From assembly GCA_030386875.1 (NCBI GenBank), contig CM059567.1:78919130-78983129 (forward strand): DNA of 64,000 bases, in the 5' to 3' direction. Positions 1-64,000 of this stretch are shown in pieces. Below the pieces are notes generated by a model. The model did no database searches and was not told the origin of the DNA. It worked only from the letters and a program-made list of their open reading frames with translations. The position numbers and the translations under genes were made by a program. Positions within the stretch are counted from its first letter, which is position 1. The number at the start of each line of letters is the position of its first letter. This stretch comes from Morinoia aosen (lineage: Eukaryota; Arthropoda; Malacostraca; Amphipoda; Talitridae).

Positions 1-359
1 AAGTCAACGTTAGCAAAATATCATGAAGACTATATTCTGCTATTTCGTTCTTTAACCTCTTCAACTGCGTACCAAAGTACGAAGGTGATACTTATGGTAT
101 AGCCAAAAAGGCATTAGCGTTGCCGACAAAATAAATGTCGCTTTGAATTTATCCATGAAATAAACCTGTTTTTGCAGCAACAAAATTGAAAAAAGCCATT
201 GTTTTGGTTAAAAGTAGAAAGTTTAACTCCTGATGTAAACAGGAAGAAATACTCAGGATATTAACGCTGCGACACCATTACTTGAAAAAATCATAGACAA
301 AACACTGCTTAGACTTTTTCAGTATTTTATTTTTTCGTATAAAAATTGCCAGTGTTTTA

Positions 360-423
360 CTTTTAGGCAGCAGGATATCAAAATTTTTTCACAAAACAAT
401 TTTGATATCCTTCTGCCTAAAAG
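360..423. repeat. 26-bp inverted repeat (hairpin)
   Basis: Arms 360-385 and 398-423 (CTTTTAGGCAGCAGGATATC... against its reverse complement) pair with one mismatch around a 12-base loop. It lies in the presumed intron 2 of paralogue 2. The rest of 1-730 is AT-rich and unassigned. Confidence 0.7.
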
Positions 424-730
424 TTCACTTCTTGGTTTTCACCAAAGCCTACAATAAATTTTTACTCTAGCTCATTTATCTCTCACGGTTTTATTGAAAA
501 GTAATCCTAATGATGTTCACTCAATTCAAAAATGAATTGAACAAATTAATAATTTACACAAACAATCTTGCTCAAATTGTAAACGTTTCAGTACGACACA
601 GATCAGACGAGGTGACAAACTAGACAAGTGAACCTAACGAATTTACATATTCAATTTTAGTATTCGACAACAGCAGAGGTGAAGAGTGCCTATTCAGCGC
701 TGACAACTAGGGCACAATTTTAAGCCTTAC

Positions 731-818
731 TTCGTCCAGAGGAATATCTTCTCCACGCACTCGAACTTGCCAGCGTCGCCAGCACTAGGGCGGTCGACGA
801 GAGGCGATCCGGAGGGGC
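731..818 (-). CDS. paralogue 2 exon 2
   Basis: An 88-nt GC-rich exon in AT-rich surroundings. It joins exon 1 in phase 1 (Gly codon) and leaves in phase 2 at ACGAA|GTAAGG, exactly as exon 2 of the main gene. It encodes the run-up to the first lipase strand (CVEKIFLWTK). Confidence 0.7.
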
Positions 819-2310
819 CTGAGAAGGTCGAGTGCAATGAGAGATTGTGAACCGGCGTATCCACCACTCGCCATAATGTTTTTTTATTGAATGACGTTGT
901 AACCTGACCCGCCAAGAATTAGGGAAGCAACAACTCGAATAGAACAGACCGAACCAAGGTGTGAATCCAATAGGTTAATACAACCAGGCAACAAAAGCGA
1001 TCTCACAGATTAGATTAGTCGTTAGTTTTAGCCTCCCTACCCAGCAACAATTGCGATCCAAAGAGAGGAAGGAGGAAGGTACCATTTAGTATGGAGTTAA
1101 GGAAACGCGGAATCTACGCAGAAAGGCATAGAAACAGTTAGTTGTGAAAGAAGATCATGAAACAAGACAAAAGTTGAAGAAGACAGTAGTAGGAGCTGAA
1201 AAACAGGACAGCAGTGAACCGAAAAAAGGTGGTCCTTAACATAACAAAAACATTTTATTTCAACAAAAAGAAGGCCTACCTAACTCTCAGCTCAGGCCCT
1301 CACATTGTCCCCCTGGGAGCGCTAGTTCCCATAGATACAATAATTGTATCCCCCTGAGGGGAAGCGATCTCACAACAAACGAATGCAACATACCTCAATC
1401 AATTCTAAAACACAAGTCTCAAATCATGGGTCACTGAGAATCATCGATAAAGGGAACGGTTGACATCTTCATGTAAAGCAAACAAGACCGACATCGACAT
1501 TGGCATATTACTCCCAAAGAGGAGCTAAGGAATCTTACATTTTCCAGACGACGTTGTTAAATCGCTGATCGAGGCACGCCGAATGACTATCTACTAGAAA
1601 TTTGGAAACGAATGGGTTGGAGACTGGAGAGTCATTTGCTATCATATCATGCTTACTTCCTACTAAAGCCATTTTATACATTGTAGTTCATGGACATGCC
1701 AATCACTACCAAAAGGTCGAACATAATAAATGTACTAGATTTGATCGGTATCAAAAGTAGCTGTATTTCATTACCGTCTTGAGGATGCATGAGAATTAAC
1801 TGAAATTGTCAGTGTGAGACAAAACTCCAAGGGACAGGGGGGAACTAGAGAGCTCAAACTAGAACATTCTTCTAAAAATACTTTATATGTAGTGGTATAA
1901 TTACCTTCCTTCGCCGGGCTAAGATGAACTGCAGACTGGTTGAGAGCGGTGAGGGCTTGATCATCATTCAGAAGTTGTGTTGACTTTTTGTGAGAAGTTG
2001 GCGCTTGAGCACTTCCTTGGGGAAGGTGAGCACCGCTAGGTGACTCCTGTTCAGTGCTCTCACTTTTCAAAACATAATTCACCATACTACTAGAATTTGT
2101 GAGAGAATGACTCTTGTTTAATGAACTGTACCACAACGCAGCGCTCGGGTGGTCAACAGAATCGAATTGTGTCTCGCGTTGTTCAGGAATGGGATACAGA
2201 AGGTCTGGTGCACCATGGGTCCGAGGCAAAAATAGAAAACATAGACCACACACGAAAACAGTCGCGAAAAGCGCTACATTATAACGCGACTTCATGACTA
2301 ATGAGACCAT
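731..2310 (-). CDS. second lipase-like paralogue, exons 1-2 only (gene runs off the window)
   Basis: Exon 1 is 1905-2310. ATG at 2310 (another in frame at 2295) begins a signal peptide (MKSRYNVALFATVFVCGLC, then FLFLP), followed by a Ser/Gln/Thr-rich spacer with several N-glycosylation sequons and a GAAG|GTAATT donor in phase 1 (context LSPAKEG). Exon 2 is 731-818, acceptor CTTCTCAG, donor ACGAA|GTAAGG in phase 2, encoding PSGSPLVDRPSAGDAGKFE and CVEKIFLWTK. Exon layout, both phases and the FLWTK ending match exons 1-2 of the gene at 18437-61688, so this is inferred to be a tandem paralogue whose lipase domain lies left of base 1. The catalytic residues cannot be seen. Confidence 0.72.
1008..1361 (-). 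mobile_element. SINE-like element copy A
   Basis: Full-length copy of the window's main repeat family, in intron 1 of paralogue 2. Read on the plus strand it begins with GATTAGATTAG and ends in CCCCTGAGGGG. It is flanked by a perfect 13-bp duplication AAGCGATCTCACA (995-1007 and 1362-1374). The duplication length, and copies truncated only at the CCCCTGAGGGG side, suggest retrotransposition with the GATTAG side as the 3' tail, so the sense strand is minus. No tRNA-type A or B box was found. Confidence 0.85.
1905..2310 (-). CDS. paralogue 2 exon 1
   Basis: A 406-nt first coding exon with a clear signal peptide and a hydrophilic, sequon-rich spacer (NKSHSLTNSSS, NQSAV). It ends in phase 1 at GAAG|GTAATT. 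The open frame continues past the donor to 1771 but loses coding character there. Confidence 0.72.
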
Positions 2311-3189
2311 TCAAACAAGTTTTAGTATTATTTTGTAACATTTACAGCAAATATGCGCTTTTGGGTCCTAGGCGTCTACAATGAACGACTGAAGAAATAA
2401 AATAGTTGCAAGCGATTGCACGAACTTAAAATGTGAGTCATACAAAGTTAGCAAGAGATATATATTGCAATATTGAAATAAGCTTAGAGTCGCAACAGAT
2501 GTGAACTTGAATTATCACTGATTTAACGCGTTGATAACGAACTCTAAGCACAGAAAATGTGCTTATCTAAAATAAAAAAATCTGAAATAAAATTATGATA
2601 TAAAAAATAATGAAAAAATTAAAATAAACAAGTAGAACGCAAACCATCCTGCCAAAAACAATTAACATTTTACGAGGGAGTAAGAAAATACGAGAATAAA
2701 ATAATTCTGAGAGGTAGGAAAACCATTCTATACCGCATTCAGCGTATAATTTCATGCGTCGTACTTACTTCATACACCCACCATTAACCGCGCAAACTAA
2801 ACTGACTGAATTTCAAAGAAAAGCATCAAAATCACCGAATCACCGACAAATACATTCAAAATCACCGACCTACGCCAACAGAAATAAAATCAACGCGAAA
2901 CAGACCAATCAGAAATTTGCTTCAGTTTCACAAGCTGTAGGACGCACTAACACTTCATGACTTAGCCGGTCCACAAATGTAGCATGCCAAGAGAAACCAA
3001 CACAGAGAGAAGACAACCCAATACTGAAGTTACAGGAATGAATGTTAGGCTTCACTTTTATTTATCATTAGGAAGTTTGAAGAACATACCTCGAACTCAA
3101 GATAGCGGAAAAATTTACCATAATCAAGTTTTTCCTATCACTTACTATAAGATCTTGATCGAGAGCATCAAATAGCCTCAATACTAGTT
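2311..3189. other. upstream region of paralogue 2, unassigned
   Basis: AT-rich DNA upstream of the ATG at 2310. It should contain the 5' UTR and promoter of paralogue 2, but no convincing TATA box or other element could be placed. Confidence 0.4.
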
Positions 3190-3990
3190 AAGTAAAATTT
3201 GCTTCTCCATGACCTAAGCTATAATTATCCATATGAGAATTAGAAGTGATACAATTCCTATACGAAATCACACTAATTAATTTCATCTTATGTAGAGTAG
3301 AAAAGAAATTATTGTGAATGTTTACTCTAAAAATAATTTTTTCCTTTCGATCTAGATAAAGCAGGTTCAAGTTATCCTATCAACGCCATGAATATCACAC
3401 AAATGATAACGGTGTTCAACTTTATTTGCATAACGAAGACATAATTGATCAAAAAAAGCATTTAATGAAGCTGTAAACCTTTGGACTGGCTTATTATTGT
3501 GGCAGTTGGTCAACGCGTCTGCACAGGACAGATATGTTTTTCGTTTTTCTAAAGAAAGATTGAATAAAAAAGACATTATTGTTGATTCTAAGTTCACCTA
3601 ACAAAGCTAATTCAAATGAATGATCATTTCAGTAATAAAAAAATTGAGTTAATTCTGTCGAGGATTTCTTCAACACGGATCAACGTATGCTTTTTTCACG
3701 TCGTGTAGGTCGGACTCAGTCTAAACCCAGCACACAACTTACGCGCGTAGGGCGGGCGGTAAAGGGGAAGGTACACAACGACAGGACACAAGCAGTAACA
3801 CAACTAGTCTTTACCATTCCATGCCTTCTCGCTTGAAGTAAAAGATAACTCAGTGAAGATTTCTTTAATCAATAAAGGTTCAAGACTCGAATACTGTCTT
3901 TCACAGTAACAAAAACTACAAAACAAAATTCATCGTGGAAAGTAAAATACCAAAATTGATTACATTCGTACTGAATGAGGTGATTGTGTA
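3190..3990 (-). repeat. unclassified interspersed repeat, copy 1
   Basis: Its reverse complement matches 6800-7250 in several blocks: around GGTGAACTTAGAATCA followed by TATTCAATCTTTCT, around AATCTTCACTGAGTTA, and around TACGCAAATGAAGCTCAAC versus TATGCAAATAAAGTTGAAC. A block of about 190 bp at 3640-3830, including a GC-rich run, is absent from the other copy. The 3367-3597 segment is open on the minus strand (FFDQLCLRYANKVEHRYHLC) but not recognised. Confidence 0.5.
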
Positions 3991-4664
3991 GTAAAAACGT
4001 TGATGAAATTATATATTCACTTGGAAACTAGTTTTATGAACTATTTAATAACTGAGTTTTTGTATAGACTTTTTGGTCTCCGTTAACCCTGCTTGATCGC
4101 CAAATTTGAAGTCTTTAATTTCAATTTAATTAAAAAAAAAGCCCTACTGGAAGATTTTGACTTGATAAAGCCCAAGCTAACTACGTTGCCCGCTCCATCG
4201 CGATTACTCCTCAAATCTCAGAAATATTTGCCTTTAGATCACTGCAGGTTACTGCAACTCGGACACGCTTAAGTTCTCAGCACAATAGCTTTTACAAAAA
4301 GCGTGTGTAGTACAAAAGAGGATATTTTTTAGCGCATATTTGGTGCGTTTACTTTGAGGGCAGCGAAGGAGAGACATTTTCGCCGATATGAACCTTTGTC
4401 GCAGCTGGAGACCTGTAGCTTGCTCCCACGTTACTTTATAAGCACCCTATTCCTTGATGAACTCGGATTAAAAACCTTAGCTCACCCAGCACTTCAGAGG
4501 GAAACTTACCTATTGCACGAGAGGAAATAAGCATTTTTCCTTGACGCTATTGCTTTACAAAGTTGAAATGCTACCAAGTGTTTCTCTTTGCATCGCCTTA
4601 GTTACTCCGTGTGTATAAGTGAAATTATTTACAAAATCAGTCGGCAGAAACGACAGCTGTGCGC
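3991..4664. other. unassigned intergenic stretch
   Basis: No coding region, structured RNA or transposon end recognised. Confidence 0.4.
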
Positions 4665-4678
4665 TTACACCTTAAAAT

Positions 4679-6161
4679 GATTAGATTAGATTAGATTATT
4701 AGTCAGTTTAAGCCTCCCTATCCTCAACAAATGAGATCCAAAGAGAGGAAAGAAGAAGGCACCATTTAGTATGGAGTTAAGGGAGTCCTCCGAGGCCTCT
4801 TTTCTCTCCGATGGTCATTTTTCATGTTTTTGTTGGAAATGGACCCTTAGGTGGTGGACTATTCGGTCCTAAAATTTTATGGCGCAACGGACAATAAATC
4901 CCCCCCCAGTGGGGGGTAAAGGGACCAAAACCTTTAATTTTCGACCCTATTTTGACCCCTTAAAAAAAAAAACAAAGAAGAAATGGAAAATTTGCGAACG
5001 GGCTTTTGTTAGATATGTTCCAAGGATTCTAAAACTGTCTTTGTTTTTGTTCTAGCATAAAAACTCAATTCAATGAGTTCTATTCTTTTGAAATAGCAAT
5101 ACCAATGGACTAAAAACCAATATGTCAAATTTTTTCAAAAACTAAGGCCGGAATCAAAAAAATGCGTAAAAAAACTTGTGTTTCTTTTCAAAAGTTACAT
5201 ATAATAGTCAAATTTTATAAGAATCAGACTGAAAACAAAAATTTCATAATTTTCATGAAATAAGTAAAAAAAATTTTTTTTTCATGGAAATTACAATTCA
5301 CAGTATGAATATGAAGTTATGCATGGAGATTATCAAAATAAAAATTAAAACAGCATTCAATTACATAAATTTTCCATTATATTACACTTCAACAAAAAAT
5401 TTTGTTTTTGGCCTGTAGTGTAAAGTTACTTTCAAAATTCAAAGGAATAGAAGTCATTGAGTTTTTTTGCAAGGAAGAAAACAAAGACAGTTTTAGAATC
5501 CTTGGAACATTTCTAACAAAGTTATATTGCCACTTTTTCCAGTTTTACATTCTAATTTTTTTATCCAAAAATTTCGGTATATTTGATATATTGGTAAAAT
5601 ATCGCATATGTATAAAAAAATTCAAATACAAAATATCTGAATATATCTTTGTTAGAAATGTTCCAAGGATTCCAAAACTGTCGTTGAATTTGTTCTAGCA
5701 TAAAAACTCAATGACTTTTATTCTTTTGAAATAGGTATAAAAATGACCCAAAAAACAAATATTTCAAATTTTTCGGAAAAACTAAAGCCTAAATCAAAAA
5801 ATTTTACGAGTTCAAATATGTTTGTCTTGCAAAAATCCATATACTGACCAAATTTCTGACCAATCGGATCAAAAAAATATTTTTCCGAAGGTTAAGGGAA
5901 TGCGGAATCTATTCAGAAAGGGCATAGAAACAGTAAGATGAGAAAGAAGTTCATGAAACAAGATGAAAGTTGAAAAAGAAAGTAGTAGGTGCGGAAAAAA
6001 CAGGACAGCAGTGAACCGAAAAAAAAAATGGTCCGTAACAAAACAAAAACCAATGTTATTTTAACAAAAAGAAAGCCTACCTAACCTTTGGCTCGGGTCC
6101 TCACATTGTCCCCATGGGAGCGCTAATTCCCATAGATACAATAGTTGTACCCCCCTGGGGG
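4679..6161 (-). mobile_element. SINE-like copy B, split by a TTAA-flanked MITE
   Basis: The two halves, 4679-4780 and 5892-6161, join into one element of the family. They are bounded by the 14-bp duplication TTACACCTTAAAAT (4665-4678 and 6162-6175). The MITE at 4781-5891 sits in the element's own TTAA (consensus GAGTTAAGGGAACGCGG), dating the SINE before the MITE. Confidence 0.85.
4781..5891. mobile_element. TTAA-flanked non-autonomous element (MITE), copy 1
   Basis: A 1111-bp insert flanked by TTAA (4777-4780, 5892-5895) and related over its length to 33787-34820. No transposase frame. Inside, a module of about 90 bp (TTCCAAGGATTC.AAAACTGTC ... TTCTTTTGAAATAG) occurs three times in the order plus (5008-5096), minus (5431-5520), plus (5651-5734). 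TTAA target use is typical of the piggyBac superfamily, but these ends do not resemble the CCCTTT ends of the piggyBac at 42375. Confidence 0.7.
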
Positions 6162-6799
6162 TTACACCTTAAAATTCCAGCAGAATACCCGTGAGCGATT
6201 TTTGCTTTCTCAACCGTTCTATTTTCTTAATGCTCGGTGTCGCATGAAAATGCATTCATTTGATGCATAAATGGCCGTTGACCGATGTCTCCAACTACTT
6301 CTATTTTAAAACTAAGCAAAAGATTTGAAGGTCCAAATGCAATTTCAACATGGTAAATGTCTTTAATTTGGATCCAAATAATTTGAAATTACCCCAAATT
6401 TTTGAAAATATATCATATCTCTGACTCGGTATTTTTTTGAGGAGACTTGTTGATTCACCTGAGTTTCAAACGATTATGATCCCATTAGTTCATGAATTGG
6501 CTTCTATTAATTCACGGTAAAAAATGCACATAATAAAGAGGAGATTATGGCAATTACAGTATTTTTTTTGCAATGGATCATGAATTACTCATTAGATTTA
6601 AGGTTTTACACCAATCGGATCATGATGCGTAAACGCTCAAGCAAGTTAACCAGATTTCCACAAAAATTGTGAGACAGAAATTATATTCAATCGAACGTAT
6701 GGTAAAATTTCCAAATGTTTCATAGAAACTATAATTAATTAGATCGTTCATACGGCTCATTTCTAACTGAATACATTATTTCACTTTGGTTCTCATACG

Positions 6800-7250
6800 A
6801 AACCAAGATTATCTCATTCATTATATGAATTAATTAATTTTGGTTCAATACTTTCATGTTCCACGGTAAATTTTGTTTTGCAGATTTTGTTACTGTAAAA
6901 AACAGCATTTGAGCTTTAAACTTGTGTTTAGTTTAAATAAATCTTCACTGAGTTACCTCAAGTCTAATTTGTTTTACTGAGGTGATGATTCATTGGAATT
7001 GACTTTGTCTGGTGAACTTAGAATCAGTAATTCTTTTCATTTTTTATTCAATCTTTCTACAATAAGCGAAACGTGATCGCTCCTTCCCCGATGGAAAATG
7101 ATAAACTACCCCAAAGGCAAACAGCTTCATTCAACCTTTGCTCTTCTTAGTAAATTACTTCGAATTTACGCAAATGAAGCTCAACTCAGTTAGCATTTGC
7201 GTGACACTAACAGCGTTGATGAAGTTGTTAGAAGCTGCTTTTTCGAGATC
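6800..7250 (+). repeat. unclassified interspersed repeat, copy 2
   Basis: Inverted relative to copy 1 (3190-3990) and lacking its 190-bp extra block. Reading frames are broken. DNA at 6176-6800 is AT-rich and unassigned. Confidence 0.5.
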
Positions 7251-7607
7251 GAAAGACAATTATTTTCCGGAGCAAACATAGGCAACAATTATGATTGAAG
7301 TAATAATCGCGTCACCTCAATCATAATAATCATCTTTGAGAAATTAAGTGAAGCCTAAGTTCACGGGACAGCAACTGAGCTCAAAATTGTTTGTTATCTC
7401 GGTCACCACAGCTTGCTGCACAAGAAAAAATACACGTAGGCTCTTTGATGAGACGGAAACGTAAAATGAAAATCTATACAGTATACTGCACTCATAAAAC
7501 CTTGATAGTCTTGTTTGTTAGCATGTTTGGATGATTGTTTGTCACCGTCAACGTAGTTCCAATAATAACTTGTGGTGAAACTGAGCATCCTACTCTCAGT
7601 AGGAACG

Positions 7608-8047
7608 AGATTTTCAAAACCGCAGGAAATAAAATTGCATTCAATGTAATGAAGAGTTTGTTAGTTCATCCATGTGACTTATAGTTCCATTTTCAATCGC
7701 CTTTCAAATCGTTGCGTCGTCTTTCTCGGTTCTTGTTGAACTTATTTTTGTGAAATGAACTTCGGGAAGACGACGTTTGTAACAGATCGCGTCTGCTTTA
7801 TTATTATTATATTCCTGGTTTTCCCATCGCAGTCACACCAGGAATATAATAATAATAAAGCAGACACGATCTGTTACAAACGTCGTCTTCCCGAAGTTCA
7901 TTTCACAAAAATAAGTTCAATAAGAACCGAGAAAGACGACGCAACGATTTGAAAGGCGAATGAAAATGGAACTATAAGTCACATGGACGAATTAACAAAC
8001 ACTTCATTACATTGAATGCAATTTTATTTCAAGCGGTTTTGAAAATC
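7608..8047. repeat. 440-bp near-perfect long inverted repeat
   Basis: Arms 7608-7818 and 7838-8047 are reverse complements with only a few differences, around a 19-base spacer (7819-7837). The arms contain GTCGTCTTCCCGAAGTTC and TAATAATAATAAAGCAGAC. There is no open frame of note. It could be an inverted duplication of one end of an unknown transposon or a fold-back element. Confidence 0.85.
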
Positions 8048-8799
8048 TTCTCACTTCTGATGCGACCACTGATGTCAACGCAGTTCTATAGCCTTTCTTG
8101 AAAGAGTTTCTCTTCTTCAGTTTCTAGTTCTTAGCAAGATCTTCATATATAATTTCTCAATCAGTCGTCAACAAAGTAAATTTCAGAGATCTCCATTATT
8201 TCATCTGTACAAAGTTGCATTTCTTGAGAAAACCGTCGTAATTTGTAACTTCTGTAAAAATTATACAATTAGATGGGATTTCTCGATTCACTTGAGCTTG
8301 TTAGCTGTTTGTGGAAATTTTGATGACAAAATTTTCTGTTGTGTTCAGTACAGGTTTCGAACTCTTTTGAGCATAAATTTGCAGCTATGAGTGAAATAAA
8401 TTTCATAGAAATTATTTGTATTGCATTTCTCGGTCTAACCACAGAACTTGGAACAGTTTTGCGTACATGTCCGGAAGTTTTTGTGTAACTGCTATTGTGC
8501 ACACCATCGTACGAATATTTGTGAACAAATACGAGACACCGTCACTGAGTTCTGCACACTGAGCGTATGAGTAGGCTGCCTCATTACAAGAATCATCAAT
8601 TTTTGAGCGTGTGTATCTGTGGCCAATTTATAACTGATTCTCTCATCTATTTCGTCGCACAGTCTAGTGTTGACAAAACCATCTTTCCCTCAGCATAGAT
8701 TAAATTTTTGAACAGATCTCAGTCTAACGAAGACAACTCCTTAACATTGTAGTATGGTTTGACGTTATGAATAGATCTCTTCTACGCACTAAGAGTGGT
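8048..8799. other. unassigned intergenic stretch
   Basis: No recognised feature. A frame on the minus strand at 8269-8502 has no family resemblance that I can see. Confidence 0.4.
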
Positions 8800-9690
8800 G
8801 ATGGCGAGATTGAAGAAACTAACTCCTGAAAGTTCCTGGGCCTTTTTTTAAAATCAAAGTGTGGTCTTCAAAGAGCACATCGTGTATATCAGTAATGAAC
8901 TAGGAATCATCTATCAAGAAAACTTGTACGTGGAGAAGCTTAAAAAAATTCATCGCTCCTTTCCCTGTCTTTACAGGACGAATTAGAACCATGGCATGGA
9001 ACAGCTTTAAATCAAACCAATTTGCTCTTTACACTAAAAAAAAATTTAGAGCGGTGAGAAAAGTAAAATACAATACCCACATGAATGATATATTCATAAT
9101 TTTGAAAAACTTAAGCTTTTGGATCTCTACAAGCTCACCATACGTAATTTCATGTAAAACAATGACTAATGAAAATGACAAAGATCTTAATTATTATCTG
9201 CCGAAGTAGCAACCATTGCCAAATAACACGAAAAAGAAGTAAATTCACACATCCTCATTATTCCAAAACACGATCACAACACGGTATCTTATTCATTAGA
9301 TCTCTGACTTGGAATTCGACCCCTGCTGTAATTCGTGAAAAAAGTTCTTATAAAGCTATAAAAACGAATCTTGAATCCCTATTTTTGAGGAAATGTTAAT
9401 GACACTAGGTAATCAAGTGAAATCTTTACCAGGTTTGAACGTGATAGGGGTAATTTACTACGTAACGAAATGGATGGAAGCCTTTTCTAAAACATCCTGC
9501 ACCCATTTAACCGTTACCAATTGTTGTGGTTAAGTTAAGCATCAAAGCCATTCATTGATCAGTTCAGTGTGCGAATAGGTTAAGCATAATTGCTGTAATA
9601 GCGCTGATGATGGGGTGCCCTAGAAGTCGATGATCTTAATCGGGCTCACAAGTGGCTTTACTCAAATGTGTCCATTGTCCAAATCAGCAA
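8800..9690 (+). mobile_element. CR1/L2-like LINE fragment (3' end), degenerate
   Basis: Broken plus-strand frames match the C-terminal part of the LINE at 37335-39950: GEIEETNS, then AVRKVKYNTHMND against AVKNLEYNAHTND, then SKTRSQHGILF against SKARSQHSILF, then TWNSTPAVIREKSSYK against TWNSIPAEIRESNSYK. The 3' UTR also matches (GGGGTGCCCTAGAAGTC at about 9614, then CGGGCTCACAAGTGGCT). It carries several frame changes and stops and is strongly 5' truncated, so it is an old copy. Confidence 0.8.
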
Positions 9691-10099
9691 TAATTATAAA
9701 TTTCAGCAAGTAAAATTAATACTCTGGCTAACTGTTTATTCTACGTCTGCGTGGCAAAATTTGTGTAGATGTTTGCTACTCATAAGTGATATTCAGCAAT
9801 CACAGTATCTCTACTTAATCCCGTGTACCCATGTCCGTACGTTGTAGAAGAGAATGCCAAGAGGATGTGCAACCCAATATGTTTTTAATTGTTGTTCTTA
9901 GACTGTAACTTGATTTTCCTTAAAATTCTGTTAGAAAATTAGAGACTAGTTTATTTTTATGTCTTTCGAAGTCTGTTACCTTTTTATTTATATATTTTTT
10001 AAAGTTATTTCGTTCGATTAGACTGAGCTATACAGCTGTCACTTCGATGTAGCTGCCGGGAGATAGTTTATAATTATTTTTTTTTTCAAATTCATTTTC

Positions 10100-10174
10100 T
10101 ACACGTATATATATACATGTATGTGTGTACACACGCATGCATACACATATGTATGTGTGTATATACACATACAT
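10100..10174. repeat. 75-bp perfect alternating purine-pyrimidine tract
   Basis: Every base from 10100 to 10174 alternates purine and pyrimidine (mixed CA/TG, TA and GC steps such as ACACGCATGCATACACATAT). Such tracts can adopt left-handed Z-DNA. It is a complex tract, not a simple dinucleotide microsatellite. Confidence 0.8.
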
Positions 10175-13100
10175 TTGTTTCTCTTTTGCGTAAAAACAAA
10201 ACCCCAAAAACAATTACATTTCACTTAATGCTCTACGGCCAGTCAACACTGAACCATTTTTCAGAAATAACTCGACAGACAGTCCAGTAAATGAATTTAT
10301 AGCACTCGCTAACTGTTTCAAAAATAGATCAATAACTACCCACAGGTACAGATATGTAATGAAGCGTAATTTGAGAAATGATTCGTGGAAAAATTAAGTT
10401 TCTATCTGTACAATAAACAAGTTATGAATTTCATTTTGCATGTATGTTTGTTTACATGTTTCTAGAAGTGCGTGTTGCACGATGTTTTTCATAAATTACT
10501 TTTTTAACTAACTTTTTCTCACTACTTGATAATTATTTACGACGGTGTTTCAGTCTGCTCCAGTAAAGCGTCATTTGTCTTTTCTTATTTCGTTTCAACT
10601 AATAATTAACGAAGTCTCTGGTCGTATTTAAACTCTTTATAAGTCAAGCCATCTCTGAGTATAAAATACCCAAGAGATATTTCGACTGTTTCTCTCAATA
10701 ACAATTACCCACCGAAACAACTATAGTACGCCTCGTATGCTTGTCTACCAATTAAGAACCTTTATATTAAGAAATTTTTAAAATCCAATGTGCAATACAT
10801 CTCATGTAATAACTTTTTTTTAAATAAACGGTTTTTCTTTCTTTTTAACAGCCATTCGAAATTATCTACCCGCTGTATCACTTATGGTATCACAAATATT
10901 CTATATCGCTATAAATTACATACAAGGGGTTTCCAGAAAACTGATCAGTCTCATTGGAAGCAAGAAACGTTAACACTCGGGCTTCAGATATGGACTTGAG
11001 AGTTGTGCTGTGCGTAACTTGTCTTCTGGTTTCCTAGTATCGACTCGCTTACACGAAAAGATTGAGAATTGCCGTCTGAGACAGAACTAGTATCTGGTGT
11101 GACGAAATGCATCGTACTTGATACCAACCAGATTGACCTAATGAAAGTGAAGTTCTTTTAAATAATTCAATTTCGTGCGTAATACGCTGTCACAAATGAG
11201 AAATTCATAGCATCATTAAATGGTGGTGTACTTACGATTCAGACATGGTGTGGTTAAAGAGACGTGCCAATATTTAGGATACCCGTAAGTAGTCAATTCA
11301 CCCTTCCATGTGTCTTAATAATTCCTAGTTACTTCGATTACAAAAAATCATTATTGATTCCGAGAGCCAGCTGTGGAAAAGAACAACTTGTATTCTTACC
11401 ACGATTCTTCCTAAAAGAACTCGAATGTTTCGAATACATGCAATCGATCTCAAGGCCGATGCAATCTCGAAAATTTTCCGCATTAATAACTACTAAGGCT
11501 GAAGATTTGGAACAGAAGCAACAGCGGTGATGGATGGAGATCTTTAGAATGAACGTCGCGGACGAGTATAGGTTAATTTATAGACAATTCGTTGTAAGCC
11601 TCATATTCTACTTTAATTTTTAAGTTTTCCCCAAAAATACAATAAGAAATAATATAAATACCAGGACATCGTAAAGAACGACAGGAAGAAACGAGTTATT
11701 TTAGCAAGTTACTTACCTTAGAACTCCATGTTCTGCTCCACGCTGAATGCATAAGCTGAGCTCAGACGATCGGCGCTCTCATGAGATGAAGGACTAACTC
11801 CGGTAGGAAGGCATTCTGCTCGTCATAAGTGACATTTCTGGTGGCAGCCAGCTCCTAGTGTGAAAAACTCGTGTAAAAGAACAATAGTCTCAAAACCGAC
11901 GTTTGTGTATTTATTCCAGTGTCTTCCTTCCTTTAATTTCAATCTATTCGAGAATATATACGTGTTAATTTTAAGTGTGGAAACACCATCCTCAGTAGTG
12001 ATAGAGGCAATTCGGAGAGTTGAGAGAGAACTTTTCGCCCAAGAAGACCTTCACCAATGCAGACTGATTGGTCAGATAGACATGAACACACTGAGTTCGT
12101 CACTCCAGCTCCAGGGGTCGTGAAGCCCTTAACGATTCCTGTGCAGCACATAACCACGCGAAAGCAAACTTAGTAGTCACATACCGTAAACTTCGTCCAT
12201 GCATTGGCAAAGATGCTAAATGAAACTATTGGAACACATTCCACTAATGAATTCACGCATGCACGCGTTTTTTTAAAATATTACTACTTTAATAAATTTG
12301 CTGTCTCTTTAATAATTTAGGTATGAATAGTAGCAATTTAGTACGTTGCTGTCAATGACAAATTTGGCAAGAGGTGAATTTCTGGAAGGCATCATGCTTA
12401 AAACGTGGACATCATGTTCACTGGTACTGCACTACAAAGTCAACTTCTTGAGGTTTGAACGATTGAGACCCGTCACAGTTTTCTGCAGTTCTTGCATTCG
12501 CTAGGTTCAAAGGCTGAGGACTGTAGCAAGTTCATTTCAGGCTACACCTGCACGTGATCTCAATAACTGAAGTTCTTAGTCTATGTATACTTACTGAATT
12601 ACTCCACGTCAAATTGACTAATTACAGCATCCTTCAGAGTTTATTCAGCCCTCTTGAGGGGAGGCAACCCATCAGGCATTCAACCTCAAACGTACGCAGT
12701 ACCATTGCAGCCTGGCGATTGCGACAAATTTGGTTTGGTAAAATGTCATCTTTGCCCCCATTCTCTCGTAACATAAGAGCAAACGAGAAACTGATCGTAA
12801 CACCACTTCAAGTGGATGTGAGCAGTCTGCATTCCTTTAGTAGCTGTTGGAAATCATGACTACCGTGTCCGAACTTACGTGAAAAGGATCGCGTCACGCA
12901 TCATTAACATTCTCCAAGTTTCATTAGTTGGCTTTATCAACAAATATGATTCAGTTAGAAATTGATCCTCCAAGTTGATCGCAATGATGGTCGATTCATT
13001 TTCTGGCCATCGATGACAAGGATCTGTTGAGAGTTCGTCATCTTAGCGCCTATTCCTTCTCAGTATTAATAGCATGAACTGCCACTATAAAACATCCGAT

Positions 13101-14155
13101 AAATCAGTAGCTGATTGTATTTCACTGTAATTTGACTGGAGGAAAAAACATTGCGATGAGTTTTGCGCATTTGTTTTCACTGTGCTATCATGAGAGATGA
13201 GATCTATGAGATCTAATATCAAACAGTCTTTGTGCTGAAATGCTTCTATGGATCACACTAATTTTAGTTGCAAGACCAGAAATGAACTCGAACCGTCTCA
13301 CAGGAATCGTCGCTGTGGAAAAGTTGCAAAATCAATTCTTCAATTTCTCTCTAACTTTACTGAGAGGATTGCGTGCAAATAACTTACCAGGCATACGATG
13401 ATTTTGAAGGCATCATCCCCCTTCCAGCTGATGCTTACATATTGGAGAAAAGACAGAGCAGTGGACATTTAACTAGACGACACCTATAAAAATGAAAAGA
13501 AAAAGATGTGAGCGGTTGACGCGCCACAGTCGCACCACAGGCCCATCATTGTCCGAAATAGAGGACGAGATCAATTATCTCCACTCGTAACTCAATTTAT
13601 GCCCTGGCTCACTGACGCCTCAGGCGTTGCACAGATATACAGAGACACCAGGAAGTAAGTGCGTTGGCTCGTAACCAGCGTCAACATCGACTGGGCTGGA
13701 ACTTAAGTATCGCACCAGGCGGCCAATGAGAAGCAAGTCCTCACTAAGTTCATTGAGAGGAGCGCTTGGCAGTCGAACTATGAAAAACATACATTTAGGT
13801 AAAAGAAATACCGCAAGGCAAGAAAACCCAGTACAAAAACTCCTTTACTGGTCAACAGTTATACGCAACTACGCTGACAAAAGTCAGTGTAATTTTCCTT
13901 TTCTGCATAAATTTAAACTCCAACATAACGAGTAGGAGAGCTAAAAAGCAATACATATTTCAAATTCGAAATTATTATATTCGAAAAAAAAGTACACGTG
14001 AAGCAAAGCTAACAGAATAGAATGATTTTGAAGAAACCACAACTTGAAATATTTAGCTCACTTCACAATGAACTTAATCTTATCAGAGATACATTTATGC
14101 TACAGAATAGCTAACAACAAATAAAATGTAACATAATAGCGTAAAATCAGAAAAC
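10175..14155. other. intergenic stretch without recognised genes
   Basis: Contains short open frames on both strands (for example 11264-11530 and 11860-12123, plus) with no family resemblance or supporting splice structure that I could recognise. No transposon ends identified. Confidence 0.4.
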
Positions 14156-14166
14156 AATGGAGTCGA

Positions 14167-14535
14167 TTAGATTAGATTAGATTATAAGTTAGTTTAAGCC
14201 TCCCTAACCGCTACAAAAAAGAGCGTATCGAAGAGAGGAAGGAGGAAGGCACCATTTAGTATGGAGATAAGAGAATGAGGAATCTATGCAGAAGGGGCAT
14301 AGAAACAGTAAAGTTGAGAAAGAAGTTCACGAAACAAGATAAAAGTTGAAGAAGAAAGTCAGAGGTGCTGAAAAACAGGACAGTAGTGAACCGAAAAAAG
14401 GTGGTCCTTAACATAACAAAAAACATTTTATTTCAACAAAAAGAAGGCCTACCTAACTCTCAGCTCGGGCCCTCACATTTTTCCCCTGGGAGCGCTAATT
14501 CCCATAGATACAATATCTGTATCCCCCTGAGGGGG
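14167..14535 (-). mobile_element. SINE-like element copy C
   Basis: Full-length 369-bp copy, tail (GATTAG side) at 14167 and head at 14535. Perfect 11-bp duplication AATGGAGTCGA (14156-14166, 14536-14546). Among the best-preserved copies and probably young. Confidence 0.88.
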
Positions 14536-14546
14536 AATGGAGTCGA

Positions 14547-15381
14547 ATAAAACAGATTAGACATATATAGAATGACAAAAGAAAAGGTAGAATAAGGCGC
14601 GTTTCGCAACGGATCCAGAGGCGTATAGCCTAGATGGTTGTCTTTCACTGCAAAAGAGGTGGCATCATGAGAACTTCCGCTGCCTGCAGTGCAGTTATAA
14701 CGACACAGGTTGTTGTAGACGACGGTCTCAGTAAGGATATCACAAGGCATTCAAGAATATTAGTGCCTTCATCAGGAATTATGGTTTTCAATATTGCTAT
14801 GAAAGGCAGACAATTTTAGGTCACCCTTAAAGCATTGGCCGCTCCTTTAAGAAGTGGAGTGCCAAGTGTGTGAGGAAATGAATGGGCGAAGCGGAAGTGG
14901 TCACAGCAGGAAACTACGGAAACGTACTTCAGTGTAGATAAATATTTCAAGCTTTAAACAAGTTCATAAGAACACATTAACTTAAAAAGTTCGCATTAGA
15001 AATAAAGGTTAATGTTTAAAAGAAGAGAGCGCGAGAGCTAATAACATAGGTGGAAGAAAGCTTCAACTTTTCTCAATACTAAAGACGCGCCCAGCGTATT
15101 GATCAAACACGATTTTAAAACACATCGTTGGATCCTGTGCGTCTCGTTTCTTTGGCCGGAAGGTTGGAAGGTTACGGAAGGTTGGCTCACAAAAATTTTT
15201 CTTACACACCAATATAATTGGAAAAAAATACAAACGATCAAAGATAAACGCAACGAATGTATTCTAGTTCTTCAAACGTATGAAGTATTATACTGTTGGA
15301 TTAGGATTAGATAGGGTTAGCAAGTTAATGACTCCAAAATTGAAATCAAAGCGTTCTAGGAATCTAAGATACGAGTAGACA
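14547..15381. other. unassigned intergenic stretch
   Basis: No recognised coding region or element. Confidence 0.4.
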
Positions 15382-15655
15382 AGTCAGTTTAAGCCACCCT
15401 AATCACAAAAAAGGCGTTTGCCTGAGAGGAAGGCGGAAAGTACCATATAGTAAGGAATTGAGGAAATGGGGAATGGTGTGTTCCCACACAAGATCCCAGC
15501 GCCTAGAAACACGAGGTTGGGAAAAAAATTTATGTAATAAGATATAAGTTGAAAATGAAATTAGGAGGCTCAAAATGACACAGGAGAACCTAAAAAAGAT
15601 GTTCCGTTAAAAAATAAAAACTTAATTTAATTTTAACAAAATAAAGGCCTACACA
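15382..15655 (-). mobile_element. SINE-like copy D, diverged, head missing
   Basis: Matches the family from GTCAGTTTAAGCC to AAAGGCCTAC, then stops; the head (CCCCTGAGGGG side) is absent. It belongs to the subfamily with the extra GGTGTGTTCCCACACAAGAT segment, shared with copies E, F, G and J. Confidence 0.75.
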
Positions 15656-15818
15656 AGTTTGAATGTTTAACTGTTAAGTTTCTCAACCATGAAGAAGTTA
15701 TCGCTAACCTAAACTTTCGGAAATTTCCATTTAACAGGGCTCAACTTTCATCTCAATGCCTTATCACTAATTTCAAAATACTTTGTAAAAACCAACTATA
15801 CATAAAATCTCATTCCAG

Positions 15819-15926
15819 GCAACAGGTGACTTAGTCCGTGCGGTAACAGGAGCCCGCACCTCCGCCGTTTCAGCTGCTCAAGTTACTGGCGTGGCTGCTC
15901 GATGCAGCGCCACTTCACCTCATTAA
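15819..15926 (+). CDS. candidate terminal exon of an unknown plus-strand gene
   Basis: After a reasonable acceptor (CTCATTCCAG) comes an open, GC-rich stretch ATGDLVRAVTGARTSAVSAA then QVTGVAARCSATSPH and a TAA. Composition is unlike the AT-rich flanks and looks coding. No upstream exon or family could be identified. It may be a chance open stretch or a gene fragment. Confidence 0.22.
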   Translation, partial: ATGDLVRAVTGARTSAVSAAQVTGVAARCSATSPH

Positions 15927-16389
15927 ATGACCACTTTACCAAATGCAATGAAAGCATGTAACGTCATGCCATTCTTCAACGCTTACTTTATATTTTGGTT
16001 CCGGCACTCCAAAAAAAATCAGATAGGAAAATATGCACCCAATGTTTCAACGCAATAAAGAACACATGGAAGAGAACACGTAGGTGAATGAATGGTGAAA
16101 ACGAACTTAAAGCTGTACAAAGGCGGTAATACGGGTATCCAAAGCATCACTGTAATAGAAATTTATATAAAATAACAATGCCCAGGCAAAATGCCAACAG
16201 CGTATTATGCTTATTTTGAGAATGCTAGATGTGCAGCATGAGACGTGACGTAAGCCTTAATAAGAACAATCACCGAGATCATGCGCGTAGCCAGCCAGCT
16301 TGGATTCACAAATCGCAACGATGTTTGAGTGCCGCATGAGTTGAGTGAGAGGAATCTTATGGATCACGTTTCCATCTGTGATCTGCTTA

Positions 16390-17073
16390 ATAAACGTAAT
16401 TAAACTGTGCCTTTTTAAAGCAAATTGTGACCAGAGATGAGAAATGGATTATTTAACGATGTGTTCAGAGAAAGCGATCCTGGAGTAAGCGACAAGCCAC
16501 CCTTAGCCATCCCCAAAGCGGATCTTCACCCTAAAAAAAGTTATGCTCTGTGTCAGGTAGAATTGGACGGGAATTCTGTACTATGAGCTTCTCCCAAGTA
16601 AACAGACAATTCTGAAAAATACTGCGCCCAACTGGATGATTTAAAAGCAGCAATTCAAGAAAAACGTCCAGAAGTGTAATTTGTACAATTGGAAAGGTGC
16701 TGTGTTTCAACATGCCCACACGCTTCTTTGGGAAACCAGACAAAAATTGCTGCAATTCGGCTGGGATGTTACCTCACCCTCCATATTCACCAGATATTGC
16801 CCCTTTAGATTTCCACCAATTCAGGTCTTTGCAGAATAGTCATAACGATAAAAATTTCAATTCTTGGGATGACATAAAACGATACCTTGATGAATTCTTA
16901 GCCATAAAAACACTTCAGTTCTGGGAAGAAGGTGTTTTTAATTTCGAGGTTAGATGGAGACGTATTCTGCAACAAAATGGTTCACATTTGGTTGATTAAA
17001 ACTGTAATCACAAATATTTATTGAGCTTTTTCTTTTCCTTGAAAAACAGCACGAACTTTCCGGACAGTCTGAT
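16390..17073 (+). mobile_element. mariner remnant (transposase C-terminal half plus 3' end)
   Basis: Three-frame similarity to mariner transposase: VTRDEKWI, KADLHPKK, then a frame change to LPHPPYSPDIAPLDFHQFRS (second and third acidic-residue region), SLQN, WDDIKRYLDEF and QNGSHLVD followed by TAA. The terminal sequence GCACGAACTTTCCGGACAG (17048-17066) resembles a mariner inverted end. The 5' half is missing and several stops and frame changes are present. Confidence 0.85.
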
Positions 17074-18436
17074 ACAAACATCGACGCAAATAAGAATATT
17101 AGCTTCAGTACTTCGTATCAGAACGGAGGTTTTATTTCAAACCAGAACTACATGTCTTACGCGGAGGGAATGAGCTTGAGGATTTACAACAATCGCGAAC
17201 AAAAATGACTCAATTTCTTGCGCAGAATGTCCGGTCACAGAAATGAGGCGCATGATAAATGACCTATGCAGCTTAAACAACCATTTTCTCCCAATTCTAC
17301 TGGAATTAATGTTGCTCTGAGAAAATAATAGCCTCGGCTCTTACAAGTGTCTTGAGTAGCTTTGGCTTTAGCACATGTAATTCGCATAGTAGAGTCAAAA
17401 TTTTCTTCTTCAAGTTCTTCATCTATCCATAACAGCCTTTTCCCATGTGAATTACGGAGAAAATGTATTATCAGCACATTTGAACACCCACCATTCATGA
17501 CCTGTGGAGGCTTTATTTAAAGAATAATTCGGATCAAGACAAAAAGAGTGTCAACGCAAGCGCCTACATGAAAGCCCACTGTTAATTTCGACCTGAAAAT
17601 TCAGTTAGAAAGTCAGAAACCGGGATGACTGCGTGAAAATTAAATAAAGACAAATTTTGTAAAGTGCAGTCGCAAAAAAAACATGCAACACTCGTTGTTG
17701 AAGCAACACAAAGTTGAGAAATTATGGGAGGAATCAATCAGTACTTGGGAAAGATTTGATCATTTTTTTGACAAAGAATCGATCACTTCTAATTTTTTAA
17801 TTCCTTTAGGAAAAAATATAATCCACGAGAGAACAAAAAATAACACCATTGTATAGCTTTGCTATAGCACATATATTACATGCTCTCATGCACAACAACG
17901 GAAGACTGAGAAACCTTGTAAATTCATCATGGGCCAAATGAGGTTTGAATACTTGAGGCTCACCGCCGGTTTCCACGAGGGCAATGTCTAATTGTTCAAG
18001 TACGCTTAAAAAATAAAGAAGCAGGAGAATTGTTCGCACGCAATGAGCGTTGAAAGGAATAGGTCTGCTTTAGCGTGAACTTCTGAAAGCCCACTCGTAA
18101 TGTGAGCATCAAGGAAAACATTGGCACTGGCATACAAGAGAATTGGCGCTAGCATGCAGATCGAGCTACAAGAACACCTGAACTAAGCTCGCGTTAGAAA
18201 TAGGCAATCAAAATTGCAACCTAAGCTTGCAGATTTCAAGCAAAGGCTATCGCCGTTTGATAGCAAAATGATACCACAGATGGAGCGACTTTCATGAGAA
18301 ACGGTGTTTAAGAATGATCAGATTAGTACTAATGTTATTCCAACCTGAAGTTACTGTAAGACTGAATTGGGTGATAAGCGCGAAAAGGCAGTTTTTTATC
18401 ACGAGTTTGCAACACCTTGCACAATCCTGTCGACTA
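17074..18436. other. region downstream of exon 9B, unassigned
   Basis: Should contain the 3' UTR of the 9B transcript. No strong AATAAA was seen close to the stop on the minus strand. No other feature recognised. Confidence 0.4.
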
Positions 18437-19157
18437 TCACCGTATCTCCATTTCTCGCCAGAGGTCGATAGATCCTTCTAGAGAAGCGGCATTGTTGAAA
18501 AGTTTGGATGCACCAAGAGGAGCAGCCGCATCACTGGAAGACACACTCTCAGCACACAGAAAGTCGAGGTTTGTCCCCCGTGGTGCTTCATTTTTTCGCA
18601 CAGAAGGTCCAACTTCACCTACCCGATTGCGATGCAGGTTATCGAAGTCTCTCCTAAGATTGTCCTGATGTCTGACGAGTTCTTCCACACTTCTGCTGTT
18701 GTCTCTCTGATTATTACCGGTATTGTCAGATCGTACAGACCTTCTTGTATTCATTTCAGAAGCAGAGGCATAGGTGTCTATGCTATCTGGAATGGACATC
18801 GGCGTTTGTGGACGATCTGGTAGATCTTCATAAAAGCGGCTCATGGGACTTCTGCAGTCAACCCGCAACACTTCAGGCTGAACCACTCTGTCGTTATCAT
18901 TTGCGCCATAGTCGTCTCCATGGAAGCGGTTGTACATATTTTTGCCGAGTAAAGAAGCATGAACATTTTTGTAGGCGTACTTGAAGGATAGAACTATATA
19001 TGGAATAGAAATAGCACCCAGGAGAGCCAGGAATATTTTGGCCGCCCCACAGCTCGTCTGGTAAAGCTTCACTCTGAAAGGAGTAGGGCAGCGCCAATCT
19101 TCAAGAGCGTACGGGTCTTCCTTGCTCGTGGTGAGGAAGTAGTCTCCCTTAATGGCG
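18437..19157 (-). CDS. lipase-like gene alternative last exon 9B (long membrane tail)
   Basis: Acceptor CACGTGCAG then C, the same phase as exon 9A. It encodes AIKGDYFLTTSKEDPYALED, a homologue of the start of 9A. A different membrane helix follows (AKIFLALLGAISIPYIVLSF) with a short basic YAYKN flank, then a 190-residue hydrophilic tail rich in Asp, Arg, Ser and Asn with no recognised domain (for example RFYEDLPDRPQTP, RSVEELVRHQDNLRRDFDNL). That last segment may be a short coiled coil. 239 residues plus stop. It could instead be the surviving last exon of a lost tandem copy, but the open 720-nt frame, the intact acceptor and the phase favour use by this gene. Confidence 0.8.
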
Positions 19158-22100
19158 CTGCACGTGAACAAAACGAGCGTCCGTTACTAATAAAAGTTTT
19201 TTAAATGCCAATACCGAAAATTAAATGTATCCATACTTCACTCATTCCGAGAAATATTTTATTGTGGCATAAACAATGCATTGGATACATCAATCGCATA
19301 GAGAGTATGATGAAACTAGATAATATAACTTTTCAATACTTTGAAAAGTGGAAAGTTTCATGGAAAACGCCAGATTTAATTCGTGGTCTCAGTTGTTAAT
19401 TAAAGCCTCCTTAATCGCAACAAAGACGATCTAAAGAGAGGGAGGGTCAAGGCACCATTCAGGATGGCGTTAAGAGTACGCAGAATCTATGCACAAGGTG
19501 TGCTCCCGCACAAGATCTCCTGCACATAGAAACAGTAAGTTAAAAGGATGACAATGAAAGTTGAAGAATAAAGTCAGGAGTGCTGGAAAACAGGACACTA
19601 ATGAACCGAAAAAAGATTTCCCTTAACATTACAAAAAACATTTTTAACAAAACTGAGCTCGGGATCTCACCGAGAGTGTTAATTCTTATAGATACAATAG
19701 TTGCATCCCCCTGAGGGGAGGAATAACAGAATCAGATTATGAAATGAGAAACTAAACGTATAAATTAGAACAATCATGCTGACGGGCTAAAATATTCGTA
19801 GCCTTTAACATTTCAATTTAATCTTCAATTTCTTATACGTGATCTATACTGGAACAAGGAGTTGTGATTCTTCAATGAAATGAACGTTCAAATATTTCTT
19901 ACGCATGTCATAGTACCACCAGAAAATTGAGTATTTAAATTTATTCTCATGTATTTTAGTCATTTTTGTCAAATACAGCCGACTCACCAGAGTGAGAATT
20001 TTATGGGGTTTTAAAAATTGCGGGTTAAAACTAGACCATGGGTCGGGGCCGTAGCATCCTGTTAACATTTGGACTCCTTAATGAACACAAGCCGCATCCT
20101 GTGAAGTAGCGAGATCTTAGGAAGAACACAATTCAAATAAAACAATAATAGGTAAATTTAGAGAGAACGCAAACTTTTCAAATTGTACGAAGTTTTTTGT
20201 CCAGTCGTACTTTCCTCAAACAAAAACTTAAATTTAGATATTATGCAAGCAAGAGTACAATAGGCAACAAAAGCCTTCGTGCAGAAAACTCTAAGAAACG
20301 GATAGACATTTAAGCATTAGCATAAATATTAAGCAAATAAATGATCAGCAAACAAAAGAAACTGAAAAAGCACACGTGCCTGAAATTATTAACATAAGTG
20401 AGCGCAACATTAATACCTGAAATATTGAAACTTCTCGCAATGATTAAGAACTAGTAGCCAAGCGCAACGAAATAATGTATTTTATAAAGCATTAACATGT
20501 TCACCATTTTCAACATGAAACGAAGCATTACGCCATTGATATTTGAAGTGCTTTCACGTTTGGCGCACACGTTTCACTAATCTCTCCTTCAACCATTTCG
20601 CAGTTGTGTGATGCGAAGTGCGACACGGTGCTCACGGACAAATCTTCAGATTAAAAAAATTGAATCACTTACTTCAATGAACGCTATTCGGTGGCGGAAT
20701 AAACTCATTCAAGTTCGTCCAGTTTACACCCTTTGGATTATCCAATTCTAGCATGGTTAGAACGTGGGGCAAGTTTCATTTTTAAGGTTCAGTGTTCGGA
20801 ATAACCTGCAGCTCGTCTCCAAATCAATGAATTTGAGATCCAGAGGGTACTTCACTTTTCCAAGAGCGTATTAAAATGCCAACATTTTTTTGCGATTTGG
20901 CAGATCTAACTAAAACAAAAGTGTTCACACAGAAAGGAAAAAGGCACCATTTAGAATCACATAAAGGAAACGGGAATCTACGTACAAAGTGTGTCCCCAC
21001 ACCCTGCACATGGAAACAGCAGGATTGAAATGAGTTTCTGTAACAAGATAAAAGTTGTAGAAATAGGTCAAAGCGCTGGTAAAAAGACAGCAGTGAACCA
21101 AAAAAGAGATGGTCAGTAACAGAGAAGAGGTGCATTCAACGTGGTATGGCCGTTAACAGAACAAAAAAAATAAAATCTATTTCATAAAAAGGCCAACCAA
21201 ATCTTCAACTCGTGGCCATCTACTCCCACAATACCAGGTATAATGATGATACTCACCTAAAATGCAACACCTAACGTTTACACACACACATAGGTTAAAA
21301 TATTTTAGCAGTATTTCTATTCAAAAGGGCATAAAAGAAATAAGTTGGCATAATTTTGTCGCTGTAGACCCCATTGAGACGCAGTCTTGAGTATTAAATA
21401 GGACTAATGAATTTCCCGATGAATTTCTCCTTAAATGCTCTCCACGAAGCCGATGAAGCGATAATAGAAGTTTGAACCAATTTTGGAATCATCCAGGATC
21501 ATCACAGAACATGCTTGAATCACAGTACGCAACAGATACACGATCAATTAATTCCATGGTGCTTAAAATCTTCAGACACATGCCGATAACGAAATTGCAA
21601 ATCAACATATTATGCAACAAACAAATAAACCCTCATAAACTTCTAACAAAATCTGAAAGCACATGTATTGCTTCTTGAATTTTTTTGGTGGGCGCAACAT
21701 ATATTTCTCAAAAAAGTTACGGATGTTTTTGCTATAGATCAAACACCTCACGTCTTACAGGAACTTTACCAAAATGTGAACTCATGTTACACCATCGAAA
21801 TCAGCTAAGATGAGCAATAATCAGCAAAGCAACAATTTTTAAGAACACCATTTGATGGAAAAAAGCACTTTGCAGGAGATTCTTGGCAACCGTGTATTTT
21901 TCTTGAGCGCAATGAAAGAAGAGAGCGAGCCACCAATGTTAGGCCGCACAATATTGAGCGAGCCCTTGGGCAGAAGAAAGGGAAGAATTAGGCAGGTCCT
22001 GAAAATGCTATATATTCTCAGTCCGACACATGCCAAGGGCTCACACTTGCTATGGCTAGCGTACTTCGCACCGCTCATTTGGTACAAAAGCTAAATATTT

Positions 22101-25100
22101 CTGATGAGTCAGGGCGTCAAACGCGCCAGCACCGGAGACCAGGGAGACGCTCCGCATCAGAGCCTCCAAGCTCGCAAGAACGATGACGACCCAGGAGACG
22201 CGCCTCACAAATTAAGCGACAATGCCTTTTCACTCTCGATCAGTTGTTTTTATCCCCATACTCTTCAAAATGAATCAAATACATTCTAAGGGCACAGACC
22301 TCCTTAACCTACTTCTCATCAAAATACAGAAAATCACCACATAAAAGCACGTAATTTAAAATGGTGTGTTTTTGTAAGTCGTTCATGTATCACAATTTTG
22401 TTCGATAAAACATAGGACTACATAATGAGGATTAAACAGCACGGATTTAAAATTTGCAGACAACTAGAATAGTTGGCTAAGCTTCCTTGACTTCCCTGCT
22501 GAACAAAGTAGTGGGAGAGACCTTCTCAAACGACTTAGAGCTAACTTCTTGAAGTCGTTCACAACGTTTTGCCAAGGTAACTCGCAATAAAACATTCTTA
22601 TTACAGACCAAACAACTACTTTAAATCAGCGTAGTATACGTATATTAAAAACCAGCTCCTAAATCTACAACATTTACCTAAACACTTAACTTTGCTAATT
22701 TTAACCAAATTTCGAGACCAATATACAAAAATCGAGACCGTCACGGAAGTTCAGATACGTGTATAATTGCCTCCGGTGTAGGATTCGTTACGTTCCATCA
22801 CTGCAGAATGCTACAAATTTAGCAAAGCAAGTACTGACTAAATGCAGCAACATTACTGACATGCCATCCACAAATTCGTATTTATCGGAGAAACGTTGAA
22901 AACTTCTGCTCTTCTATTACTTCGTTTAATTTTGCTTCAAGTTTCACATACTTTTCTCTTATGACATCATTTCTTTATAGCACAATAAAACTTGCCACCT
23001 GACAGCAGATGTTAGCATAGTTGTCGAGCTCAACGATAGATATGCACGCTCTGCAGGACACGATAGTGAATAATTTCATCATAGTACGTAGAGTTGTCGA
23101 TAAAATTACGGAGAGCAATATTTGCTATTCGGAAATGGAATATTGGTAAATTGAATGACAGGTTTCGTCCGTGATGACTCTTACTACAGTGCACGAGATT
23201 CAGTCGACATTTTCAAACTGCCGCAATTTTTGAAGCAAGCATTTTCAGATCACCACAATTGGCCGTAAAAAATGTTCCTAAACTCAAATGAATTCGCTTG
23301 TGTATAGGCCACATTTCAGCATGTGACGTCGGCAATGGCTTGTTTCTTTGCATTGAGCAGCAGCGCCAGTGCCTAGTTTAATTTCTGCTTTATAATGAAC
23401 TGAGTAGCTGATACCTGCAGCAGAAGTCAAGGAAAGTGAATCTGAGTATTAAACGTCTACAGGTCTGTTGATGATGTCAGCAAACCCTCTAGCGACGCCG
23501 CCAAGGATGGAAGACCGGGGAGGTTGTTCCTGACCAGCAACAATGCGGCGTGTATGATCATCTCCATCTCCTAGGAGAGGGTCGGTGGCATCGTCGGATT
23601 TCTTCTTAAAAATTCCCGTGACTTTGTAAAGCACGAAGCAAATGATCACGAGTACAACGGCGACAACAGAGATGACGATGGCTGCTATGATGGCATCCGT
23701 GATAATCTTCTCGTGCTCCCCACTCGGGCAGTTGGCGTCCAGCAGGGCGAACGGCTCATTCGCGCTCGTGTTCAGGAAATAGTCTCCTAAGGAGCTGGAC
23801 AACAAAAGAACAGCGTCTCGGTAGGAGAAACAGACAAAAGTGAGCTGTGTTCCGTTCAGCAATTTTTACCCTTTATAGATACAAGGTTCGTATGATCAAG
23901 TGAAGTAGGATTACGAGTGAAACATCGCCTTTATCCTTCTCGTATCAGCATATCAAGGCCGAATGTCATCAGTTTGCTGCGAGTTGACAAGCTCGACGAA
24001 AAATAATGGAAGGATACCTCCTTCCATGTATGCTTTGATACAAGAGAATCTACGGCAAGGAAGAATAAACGCTTACAAAAACTCGTGTTAAAGTGCTTTT
24101 CTATTTTGAATACAACACGTAAAAAGAGGGAAAAGATGGGATGCGAAGTATGAAAGTAGCATTAGTACTCGTGAATGGAACTGAAAGTACAGAGAATTAA
24201 GGAAATAAAACGCAGAATGATCAACTAAATCAATGGTGCACTCTTGCCAGCAATTGAGCGATAATCGAACAGTAAAGTAGAAAATGAACCAAAGAGGTAA
24301 GAAAATTGATGACGTAAATTAGAACACTTTGCAGCAAGCAATTATTACAATTTAAAAGCCAGGCTCGCCTTTGGCCCTAAAATATTCTAAATATTAGCGT
24401 AAAAATGTTGAGACAAATTTTGTTATTGCACAAAAAATGGCATGGCTATTGTGACAGGAACAACAATCGTCTCGTAACTATGGGAACAGAAAAAATTCGA
24501 GGTATGACACACGGCGGTGTCTGTGAAGAATCGCGAAACGATGAAGCTATGCGAGAGAACTCTGCTCGCTCACCTCATTCAAGAACAGCAATCAAGGAAA
24601 CGCGGTGGGAGGTTACTTTTGCGCGTCAGATACGGTTCATAGGGTATTAGTGCAAAATCGGTGAAAACTGTATTGGGAAGTTCAGCCAAGGTTTAATAGA
24701 GAGTGAGAGAATTTTAACTTCTTTTACCTGAACGGAAAATTGTTAATTCAGAAATTGATTTAGGTGAGTGAATATCTAAGAAACAAGAAGTGTGTGACAA
24801 TCTAGCGAGCATATGAGTGAACAATTGAGGATCGAGGCTGAGAAGAAAGTTCTCAACTCGTGAAATGAATGTAACCATTCTAGATTCTCTTTTTTTATAT
24901 ATTTAATCACAGTTCTATGCTGTACATTTTGCCTGCGGTGACAATATGAGCTGTTTTTCTGAGTTACGGAATGAAGTACCTGAAGAAAATTCAATCGGCT
25001 CATCGAAGTAAAGCTAAACTAAAATGCTCGCAGGATACTGGTGAAGAACGAACAAAGATTGAGGCCTCAACAAATAACTACCAACAACGCAAAACTAGAA

Positions 25101-28100
25101 ACAAGCCCACAAAGAAATATTTAACGCTACGCAAGAAAATTATGGGATAAACTTAGTTTACCAGCTAATTAGAGAAAAGCAGGCACCAGGAAGTGAAAAC
25201 AATGGACTGAACCTTTTCTACAACAGCACAACAACAATAATATCTAGCAAAAAGGCCAGCGAATAACTTATGTATCGAAGAACTACACTCAAAACTTGTG
25301 AATAGAATACAGAACATAATAGTTAATTATGAGAAAAAATAAAATACAACCCGAACAACAGATAGAACAAAACTCTTAAAATGCATAGAAATTCAATAAT
25401 CTTCTCCTCTAAAAAGTATTACAAATGGGAAAAGAAGAGCATCCCTTAATGAAACGAGACTTATGGAGTGCATAAAATACATACAGTGACGCCAGGAAGT
25501 AACTCCGCACTGCCTTATTTTTTATTATATTTTAAATTATGGCAAATATAACTAATCATTTGAAGCAAACTTTACACCATAAAATATTACGACTTTCAAT
25601 CTATAGATTTGCATTCTCAAACTTATTCTTCGGCCACTCAGTAACTGTGTAGGCGTCATTTTATATGAAATAGACAAAGTCTGCAGGACAGAAAGAAACT
25701 CCGCATGTTAGGATTTCGATGTAAATATGCTACAATGTCCGCTTTTAAGCTGCGATCGGGCATTTGTAATTGTAATCAGTGCTAGTGAAGACCATTAAGT
25801 GCTAAATTTTTTATTAAATTTTAGTCATGCCTCGTCTTTCCGTTGATAAGCGCAAGGGGATAATTAAACTACACAACAATGGAATATCCAACCGTGAAAT
25901 TGGTCTTCGATTGAATTGTGACGAAAAAACCGTCCTGCTAACATTGCAAAAACATCAAAAGACTAGCAGCGTTCATGACATCCCAAAATATGGACGTACA
26001 AGGGTGACATCGGCCAGAGAAGATCATGCCATCAAGATCCGGAGTCTTCGCAACAGATTTGAAAGTGCCCCAGAGCTGCGTAAAGAGTGTGGTCTTATTG
26101 GAACGCGCTCTGTGTCAACTGTCAAGAATCGGCTGAAAGAGTTTAAGCTAAGGGGATGCATTGCCAGAAGTAAACCAATGATATCCGCAAAGAACAGAAA
26201 GCGTCGCTTGAATTTCACTAAGAGCCATGAAGAAACAGACGCTTTTTTTTGGAGCAAAGTTCTGTTTAGTGATGCAAATTGAATTTGAATGCCTATTGAA
26301 TTTGCATTCATCACTAAACAGAACTTTGCTCCAGAAAAAAACGTCTGTTTCTTCATGGCTCTTAGTGAAATTCAAGCGACGCTTTCTGTTCTTTGCGGAT
26401 ATCATTGGTTTGCTTCTGGCAATGCATCCCCTTAGCTTAAACTCTTTCAGCCGATTCTTGACAGTTGACACAGAGCGCGTTCCAATAAGACCACACTCTT
26501 TACGCAGCTCTGGGGCACTTTCAAATCTGTTGCGAAGACTCCGGATCTTGATGGCATGATCTTCTCTGGCCGATGTCACCCTTGGACGTCCACATTTTGG
26601 GATGTCATGAACGCTGCCAGTCTTTTGATGCTTTTGCAATGTTAGCCGGACGGTTTTTTCGTCACAATTCAATCGACGACCAATTTCACAGTCGGATATT
26701 CCATTGTTGTGTAGTCTAATTATCTCCTTGCGGTTATCAACGGAAAGACGAAGCATGACTAAAATTTATTAAAGATTTTAGCACTTTATGGTCTTCACTA
26801 GCACTGATAACAATTACAAATGCCCGATCACAGCTTAAAAGCGGACATTGTAGAATATTTACATCGAAATCCTAACATGCGGAGTTTCTTTTTGTCCTGC
26901 AGACTTTGTCCATTTCAGATAAAATGGCGCCTACACAGTTACTGGGTGGCAGAATAATAAATTTGAGAATGCAAATCTATAGATTAAAACGCGTAGAATT
27001 TTATGGTGTAAAGTTTGCTTCAAATGACTAGTTATATTTGCTATAATTCAAAATATAATAAAAAATAAGGCAATGCGGAGTTTCTTTCTGGCGCCACTGT
27101 ATATCCGCAGTCCGAAGTAAGAAGCACACAACACCGGTCTTCCTAGTGAGCGTAAAAGATAGTCCAAAAAGATAAACCCACTAAACTGATAACACAACCA
27201 ACACAGCTTCTTGCAACCCGTGATACCAATTTGGAAGACGAGGTGACCACAGAGTAGCACAAATTCCTGCCCACAGGGTGCACTGACGAAAACACGCACT
27301 ATCAGCAGCCCTGCTCTTAGCGAGAACCTCGGACCCTACACCTCCCACACACCACGACAGCAGCTGCGCACAACAGGAATCTCCAGCGCACATAGCAAGA
27401 GGAGCGGGACTAGTGAGTTCAAGTAACTGAGCAGCATGACTACCAAAACATAGTCAAACGCAGTCAATCAATGTTATTTATTCATGTTTGATCAATCAGT
27501 GATTGATCAAACATGATCAATCTAAGTCAATAAGAAGCAAACTTCCATCACGGTGGAATACATAAGAACAAAAAGCATCGCACAACTTGCAACATTTTTA
27601 CCTCAACATAAAACATGAAGTAGGGTGCAACATTATATGCAATATTAACAAATGGCTCATCAAATTTGGAAGTAGTTTATATATCTTCGCCTATCCCGAG
27701 GCTGTATTCAAATCTGACAGGCCAGTTTGACAACTTTATTTACTTGCTATCATAAATCAAAATACAACACAGGAATTGATTCAAATTCAAGAAAAATGTT
27801 CAGCATTAATCATGCATTTAAATAAGTATTTCTTTCTGTTTCCAAGTTGTAATATAATTCGTAAGAATTGAGGGATATTTCTAATCCATACCCAGCGACA
27901 TCCAATGGTACATACAATGTCAACATTTAGTTGTACTAACAACGTCAATAGTCTCAAACAGCAGCAGCATTACAAGGCGTTGCCTATGGCACAAATGACT
28001 CAAGCATTTGGTTTGAAGAATACTGTTCGATCCAATTGGCTCTCCGAGCATTATTCCAAATGATTTTTAGCCTTTACATAATCTAAGTACTGATCTAGCG

Positions 28101-31100
28101 AGGAAATCCAGCCGAGAATAAACTGAAAGCTGTTTTTGTCATCAAGAAAAAATATCCCATTCCGGTCACGAAACTGATGGTTAAGTGCAGAAACGGGAGG
28201 TTAAGTGGCACATGGAACTACAGTAAGTCGCACACACATCTAGAAAATACCGAACATTTCTAACCACAAAACTGAGAAAATTGAACGCCTACTATCAAGA
28301 AAGGACATTCTCAAACAACAGAAATGAAAAGCATTCTCAAACAGCAGTGAAAACAACGGAAACACAAGGAAGTGCACGCGAGTAATACAAGAGCAATACA
28401 ACTTTCCAACAACTGCTGAGGCCAGAATAAAGAGTATGTACATGAGAAAGCTAAGTGCTGAGTGTCCTCCGCCATCACACCCGTAACTTGAACTCAACAC
28501 AAAAATTCTACGTTACAGAATTTATGCGCAAAAAATAAAAACTATACCAGTTCAATGAAGAGAAAACACTATAGCTCTACGAGCGAGGCAGAAGCATAGC
28601 AGGTAACGATTTTGAGTAAATTTCAAGTGCATATTTTTGCTAAACATTCCTTTTCAATTTAAAATGAACCCTATTGCAGCCATTTTTCATTGAGGATTTA
28701 CCTATTTTGCAACAAAGTTCAGGCTCATTTCATTGCGAGCTGTAACCCGACACTTTTGCAAAAGTGAGCAGTCAAGTAAATAATTTGGTAACATAGTACA
28801 TGTAACGCGACGCGATTAGATGGCAACTAATAGAAAAAAATGAATTCTAGTAATTGTAAAATTATATTTCTAATGTCAAGAGAATGATTCTCAATTACTT
28901 TTTACCCAATCTACAAAAGAGGTTCAAGTAAGAAAATGGATTTGATGAATGCTCAAGCTGCACGCCTCGCAGAATGGGGTAAAAGAAAGGGAAACGACGA
29001 TGAAATTCAACTGTGGTTATCTACCGACTAATGGGAAAAAAGCATCAAGTTAAAACGTCATATAAGGATGAAAGTGCATTTTTCAAATTTATTTAGTCGC
29101 AGAAGCTCATGAGGGTTGGTACGAGGACGCAAATATGGAAGTAATCTTGAGCAAATGAGTCAAATTTACAGCTATGACCGTTGATTTTTTGTTTAACATC
29201 AAGCCCTGAAGTGACTAGCTCAATGTAATAATTTCCGTGTCTGCACTCGTCAATTTTTTAAGCTAGTCGATTAAATTCATTAACGATCTTTAACATCTAT
29301 TCAAATTCGATATTTGAGGTTTGTCCATTTCACAAGTGCAGCCAACACTTTTCTTGAGTCAAGTTATTTCAACAAATTAAATGAATAAGAAAATGGTCTC
29401 GGTCGTGTGTAGGTCAGAGGACTCGTCAGCTGATGGCATTCACCAGTAACATGAAAAGGCGGCAACACTCGCTCACGACGGCGCTCGCAACTGGCCCACA
29501 CGTTTACATGGGGGAGAGAACGGCCATTTTCGAAGTAGGCGAGCATATTTTATAATCGTTTTCTTTCAGGATATTGAATGTGGTCACAAATAGTAAAGGC
29601 TTAATTCAAATCATTTTGGATTACAAAAACGCAATTGCAACGAGCGTACATCGATCAAAGTTGATCAAAAAAGCAAGACTTTCATACCTCGGAAACAGGT
29701 TAAGCATGTTGTCCGAGACTAGCATGAGTTGCCCACAAAAAATCATCAGGACAAAGCGAATTATACCACAGAAAAAATAGACGCATGTTGATAGAGGAAC
29801 CATAAAAAATTCTTCGATGATGAACTTGTACGATGTTAGCGCTCAACACGAGCATTATCTTTCCTCAAAAATATAATGAAATGAATAGATGGTTGAATGA
29901 TTACATGAAAAAATACAAAAAAACATTAATGAATAACGAAGAGTTGAAAAAGAAACGAAATGGAATGGAATGAAAAGCATTTTCAGCACCACAGAAAAAA
30001 TCGAGACCGTGTGTCATACTGCAAATCGAATCAGCTAACTTGATTTTCAATTCCACTCAATAATGCAAGCACGTACGTAAGCCAAAATAACGAATCCTAC
30101 GAGGTTAGCTAATCCCTAAGATTAATGGATATAACCGCAAAATTGCACACATAAATTTCAGTTCCAAAGACACTCAAATAAGAACGCCAGACAAGTCTGA
30201 AGCAGACAAAGGCTCTGACACACCGCTACACATTCACAAGAACTATGCTAGAGTTACGCGACTCATTACACCAAGGCACACCCCGTAAGAAACCATCACA
30301 CCCTGCAGGTGAGGAGCTACACAACAGCACGCGCAGTACTCACCTAGAGCTGGCGAAGATGCCCATGTACTGCGCGACGGAGCCGCACGACACGTTGCCG
30401 TGGAGGTAGGCCTGGTAGTTTTTGGCGGGCCGCGCCAGGAACCTCGTGGTTGAGATGGAGTAGGCGAAACTCTCGATGAAGTAGTCCGTCACGATCGTGT
30501 GGTCACAACGCAGCCCTGTAATAAGGACATGAACTCACCCAAGCCCAGTAAAAGATATATGAACTTCCCTATTCGCTCTGGGTATTTTGAACTTTCGCTG
30601 ATTTCGCTTTCGTAGATTTTGAACTTTCAGCTCAATCTAGCTTCTACGTTTTCTACTCTCTGAACTCAATCGTGCATTTACTCGCACCTCTACATGAACA
30701 CCCGGTTTAAATTTAATGATCAGATGGTAGTAATCGAGTAAGATTATGAGCTTGACAACGAACTAGACGATAATTTTTCAGAGAATTTTGGATGAATAAC
30801 TTTTGAGACAAACGTGCATAACAATTCGGAGTTGTCATTCGTAAGGTAGAAACAGTATAATTTACAGCCATTGTTTTGGAGGCCGGGTTACCCATTTTAG
30901 TTTAATGTAAACTAGAGATTTCGGTTCCCGGTTTCGTTCTTCATTTTATCATGATGGATTATAAATTAGTTTTAGCTTCCTTTACCACAACAAAGATGTT
31001 CAAACAGAGGAAGGATGAAAGCACCATACAGTATGGAGTTAAGAAAACGTGGAATCTATGCACAAAGGGTGTTCCCGCAAGAGATCAGGTGTAAGATAGG

Positions 31101-34100
31101 AAACAGTAAGATAGGAAGGAAGGTTATGAAACAAGCTAGATGTTGAAGAAGAAAGTCAGAGGTGCTGAAAAACAGGACAGCAGTGAACCGAAAAAATGGT
31201 CCGTAACATAACTTCAAACCATTTTAAACCATAAACATAAACGTAACAGAACTATTTAAATAAAAAGAAGGCCTACCTAACCTTTAACTCGGGACATCAC
31301 TTTTTCCCCCAGGGAGCGCTAATTCCCACAGATACAATAGTTGTATCCCTCTGAAGGGTCTTCATTCTATCAACATTCTATTACGTTATCGTAATCAACA
31401 TCAAACGCATATATGTTTTCAACTATTCCCTAATTGTTTAAATTTTAATCATGTCTTCAGTTTTAATCCGGGATTTTTAAGGTGAGAATGTGTTACATGC
31501 AGGTCTGTCAACGAGCGATCATTCCTAAAAAGTATAGCACTTATCATGAACTATGTTGTGCATCATGAGCTATGTTGAGTATCATGAACTAAGTTGAGTA
31601 TCATGAACTATGAGTAAAAAGTAGAGGGCAGGTTCAGGGCATTATGTTCAACCTATAATTACACACTGCAACCCCATCCATGAGACCCAGCGCTCGGTGT
31701 CGCCTAAACGACACTTGGGACGCATTCGATTTGTTATGGAGAACGGCCGCGTGCCTAAATGGTGAAATGGCTTATTTACAGCGCATCCTTCACGCATTTC
31801 GGTGCGTGCTAAGCCAAAAAAGAAAGATATTACTTATAAAAAAGTGAACGAAACTTTGACAGAACGTCTTACTGCAATAGAATAAAACATACTGCAAATA
31901 AATTCGAAGAAAATATGCATAGGTCACATTCAAATAATATCAATATCTATGTTGTGAAAAATATAATAAAATGAAATGAAATAGCTGAATTTGATATAGT
32001 AAAGCTCAACTAACATCCTGGGATTTGAATAAGGCGCTCAACAATCATAAAACAAATATGAAGAATAACTCTAAGACCAGCTGAACTCAGATCAACGATC
32101 CCAGTAAGGTCTAGAACAAACACATTCAAGATACAAGGTCAAATAATTTTTTATTCGAAATTAGTATAGAATTGATGAATTTCTCCTTTGATGGTTAGAT
32201 CAGATGAGATTTTAGTTTACGTCTCCTTAACAGCTTAAAAAAAGGGTTCCGCACATGAGAGGAAGGCACCATTTAATATGGAGAGAAGAGAACGCGGAAT
32301 CAATGAAAAATGGGCATAGAAAGTTAGCTTAGAAAGAACATTATGAAACGTGGTAAAAGATGAAGAAGAAAGTTTTAGGTGCTGAAAAACAGGACAGCAG
32401 TAAAACCGGAAAAAAAGGATCCTCAACACAGAAAAAAAATTAAACACAGAGTGTCTACTGTCTACTGATATTTCACTTCCAAATTTTATTACTTTTTTTA
32501 CTACTTTTACTAACTTAGACAGGAAAAAAATTCTACTTATTCATTACACAATGAATGTTGTCTAAATGTATAGATGTAAGAAATCGGCCTATAGGTAATG
32601 AGTAATTTGAGTCACTAATACAAGCAAAAACGAAGATTCAAATTAATACCAAGTGTGTTAATACTTAAAATACGAAATAAAATACTTAATACTAAATGCA
32701 ACAACCAACGCACAATTACAAAAAAAAATTCCTCAAGTTTTTTACTGTTCCTCTTCATAAACGGACTCAAACAAATGCTCGGCAAACACCTTGTCTTAGC
32801 ATCTTTCAACTATGGAAGCACCACTTCATCATTTGCAAAAAATCAACAGACTGGAAACTAGTAGACACTGGGGAAATGCCAGATCTCTTAAGGGAATATT
32901 TTCCATAAACTGCGGCCAATTTCTGATTCTGGGAGAAAGAAATTTTTAAACATCTTTGTACTCTATATCCACATGTACATTACTCCAATTTTCAGTGAAT
33001 TATCCCACTTCACAATTTTTTACTACCTTGACAAGTAAAGTAGACCTTGAAGCAAATTTTACTACTTTTTATTACTACACAAATTTTACCACTTTCCTCC
33101 CTAGTAGACACCCTGTTAATTCAAGAAAAAAAGGCATACTTAACTCTCAGCGTAGGCCCTTATTCCCTTTCTGGGAGAGCTAATTCTCATAAATACAATA
33201 GTTATATCCTCCTGAGGATTTTCTCCTTTGAAACACCATAGTTTGGTGATAACTGAAATAAGCTAACTTATCTCGTAAATATTGAACACTCCAAATGCTA
33301 GCTTTTTGTAGTTCATTCACGGTCGTGATTTTTCATGTATCAAGTTTCGTCTAGGAACACCAGGTTTCAACACAAACTCTAAATTCAAATTACAGGAAAC
33401 CAGGGACAAATTTGCAGTGAGATAAAACAGAAGAACATTGTGCATTTCTCTCAGTGAAACTCACCTGTGGTCTTCTTGTGCTTGCAGGCAGGCTGGAAAT
33501 CGCCGCCGTTCGGCCAGAAGTCCGTGTGGCCGATGGATTGGTAGATACCGAAACAGTCCTGGAAGCGGATGCATTAGAAGAATACGTTGATTGCCAAAAG
33601 CGCAGAAGTGATTTTCACAAAAAAAATCTTCATTAACAGCTGCAAAAATTATTCTATTATTAGCTGAAAAAATTTATTCATTTACACATGCAAAATCTTA
33701 CTTACAGGTCACGATCAGTTAAGACAAGGTGTATTCACACCTTAAATTCTTATGAGTCAGTATACACCCGAGTTGAGCAACATTAAGGAGAACAACCCAG
33801 GCCCTGTCGGTCAGATGAGCATTTTTTTATGTTTTTGTTGGAAAAGGACCCTTAGGTGGTGGACTATTTGGTCCGGCCCTAAAATTTTATGGCGCTACGG
33901 ACACTAGATGACACTTTACACCCCCCAGGGGGAGGAGAGGGTGGTGGTTGTAAAGGGATTAAAAATCCAAAATTTCCGACCCCATATGAAAAGAAAAAAC
34001 GGGAAGTTTACTACCGTAACTTTGTTTACAATGCTTATAAAACTGTCTTTGGTTTTGTTCTAGCATAAAAACTCAATGAGTTCTATTCTTTTGAAATATC

Positions 34101-37100
34101 AATAAAAATGAACTAAAAACCCAATATGTCCAATTTTTTCAAAAAACTAAGGCCTGAACCGAAAAAATGCATAGAATAAATTGTGTTTCTTTTTAAAAAT
34201 TTCATATAATAGTCAAATTTCATAAGAATCGGACAACAAATAAAAAAGTTCAAAATTTTTATAATTTTTTTTGTAAATTACAATTCACAGTGTGAATTTG
34301 AAGTCATGCATGGAGATTATCGAAATAAAAATGAAAAGAGCATTCAATTACATAAATTTTCCTTATATTACACTTCAACAAAAAAATTATTTTTCCAAAA
34401 ACCTCTCACTTTCAACATTCAAAAGAATAGAAGTCGGTGAGTTTTCATGCTATAAAAAAAACAACAGTTTTAGAATCCTTGGAATATTTCTAACAAAAGT
34501 ACGGTAGCAAACTTCCAAATTGTACAGAAATTTTTTTTCATCTAGCTCAAAACCCAAAATTAGTGTATATTTGAGGTAGTGAGAAAACATTGCATATAAA
34601 AAAAATGAAAAGTTTCAAATGTAAAAATTTTCTACCGTACTTGTGTTAGAAATTCTTCAAGGATTCTAAAACTGTCTTTGGTTTTGTTCTAGCATAAAAA
34701 CTCAATGACTAAATCGAAAAAGTTACAGAAGTAAAATATGTTTTTTTTTCAACAAATACATAAACTAGCCAAATTTCAAACGAATCGGATCAAAATTTAA
34801 AAATCGCTGGGTAGTTCCCCTTAAAAGCGAACTTCTCCCATTATAAGAGGGACTTGTAAGTCTTCAGTATTAATGAACATCACTTGCTCCTAATAGAACA
34901 TTTAGCATTTCACGTTTACTCAAGAGTTAAATTGCTCCTAGAATATTCAACAATAAGTAACTTTATTCCTCAATAATCATCACAACCATGAGCGACGTTT
35001 ATAATTTTAAAACTCTCATCACAAAGGTCGTTTTGGAAGACGAAATTTACTCAAACCGTTCCTACAAATTTTACTCCGTGAACTTGTAAGTTACATCTTC
35101 TTGACCAAAATATCTGCTGAACCCTCCCAAAGCAAATATTCCCAACACCATGCGAAAAATAAATGTGTAGTTACAACTTTTTATGAGGGATGTACTCAAG
35201 ACTTTCGTTCCTTTTTCGTAAGAAGTACAAAGGGTTCAGATTTTTCAAGTTACATCAGATTACGTCGCTATTATTACATAAGGAATGGAAGACGTGCTAA
35301 AGGGAATACAGCATTAGGTTGAAGAGAGGGCACTCACACTCCAGACGTTCCAGTTGTTGCAGCTGTTGGAGTGAATGATATCCACGTAGTATGCATCGGC
35401 CTTATCGAGCCGCTCGGCCGCAGCGGTGCCTAGGAAGCCTCTATTTGCTGGGTCCAAACCTGGACCAAGTTTAGTTTATTGGCCAATTGATCTTTCACTG
35501 TATCCATTTTAATTATGATCTGATTTCGAAAGACGTCTGTTCAATTGTTACAAAAGATGAGTGAAGAAACACTAAAATAAATAGAACTTGATTTTTAATA
35601 AAGTACGAACCATTTGAAACAAACCAGTGAAATTGACCAGTCTAACAAAAAAGCGTTGAAGGCCTTCGTAGACAAAGCTTTACCGCGCACACTAGCACTT
35701 CCAATCTCCTGCAACCGAACAACTGTAAGGCACAAGGTACTGAAATTCACTTCGATGCTCATTGGAATTTAAACCAGACCAGATGATCATAATGCTCTAT
35801 TTGATTTTAAATACATTTTTATTTATATGCACAATATCTAATGTGGTAATCACAAGCTATAGGTACACTCTGAATTCTCTAAAAAAGCCTCTTTTCAACA
35901 TCTATCACAAGGACCCAACTCGCTGAATTAGAGCGCTTCCTTGCTTGGTCAATATAAGAATATGATTGCGTGGTCAACATAAAAATTTTATCAAGAGAAC
36001 GAGAACGTAACAATGGCGAGTTGCGAGGGGGATGCCAGTCATGAACGTCTTCACCAGCGCACATTTCTTCAATTGTAAAGTATAATTACACAGTCTCTGC
36101 TAACCTGTGATGCGACCAAAGGGTAGCTTGGCCTTGCCAGCAAAGCCGGCTATGTGGGCTCCCAGGTTGAGGCCGATGACGTGAACGTCCTTGTAGTCGA
36201 GCCGCTTGCCGATGTGGAGGGCTTCCACCAGACGCGCCACCGACTGTCCCAGGGGTTGGATGTACTCTGCCAAGAACTCTCAAATTACACCAGTACGCAA
36301 AATCTGATTCATGGTAGGATTAGTGTGAAGTTGCTTGATTTTGCAGTTAAAACTCAGTCAGAAAATTGGAACCAAGGTTGAAATCATCAAGCAAACTTGC
36401 ATTACCTGCTCAGCAGATCATGGAAAAATCTCATAAGTTAACACTCATTATATAATTATCACAATAATTTGACAACACTGGGGAACGTTAGCATGAACTG
36501 TCACAAGTAAAAAAGCATTACCTCAATACTGATATACTCCATTTATTCTGGATGTCGAACTCAAAAAAACAAGTCGGCACCATGCCCTCAGGAGCAAGAT
36601 TATACTAGTTCAATATGTATGCATATCTTATGCTGAAATGGCGTATTTACTGCAAACATTTATTTTATCACCATATCCCTGCGCATGATAAACTGAAATA
36701 CAATATCACTGAAAAGAACAGCATTTGAACATAGGTACCTTCACATCTGATAAAACAGTCATTTCAAATGAAGTCTCGTTGCAGCGATACAGCGGGCTGC
36801 TGAGTTAGAATACCAGTAAGGGAAACAACTTTTTTTTACTTTTCAAAAAAAAAAAAAATACCTTTTCACTTCTGTTCAGCGTATTGTTGGGAACGCTTCT
36901 TCACGATACGAGCTATATCAATCGAAAAAGCACTAAAAAATTTATAGAAGCGTCTATTTGGGCAGAAAGGATAGCAGGTGTTATCCGGTAGGGGGTAAAT
37001 TTAAAGTACACGATGAAACACTTGATCCAAACCAATATTATATTTTATGGAATTTGTTTCTCGATTTCATATAAATGCTCAGCAGCGCATGCACAAAATC

Positions 37101-40100
37101 AATAGCACAGTGTGATTATCAAACTTTTAACCCTCATTATATCGCTACTACAACCATCGTCATTGGACAGGCATATGTGAGGGCATCACGTTTGCGGTTG
37201 GATGTTTTTTTTTTCGTTGTGGTGAGGTGGTGGCGGCTCGGTACGGCAGCCGGGAAAAGGAGGTAGTGCATCGAGGTCGTGTGAGCCGGCTCTCTGGTCA
37301 GGTACCGTTTCCGTTTTTGGCGCGTAGGTTAGACATTTAAACAATTTAAACAATTTATTTACCACAGGTGATACAGAGATAAAATGTTTCTTAAGTCTAG
37401 TACAATGATCAAATTTGAGTATAGCTACCTGTGGGCCCGAATAAGTTCAGTGACTTCTAGGGCATCCTACCATCAAGGTTAGTCTTAGGAGTACAATAAT
37501 GTTTACCTAATTCACTTAAACTAGAGACGCATTAGACTGATCAATGAGATAATTAACTCGAAATTAGATACTTCATTTCAATAAGTGCAGTGACTTCTAG
37601 GGCATCCTACCATCAAGGTTAGTCTTAGGAGTACAATAATGTTTAACCTAATTCACTTGAACTAGAGACGCATTAGACTGATCAATGAGATAAGTAACTC
37701 GAAATTAGATACTTCATTTCACAATATAGTTCATATGGACTAGATTTAACAGTATATTCGACAAACGATTCAAGAACAGACTGAAGATCGGCGAAATTAA
37801 TCAAGGCGAATTACATTATTAGGACCAGTTATGTAGGGGACAAGGTTTGACTGTGATCTTACACGACTAGTAATCTGATAGGAAGTGAGACTCAAGACTT
37901 TTTTTGAATACCTTATAAGAATTACTTTCACGGATCTCCGCAGGTATTGAGTTCCAAGTTTTAGTTCCAACGAAGAGGATACTGTGTTGTGACCGAGCCT
38001 TTGAGTAATAAGGAAGCATGAATTTACTTCTATTTCGGGTTAAATGGTCGTGATGACCAGTTTGCGCAGTTAATACTTGTTTTAGGCTATTGTCGCCATC
38101 ATTTGTTAATGTTTTGTAAATTAAATTGCAAATGGAGATTTTGTAGAGATCCGAGAGCTTAAGTATTCGTAAGTTTTTGAATGAGTCATTTGTGTGAGCA
38201 TTATATTCTAGATTCTTTACCGCTCTTATGGCTCTTTTTTGCAGGGTAAAAATTTTGTTGGTTTTATTTTTATCAGTTCCGTGCCATGCTTCTATTCCGT
38301 ATTGCAAGTATGGTGAAATGAGCGTTCGGTAGAGCATTTGTAAGGCTGTTTCAGGCAGGAAATTCTTAACTTTATTAAGGATTCCGATAGATTTTGATAA
38401 TTGAGAACTAATATGAGCGATGTGCTCTTTAAAGGTTAGATGTTTGTCTATTATGATGCCGAGGAATTTACTTGAGTTGGTTTCTTCGATTTTACCTTCG
38501 CCAATTTGAATGCGTGGGAGAGATATATTTTTCTTGTATGAGAATGTAATATATTTTGTTTTATCGATATTAAGGCTTATTTTATTAGCTTTAAGCCACA
38601 ATGAAACCTTATGAAGTTCATTATTTATACGCTCCGCCATCCTAGCGGGATTTTGGTCTGGAAGGACCGCAGAAAGGGTACTGTCATCGGCAAAAAGTAT
38701 GAATTTGAAGAATGATGTAGATTTAATGATATCATTGATAAAAATTAGAAATAGGAGAGGCCCAAGGACAGATCCTTGTGGAACCCCATGGCTAATTGTC
38801 TGTGGGTCTGATTTTGCGTCGTCAATGACAACGTATTGTTTCCGATTTGCTAAGTATGATCTAAACCAATCATGGGCAGCCCCTCGAATGCCATAACAAT
38901 GTAGTTTCGAGAGTAATACGTTATGGTCCACACAATCGAATGCTTTTCAAAAGTCAAGAAATACGGAGAAAACAAGCTTTCCTTCATCTATATTAGAATA
39001 AAGGTATTGCAAATGATTTAATACAGCTTGTGTCGTAGATTTCTTAGAACGAAAACCGTATTGTTTGTCGTAGAGGAAAGATTTTTGTTCAAAATACGAA
39101 TACACTTTTTTATACACAATTTTCTCGAATATTTTGCTAATAATTGGTAGTACAGAGATAGGTCTATAATGGTTAACGCAGTTTTCATCACCATTTTTAA
39201 AAATAGGGGTGACTCTCGCAATTTTGAAAGAGTTGGGGAAGATACCTTGAGAAAGGGATTGGTTGATAATATAAGATATGCACGGTGCTATTATATCAGC
39301 TATAGCCTTAAAAACTTCAGCCGAAAATTTTTTCAATCCACTTGATTTATTTTTCAAGTTGTTTATGCACGTAATTACATCGGAGGGATTAGTTGGCGTG
39401 AAAAAGAAAGAGTTAGGTTCACGGACATGGTCCATGTATTGCAAGTGGTCTCTGGGTTCACTGAAGACACTATCGGCTATATTTTTTCCTATGTTTACAA
39501 AAAAGTTGTTAAACACATTGAAATATCTTTTTTCTCGTGGTATTTTACATTTTCGTGAATGACGGACTCAATTGTTTTCGTAGTATTATTATTCGGTTTA
39601 TAGCATGAATTAAGCAGGCGCCAAGTTTTTTAATGCCAAGTTTTTTAATATCAGTTTTGTATTCAGTAAATTTGCGCGTGAAGTAGTCTCGTTTCGAGGT
39701 TCGTATTTGATTTGTCACATGATTCCTGAATCTGTTATACGTTACTTTAGATATTCGCCCTTCGTATAGTAAGGCTAGGTACGCTTGACGTTTCTTTATA
39801 TTGATCACAATATCTTCAGTAATCCAGGGCTTTTGTCTATTTTTCGGCGTAATTGTGCGGGTGATTATTGGACAGCACTGGTTATATGCGGTCGTTATAA
39901 TTTCAGTTAAATAATAATAATAATGAGGGGTGTTGATCCAATCAACATTAAAGCACGGACACGGGTCCTTTACTGCTCCCCTTTATGCATGTCGTCTGCG
40001 ATCGAAAGGTCGATTTAGAAACTCATCATTAAAGGTAAGTCAATTGCAATGCAAAGTTACTGAAACATTTAAATTAGGTCGTAGACATCTATCACACGAA

Positions 40101-43100
40101 GATAGTTCATTAATTCCTTGACGTCTAAATGGCGTCCCAATACCGTCTCGACGGTAGGATGTAGCGTTTGGCAAGCCTTTATACAATTTCTACTAATTGT
40201 TAGACTTTCACATTCTATGATTAGGTGTTTGACAGTTAGTGTTGAGTTGTTGCAAAACTCGCATACTGGTGCAATATCAGGTATCTCGTTGTTCATCAGG
40301 TAGCCATGCGTTAAGAATGTGTGTCCTATTCTGAGTCTGTTAACTATTATTTCCTCTTTACGTGATATTTTACCTAGTTCCAATTTCGTGCCTGGTGATG
40401 GCTGTATTTCCCTCAACCTGTCTCTGCAATTTTCCCACCTAGTCTTCCACTGGTCAATCATCTTTTGTTGTATTAATGGTTTCCAGTCTGAGTGGCAAAT
40501 AAGAATGAATTCTTCGGGTCTTCGGGTAGCGTTCTTAGCTGCGGTATCTGCAGCGTCGTTACCGCCTATTCCGACATGGGAGGGGATCCAGCATATGTTG
40601 ATGAGTTTGCCACTTTTTTGCACGTCGTGTATTTCGTGTTGTATTCGGCGTAGTACTGGGTGATGTGTCTCGCAATTTAGGCCGTTAACGACACTCAAAG
40701 GGTCACAGTAAATTACATATTTTTTATCTCTTTTATCTCTAATGATGTTAAGGGCCAAGTGAATGGCGTGTATTTCAGCTGAATATATTGAGGCTTCCTT
40801 CGGAAGTGTTGCAGTGCGAACAATAGTGCCACATACTGCCGCCGCTCCTGTGCCACCCTCCCCTCGTGAGCCGTCCGTGTATTTGGTCACGTATCCATCA
40901 TATTGTTCTTTTGTTATTCTTTTATGCTCTCGCCGGATTATGTATTCGGGAGTTTCGTTCTTTGGGAGTTCGGTTAGTTCTGTATTTATAGTTGGTTTTG
41001 TTAAAGCCCATGTAGGGGTATCAATGTTTAATAGTCGGTAGGAAAAGTCTGGTTTAATTCGGTTTTTCCTCAAACTTAATTTTTCTATTAGTATTTGCAT
41101 TCTGATGGCCAAAGTTGGGGTTATTCTCCTATTTTGAAAGAGTAGTCTATTGCTCGCCGTTACAGTGCAACTAAAAGCGGGGTTTCCGTGTTGACTTCGG
41201 ACCTTGTAGTAGTAGCAGAGTGAGAGATAATTTCGTCTAATATCGGGAGGCATTTCATTGCAAATAATATATAGGCTATTTGTTGGGCTGGATCTAAATG
41301 CTCCCGTAGCGATTCGTAGTGCCTCGCGCGTAATTGACTCGAGGGGTTTCAAAGTTGTTTGACTGGCAGAGTTATAGATTATTGATCCATAGTCGAGAAT
41401 TGATCTTGTCATACTTCTGTAGATTCTGAGAACTGTGGTTTGGTCGGCTCCCCAGCTTTAAGCTGTTATTGATTTCAGTACGTTAAGGCTGTCATTTCCT
41501 TTTTTCTTTAGAGCAGCGATGTGTTGTTGCCAGTTCAATTTATCGTCGAAGATTAGGCCTAGGAATTTATGTGATTTTGTGTATTGAATGTTTTCGTTAT
41601 TGATTTTGAGTGTTGGGCTGAGGAATAGTCCGGGTATAATATTAAAATGAATTGCTTTACTTTTGCTCAGTGAAAATTTGAATCCACGATTTTGAGACCA
41701 CTTAAATATATTATCAATACAGGATTGCATTTTGTTTTGAATGACCTGGAGGTCTTGGTGGTGGTATCCGACTTGCAAGTCGTCAACATATAGAGAGTAA
41801 TGGAACTTGTTGTCCGGTGGAATCTGTTTAGCTATGTCGTTTATTTTGAGGGCAAATAATGTAACTGAGAGGACACTGCCTTGAGGGACTCCGTTTCGCT
41901 GTTCGTAGGTGTTTGAGTTATAGTTATCCACTCGGACACTCAGTGTTCTATGTTCTAAGAATTTGGTGATGAAAATTGGTAGTCTACCCCTGAGTCCAAT
42001 GTCAAATAAGTCACGTATAATCCCATATCTCCATGTTCTGTCATAAGCTTTTTCGAGGTCAAAAAACACTGAAATGAAGTGTTCTCTGTTTGCAAAGGCT
42101 AATCTTACGGTTGAGTCTAGTCTGACCAAGTGATCTACAGTGCTACGCCCTCTCCTGCATCCACACTGCGCTTTATTTATTATGTTATGCATATCAAAAT
42201 ATTCTATCAGTCGGTTATTGATCATTCGTTCCATAAGTTTGCACAGACAGCTCGTTAGCGCGATCGGTCTGTAGTTGTTCGGCTTACTGTGGTCTTTTCC
42301 AGGTTTTGGGATTGGAATTATTATTGAGTGCTGCCATTGTGGTGGGAAGTAGCCCGTTGTCCAGAATTTGTTAACCCTTTACGCCCTGAATTATTTTCCA
42401 AACGTTTAAAAAAATAATTGGTGTTCTAGTTCTGATAGAAAGGTGTACTAGAAGCATAATAAGCATTGAAATTACCTGAAATTAATTTTTTGGATGAAAT
42501 AATTTTTTGTGACGAATTCGTCACATCCGCGAGCTAAGGTGTCCCAGCAAAACAAGGCAATAATGTCAAATCCTTTATTGAATGATGTTTTAGAACATTT
42601 CACCAGTTACGATCATTCCATTCATTGTAAACCTTATACCACATCCTTTGGTAAGAACAAAGCCGCAAATAGTGTTACATTATGCCTTCAGTTTTTGTCT
42701 TCATACTACTCATGATAGGATTCAAAGCAGTTTGATTTTGCATTGAGGCAAAGGCTTACATTACATTTCTTGCAGTAAACGTTAGTTTTTCCACTGCAGT
42801 TTTCTCTCTTACACCTGTTCCTTTTTTCAGCAATCCTGGGTAAGTGTCCAATGCCGTCTGTTCGAATTAGAACAGAAGGACGGTAGCAGCCTTTCTTGGG
42901 AGGCTTGATTGTTTCTTCTATCGAAGAAGGTCTTCCTCTTTTCTTAGCGCACGTCTTTCCAGCTTTCATGAGGTCAAAGGCGAGGAGCAGCTTGAAAGCT
43001 GCTAACGAAAGAATGTCTTTCTTGGGCAAACTAAGGCTAGAAGCATCCCTCCTGTATAATAGCCAAGAGTTTACTACAGACATGTCGATCATATGGAATA

Positions 43101-46100
43101 CCAACCTCATATAATACTTTTTTGATCTGAGGGGTATCTTGTAAAGTGAAATCAATTGATCGGCTAAATCAACTCCTCCCATCGATTTATTGTATTGTTG
43201 AACAATGTCAGGACATTGCACTTCGATAATGGTCTTACTCTTGGAGTCAAAACGATGAACTGTGGTCAGGGGCTCAACTTTGGCAAATGTAGAGATCATA
43301 TTTACCACCCGGTTATCATACCACTTTACGTAAACAGCCTCTGAATTGTCTTGTTCAATTTTTGCAGATTCGATTGCACCTCTCCCTTTTTTAGTGATTC
43401 CTTTCTGGCATTTCATTTCCTTCGGTAATCCAGCTAATCTAGCAGGTCTTACAGTCCCACAACACCATATTTCTCGACTGGCTAGGTGGTCAATGAGCGG
43501 AAGGGAAGTGAACCAATTGTCGAAGAACAGAAGATGATTTTTTTTTGAGGGAATGTTCTGAGCCAGATGTAACACAGAATTGGCACTTGGTTTCAGATCT
43601 GGAATATCAGGATCATCAACAGGTTCAATCTTTCCAGTATATGGAATGAAATCGTAGGTCATTCCTTTTTCATCAGCTAGAACGAACAGTTTGTATCCCC
43701 ACTTCTTCGGTTTGCTTGGAATATACTGTTTTGCTGACGATCTTCCTTTGAATGAGACTAATTGCTCATCCACGCAGAGGTTTTGAATCTTTGGAATAGT
43801 TCGAAATTTACTGCGCAAATGATCGATCATGGGTCGAACTTTTGCAAATTTGTCAGGTCCTGATTCATCCTGCGAAGTGTTGTCCACTAGATGGAAATTG
43901 CTTTTTATTACCTCAAATCTGTCCCTGCTCATTACGTCACCAGCTATGTCAGCTATTTGGTGCAGTTTTCTACACCAGTGCATTGCAGTATTGGGAAGCT
44001 TACTTATAGAGAAGTAACAAACGAGACCCAACCACTGTTCTATCTCCTTATTGGTCACATTCAGGGGTTTGTTGATGTTTTTCTCAGCAGAATAATTTTT
44101 GGTTTCACGAACTATGACATCAATGAAATCATCGGAAAAGAATTGCTTGAAATATTGCAAAGGAAGTAGAATATCTTGATTACATGTTATGTCAGGTCCT
44201 AAAAAAGGTACAGTTACAGATGTATTTTCATCTTGAGGAAGAGTTGACCATTGGCGGCGACGGTCGCGCTGTTGAGCTCTGCTTTCTCTGGGAGAAGATG
44301 ATGACGTTTCATTCACAACTGCCGGATTTTCATCATTATCTGAGGGATCTTCGAGGTCAATTGCCGTGTCCAAATCTGAAATACAATACAACAAATTGAT
44401 TGCATGCGTCAGTTAGAATACAAAATAGGTAATTATTGAAGAAATTATTATGCAGGAATTAATTCTGAATTTTATTCAAAGTAACGTACCTTCTCTCGCG
44501 TCCTTGTTGGATTCAGCAATAAAATCGGGACCTACTACGTCATCTTCATATTCCTCCTCCGATTCATCACTTGCATCTCCAGCCGCCCAAATAACAACTT
44601 CTTTATCATGGTTGTTCTTACTGCCATAGAACGATCTTGGTGGGAATGATGATCCTGAAAGAGATAAAAGCCGGTATAGTATAAAATAACGTCAATTTAC
44701 AAAAATAAACAATAGTTTGTTACCGCTGTTTCCAAAATATTGCATTGATATTTCTTTTATTGTTATTTACAATAATATTTTCAACTTGAACAACGCGAAA
44801 ATAATATTTGTACCGAGTTTGGCTCGCATCAAAGACGAAACTGGCATTACAAAAGCGAAAGGCTTGCCAGCATTCCTCGCCTGCCATGCAAACACGATGT
44901 CAGCAAAACTTACTTTGTACACCGGATGTGACGAAAACGTCACACTGATTTAACTCAATGTTTTATTCTTTCTAACCGTTCAAAACCCAATTTCTTTTCA
45001 TAAATGTGTTGTACAGATATGAATTAACATTCGGAAATTTTTACAAGCATCTAACTTACCTGAGATTTCATCCATGACGTTTCTTGTAAAGCCAGTAGGA
45101 GCAATGCGAATCACACGTCACCCACGCACGAACTTTGTTCAGCAACTGAGGCAGCGCGCGCAAAAATGACGCAACACACTACTCAGTCTGGAGAGAACAA
45201 GTACCTCAGTCGTCACATTCGTTTGCAAGAAGATCTGGTTGAAATTTATTTTGTAACAAGCTTGTATTTTTTGTGTGACGAATTCGTCACAATCGGGCGT
45301 AAAGGGTTAAGTGTTCAAGATGTATTGTTTAGCTGGTAGTTTTAGGTGTTTGATCATGTCGTATGTTATTTTGTCGTTTCCTGGTGATGTGTTTTTAGTT
45401 TTTCTTAGGGCGGATTCAAATTCATGCATATGGAAAGTTTAGTTATAGATTTCTACGTTTGGCGAACTGAAATAGATCGGTATAGTTTCATTTGCGGTTT
45501 TTATTTGTTGAAATTCAGGGGAATAGCTTTGGTCGCTTGACACTTCGCTGAAATTCTCAGCCAGTTTATTCACAATATCAGGGATTGTGCTGTAGTGTAT
45601 ATTGTTTTCGATCAATATATGGACTTTTCTTTGTACTCGACCTTTTATTTTCCTTATTGTTTCGTATACTCTGGCCATTGGTGTGTATTAAGTTGGTTTA
45701 CGAAGTTCTTCCACGTTTCCTGTTTGCTTGCTCGAATTTTGTATTTATGATTTGCCCTTGCTCGTTTCCAGTTAATTAAGTTAGTAAGGTTTTTGTTGCG
45801 GTGGTATTTCTTGTAAAGTTTTTCTCTTTCTTTTTTTGATTCTTGGAGTTCTTTTGCCCACCATGGTTTGGGGTAGTATTTTCCTGGTATATAAGTTGGG
45901 ATGGCTTTTTCAGCCGCTGAGTAGAACCGCTGGTATAAGTCGGTGATTAGTTGTTCGTTATTAGTTGTTGCGTTCAACATCGGCTTGTTCCATGCATTGT
46001 TATTGGAATATAGATCCCAGTTAGCTTTTGAGTAGTTCCAGATAGTTGATGGGGGTTGGTTGGGACGATTTTCGTTAAGGTAGGTGATCAAAATTGGGCA

Positions 46101-49100
46101 ATGATCGCTATCACCCGGCGAGTCAAAGCAACCCAGTCTAGTAGCACGGCCAATGTAGGTGAGCAAATTGTCAGATCAATAGCTGATTCTGAATTGTATC
46201 CTACTCTAGTGGGTGAACCGGTATTCAATAGGCAAAGGTTATTGTTTGTAATAACAGTTTCTATCAGCTTCCCCCTATTATCTGTATTCTTGCAGCCCCA
46301 TATGGTGCTGTGTCCGTTGAAGTCGCCGGCTAGGATGAAAGGGTTCGGTAGTTGGTGGATTAGGTTATTTAGTTTTTCGTTTGTGACTGTTTGTCTACCG
46401 GGTATGTAGATGCTGCAGATGGTTATCAGCTGTCCTATGTTTACTTGAATGGCCACGCTTTGTAGTTCAGTCTGTAGATTCAGTTCACAAAAAGGTATTG
46501 AGCTATGGACATATATTCCAACACCTCCATGGGGGGTTCTGTTGTAATGACCGTGTCGTAGCACATTACTGTAGCCGTTTATTCTAAACTGGCAGTTATC
46601 CCATAGCTTTGTTTCTTGAAGTGCTATTATACTGGGTTGGTGGTTGTTTATTGTTTCCATTAGTTCATCTTTCTTTCCCCTGATGCCTTGGCAGTTCCAC
46701 TGCAGGATTCCCACGTTAGCCATGGGGTGTGTTTGATTTGATTTTGTTATTCAATCGTTCAATTAGTTACTTTCTTTTGGGTGATCTATCTCTAATCCTA
46801 GAGTCACGAGAGTAGTGTGATTGTTCCTCATCTGAGTAAATTTGTCGTTTATCATGTCTGTTGCGGCTGTAGGTGGGGGATCGTGATTTTGATCGTGATC
46901 TTGGTCGCTTCTTGTTTTGGGTTTTGGAAGGTTTGTGCTGCTTTGGGGGTTTGAATTCGTTGAATATTCGTCTGGCTTCTTGTCTCATAATAGGGTTGCA
47001 TTCGCTCGTGCCATCTTCCTCATTTTCAGATCCTTCGGCTGTAGTTTCAATATTAATTGTGGATTTGAGCAATTGTGCTGGGTTGGGTTTAATGCGGAGT
47101 ATCTCTTTTTCGCATGTTTCGTGGTCGCGTTGTGAAGGTTGCGGTGGTTTGGTTTCTGGTGTATCGGTTGTGTTATCAGTTGTACCTGGTTCGTTACAAA
47201 GTGGGGGAGCCATGTTTTGTTCGGTGATCGTTTGGTTTTTGGTAGCCGCCATAAAGGGTTGGGGTGTTGGTACTTTAGGTATTTGATCCGTTCGATTTCT
47301 GGTTATTTGTGCGTAGCTTTGATCGAGTTGTGGGGATCGTTTGTGGTATATTATAAGGGCTTGTTCTCTTGATACGTTTTGTTTAGTACGGATAGAAATT
47401 AGTTCTTGTTGCTTGCGTTGTTCCGGGCAAGTCCGGTCTCCAGTTTTGTGATTGTTTCCGCAGTGGTAGCATGTCAAGTTGTTTTCCGTGCAATTTGTTG
47501 CTTCATGGCCTTTTGTTGCGCATTTTCCACACACGAACTCTTCACCGGTACATCTTTTAGCAGTATGGTTGTATTCCAAGCACTTTTTACACATCATAGG
47601 GCGGTCGAGGTATTCATATATCCTACTCTTGCAGTCTTGGCCAAGGATGTCGATATACTCAGGGGGGGTTGAGCCTCTGAAAGTTAGAAGTATTGCTTTT
47701 GCATTTGTGTTACGGCTTTTTATCCAATTTGCTGGTTCAACATTTTTGATTATCTGGTTTTCCATTAAACCTTGTTTGAACTTCTCGAAGTTGGTGAAGT
47801 CGTAGTTATAGATGTAGGCAAGTCCTTTTGAAAGATTTACATAGTTATTTTCTGTTACTTGCACAGGGATGTTGTTTATGTCTTTGATTTTCTGTATTTC
47901 ATCTTTTTGTCGTGTGTGATCTAATTCTACAATAAATGTGTTTTTGCCGCCCGATCGAATAGATTTGGGTTTTCCTTGGATTTGGTTTGCAATACATTTT
48001 TCTAGGAGCCATGGAGTAATTTTCCGCTTTTCGTTTTCCTGCATTGTTATATTGAAATGAGTTGTGGGGGTGTTCGTATCTGATATTGGTATCTCGGAGT
48101 GTCCTGTGACTATCTGTACAGCACGACGCCTATTAACTCGTTGTTCTTGTTGGACTTTGCATATTTCTGTTTCCATATGTTTCGGGCATTCTCTGTGGCC
48201 AGTTTCATGTTGACGCTTGCAATGCATGCAGGAGAGGGCGCTGCCACATTGTTCGCTGTCATGGCCTGTTTCTCCGCAGCGTTTACAGTTTGCTTCGTTA
48301 TGGCAGTGTTTGGCTGTGTGGCCGTAGTTTTGACATTTGTGGCAGATCATTGTCTATTAATAAATGGGTATACTATCGTATCTGATTTTTCGCCTGGGAT
48401 ATATATAGAGTCTGGTGTAGTGTAGCTATTAAAGGTTAGTAGGAGTGGGGTGGTTTGGGAGAATCGAGTTTTAATGAAGCTGGCACGGACAGCGTCACTG
48501 ATATTGTACTGGCTCTTCAGGCCTTCCACAAAATCTTCCATATTATCTACATCGTATTCTTGAATATATATTAGTCCTTTGGATTGATTGTAGTATGGGT
48601 GTTCGCTGATCTGGCAATTAATGCCGTCGACGTTATTAAGTCTGGTGATGCGCTCAGATTGGGGTTTGTTTCGAGTTTCTATGATAAAGCTATCTTTACC
48701 TGAATAAGTTATTCTTTTCGCCTTTAAACCAGTTATTTTGACTATTTCTTCTTGGAGGCAAAATGGATTTATTTGGTTTCTTTCTTCGATTTTGAATTTG
48801 ACCGAGAAGAACTTTGTATAATGGTCGTTCTTCGTCATTTCTTGGTTCAACGATATGGGTGTGTATTTGTTAGCTTTGCATTGTTTTCTCACATTTTCTT
48901 CCTCGCAGCCCATGATTTTACTGTTTTTTCCTATGTTCTGCGCTTTCGTCATTTCTAGGATTTTTTCGAGTGTATTTTCGATTTTCCTTATTCGATCGTC
49001 TACATTTTGTGCTTCTTTTTCAACTTCATGTTTATCGGGGTTGATGCATTTGGTTGCATCATCTGCCGCAAGTCTATTCAGCACTTCATTTAATTTAGCC

Positions 49101-52100
49101 TCCAATTGGTCCACCTTACAGGTAGCACCGTTTGGTTCCGGTGGAGTTTTTTCGGTTGTTTGGTCAAATGTTTCATTGTTTTCGCTTATCTTCCTGGTGA
49201 TATTGTTAGTTTTGGGGTTTGTTGCACCTACGTTGGTAGCAGTGCTTAGGTTTTTTTTGTTGGGGTTTATTCGTTGTTTTAATTTGTTTTTATTTTTGGC
49301 GTACATACTCCCGGATTCAGAGGGGGTTTCCCCGCCTAGAAGTCGGGGTTTGAGGTATTCGCTGATTGTTGCCAGAAGTGCTCAAAGTTTTACTTTGGGA
49401 TCCAAAGTAGTAATCCAAAATGGACTATTGGTCTGCGTAACTTAAGTCTATTCTTATAGGTTATTTAAGGGCCCTGGAGTATAGGGCAAATTAAAGAGAA
49501 AATAACTACGCAAATGAGACCCAAGCTCCGAAGAGCTCGGGCCGCCGCCCGACTTTGTTCTACCCAACAACGGGGAATTGGAAAAAAAACCTAAAACCTT
49601 AATCCCTCGAAAGAAAACTCAAAAGATAGAGGAAAGAGCAGTTGGGTATTTCAACGGTACCACCACGAGAAGGTGCCGGGTCAGCTGGATACCTGCTCGT
49701 GAGTAGGTATTCCTGTATCAATCCTTGTCTACGACTTCTTTCCCTTCACCAAGCTCAATAATTCAATAATTTGGTACCAGTAAACGTGGTAAAGGGAACG
49801 CGTAAAATTTCCTTTCAGTTAAATTTAGTATTGCTTCATCAACGTTAATCGCATTATTGTCCCGTTCATAGACGTCTAATGATGGCATTAATTCTTCTAG
49901 AACAGTTCGCATTGTTCCCAAGTTGTATTCGTTTACACAACGAAATGAATAAGTATCAGCCTGTGGGCTGGTACAAGGATTATAGACATTTTTCTTGATG
50001 AGAAACACTGGGAAATGGTCAGATAAGTCAGAAATTATTATTCCAGTAAGAAAATCAGTCGGATCTCTGACGTCATTGGGTCTCGTTTTCATTGCTTCTC
50101 GTGTCGCAGATTACTGTTTTTCTTATCAGTGGGAAGAGCATTTTCACGTTTAAAATACGTTAATTTTATTTTTTTAAGTTGCTTACCTACAACGTTGTCA
50201 CTGACATCAGAATGATGAAGGAACTCGTAGGCTTCAATGGACATAGAGCACAGTTTGGACACGGAATATAATATACTACAGCAGTTATGAAGTGGATTTT
50301 GAAATCCACGGCGGTCAAAGAATGTTGCTGTTGCACGAGAAGTGAAATATATCACAACAGCCTCTCGTTCCAACTCACCCCAACAACGACAACGGCCATT
50401 TGAGAACAACGTAATCATAACTATCAGGTTGAGAGCTGAGAACAATATAACTTATTTGAAAACTATTTCCTAGCATTTGATCTACACTACGTCTCACTTT
50501 CATTCTAATCGAACTACGGCACTCCAGTAATACTTTCTCAATAATCGAATACACACTCCTCTATCCTCAATTTGCTACAGCATTCACTTCTTTGTCGAAC
50601 ACAAAACACTGAAAAGGAATCACTCTTTTTTTTCTGTCAACATGTAGCTCTTATAACACAGTGAGATAAGTCTGAACATTCAAAAAATTTTTTACCACAT
50701 AAAATCCCTTTGTCTAAAAATATCAAAAAATACATTTATAACTTTTTTAAACAGGCATCCATTCTTGCTCTGTATCTTCCTCTCTCCGCAAGTACCCCCA
50801 ACTAACGATACATTTCAGCATGCAGAGCTAGAGTAGAGCATCGCTCCAACTTCAGCACTACGTACGTACAGACCTCGATTCATACCATGAACCCAGGACA
50901 GTACAATTTTTGTCATAGAATTGACTTAAAAGCATCGGATTAAATAAAGAATGGGGAATTATTTCCCCTCGTGCGATAACCTTGTCTGGCGTAGGCCAGA
51001 CAAGGGTAAGAGAAAAGATCAGAGGTGACGTTGAGGAAGACTGAATCAAATCGGTGAAAATCTGCTAACAATTTTTTTTGACGGAATAAGTTAAACAAAG
51101 TTAACTTGCACGCGATTCCAGTAAGAGCTATTAATGCTGTAAAATGTCAGTGTTGTAATCATAAGCGTAAAATTCAACTTTCCAAAGAGAAATCAAGGAA
51201 TATATTTCATTGAGCTGAGTATTGTTACCAAGTGCACATTTACATGATTTGCTTAGGTTAAAATACCTCTCATTACTTTATGATATTGTATTTGGTATGG
51301 TATGTAATTATCTGAATCTTTCTTTAAGACGGACGTACTTCATGACAGCAAAGCAACGTGCATCGGCCATCAGCAATTCAAAATACTGCAGCATGGGTCT
51401 GACATTCCGCTCTAATGTGAGCGAGCAAATCTGACGGATTGGTAAAGCTGACGGCACGCTAGAGCTAAGAAAGTTCGAGCCAGCATTGCTAGTGGGCCAT
51501 AAACTCGCGAGTTCACGCTGCGTTAGGAATCTGTGCTCATCCTGTGTGACGCTGGAACCACTAATTATGATAATACTGGTGGACGGTGGGTACGGTATAG
51601 ATAGATTATAGATTATAAGTTAGTTTAAGCCTCCCTAACCGCTGCAAAAATAGAGCGTATCGAAGAGAGGAAGGAGGAAGGCACCATTTAGTATGGAGAT
51701 AAGAAAATGAGAAATCTATGCAGAAAGGGCATAGAAACAGTAAGATGGGAAAGAAGTTCATGAAATGAGATAAAAGTTGAAGAAGAAAGTCAGAGGTGCT
51801 AAAAAACAGGACAGAAGTGAACCGAAAAAAGGTCGTCCTTAATATAACAAAAAACATTTTATTTCAACAAAAAGAAGGCCTACCTAACTCTCAGCTCGGG
51901 CCCTCACATTTTTCCCCTGGGAGCGCTAATTCGGTACGGTATAGACTTCTCACGACCGAAAATAGGTGGTTAATTAAGCAGCAGTTTTCCATTGACTCAT
52001 TTCCCCGCTCCTCTAGAAGTCATTACTTCGTCCACACGCTCACATGTTACAATCAACACTATAACTACCCTACGTCGTATTGAAAAAAAAATAACGCTAC

Positions 52101-55100
52101 GAAGGGATCGTGTGGCCAGCGACTATCATCTACTCGAAAAGAATCGTCATCGCAGAATATATTCTCGTCAATAAGCACAGCATGTACGTAATTCTTCGAA
52201 CATCGTCTACAATCGGCCGAGACGTCGCCAGCAGGCAGGCATCGCTTGAAAGCTACGTCCACCTTCATACCTTCATCCTCCTAGCATCGGCGAGTGCCAC
52301 ACCAAGCAAGCCATACTGCTAAACACCTCCATTTCTCTTTATATTTTCAACTCTTCCTTAGCCACTTAGGATCTTATTCATTCTATATAGATAACTTGTT
52401 TATCAATTGTAAGTCTAATCCAATCTAGTTATCTGGCGACACTTGTTATTTCCGATAATTAACGTTAAGCATTGTGATGCAGAACACGTTTTTTAGTAGC
52501 CATAACAACAGAGACGTGGGAAGCCCGCTCCTTGAAGGAGTCGGCGACATTATACATACCCAGCCGTGACTAGTGAAGGCGTACCTTCGCCTCGCTGCCC
52601 TTGCGGGCAATTGAGGGCTATATATTGACGTCACGTAATGACTTATTAATCGCCAATCTGGAATCTAAATGCAGCTAAGAATCCTACATGTTATCTCACG
52701 TTATCATCCTAATCCGGTTATTTCACGTGTAGGTTTAGTTGACGTTCGCCTTATGCGTACGAAGTATTAACCTGCATGGAAGATGTGTGCGCTAGATTCA
52801 CTTAATGGGTTAGATAATCTATGTTACGCTAACTGATTCAGTAACGAGGCCTCACCTCGATCGATGTGAGCTTAATGTAACTTCATTAGACGAATTCCTG
52901 TCCATCGATTATGTCAACTATTCTGAATCAAAAGACGTCATCATTCATCAGTAAATGAATTGTTTGGAAACCTCCTGATTATTTACCTTTCAATCATCTG
53001 AAAATAACTGAATAATGATTATCGGAAAATGAGGAAATTACGATAGAAATGTACCCTTGGTAATGAGGATGTATGACCCATAAATACGATTAATGTTGTG
53101 CAACAAAAAGATTTAAAAGCGGACATCCGTAACAAGCAGAGTAGGATTTCAGCCCATTTCAATGAAAAGAAACACGGATATAACAATGTTGTAGCATCGG
53201 TGAGATCAAAAATATAGATCACGACACACATGTACCGAAGAAAGTGTAAGGTACGAGCACAAAAAAGGTTGGGAGCATAATACGTTCTTTATTGTCCACT
53301 CGATTCTAATCCTGAAATTGCGGACCTAAGTACTCCTTAGTTTTAGCCATAACTTACTTAACGTCTCGTTGTAAGCCTTATAAGAGAAGTTGTAGCCAGC
53401 CTGCGATTGCCATTGTACTGTGATCACGTTACTTCCAGCATCCTTCTCTAGCATCTCTGGGCAAGGGAGAAAACAGACGCGCGTCACAAAAATTATCTAC
53501 ATTACAATTCCACTTGTGTTTTGTACGTCCGTACGATGCAAGACAATTGTTGTTTGAACTAAGAGGTTCAACTGTCGTTAAGTAAATAAAAAAGGTCCGA
53601 GTCAAGTCAAGATAGTTCAGGTTGAAATAATTTAGGTTGCTATAGCTTAGATTAGATTAGGTAAGATTAACAAGATGGAAACCCAAGTAATTTTTCACAG
53701 GTCGACTAGTAGGTATATATAACAATGTAAATTTAAATTTGAATGGAATGGCTACCTAGTAGTTAAGATACGACACTAGCTAGTCAGCTAAAAAATCAAT
53801 GACAAATATTTTTTTCCTGTGCCATTACCCTATCGATAGATAGCTGATTTTCATTTGGTATCACCTCAACAACATAAGTGATAAAACCGAGAACTAAAGG
53901 ATCAGTTATGTTCAAAGCGGAAACGCCAATTTGACACGTCGATCATCGTTCCCAACATAGCAAAGAGAAAATCATGTATACATACAGACAAATCTCTGGG
54001 TAAAAGCTCATTACCATTTGAATCTCTTGAACGATATAGAGGGTGCCTCCCCGTAGGAATGATTCCTCAAACCTACAAGTTCAACTCTGTGATAGAAGCT
54101 CTCGCTTTCCCCTCATCCCTTGAGAAATGCTCAAGTTCTAAGGAAACACTGAAAGGCATTTACCGTTGAACGCTTTTCCTGAACGTGGGTAGGCAGGGTA
54201 GTGACAGACCCTAAAATAACCCAAAATCAAAATGTATGAAGATCAGATAAGAGTATGCGTTAGTTTTATCCTCCCTAAGCAAAACAATGTTTCAAGGGAG
54301 AAAGGATGAAGGCACCATTTAGTATATAGAATTGAGAGAGAGCAGAATTTATGCACAGGGTGTGTTCCTACACAAGATCCCCTGCGCAAAGAAACAGTAA
54401 GCTGAGGAGAAAGGTTCTGAAACAAGGTAAAAATTGGAAAAAATCAGAGACACTAAAAAAAACAGGAGTTACAGGACGGCAGTGAACAAAAATAACATGA
54501 TCCATAAGAAAATAAAAACCTATTCTACTTCAACACAAAAAAGCCTACCTAAATCTCAGCATGGCATCTCATATTTTCTCCCTGGGAGTGCTAATTCCCA
54601 TAGATACAATAGCTGTTTCCCCCTGAGGGGCATTGTGAATGAAGGAGAAGTTTCATTAAAGCATTACAAGTGGGAACTTTTTTTTTTTGAGGACCGTCAA
54701 CACGCTCACTTGTAATTAAAAATCCGGTTACATAAACAAACTCACACATCAAGCTTCGTAAGAATAGGAAATTCCAACTCACTTTCTTTCAGCTTCAAGA
54801 TCCAAGGTTTTGTCGCCCAAGATTGAAATCCGTGTATCATTATGAAGGTTTTAGCACCAGCCTGGAAGTTTGATTTGGAGATTGTGTTGTTATCAGCACT
54901 GATGATCTCGTATTCCTCGCCGTTTTCATAACCTCTGTAAGATAAATGTAAGAATTGAAATCAGCGGAAATATTTTAATAAAATAAGAGATATGGTACAG
55001 TTCTTGTGTCATTTTCTAGATGGCTCACACCTTTGAAAAATTAATTACAAGCGACCACGCGAGAAATTTACGAATAACTTTTACCAGTAGAAACGTAACC

Positions 55101-58100
55101 TTTTTTAAAAACAAAAACAGGGTACGGCGAAGAAATCTACGATTTTCCTTACTGCGACGAAGAAATCAGTGTGCGTGAGCAATGGTCACATAATGACACG
55201 CGCTGGTTTTAAGTCCGCTAATGCTTAACGCATATAAATAAAAGCATTGATTCCAATTGAAGCTAGTGTTTATTTTCGCTAGGATTACAATCACTGATAT
55301 CATCTTGACATTCGTCGTTATTTACAGACAATACCAAAAATATTCATTAGAAATGGTATTAATGTTGCCATCTTTATCATTAGAATTTCTGTCATCATAA
55401 CAACCCTGAACATTAGAAGACCGCTCGGCAGGCAGGGCACACCCCGCACACAACACCAGTGCGTGAGGGACGCGGCAATAGAAAGCTCAGACCAAAGAGA
55501 AGATCCATTACTTATGATTTTTTCTATCATTGTTATTACATTAGTTCAAGATCATACTCAAATGCGAAATTATGAGAACGAAAGGGAGGGACCATTTAGC
55601 ATGGATTCAAAAAAACGAGGAATCATTAGATGAGTTCTCTCAACTACATTAAACTTATTAACTATCATACGTATGTCCTCTGAGGAGAACGAAGTACTAC
55701 CATTAGACACAAGCAGTGAGAGCTTCACATCCCACATAAAACGTCCTAACATGGCACCTGCAATCAACGAGGCATGGCCAGCGTAACAACCTATAACTTA
55801 GAATATTAGCGTTTTTCTGAGATGCAGGTTATATTGATCTGATTCTCTAACGACTTGTTATTTTTAAGTGGATGAAAAATCACAGATATTTTGCTGAAGA
55901 TGTTATGAGTCATCTGATAACGTTCTACATACACGACGGTAATAAAAAAATTATGTTCTATGGAGAGAGTGGAGGACGCTGTAACTGACTAACTGAACGA
56001 TGACATTCCTAGGCCTGCACCAGCACCAAATCCCACCATCCAACAACTCCACAGCAAATTCCACCACCACCTAAGAAAAGGAATTTTTCAGTAATAATTT
56101 TCTTATGTTATCATTTGATTTAATTTCTCGGAAAAACAATACGTAAAACTTTAATAGCAACTCAACTAAATAATGATCAAATGTTTCTATTGAAAATGGG
56201 ACTTCAATGTACAATCATCAAACGAGGTTACTCGCACAAGATGTTTGATTATACGCGATACGAAACACAGCGCGCTGCCCTCATCTGCTCTGCTGAGCTC
56301 GGCACTCAGAGCACAACCGTGATTGGGAAGGTCGTTTTCCATCCAGCCTGGCCTTCGAACATGGCGAGGAACTTTCTTGATAGAGTCCCTTTATTTTCAC
56401 CAAATATCAAAATCAAAGTACGTGTTATCAAACTTTCAGTTCCCATTCCAAGCGCCGATCAGGACCACGAGTAAGATAAGTGTTATATCCTGTGTTTACA
56501 TGAGTCCTAATCCCACCATTAATTTAGGCGTAAAATTATTTATGATGCGTAGACTTATCTTTGATGTAGTATACATATCTTTGATGCGCTACATAACACT
56601 GAAATACTTTCCTTTTAGGAAATTAATCCTCAATGTAACTCAGGTCGTCTTACTTCAGTCTTAAGGATGGACTTGCAAGTTGTCGCTGACGTCGTTGATG
56701 TTCATACTAAAACTCACGTTACCTATTACCTTGAAACTGTGAAGCCTCGAATATTGATAATATAAATCATATTTGTTGAATTTGATATGAACAACGCATT
56801 ATTTAGCTATTTTATGAATGACACATATAGATTATCAAAGAGAAAAGAAAAAGGTTCCACTGACGAAAATAAAAGTATAATGAATGATGATGAGAATACG
56901 AACAGAGCGCACCGCGCGCATACTTCATTGAAATATGACGAGAAAACCTTATGTTCATCCCGCACATTTAGAAAGAGAATAACACGTAATGATGGCACTG
57001 CTTTAGGGTCATAGAAACATCCAATCAGATAGATTATTAGATTAGATTATTAGTTAGTTTAAGCCTCCCTATCCGCAACAAAGGCAATCCAAAGAGAGGA
57101 ATGTGAAGGCAAGAGTAGGTGTGAAGTCCGAAGGTTAGTGATAACGCTGGTTACTGTGCGACGTTTACTGGTAGGGATGTTGTACAGGGGAGGAACACGG
57201 TCCAAATGCGACTCTAGAAGTCTCCACACGCTCTTTTATACTGTCAAATTGCTGACTAAGCGTGCGCATTGCGGCAGAACCGCACCCAGGCGTTGCATTA
57301 GCATACGTACGAACACATGTACAGACAAAGTGCGCACACAGGAAGGAAGAAGGCACCATATAGTATGGAGTTGAGGGAACGCGGAATCCATGCAGAAAGG
57401 GCATAGAAACAGTAAGATAAGAAAGAAGTTCATGAAACAAGATCAAAGTTGAAGAAGAAAATAGTAGGTGCTAAAAAAACAGGACAGCAGTGAACCGAAA
57501 AAAATGGTTCTTAACGTATCAAAAGCATATTATTTCAACAAAAAGAAGGCCTACCTAACTCTCAGCTCGGGTCTTCACATTGTCCCCCTGGGAGCGCTAA
57601 TTCCCATAGATACAATAGTTGTATCCCCCTGAGGGGATCCAATTAGATAGGCATCACGACAAAATTTTGGTTCATAAAATGCTTAAAGGTGTGAAATCTT
57701 TGGAAAACATGCCGAAAGTGCGATTAGCGTCAACTATTTCTGACCATTAAGGCCAGAAAACCCTATGGGTAAGATTATACAAAAATCTTGAGAGTGAACA
57801 GGTCAAAACTTCATTCTTAGAAAATGAAAAATATAAAGACGACAATAATTCACCATGAAAATATAAAACATAGACACAGGTGATATTACACCTTAGAACA
57901 TTACCCGTGACACGAGAAGTTACGTTTGAAATCATATTACTATCAGAAATGATGACTTTTTGCTATAACTAGTGTAAAGTTCGAATATCTCACTTGGTAT
58001 ACAGGAACGCTGAATCGATGTCGATCATAAGAGGGGTGTGAGATCCGTTGTTGTTACCTGGGGAACGAGAACACAAAAATGTAAACGTAAATACATAATT

Positions 58101-61100
58101 CAGATAATTTCCATAGAACTTGTCCTTGTAAGGCATCATTTTTAAAATTTTCACTTAATCCATTCTAGCGAAGCCGGTTTACAATGTACTAACCCTCGTT
58201 TGTATTACATCACATTTTGTAGACAACCACGCCTAAAGCAACAGGGGATAAACTGTCTTGTAAGGAAACAAATGCATAAAAACCGATTACCCCACCTAGC
58301 CTATGATTATGAAATTTGTATCCTAAATACACCATTAACAAGTTGCAACTGCGAGTGATTCGTGTTCGATTAATTAGCTTAAACCTCCCCAAACGTAACA
58401 AAAGCGTTCCAAAGAGAAGGATGGAGGCACCTTTTAGTATGGAATCTAGGAAACTGGTAATCTATGCACAAGGTGTATAAACCTCAAAAGTTGAGAAAGA
58501 AGCGTGTGAAACAAGATAAAAGTTGAAGAAGAAAGTAGCAGGTGCTGAAAAATGGAACAGTGAACAGAAAAATAAGTCCATAACAAAACAAAAAATGAAT
58601 ATTTTATTTCAAAAATAAGAAGGCTTACCTAACCTTTAGCTCGGGACCTCACATATTCCTACTTGGAGCGCTAATTCTCATAGATACAATGGTTGCATCT
58701 CCCTAAGGGGTGACTCGCGTAAGAGGAGCGTAAAGAACAACAAAAAGGGAGAGAACTCTTACAATTGACCGAGTTGATACAATTGAATCTTTTCAGAGGG
58801 GTGTTGATCTCAGAATAATTTCCTGCAATAACTTAACGTGGGTAATTTAAAACCATCATGTCAAAATACTGTCCGCAGATTAATTTCAGGATAGTTCTTC
58901 ACAACTTGGATGTCAAAAATTTCCCCGTCTTTGTTGACCAGATGGCTATGCTCTGCCAAGGAAGTCTCCTGTCGCGAGTGTCTGTGACGGCCTGGTGACA
59001 GCTACGCTGGGCGAGAGCGCGCTAACTAACTCAGGTCAGTGCGGCCAGTAGATTTCTGACAGAAGGCTGGGGGTCACTTGATCAGCTCAAATTCCCATTA
59101 CATGTCTTTTCAGCGCATTCCGTGAGGAACTCAATTTGCGAAAGATACACACGTAGCTCGTGCTGATACACAACGTGGAAATTCATCAATGAAATGCATA
59201 AATCACGTACACAAAAATGCTTCTTAAAAAACAAACATTTTATTTTAACAAAAAGGCCTACTATACTCTCAACTCACGACCACACATTTTTTTCCCTGAG
59301 AGCGCTAATTCCCATTGATACAAAAGTTGTATCCTCTGAAGAACATCATTATATCTAGCAACTTGATGTTATGAAATAAATCATATTAGGTATATAAATA
59401 AATGTGAAAACCGACACACGCAGCAGGCAACCGGCTCTGCAGCAGTGCGCGAATCGTGAGGGGAGAAGGGGTGCACCACATCAGCAGATGGGAGGAGTAC
59501 GTAGGAGGTAGCGGCTGTGTAAGAAGCTAGCTCGGAAAATTACACATAGTATTACACAAGGGCAACTTGATTGTGTAGCATAGGAAAACAACGCATTGAA
59601 AGTAATTACCAACGAGAAAGGGAACTGTGGAAAATATGAACCTGAGCAGAATATGTTAGAGGGAAATGCGCGTGGCAATACCAATTTTTGTGACGCAGGG
59701 GACACGTCAGAGGTGACGCGTTAGAGGCACCAATCGCGAGATGCCACGTCACTAACAATTTGAGCGGGTAGCCCGCACCATCTACAGTGAGCGTCCTTTG
59801 TGCGGCGGGGGTATTTAAGGATAGCAAGGCGGGTAGCCGGCCTATTTGACCGGTGCAGTGGCAAGGATGTAGGCTTCCTGACGGCCAGAGGGGAGGTGAG
59901 AATACGTGGTTTAATTTATTGATAATTCATGTGGAGTCATCGAAACGTAGTACGTCTAACTTCTGGACGCAGTGATGCTAATTATTATTGAATTGCAGGC
60001 TTGATGTTTTTTTGTTATGTAACAAAGTGCTTTGTGATCTGTTTTGTGAAGCGGGGGGTAAAATACTCATCCGGATTGATTTCAAAGGGAAATAAATTAT
60101 GTTTGATTTTGAGAATTGAAGGGGAGTAAAGAAGTAATTCAATCAATGCCATGTGAAGTAGGTATGTTGCAGGGAATGAAGATTCAAATAGAGCTTGTCA
60201 CTTAAAATGATAATCATTCACAGGCGGGTTTGGGATAGCTGGCCTGCGCGGCAGCTGAGACCGCGGAGACGTGGGCTGTGAACGCCTAACATCCGAGGGC
60301 CTGTAGCGACACAACCGGCTGAGCGTTCGCAACCTTGCAGCGGGCAGCCAGCCTGGTATTCAACGCTAATGACAAAGCCTGGAGGCTGTGTTCGAGTCTC
60401 GACAGGCCAACGACAGGGTATTTACTCCAGTTGTAATAGTGAAGAATGAAGGGAAGAAGAGGCACGCCGAACAGTGCAGATCTTTGTTTGGCGCGCAGAG
60501 AGTGTTATGAATGTAGGCATCAAGTGCAAATTTACAAGGAGGTCTTCCTTATAATGAATACCGTGTGATAAGCAGGATTGATGTCCTGCAGCGAATTTTT
60601 CTCCGTTTGTCTATGTAACATCATTATGCCGGATAAAACTATCATGTCGCAGATCATTAACATCTTGCCTGAGGGCTCTGGTGCGAAAATGAGTGTTGCG
60701 ATAAAAATATGTTTACTTGTGCCAATTGTCCACGTGTTCATCTTGAACAGAATGTGTGTTAATCTTCCAATGTTTTTATTTTCCATGCCTATTATGTGGG
60801 TACCATGCAAGCACAAAGGTGTACTATATTCATTATGTGTGAGGGTTGAAAGTCCCTCTGCGTTACGTGCTCAGAGAGCATTGTTTTCGCGACATTGAAA
60901 TTATTTCCAAGGTTCAAATAAATTAATTGTGAAGTATTAAAGAGGATGTCTTGACCCTCAAAAAATTGTAAACATTATTTAAAAAACAATGATGGATGTT
61001 CCATCTCAGAATTTTAGGACTTGCAACACTGGAATCCTTGCTCCCAGAATGCGGACATCAAAAGCAAACGGCATAGTTAGCTACGAAGACCGGCACGCTC

Positions 61101-61688
61101 TGTGGCCCTCAACTGACCTGAGCACCACACACACAACGAAGTTTAGCAATTTAACATTCACGTGCGAATACACAGCACATTTGCAGGTGGAACATCTTTT
61201 CCATTTTATAGTTAAACGCAAAACGATGGCCATACAAAAGGAAAAATAATCGCATGCCAATCAAAGACGTTCCGTATCAGTGAAATACTCTCTTCCAGGC
61301 TTTTACCTTCGAGAGCTGAAAGATTTGCAACACTGCTCTTCTTACCTGTTGTTGAAGTAGCAACGTCAGCACTAAGCTTCCCAGCACCTGAAGAGGGAGC
61401 ATCTGCACTGAACATCTCAGCACCTAAAGAGGGAGCATTTGCATCACCGGACTTCTCAGCATCTGGAGAGGGAGCATCTGTAACACTGGACTTCTCAGCA
61501 TCTGGAGAGGGAGCATCTGCATCACTGGGCTTCCCGTCATCTTGAGGGATAATTTGAGGACCCGCAGCCGTGGCATTACTGTCGGGGAGGTTAATCCCAG
61601 GTTTAATTGATTCGGATGACAGAGAAGGTCCTGTAGCCAACACCACGCTCAACAAGAGAGCGAGCCCAAGCCTTGTTTTCTGCATCAT
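18437..61688 (-). CDS. membrane-anchored lipase-like protein, probable non-catalytic, with two alternative last exons (gene span)
   Basis: Nine-exon gene of the pancreatic lipase family (alpha/beta hydrolase, neutral TAG/phospholipase relatives). Exons: 61688-61307, 58057-57994, 54934-54783, 53456-53358, 36266-36105, 35459-35338, 33558-33465, 30515-30344, then either 23794-23449 (9A) or 19157-18437 (9B). All junctions are GT-AG and phases chain exactly (1,2,1,1,1,0,1,2), giving 1593 nt (530 residues) with 9A or 1968 nt (655 residues) with 9B. Order in the protein: signal peptide, Ala/Ser/Pro-rich repeats, lipase domain (FLYTK, IHGF, VIGLNLGAH, GLDPA, IGHTDFWPNGG, CDH), one transmembrane helix, cytoplasmic tail. 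The nucleophile Ser is Asn, while Asp (GLDPA) and His (CDH) remain, so loss of hydrolysis is inferred. A secreted-domain, cell-surface binding or lipid-carrier role is possible but not shown. Introns hold most transposons of the window. Confidence 0.88.
19384..19718 (-). mobile_element. SINE-like copy E
   Basis: Nearly full-length, subfamily with GGTGTGCTCCCGCACAAGATC, lacking part of the GATTAG tail. It lies just upstream (sense strand) of exon 9B, in the terminal intron. Target duplication not clear. Confidence 0.8.
19719..20909. other. intronic stretch, unassigned
   Basis: Lies between exons 9A and 9B. Nothing recognised. Confidence 0.4.
20910..21229 (-). mobile_element. SINE-like copy F, degenerate
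   Basis: Matches the middle of the family (AAGGCACCATTTAGAAT, CAGCAGTGAACCAAAAAAG, AAAGGCCAACC) with both ends lost. Old copy. Confidence 0.7.
21230..23448. other. intronic stretch between alternative last exons, unassigned
   Basis: Should include the 3' UTR of the 9A transcript just below 23449. Overlapping open frames on both strands at 21839-22289 are unrecognised. No transposon ends found. Confidence 0.4.
23449..23794 (-). CDS. lipase-like gene alternative last exon 9A (short membrane tail)
   Basis: Acceptor TTGTCCAG then C, which completes the Ser codon split by exon 8. It encodes SLGDYFLNTSANEPFALLD, the last lipase-domain strand (family pattern GKYYL.T....PFA). This is followed by a strong transmembrane helix (IIAAIVISVVAVVLVIICF), a basic stop-transfer patch (GIFKKK) and a short tail with an acidic segment before Leu-Leu (DDATDPLLG). 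It ends in TAA after NRPVDV; 114 residues plus stop. The topology inferred is type I: lipase domain outside, about 65-residue tail inside. The Leu-Leu is not a strict acidic dileucine sorting match. Confidence 0.85.
23795..25483. other. intron 8, distal part, unassigned
   Basis: AT-rich; a short open frame at 24405-24650 (plus) has no recognised family. Confidence 0.4.
25484..27099. mobile_element. inverted dimer of Tc1-like 5' halves (fold-back)
   Basis: A 1616-bp palindrome flanked by TA (25482-25483, 27100-27101). Each arm (about 796 bp) starts at the outside with CAGTGRCGCCAGRAAG and carries the N-terminal half of a Tc1 transposase, plus-strand on the left (from ATG 25827) and minus-strand on the right (from ATG 26756). 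The helix-turn-helix DNA-binding half is intact (LNCDEKTV, GRPRVTSAREDHAIK) up to the first catalytic Asp (LFSDE.KFN), where the arms meet at about 26280-26303. The second half with the remaining catalytic Asp/Glu is absent from both arms, so it cannot encode an active enzyme. The two ends are the same 5' end in opposite orientation. Confidence 0.92.
27483..27515. repeat. 33-bp perfect palindrome
   Basis: CATGTTTGATCAATCA, one G, then its exact reverse complement. A GATCAATC motif follows again at once. In intron 8. Confidence 0.75.
27516..30343. other. intron 8, proximal part, unassigned
   Basis: Nothing recognised in 2.8 kb. A minus frame at 28240-28500 contains a hydrophobic stretch but lacks the GDYFL motif of the known last exons. 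Confidence 0.4.
30344..30515 (-). CDS. lipase-like gene exon 8 (last common exon)
   Basis: A 172-nt exon with acceptor TTATTACAG and donor TCTAG|GTGAGT. It encodes LRCDHTIVTDYFIESFAYS, then RFLARPAKNYQAYLHG and CGSVAQYMGIFAS. It carries the Cys-x-His catalytic-His motif (CDH, His retained) and the C....(Q)YMG segment near the end of the lipase domain. It is noticeably GC-rich compared with its surroundings, as expected of coding sequence here. It ends in phase 2 and is compatible with both downstream last exons, 6.5 kb and 11.2 kb away. Confidence 0.9.
30951..31358 (-). mobile_element. SINE-like copy G
   Basis: Nearly full-length with an intact head stem. 13-bp duplication TCTTCATTTTATC (30938-30950) and TCTTCATTCTATC (31359-31371), one mismatch. 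In intron 7. Confidence 0.82.
31541..31615. repeat. short tandem repeat, about 19-20 bp x 3.8
   Basis: Units of the type TATCATGAACTATGTTGAG, with the last unit incomplete. In intron 7. Confidence 0.75.
32192..33219 (-). mobile_element. SINE-like copy H, split by a hAT-like MITE
   Basis: Halves 32192-32446 and 33116-33219 form one element with the duplication TTTCTCCTTTGA (32180-32191, 33220-33231). Diverged. In intron 7. Confidence 0.8.
32447..33115. mobile_element. hAT-like MITE inside SINE copy H
   Basis: A 669-bp insert with inverted ends CAGAGTGTCTACT (left) and CAGGGTGTCTACT (right, reversed). CAGRGTG-type ends are common in hAT elements. The flanking 8 bp (ATTAAACA and TTAATTCA) match only partly, so the duplication is uncertain. 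No transposase. Confidence 0.6.
33465..33558 (-). CDS. lipase-like gene exon 7
   Basis: A 94-nt exon, acceptor CTTCCAG and donor ACAG|GTGAGT. It encodes DCFGIYQSIGHTDFWPNGG then DFQPACKHKKTT. The IGH.DF.PNGG..QP.C motif is one of the strongest signatures of the pancreatic lipase family. Phase 0 in, phase 1 out. Confidence 0.92.
33787..34820. mobile_element. TTAA-flanked MITE, copy 2
   Basis: A 1034-bp relative of 4781-5891, in intron 6, bounded by TTAA (33783-33786, 34821-34824) with inverted ends GGAGAACAACCCAG and GGGGAACTACCCAG. The same internal plus-minus-plus module arrangement is present (34021-34100, 34409-34498, 34645-34710). No coding capacity. Confidence 0.72.
35338..35459 (-). 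CDS. lipase-like gene exon 6
   Basis: A 122-nt exon with acceptor TTGGTCCAG and donor GGAGT|GTGAGT. It completes the ITG joint and encodes GLDPANRGFLGTAAAERLD and ADAYYVDIIHSNSCNNWNV. It contains the catalytic-Asp motif GLDPA (Asp retained) and the D..YVD(I/V)IH segment of lipases. Phase 1 in, phase 0 out. Confidence 0.9.
36105..36266 (-). CDS. lipase-like gene exon 5: altered nucleophile elbow
   Basis: A 162-nt exon, acceptor TTGGCAG and donor ACAG|GTTAGC. It encodes YIQPLGQSVARLVEALH, then VHVIGLNLGAHIAGFAGK and FGRIT. In active family members the elbow reads GHS.G; here it is GLNLG, so both the His before the nucleophile and the Ser are replaced while the surrounding AH.AGFAGK is conserved. 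The codons are clearly CTC AAC CTG. The frame is open and splice sites are sound, so this looks like a genuine pseudoenzyme rather than a decayed gene. Confidence 0.9.
36267..37334. other. intron 4, 3' part, unassigned
   Basis: Contains a T-run and GC-rich segment at 37160-37320 next to the LINE 3' end, not identified. Otherwise nothing recognised. Confidence 0.4.
37443..37722. repeat. tandem duplication of about 139 bp in the LINE 3' UTR
   Basis: Two nearly identical head-to-tail copies, each from AAGT.CAGTGACTTCTAGG to AGATACTTCATTTCA, differing at a few bases. The plus-strand LINE fragment at 8800-9690 shows only one equivalent segment. Confidence 0.8.
37867..38931 (-). pseudogene. LINE reverse transcriptase, C-terminal part
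   Basis: Open frame of 354 codons carrying GVPQGSVLGPLLFLIF and FADDST, then the thumb and C-terminal region. It continues in the same frame upstream (38950-39516: CVNHYRPISVLPIISKIFEK, QYGFRSKKST) across a single TGA. It belongs to the LINE at 37335-39950. Confidence 0.88.
40069..41412 (-). pseudogene. I-like LINE ORF2, C-terminal part with RNase H
   Basis: Open for 447 codons after a TAA that interrupts SITA.SWGAD (41458-41460, same frame as the reverse transcriptase). RNase H catalytic set visible: YTDGSRGEGG, YSAEIHAIHLAL, YCDPLSVVNGL and WIPSHVGIGGNDAADTAA. A C-terminal zinc-knuckle-like C..C....H....C follows (CEFCNNSTLTVKHLIIEC). Confidence 0.9.
41458..42370 (-). pseudogene. I-like LINE ORF2, reverse transcriptase
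   Basis: Minus-strand frame read from the piggyBac edge (KFWTTGYFPPQWQHSIIIP, NNYRPIALTSCLCKLMERM) through FFDLEKAYDRTWRYG, GVPQGSVLSVTLFALKIND and LYVDDLQ (catalytic YVDD) to FLGLIFDDKLNWQQHI. It ends at the TAA at 41458. The piggyBac inserted directly upstream of KFW. Confidence 0.88.
42375..45306 (-). mobile_element. piggyBac element, apparently intact
   Basis: 2932 bp with TTAA duplications (42371-42374, 45307-45310) and 12-bp perfect inverted ends CCCTTTACGCCC. At the 5' end (right side) the 13-bp end is followed by a 3-bp spacer and a 16-bp palindrome GTGACGAATTCGTCAC (45275-45290), the same spacing plan as the 5' end of classical piggyBac. The palindrome recurs at 42509-42524, 134 bp from the other end, and imperfectly at 44928-44943. 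It is inserted in the reverse-transcriptase region of the I-like LINE and is therefore younger than it. Confidence 0.93.
42706..45075 (-). CDS. piggyBac transposase
   Basis: Three exons: 45075-45060 (MDEIS), 44654-44490 and 44375-42706, all GT-AG with matching phases, 1851 nt, 616 residues. The acidic N-terminal region is followed by the DDE_Tnp_1_7-type core with the expected catalytic Asp residues in LCVDEQLVSFKGR, HLLFFDNWFTSL and SMGGVDLADQLIS. The C-terminal Cys-rich domain reads NRCKRENCSG, VYCKKCNVSLCL and NCFESYHE. Cut-and-paste transposase acting at TTAA in the nucleus. No stop or frame change seen, so this copy could be functional. If the small first exons were not used, the 562-codon open frame (from 44394) would start without an ATG of its own near the splice site. 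Confidence 0.92.
45311..46723 (-). pseudogene. I-like LINE ORF2, endonuclease and linker
   Basis: ATG at 46723: MANVGILQWNCQGIRGKKDE, LQETKLW, GGVGIYVHS, LAGDFNGHSTIWG (APE-type endonuclease motifs), then a frame change near 46130 to DSPGDSDHCPILITYL (SDH motif of the endonuclease), KPWWAKELQESKKERE, a second frame change near 45670 and the start of the reverse transcriptase region up to the piggyBac junction. Confidence 0.85.
46767..48350 (-). CDS. I-like LINE ORF1, second module
   Basis: Begins with three CCHC-like knuckles (ICHKCQNYGHTAKHC, CKRCGETGHDSEQC, CMHCKRQHETGHREC), then a second folded domain (SKGLAYIYNYD, ILLTFRGSTPPEY), a second knuckle set (MCKKCLEYNHTAKRC, CGKCATKGHEATNC, CYHCGNNHKTGDRTC) and a basic Arg/Ser tail ending SPKRK. 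Its ATG overlaps the stop of the preceding frame as ATGA (48347-48350). It is probably the continuation of one ORF1 after a 1-nt shift, or a stop-restart pair. Nucleic-acid-binding protein of the LINE particle. Confidence 0.8.
   Translation of the reverse strand: MICHKCQNYGHTAKHCHNEANCKRCGETGHDSEQCGSALSCMHCKRQHETGHRECPKHMETEICKVQQEQRVNRRRAVQIVTGHSEIPISDTNTPTTHFNITMQENEKRKITPWLLEKCIANQIQGKPKSIRSGGKNTFIVELDHTRQKDEIQKIKDINNIPVQVTENNYVNLSKGLAYIYNYDFTNFEKFKQGLMENQIIKNVEPANWIKSRNTNAKAILLTFRGSTPPEYIDILGQDCKSRIYEYLDRPMMCKKCLEYNHTAKRCTGEEFVCGKCATKGHEATNCTENNLTCYHCGNNHKTGDRTCPEQRKQQELISIRTKQNVSREQALIIYHKRSPQLDQSYAQITRNRTDQIPKVPTPQPFMAATKNQTITEQNMAPPLCNEPGTTDNTTDTPETKPPQPSQRDHETCEKEILRIKPNPAQLLKSTINIETTAEGSENEEDGTSECNPIMRQEARRIFNEFKPPKQHKPSKTQNKKRPRSRSKSRSPTYSRNRHDKRQIYSDEEQSHYSRDSRIRDRSPKRK
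48347..49306 (-). CDS. I-like LINE ORF1, first module
   Basis: ATG at 49306; 319 codons. N-terminal Lys/Asn-rich region, a predicted coiled coil (VDQLEAKLNEVLNRL, IRKIENTLEKILEM), then the first copy of the folded domain (SFIIETRNKPQSERI, SKGLIYIQEYD, LLLTFNSYTTPDS, IVYPFINRQ) leading directly into the first knuckle set of the next frame. The end aligns with YEYLDRP before MCKKC in the second module, showing that the two frames were continuous in design. Confidence 0.8.
   Translation of the reverse strand: MYAKNKNKLKQRINPNKKNLSTATNVGATNPKTNNITRKISENNETFDQTTEKTPPEPNGATCKVDQLEAKLNEVLNRLAADDATKCINPDKHEVEKEAQNVDDRIRKIENTLEKILEMTKAQNIGKNSKIMGCEEENVRKQCKANKYTPISLNQEMTKNDHYTKFFSVKFKIEERNQINPFCLQEEIVKITGLKAKRITYSGKDSFIIETRNKPQSERITRLNNVDGINCQISEHPYYNQSKGLIYIQEYDVDNMEDFVEGLKSQYNISDAVRASFIKTRFSQTTPLLLTFNSYTTPDSIYIPGEKSDTIVYPFINRQ
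49763..50092 (-). pseudogene. LINE endonuclease fragment (CR1/L2-like)
   Basis: Minus-strand frame with GIIISDLSDHFPVFLI, the last endonuclease motif of CR1/L2-type LINEs, followed by a linker (NEYNLGTMRTVLEEL, NVDEAILNLTE). It lies immediately upstream (sense strand) of the I-like LINE and in the same orientation as the CR1/L2-like LINE on its other side. Its linker appears to overlap rather than abut that LINE's first codons, so it may come from another copy. Confidence 0.7.
50093..51588. other. intron 4 stretch, unassigned
   Basis: A 118-codon minus frame (50089-50445) is not recognised. No element ends found. Confidence 0.4.
51602..51932 (-). mobile_element. SINE-like copy I, head-truncated
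   Basis: Complete at the GATTAG side but stops at GAGCGCTAATT, losing the last part of the head. It is nevertheless bounded by a perfect 13-bp duplication GGTACGGTATAGA (51589-51601, 51933-51945). This is a 5' truncation at insertion and shows that the GATTAG side is the 3' tail. Confidence 0.88.
51946..53357. other. intron 4, 5' part
   Basis: Contains a cluster of small hairpins at 52528-52609: CTCCTTGAAGGAG, AGGCG(TACCTT)CGCCT around 577-592, and TGCCC(TTGC)GGGCA at 52596-52609. Otherwise unassigned. Confidence 0.4.
53358..53456 (-). CDS. lipase-like gene exon 4
   Basis: A 99-nt exon with acceptor TTGCCCAG and donor TTAA|GTAAGT. It encodes MLEKDAGSNVITVQWQSQAG and YNFSYKAYNETL. This is the NVI.VDW..GA segment of the family, here with Gln in place of the usual Asp (VQW). 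The phases (1 in, 1 out) join exon 3 and exon 5 exactly. It is followed by the 17-kb intron 4, the largest intron of the gene. Confidence 0.85.
54241..54630 (-). mobile_element. SINE-like copy J
   Basis: Nearly full-length, GGTGTGTTCCTACACAAGATC subfamily, head intact (CCCCCTGAGGGG). Flanks TGTATGAAG and TGTGAATGAAG may be a decayed duplication. In intron 3. Confidence 0.8.
54783..54934 (-). CDS. lipase-like gene exon 3
   Basis: A 152-nt exon, acceptor CTTACAG and donor GAAA|GTGAGT. It encodes KGYENGEEYEIISADNN and then a stretch ending FIMIHGFQSWATKPWILKLK. The IHGF.S motif (oxyanion-hole strand and following turn) followed by W...L. is diagnostic for pancreatic-family lipases. A SINE copy lies 150 bp downstream in intron 3. 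Confidence 0.88.
54935..57018. other. intron 2 stretch, unassigned
   Basis: Short open frames only; 56181-56474 (plus) is unrecognised. No element ends seen. Confidence 0.4.
57033..57636 (-). mobile_element. SINE-like copy K with a 240-bp internal insertion
   Basis: Target duplication ATCCAATCAGATAG (57019-57032) and ATCCAATTAGATAG (57637-57650). The family sequence is interrupted at about 57108-57340 by an unrelated, relatively GC-rich segment (for example GCATTGCGGCAGAACCGCAC). The rest is close to consensus, with a perfect head stem. Confidence 0.82.
57994..58057 (-). CDS. lipase-like gene exon 2
   Basis: A 64-nt exon flanked by a CCCCAG acceptor and an AA|GTGAGA donor, phase 1 in and phase 2 out. 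It encodes NNNGSHTPLMIDIDSAFLYT. The FLYTK ending matches the first beta-strand motif (F.LYTR.N) of pancreatic-family lipases. It is too short to be found as an open frame and was placed from phase and family position. Confidence 0.75.
58366..58709 (-). mobile_element. SINE-like copy L
   Basis: Diverged full-length copy in intron 1. Duplication GTGATTCGTGT (58355-58365) and GTGACTCGCGT (58710-58720), two differences, consistent with an older insertion. Confidence 0.78.
59224..59342 (-). mobile_element. SINE-like copy M, head fragment
   Basis: Only the last third of the family on the plus strand is present (AACAAAAAGGCCTAC, GAGCGCTAATTCCCATTGAT and a perfect head stem GATACAA...TTGTATC). The tail half is missing. 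Confidence 0.75.
59343..61306. other. intron 1 stretch with GC-rich islands
   Basis: GC-rich segments at about 59590-59900 and 60220-60420. The first contains TATTTAA (59811-59817) and, 80 bp on, GGGGAG|GTGAGA, which could be a plus-strand TATA element and splice donor. The second contains GTTCGAGTCTC, resembling a tRNA B box, without a foldable tRNA around it. Open frames on both strands at 60532-60898 are not recognised. Confidence 0.35.
61307..61688 (-). CDS. lipase-like gene exon 1: signal peptide and repeat linker
   Basis: Starts at the first of two adjacent ATG codons (61688 and 61685). No ATG lies upstream in this frame near the start, only a TTG. Residues 1-25 form a typical signal peptide (MMQKTRLG, then a Leu/Val core, then LSSES). 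Residues about 50-110 are a low-complexity linker with four imperfect 12-13-residue repeats of the type DAPSPDAEKS, matching a 36-39 bp minisatellite at about 61380-61530. The exon ends at a GAAG|GTAAAA donor (phase 1) in the context LSALEG. The linker resembles the spacer in exon 1 of the neighbouring paralogue in position but not in sequence. Confidence 0.8.
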
Positions 61689-61910
61689 CCACAAAAGTTC
61701 AATTCTCCTCTTCAAACAATATTTAGTTTATGCACTTTTCTGCTTTTCCTAAAATTGATGATGTCCTGTATAGCAGGAGTAAAATGAAACAGTTAGTCTC
61801 ACAGTGGAGAATTGCCGATTAATATACTATTAAATGGTTATTTCACGTATAATGAAGGATGCGCCGAAAAGAGGAGCTGAGCTTGGGAACTTAATTTTAT
61901 AATCAGTCGA

Positions 61911-62277
61911 CGATTAGATAAGATTAGATTATTAGTTAGTTTAAGCCTCCCTATCCGCAACGAAGGCGATCCAAAAAGAGGAAAGAAGAAGGCACCATTT
62001 AGAATGGATTTAAGGGAACGTGGAATCTATGCAGAAAGGGCACAGAAACAGTAAGATGAGAAAGAAGTTTATGAAACAAGATCAAAGTTGAAGAAGAAAG
62101 TAGTAGGTGCTGAAAAACAGGACAGCAGTGAACCGAAAAAAGATGGTCTGTAACAAAATAAAAGCCTATTCTATTTGGACAAAAATAAAGCCTACCTAGT
62201 CTTTAGCTCAGGCCCTTACATACTCCCCCTGAGAGCGCTAATTCCCATAGATACAATAGTTGTATTCCCCTGAGGGG
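61911..62277 (-). mobile_element. SINE-like copy N
   Basis: Full-length 367-bp copy close to consensus, duplication ATAATCAGTCGA (61899-61910, 62278-62289). It lies about 220 bp upstream of the ATG of the lipase-like gene, so it may sit in or near its promoter. Confidence 0.88.
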
Positions 62278-62289
62278 ATAATCAGTCGA

Positions 62290-63646
62290 ATGACATGCAA
62301 ACAAGCACTAGCATAGAGTACATTAAATGCTTAAATCGAGGATCAAGTACAGCTCTGGGGAGTTGATATATGCAATGACCCAAAATATTTTCAAGTGAAG
62401 TGATCACAAAAATTATACTACTAATATAAGCCAAATAAGAAAGGGATAAAATACGAGAATTATTACAATTCTTTTCAACGTTGTTGGTATATCAGACATT
62501 TTTTCTCTTTATGCAATGACTGCTAGCAAACTATGTCCAAGATTTAGTATCAATGAAATAAATTGCTAATAGTTGCTTGACAGAGCATTCTATAGCAAAT
62601 AAAATCTGTCGACTCACGGTCGTTTCCGGCAGTTACGGGAGCTTTCACAGATTAAGTGACATCCCAAAGGCAAAAAAATGTCTGCATTGTGACTATCACA
62701 ACTCGCCACACTGGCAAAAGTAAACAATTACCTCAAATAGTTAAAAGGGTGAGGTGAGAAAAAAAATATAAACGAAGATGCTCGGATATGAGGTCAGTGG
62801 CACGATATGCTGGCCACGAGAGAAGCATATAACGGAACGGCAGGACTCGCCTACATACAAATGTCGACCCACAACAAATTCCCACATCAAGGTCTACTGG
62901 CTCGGTCGTGCATGGCTAGGGGTTTTCAGTGAGGAGCACTTTTTCCCCAAGGGACACAGACCAAGGTAGACCCGAACAGGATAGCTTTTGTCTCCTGGAG
63001 GTCGGCTCAGGAATTTCACCCTGGACAGCGTCAAGTCCTCAAAATGCGCAGAAAGACAAACCCCTACCTTGCCCTCACGTTGAGAAAACCTAGTCCCACC
63101 ACCCTGCCTTAGGGCAGTCTATAAATAGGAAAGCTCATGGACGTGGAATTGAGAACGGAACACTGAGGCGATGGCAGCGAGTTCTTGGTCAATCAGGGCC
63201 AAGCGATCATCATGGGTGTAGGCGTATGAGTCGGATGGTCAGCAAGACTAAATTAGTAGAAAGTTCAGTCTGTACTAGCTGAGATTACGCATTATTCATA
63301 AACCTGGCAAGAAGCCTTCTTCACGTAAGAGTGAGGACGTGAAATCTCCAACATATCATTTAGGGTAAAAATAACTCTTTTCTAATGCTCTTCTACATCT
63401 ACAATAGGCCACAAAGGCCTTAAGAAGTTCAGCACAGCCATTAAAAATTTTTGTAAAATTTTAGAGATGACTCAGGAGCCCAGGGGTCGTCACTCCCCTT
63501 CAGAGCAACAAAAAATATGATCACTTGACTTTGCTCTGCCCTGGGGACGCCTTGACAATCAACATCCCTGACCAAATACAGTTAAGGCGCGATTCTGATC
63601 AGCACTCAACTGAGCGCGCACGTACAATGCTGGTAGCTATAACTCG
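62290..63646. other. upstream flank, mostly unassigned
   Basis: A 63-codon plus frame (62778-62969) and neighbouring sequence to 63650 have moderately higher GC than the flanks and may belong to an unidentified repeat. Confidence 0.35.
63120..63128 (+). promoter_or_regulatory. TATA-box candidate, plus strand
   Basis: TATAAATAG in a GC-rich context (GGGCAGTC before, GAAAGCTC after) with an initiator-like TTGAGAACGG about 30 bp downstream. It could be the promoter of an unseen plus-strand gene or of a repeat. No coding sequence follows in the window. Confidence 0.3.
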
Positions 63647-63653
63647 GCCAGCA

Positions 63654-63940
63654 TAGATTAGATTAGATGTTAGTTTAAGCCTCCCTAACCGCAACAAAGA
63701 CGTTCCAAAGAGAGGAAGGAGGAAGGCACCATTTCGTATGGAGACAAGGGAAAGCGGAATCTATGCACAAGGTGCATAGAAATAGAAAGTTGAGAAAGAA
63801 GTACATGAAACAAGATAAAAGGTGAACAAAGTCGTAGGTGCTGAAAAACAAGACAGCAGTGAACCAAAAAAAAAATCGTCCTTCACACAAAAAAACTATT
63901 TTATTTCAACAACCTACCTCACATTTTCCCCCTGGGATCT
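63654..63940 (-). mobile_element. SINE-like copy O, head-truncated and internally deleted
   Basis: GATTAGATTAG tail present; it ends at CCCCCTGGGATCT without the head stem and lacks the segment before CCTACCTCACATT. Short flanking duplication GCCAGCA (63647-63653, 63941-63947). Confidence 0.75.
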
Positions 63941-64000
63941 GCCAGCACAATGGCGAGTATGTTTAGATAAGGATACTAAAATTTTAGCAGCACTGAAGAG

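Follow-up and report, generated by a model that had tools for sequence, protein, structure and literature searches.

In a tandem array of three genes, U, W and D, gene W takes the middle position; it lies in a 64-kb stretch of contig C12, which we call the window; the genome searched comprises 1.99 Gb in 29 contigs. We rebuilt W as a complete gene of nine exons on the minus strand, running from 61688 to 18437 (Table 1). All introns are GT-AG and the exons join without internal stops. The product has 517 amino acids with exon 9A as its last exon and 642 with exon 9B, each read to its own stop. A signal-peptide-like N-terminus is followed by a low-complexity stalk and a lipase domain. This domain matches PF00151 with 194.9 bits (E = 2.9e-57, profile positions 36–336), above the curated cut-off of 27, and PF00151 is the sole Pfam family matched at E 1 by the 9B form. 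Pieces of the W exons also match solved chains of pancreatic lipase, lipoprotein lipase and hornet PLA1 (15 chains at E 0.001). The ectodomain is not of the carboxylesterase (cholinesterase) type. Scans of the window with Rfam (gathering threshold) and for tRNAs gave no matches.

Table 1. Features of gene W and its tandem neighbours, in window positions unless contig positions are given
Feature	Position	Strand	Description
W exon 1	61346..61688	-	Start codon ATG and signal-peptide-like N-terminus; stalk rich in Ser, Ala and Pro, with a 39-bp repeat in about 4 copies
W exon 2	57994..58057	-	...DSAFLYTK, lipase fold begins
W exon 3	54783..54934	-	AGAKTFIMIHGF; homologous exons in U and D
W exon 4	53358..53456	-	SNVITVQW; U, D and C24 have homologous exons (weak match)
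W exon 5	36105..36266	-	Elbow GLNLG at the nucleophile; its Asn is encoded by AAC, starting at 36168
W exon 6	35338..35459	-	Catalytic-type Asp (GLDP)
W exon 7	33465..33558	-	Region preceding and within lid; lid short by eye
W exon 8	30344..30515	-	Catalytic-type His (CDH); donor CTCTAG/gtgagt, phase 2
Exon 9A	23449..23794	-	Lipase-fold end, membrane helix, tail of about 60 residues (KKKSDDATDPLLG...PVDV), stop
Exon 9B	18437..19157	-	Lipase-fold end, membrane helix, tail of about 180 residues with YNRF and YEDL, stop
Candidate poly(A) signal, 9A form	ATTAAA 23377..23382; another at 22930	-	Consensus match only
Candidate poly(A) signal, 9B form	AATAAA 17512..17517; ATTAAA 17801	-	Consensus match only
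Candidate exon 1 of gene D	1905..2310	-	Signal peptide; marks start of next gene; putative join to D exon 3
Gene U	Contig, about 79.01 down to 78.99 Mb		Upstream of W; incomplete model; tail short, may continue in further exons
Gene D	Contig, about 78.92 to 78.90 Mb		Downstream of W; incomplete model

Repeats and mobile elements occur in and around W. In exon 1, 4.1 copies of the 39-bp tandem repeat (61377–61533) encode 13 residues each (DAPSPDAEKSS-like), and the length of this stalk repeat may differ between individuals. Intron 8 carries two 794-nt arms (25481–27102), 95% complementary and 34 nt apart. By eye, this head-to-head inverted pair looks like a Tc1/mariner-type element, and in the pre-mRNA its arms could pair into a very large hairpin that separates exon 8 from exon 9A. 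Ten places (1321–62266) carry a repeat element with GATACAACTATTGTATCTATGGGAATTAGC, all on the minus strand, which is the orientation of W (10 matches at up to 3 mismatches, 0 expected). Introns of W, at about 37900–49400, contain long open frames; by eye, these resemble reverse transcriptase and zinc-knuckle proteins of retroelements. Genome-wide, 25-mer searches for TTAGG repeats gave 6970 forward and 8901 reverse matches, with 0 for the control, as would suit an arthropod genome.

The initial annotation described W as a lipase-like pseudoenzyme, and its catalytic residues bear this out. The nucleophile Ser is replaced by Asn in the elbow GLNLG, which aligns to GHSLG of solved pancreatic-type lipases, and the Asp (GLDP) and His (CDH) are kept. 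The triad is thus Asn-Asp-His in W and Ser-Asp-His, with elbow GHSLG, in U, D and a related gene on contig C24, here named after that contig. W shares the lipase fold, the Asp, the His, GLDP and GHTDFWPNGG with the insect-type pancreatic (neutral) lipases of PF00151, and it lacks the Ser-Asp-His triad of the active members. By this test, W would belong to PF00151 by descent and not as an active lipase. Neutral lipases with incomplete triads are reported from wasps in the available excerpts of two studies (PMC7240578, PMC9143690). W alone of the four genes has lost the Ser, and in a scan that also covered U and D it alone shows two last exons of this kind, a coincidence that carries little weight as it concerns one gene.

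Exon 8 could be joined in phase to either last exon, as had been proposed. It ends in a phase 2 donor (CTCTAG/gtgagt at 30344). The acceptors at 23794 (ttgttgtccag/CTCC) and 19157 (gttcacgtgcag/CGCC) both supply a C, which gives the same Ser codon, AGC. The homologous lipase-end motifs said to open the two exons, GDYFLNTSANEPFALLD and GDYFLTTSKEDPYALED, are present. As expected of alternative last exons, W has two phase-compatible terminal exons, each with a stop and a consensus match to a poly(A) signal, and the gene model supports a signal peptide and one helix per form. The poly(A) consensus has additional matches in the interval from 9A to 9B and past 17517.

After the shared motif, the two exons diverge in both helix and tail. 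This part of the initial description stands, with tail lengths of about 60 and 180 residues in place of the 65 and 190 claimed. The membrane helix reaches a hydrophobicity (KD19) of 3.47 in 9A and 2.07 in 9B. Lys and Arg number one in the 15 residues before the helix and four in the 15 after it in 9A, which agrees with the proposed type I topology; in 9B the counts are two and two, so that charge is neutral and does not fix the orientation. The weaker helix of 9B and its neutral flanks count against the two exons serving one type I protein, the explanation that we favour below.

The 9A tail has KKK beside the membrane and the sequence DDATDPLLG, resembling EDEEPILG of gene D. A search of the tails for the strict dileucine pattern [DE]xxxL[LI] found none, its single match in the 9A form being lumenal; the acidic PLL in 9A, like the PIL in gene D, bears no more than a resemblance to it. 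In the 9B tail, YNRF and YEDL fit the Tyr-x-x-hydrophobic sorting pattern, which is also found five times in the lumenal part. Tyr-x-x-hydrophobic and PLL-type motifs are short and common. Single-sequence folding of 9B gave a low-confidence prediction (mean pLDDT 41.6; below 50 for 186 of 239 residues), with a helix over the membrane part and two further helices in the tail; this agrees with a probably flexible 9B tail without proving it. Exon 9B has no match at E 1 among Pfam families and PDB chains, and the matches of the 9A tail and helix all fall under the curated cut-offs. We count these missing matches and the low-confidence fold against the explanation favoured below.

Exon 9B is a frame of 239 codons. 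We simulated 4000 sequences with each of two composition models, and 0 had a stop-free stretch of 240 codons, so we do not attribute the frame to chance. For splice sites, we used a score with generic weights; the 9B acceptor scores 3.24, and the constitutive acceptors span 0.32 to 6.48. We then scanned the minus strand from 30343 to 2310 for acceptors scoring at least 3.2 that open an in-phase reading frame of at least 60 codons. Only 4 of 48 acceptors passed: 9A, 9B, one inside 9B at 19073, and one at 21037 whose frame has weak hydrophobicity (1.32). On the plus strand, 2 of 40 passed, with hydrophobicities of 1.56 and 0.67. From exon 8 to the next gene, the acceptors of 9A and 9B are thus the only ones among the 48 whose in-phase frame is long and encodes a membrane helix, 19073 being internal to 9B. 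Downstream of W exon 8, a looser scan (score at least 2.0, at least 40 codons, hydrophobicity at least 1.6) retained 5 of 110 acceptors, which were 9A, 9B, 19073 and two short frames, and 0 of 107 in a control of the same span. The same settings gave 1 of 100 for D, its own exon 9, and 1 of 45 for U, where the frame resembles repeats and the true exon-9 acceptor (score 1.7) falls under the threshold. Among the three genes scanned, two last exons of this kind were seen in W only.

Two further properties of 9B count against its use as an alternative last exon. The in-frame acceptor at 19073 is stronger than that at 19157 (4.5 versus 3.2); a form starting there would drop the fold-end motif and keep the same membrane helix and tail. 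Third-position GC is 0.46 in 9B, below the 0.70 of exons 2–8, although the 9A tail (0.46) and exon 1 (0.39) are similar to it.

Exon 9B needs upstream exons, because it lacks a Met ahead of the membrane helix and because only 8 codons upstream of the acceptor are open in its frame. We searched the minus strand from W exon 8 to gene D by tblastn, with W exons 5–9, two generic motifs, and exons 3–4 of W, U and D as queries. Matches were at chance level only. The best (E 0.14, at 7453) was rejected for a context that is not lipase-like, and an exon-9-like match at 16480 (E 2.3) was dropped because its frame reaches a stop within a few residues and contains no helix. Between 9A and 9B, tblastn found no convincing lipase exons that could be remains of exons 3–8. 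Against the whole genome, 9B matches only itself and, weakly, 9A (E 0.36).

We also considered that 9B is used with a different 5' part and makes a separate membrane protein. That part could come from another gene, or 9B could have a promoter and a short signal-peptide exon to itself. A very short first exon could be missed in the 4.3 kb between the 9A stop and 9B, but this interval contains no signal-like ATG start that stays open for 25 codons, in a scan that recovers W's own start. The signal-peptide starts found between 9B and D exon 3, at 2310 and 2295 in one frame, lie downstream of 9B and fit gene D. In addition, 9B holds the last strand of the lipase fold, which is of little use without the rest. 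A separate 9B protein is highly improbable in our view. With no other convincing lipase exon found nearby and no signal-peptide start between the 9A stop and 9B, only the exons of W fit 9B; the separate set of lipase exons that the initial annotation had named as a refuting finding did not appear.

The pair had been suggested to be an exon duplication turned switch. Over 20 aligned residues of the lumenal motif, 9A and 9B share 12 residues and 40 of 60 nucleotides. The corresponding values are 11 and 43 for 9A and U, and 10 and 37 for 9B and U, which leaves a local duplication unproven. The split between 9A and 9B seems about as old as that between the neighbouring genes, a comparison that uses few residues. 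The origin could be either a very early duplication of exon 9 or the takeover by W of the last exon of a lost tandem copy. Under either origin, an unused exon would hardly keep 239 open codons. The two motifs have diverged about as much as the paralogues have, and over such an age an exon this long would seemingly have acquired stops if it were not used.

A rival explanation is that 9B is a relic: the last exon of a former tandem copy whose exons 1–8 were lost, with no useful splicing to W. With three tandem copies at the locus, the loss of a fourth is plausible, and 9B is no nearer to 9A than the neighbour U is. A relic would, on the other hand, have to account for the long open frame with its stop after a protein-like tail, for the preserved acceptor and phase, and for the absence of convincing exon 3–8 remains in the tblastn search. 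We consider this explanation unlikely.

The initial annotation held a switchable membrane form to be unusual, pancreatic-family lipases being normally secreted. The membrane form is not peculiar to this gene. We find the same exon-9 module in both tandem neighbours and in C24: a phase 2 start, the motif G..(F/Y)...TS...P(Y/F)(A/G) and then a membrane helix, which in C24 lies in a further exon. By direct reading, W-9A, W-9B, U and D agree in the phase and position of the intron that precedes exon 9, and C24 agrees with them if its weak exon-8 donor is used. With the module present in U, D and C24, the membrane anchor looks like a feature of the clade and not an invention of W. The hydrophobic stretch of gene D is long enough for two helices, and its tail may face out. 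Exon 2 of D and exons 1–2 of U were not found by a pattern search whose motif recovers the W control.

We examined four other lipases of the genome, on C4, C5, C14 and C15. Those on C4 and C5 reach PFCG, and we dropped them as lipases ending at that point: a donor-like GT lies exactly there (GTAGGT and GTAAGT), and they may go on in a further exon. The C-terminal ends of the C14 and C15 lipases were not found. In C24, the helix exon seemingly occurs in two adjacent copies (L037:5633–5788; 43 nt, 84% identical, 113 nt apart). By reading, the first copy would end the protein right after the hydrophobic residues and the second would give a cytoplasmic tail, so that the clade may hold, in C24, another gene with exchangeable anchors.

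We think it likely that W encodes a single type I membrane pseudolipase, for which 9A and 9B serve as alternative last exons that choose the cytoplasmic tail. That both forms are transcribed, as well as their topology and role in trafficking, we infer from the genomic sequence. W would be a member of a small clade of membrane-anchored pancreatic-lipase-type proteins and would have lost its nucleophile Ser. Exons 1–8 would provide the signal peptide, the stalk and most of the lipase fold, and exon 9 would complete the fold, cross the membrane and form the cytoplasmic tail. If 9A is spliced in, the transcript presumably ends soon after, at the ATTAAA at 23382 or 22930, and the protein would have a short tail with the acidic PLL motif. 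If 9A is skipped, 9B would be joined, the transcript would end near 17801 or 17517, and the protein would have a long tail, probably flexible, that contains two Tyr-x-x-hydrophobic motifs. The choice would be exclusive because either exon 9 closes the fold by itself and brings a stop. The lumenal domain would be nearly constant, differing in its last strand, and sorting or signalling inside the cell could vary. A sorting role for the tail motifs is a guess from their sequence, as is the suggestion of a binding partner for the dead domain, be it a lipid, a protein or the active lipase of a neighbour.

It could also be that both forms are spliced and that 9B is a minor, functionless by-product of leaky termination after 9A. 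Forms of one gene commonly vary in membrane organisation among mouse transcripts, according to the available part of one study (PMC1449889), but the long 9B frame and protein-like tail would be hard to retain by chance over the divergence seen. We regard this as very unlikely.

Neuroligin, gliotactin and neurotactin are single-pass membrane proteins with cytoplasmic tails. They resemble W in having alpha/beta-hydrolase ectodomains without a working triad, and act in cell adhesion (PMC5943944, available excerpt). They differ in their cholinesterase-type domain, and the excerpt does not describe a last-exon choice between two tails for them. By analogy, W may work like these cholinesterase-like adhesion molecules without being a member of their group. 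Acetylcholinesterase, with its T and H peptides, is an alpha/beta-hydrolase in which, as proposed for W, an alternative C-terminal piece sets attachment; it belongs to another hydrolase family, is active, and alternates between a GPI anchor and a partner-bound tetramer and not between two helices and tails (same excerpt). DPP6 and DPP10 are single-pass and hydrolase-like, as W is, and DPP10 is inactive (PMC4350108, available excerpt). DPP6 gains several cytoplasmic ends from alternative end exons, with four first exons (PMC3366920, available excerpt). Unlike W, DPP6 and DPP10 are of a different family and type II, and their variable cytoplasmic end is N-terminal. As a possible precedent for alternative tails, we rejected Drosophila Crumbs, its isoforms differing, in the source text available, in EGF-like repeats and having one common cytoplasmic tail.

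Within the neutral lipases, 22 of 180 are predicted at the plasma membrane in the available part of one study (PMC9143690). The word 'transmembrane' has 0 matches in the text of PMC7240578 and PMC9143690. The excerpts of these two papers mention neither a last-exon membrane helix with a cytoplasmic tail nor two such exons, both of which are predicted for W. In the available text of open-licence papers, we found no description of this combination of elements in the pancreatic-lipase family, or of a clade of membrane-anchored lipases. Each element of W taken alone has a precedent.

A broader reading is tentative, and we hold it to be doubtful as a whole. In it, a pancreatic-lipase fold has become a non-catalytic membrane receptor or scaffold whose splice-selected tails direct one ectodomain to different routes of sorting or signalling. 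Such a protein would be a counterpart of neuroligin, gliotactin and DPP6 that arose among clustered membrane lipases in which the triad is kept and which are possible partners.

W points to a clade of membrane-anchored lipases. The related neighbours also look membrane-anchored, and the unusual part of W is the choice of tail. If both forms are made, the pancreatic-lipase fold would join the hydrolase folds that have turned into membrane receptors, and W would offer a clean natural test of tail function, with one constant dead ectodomain and two tails.
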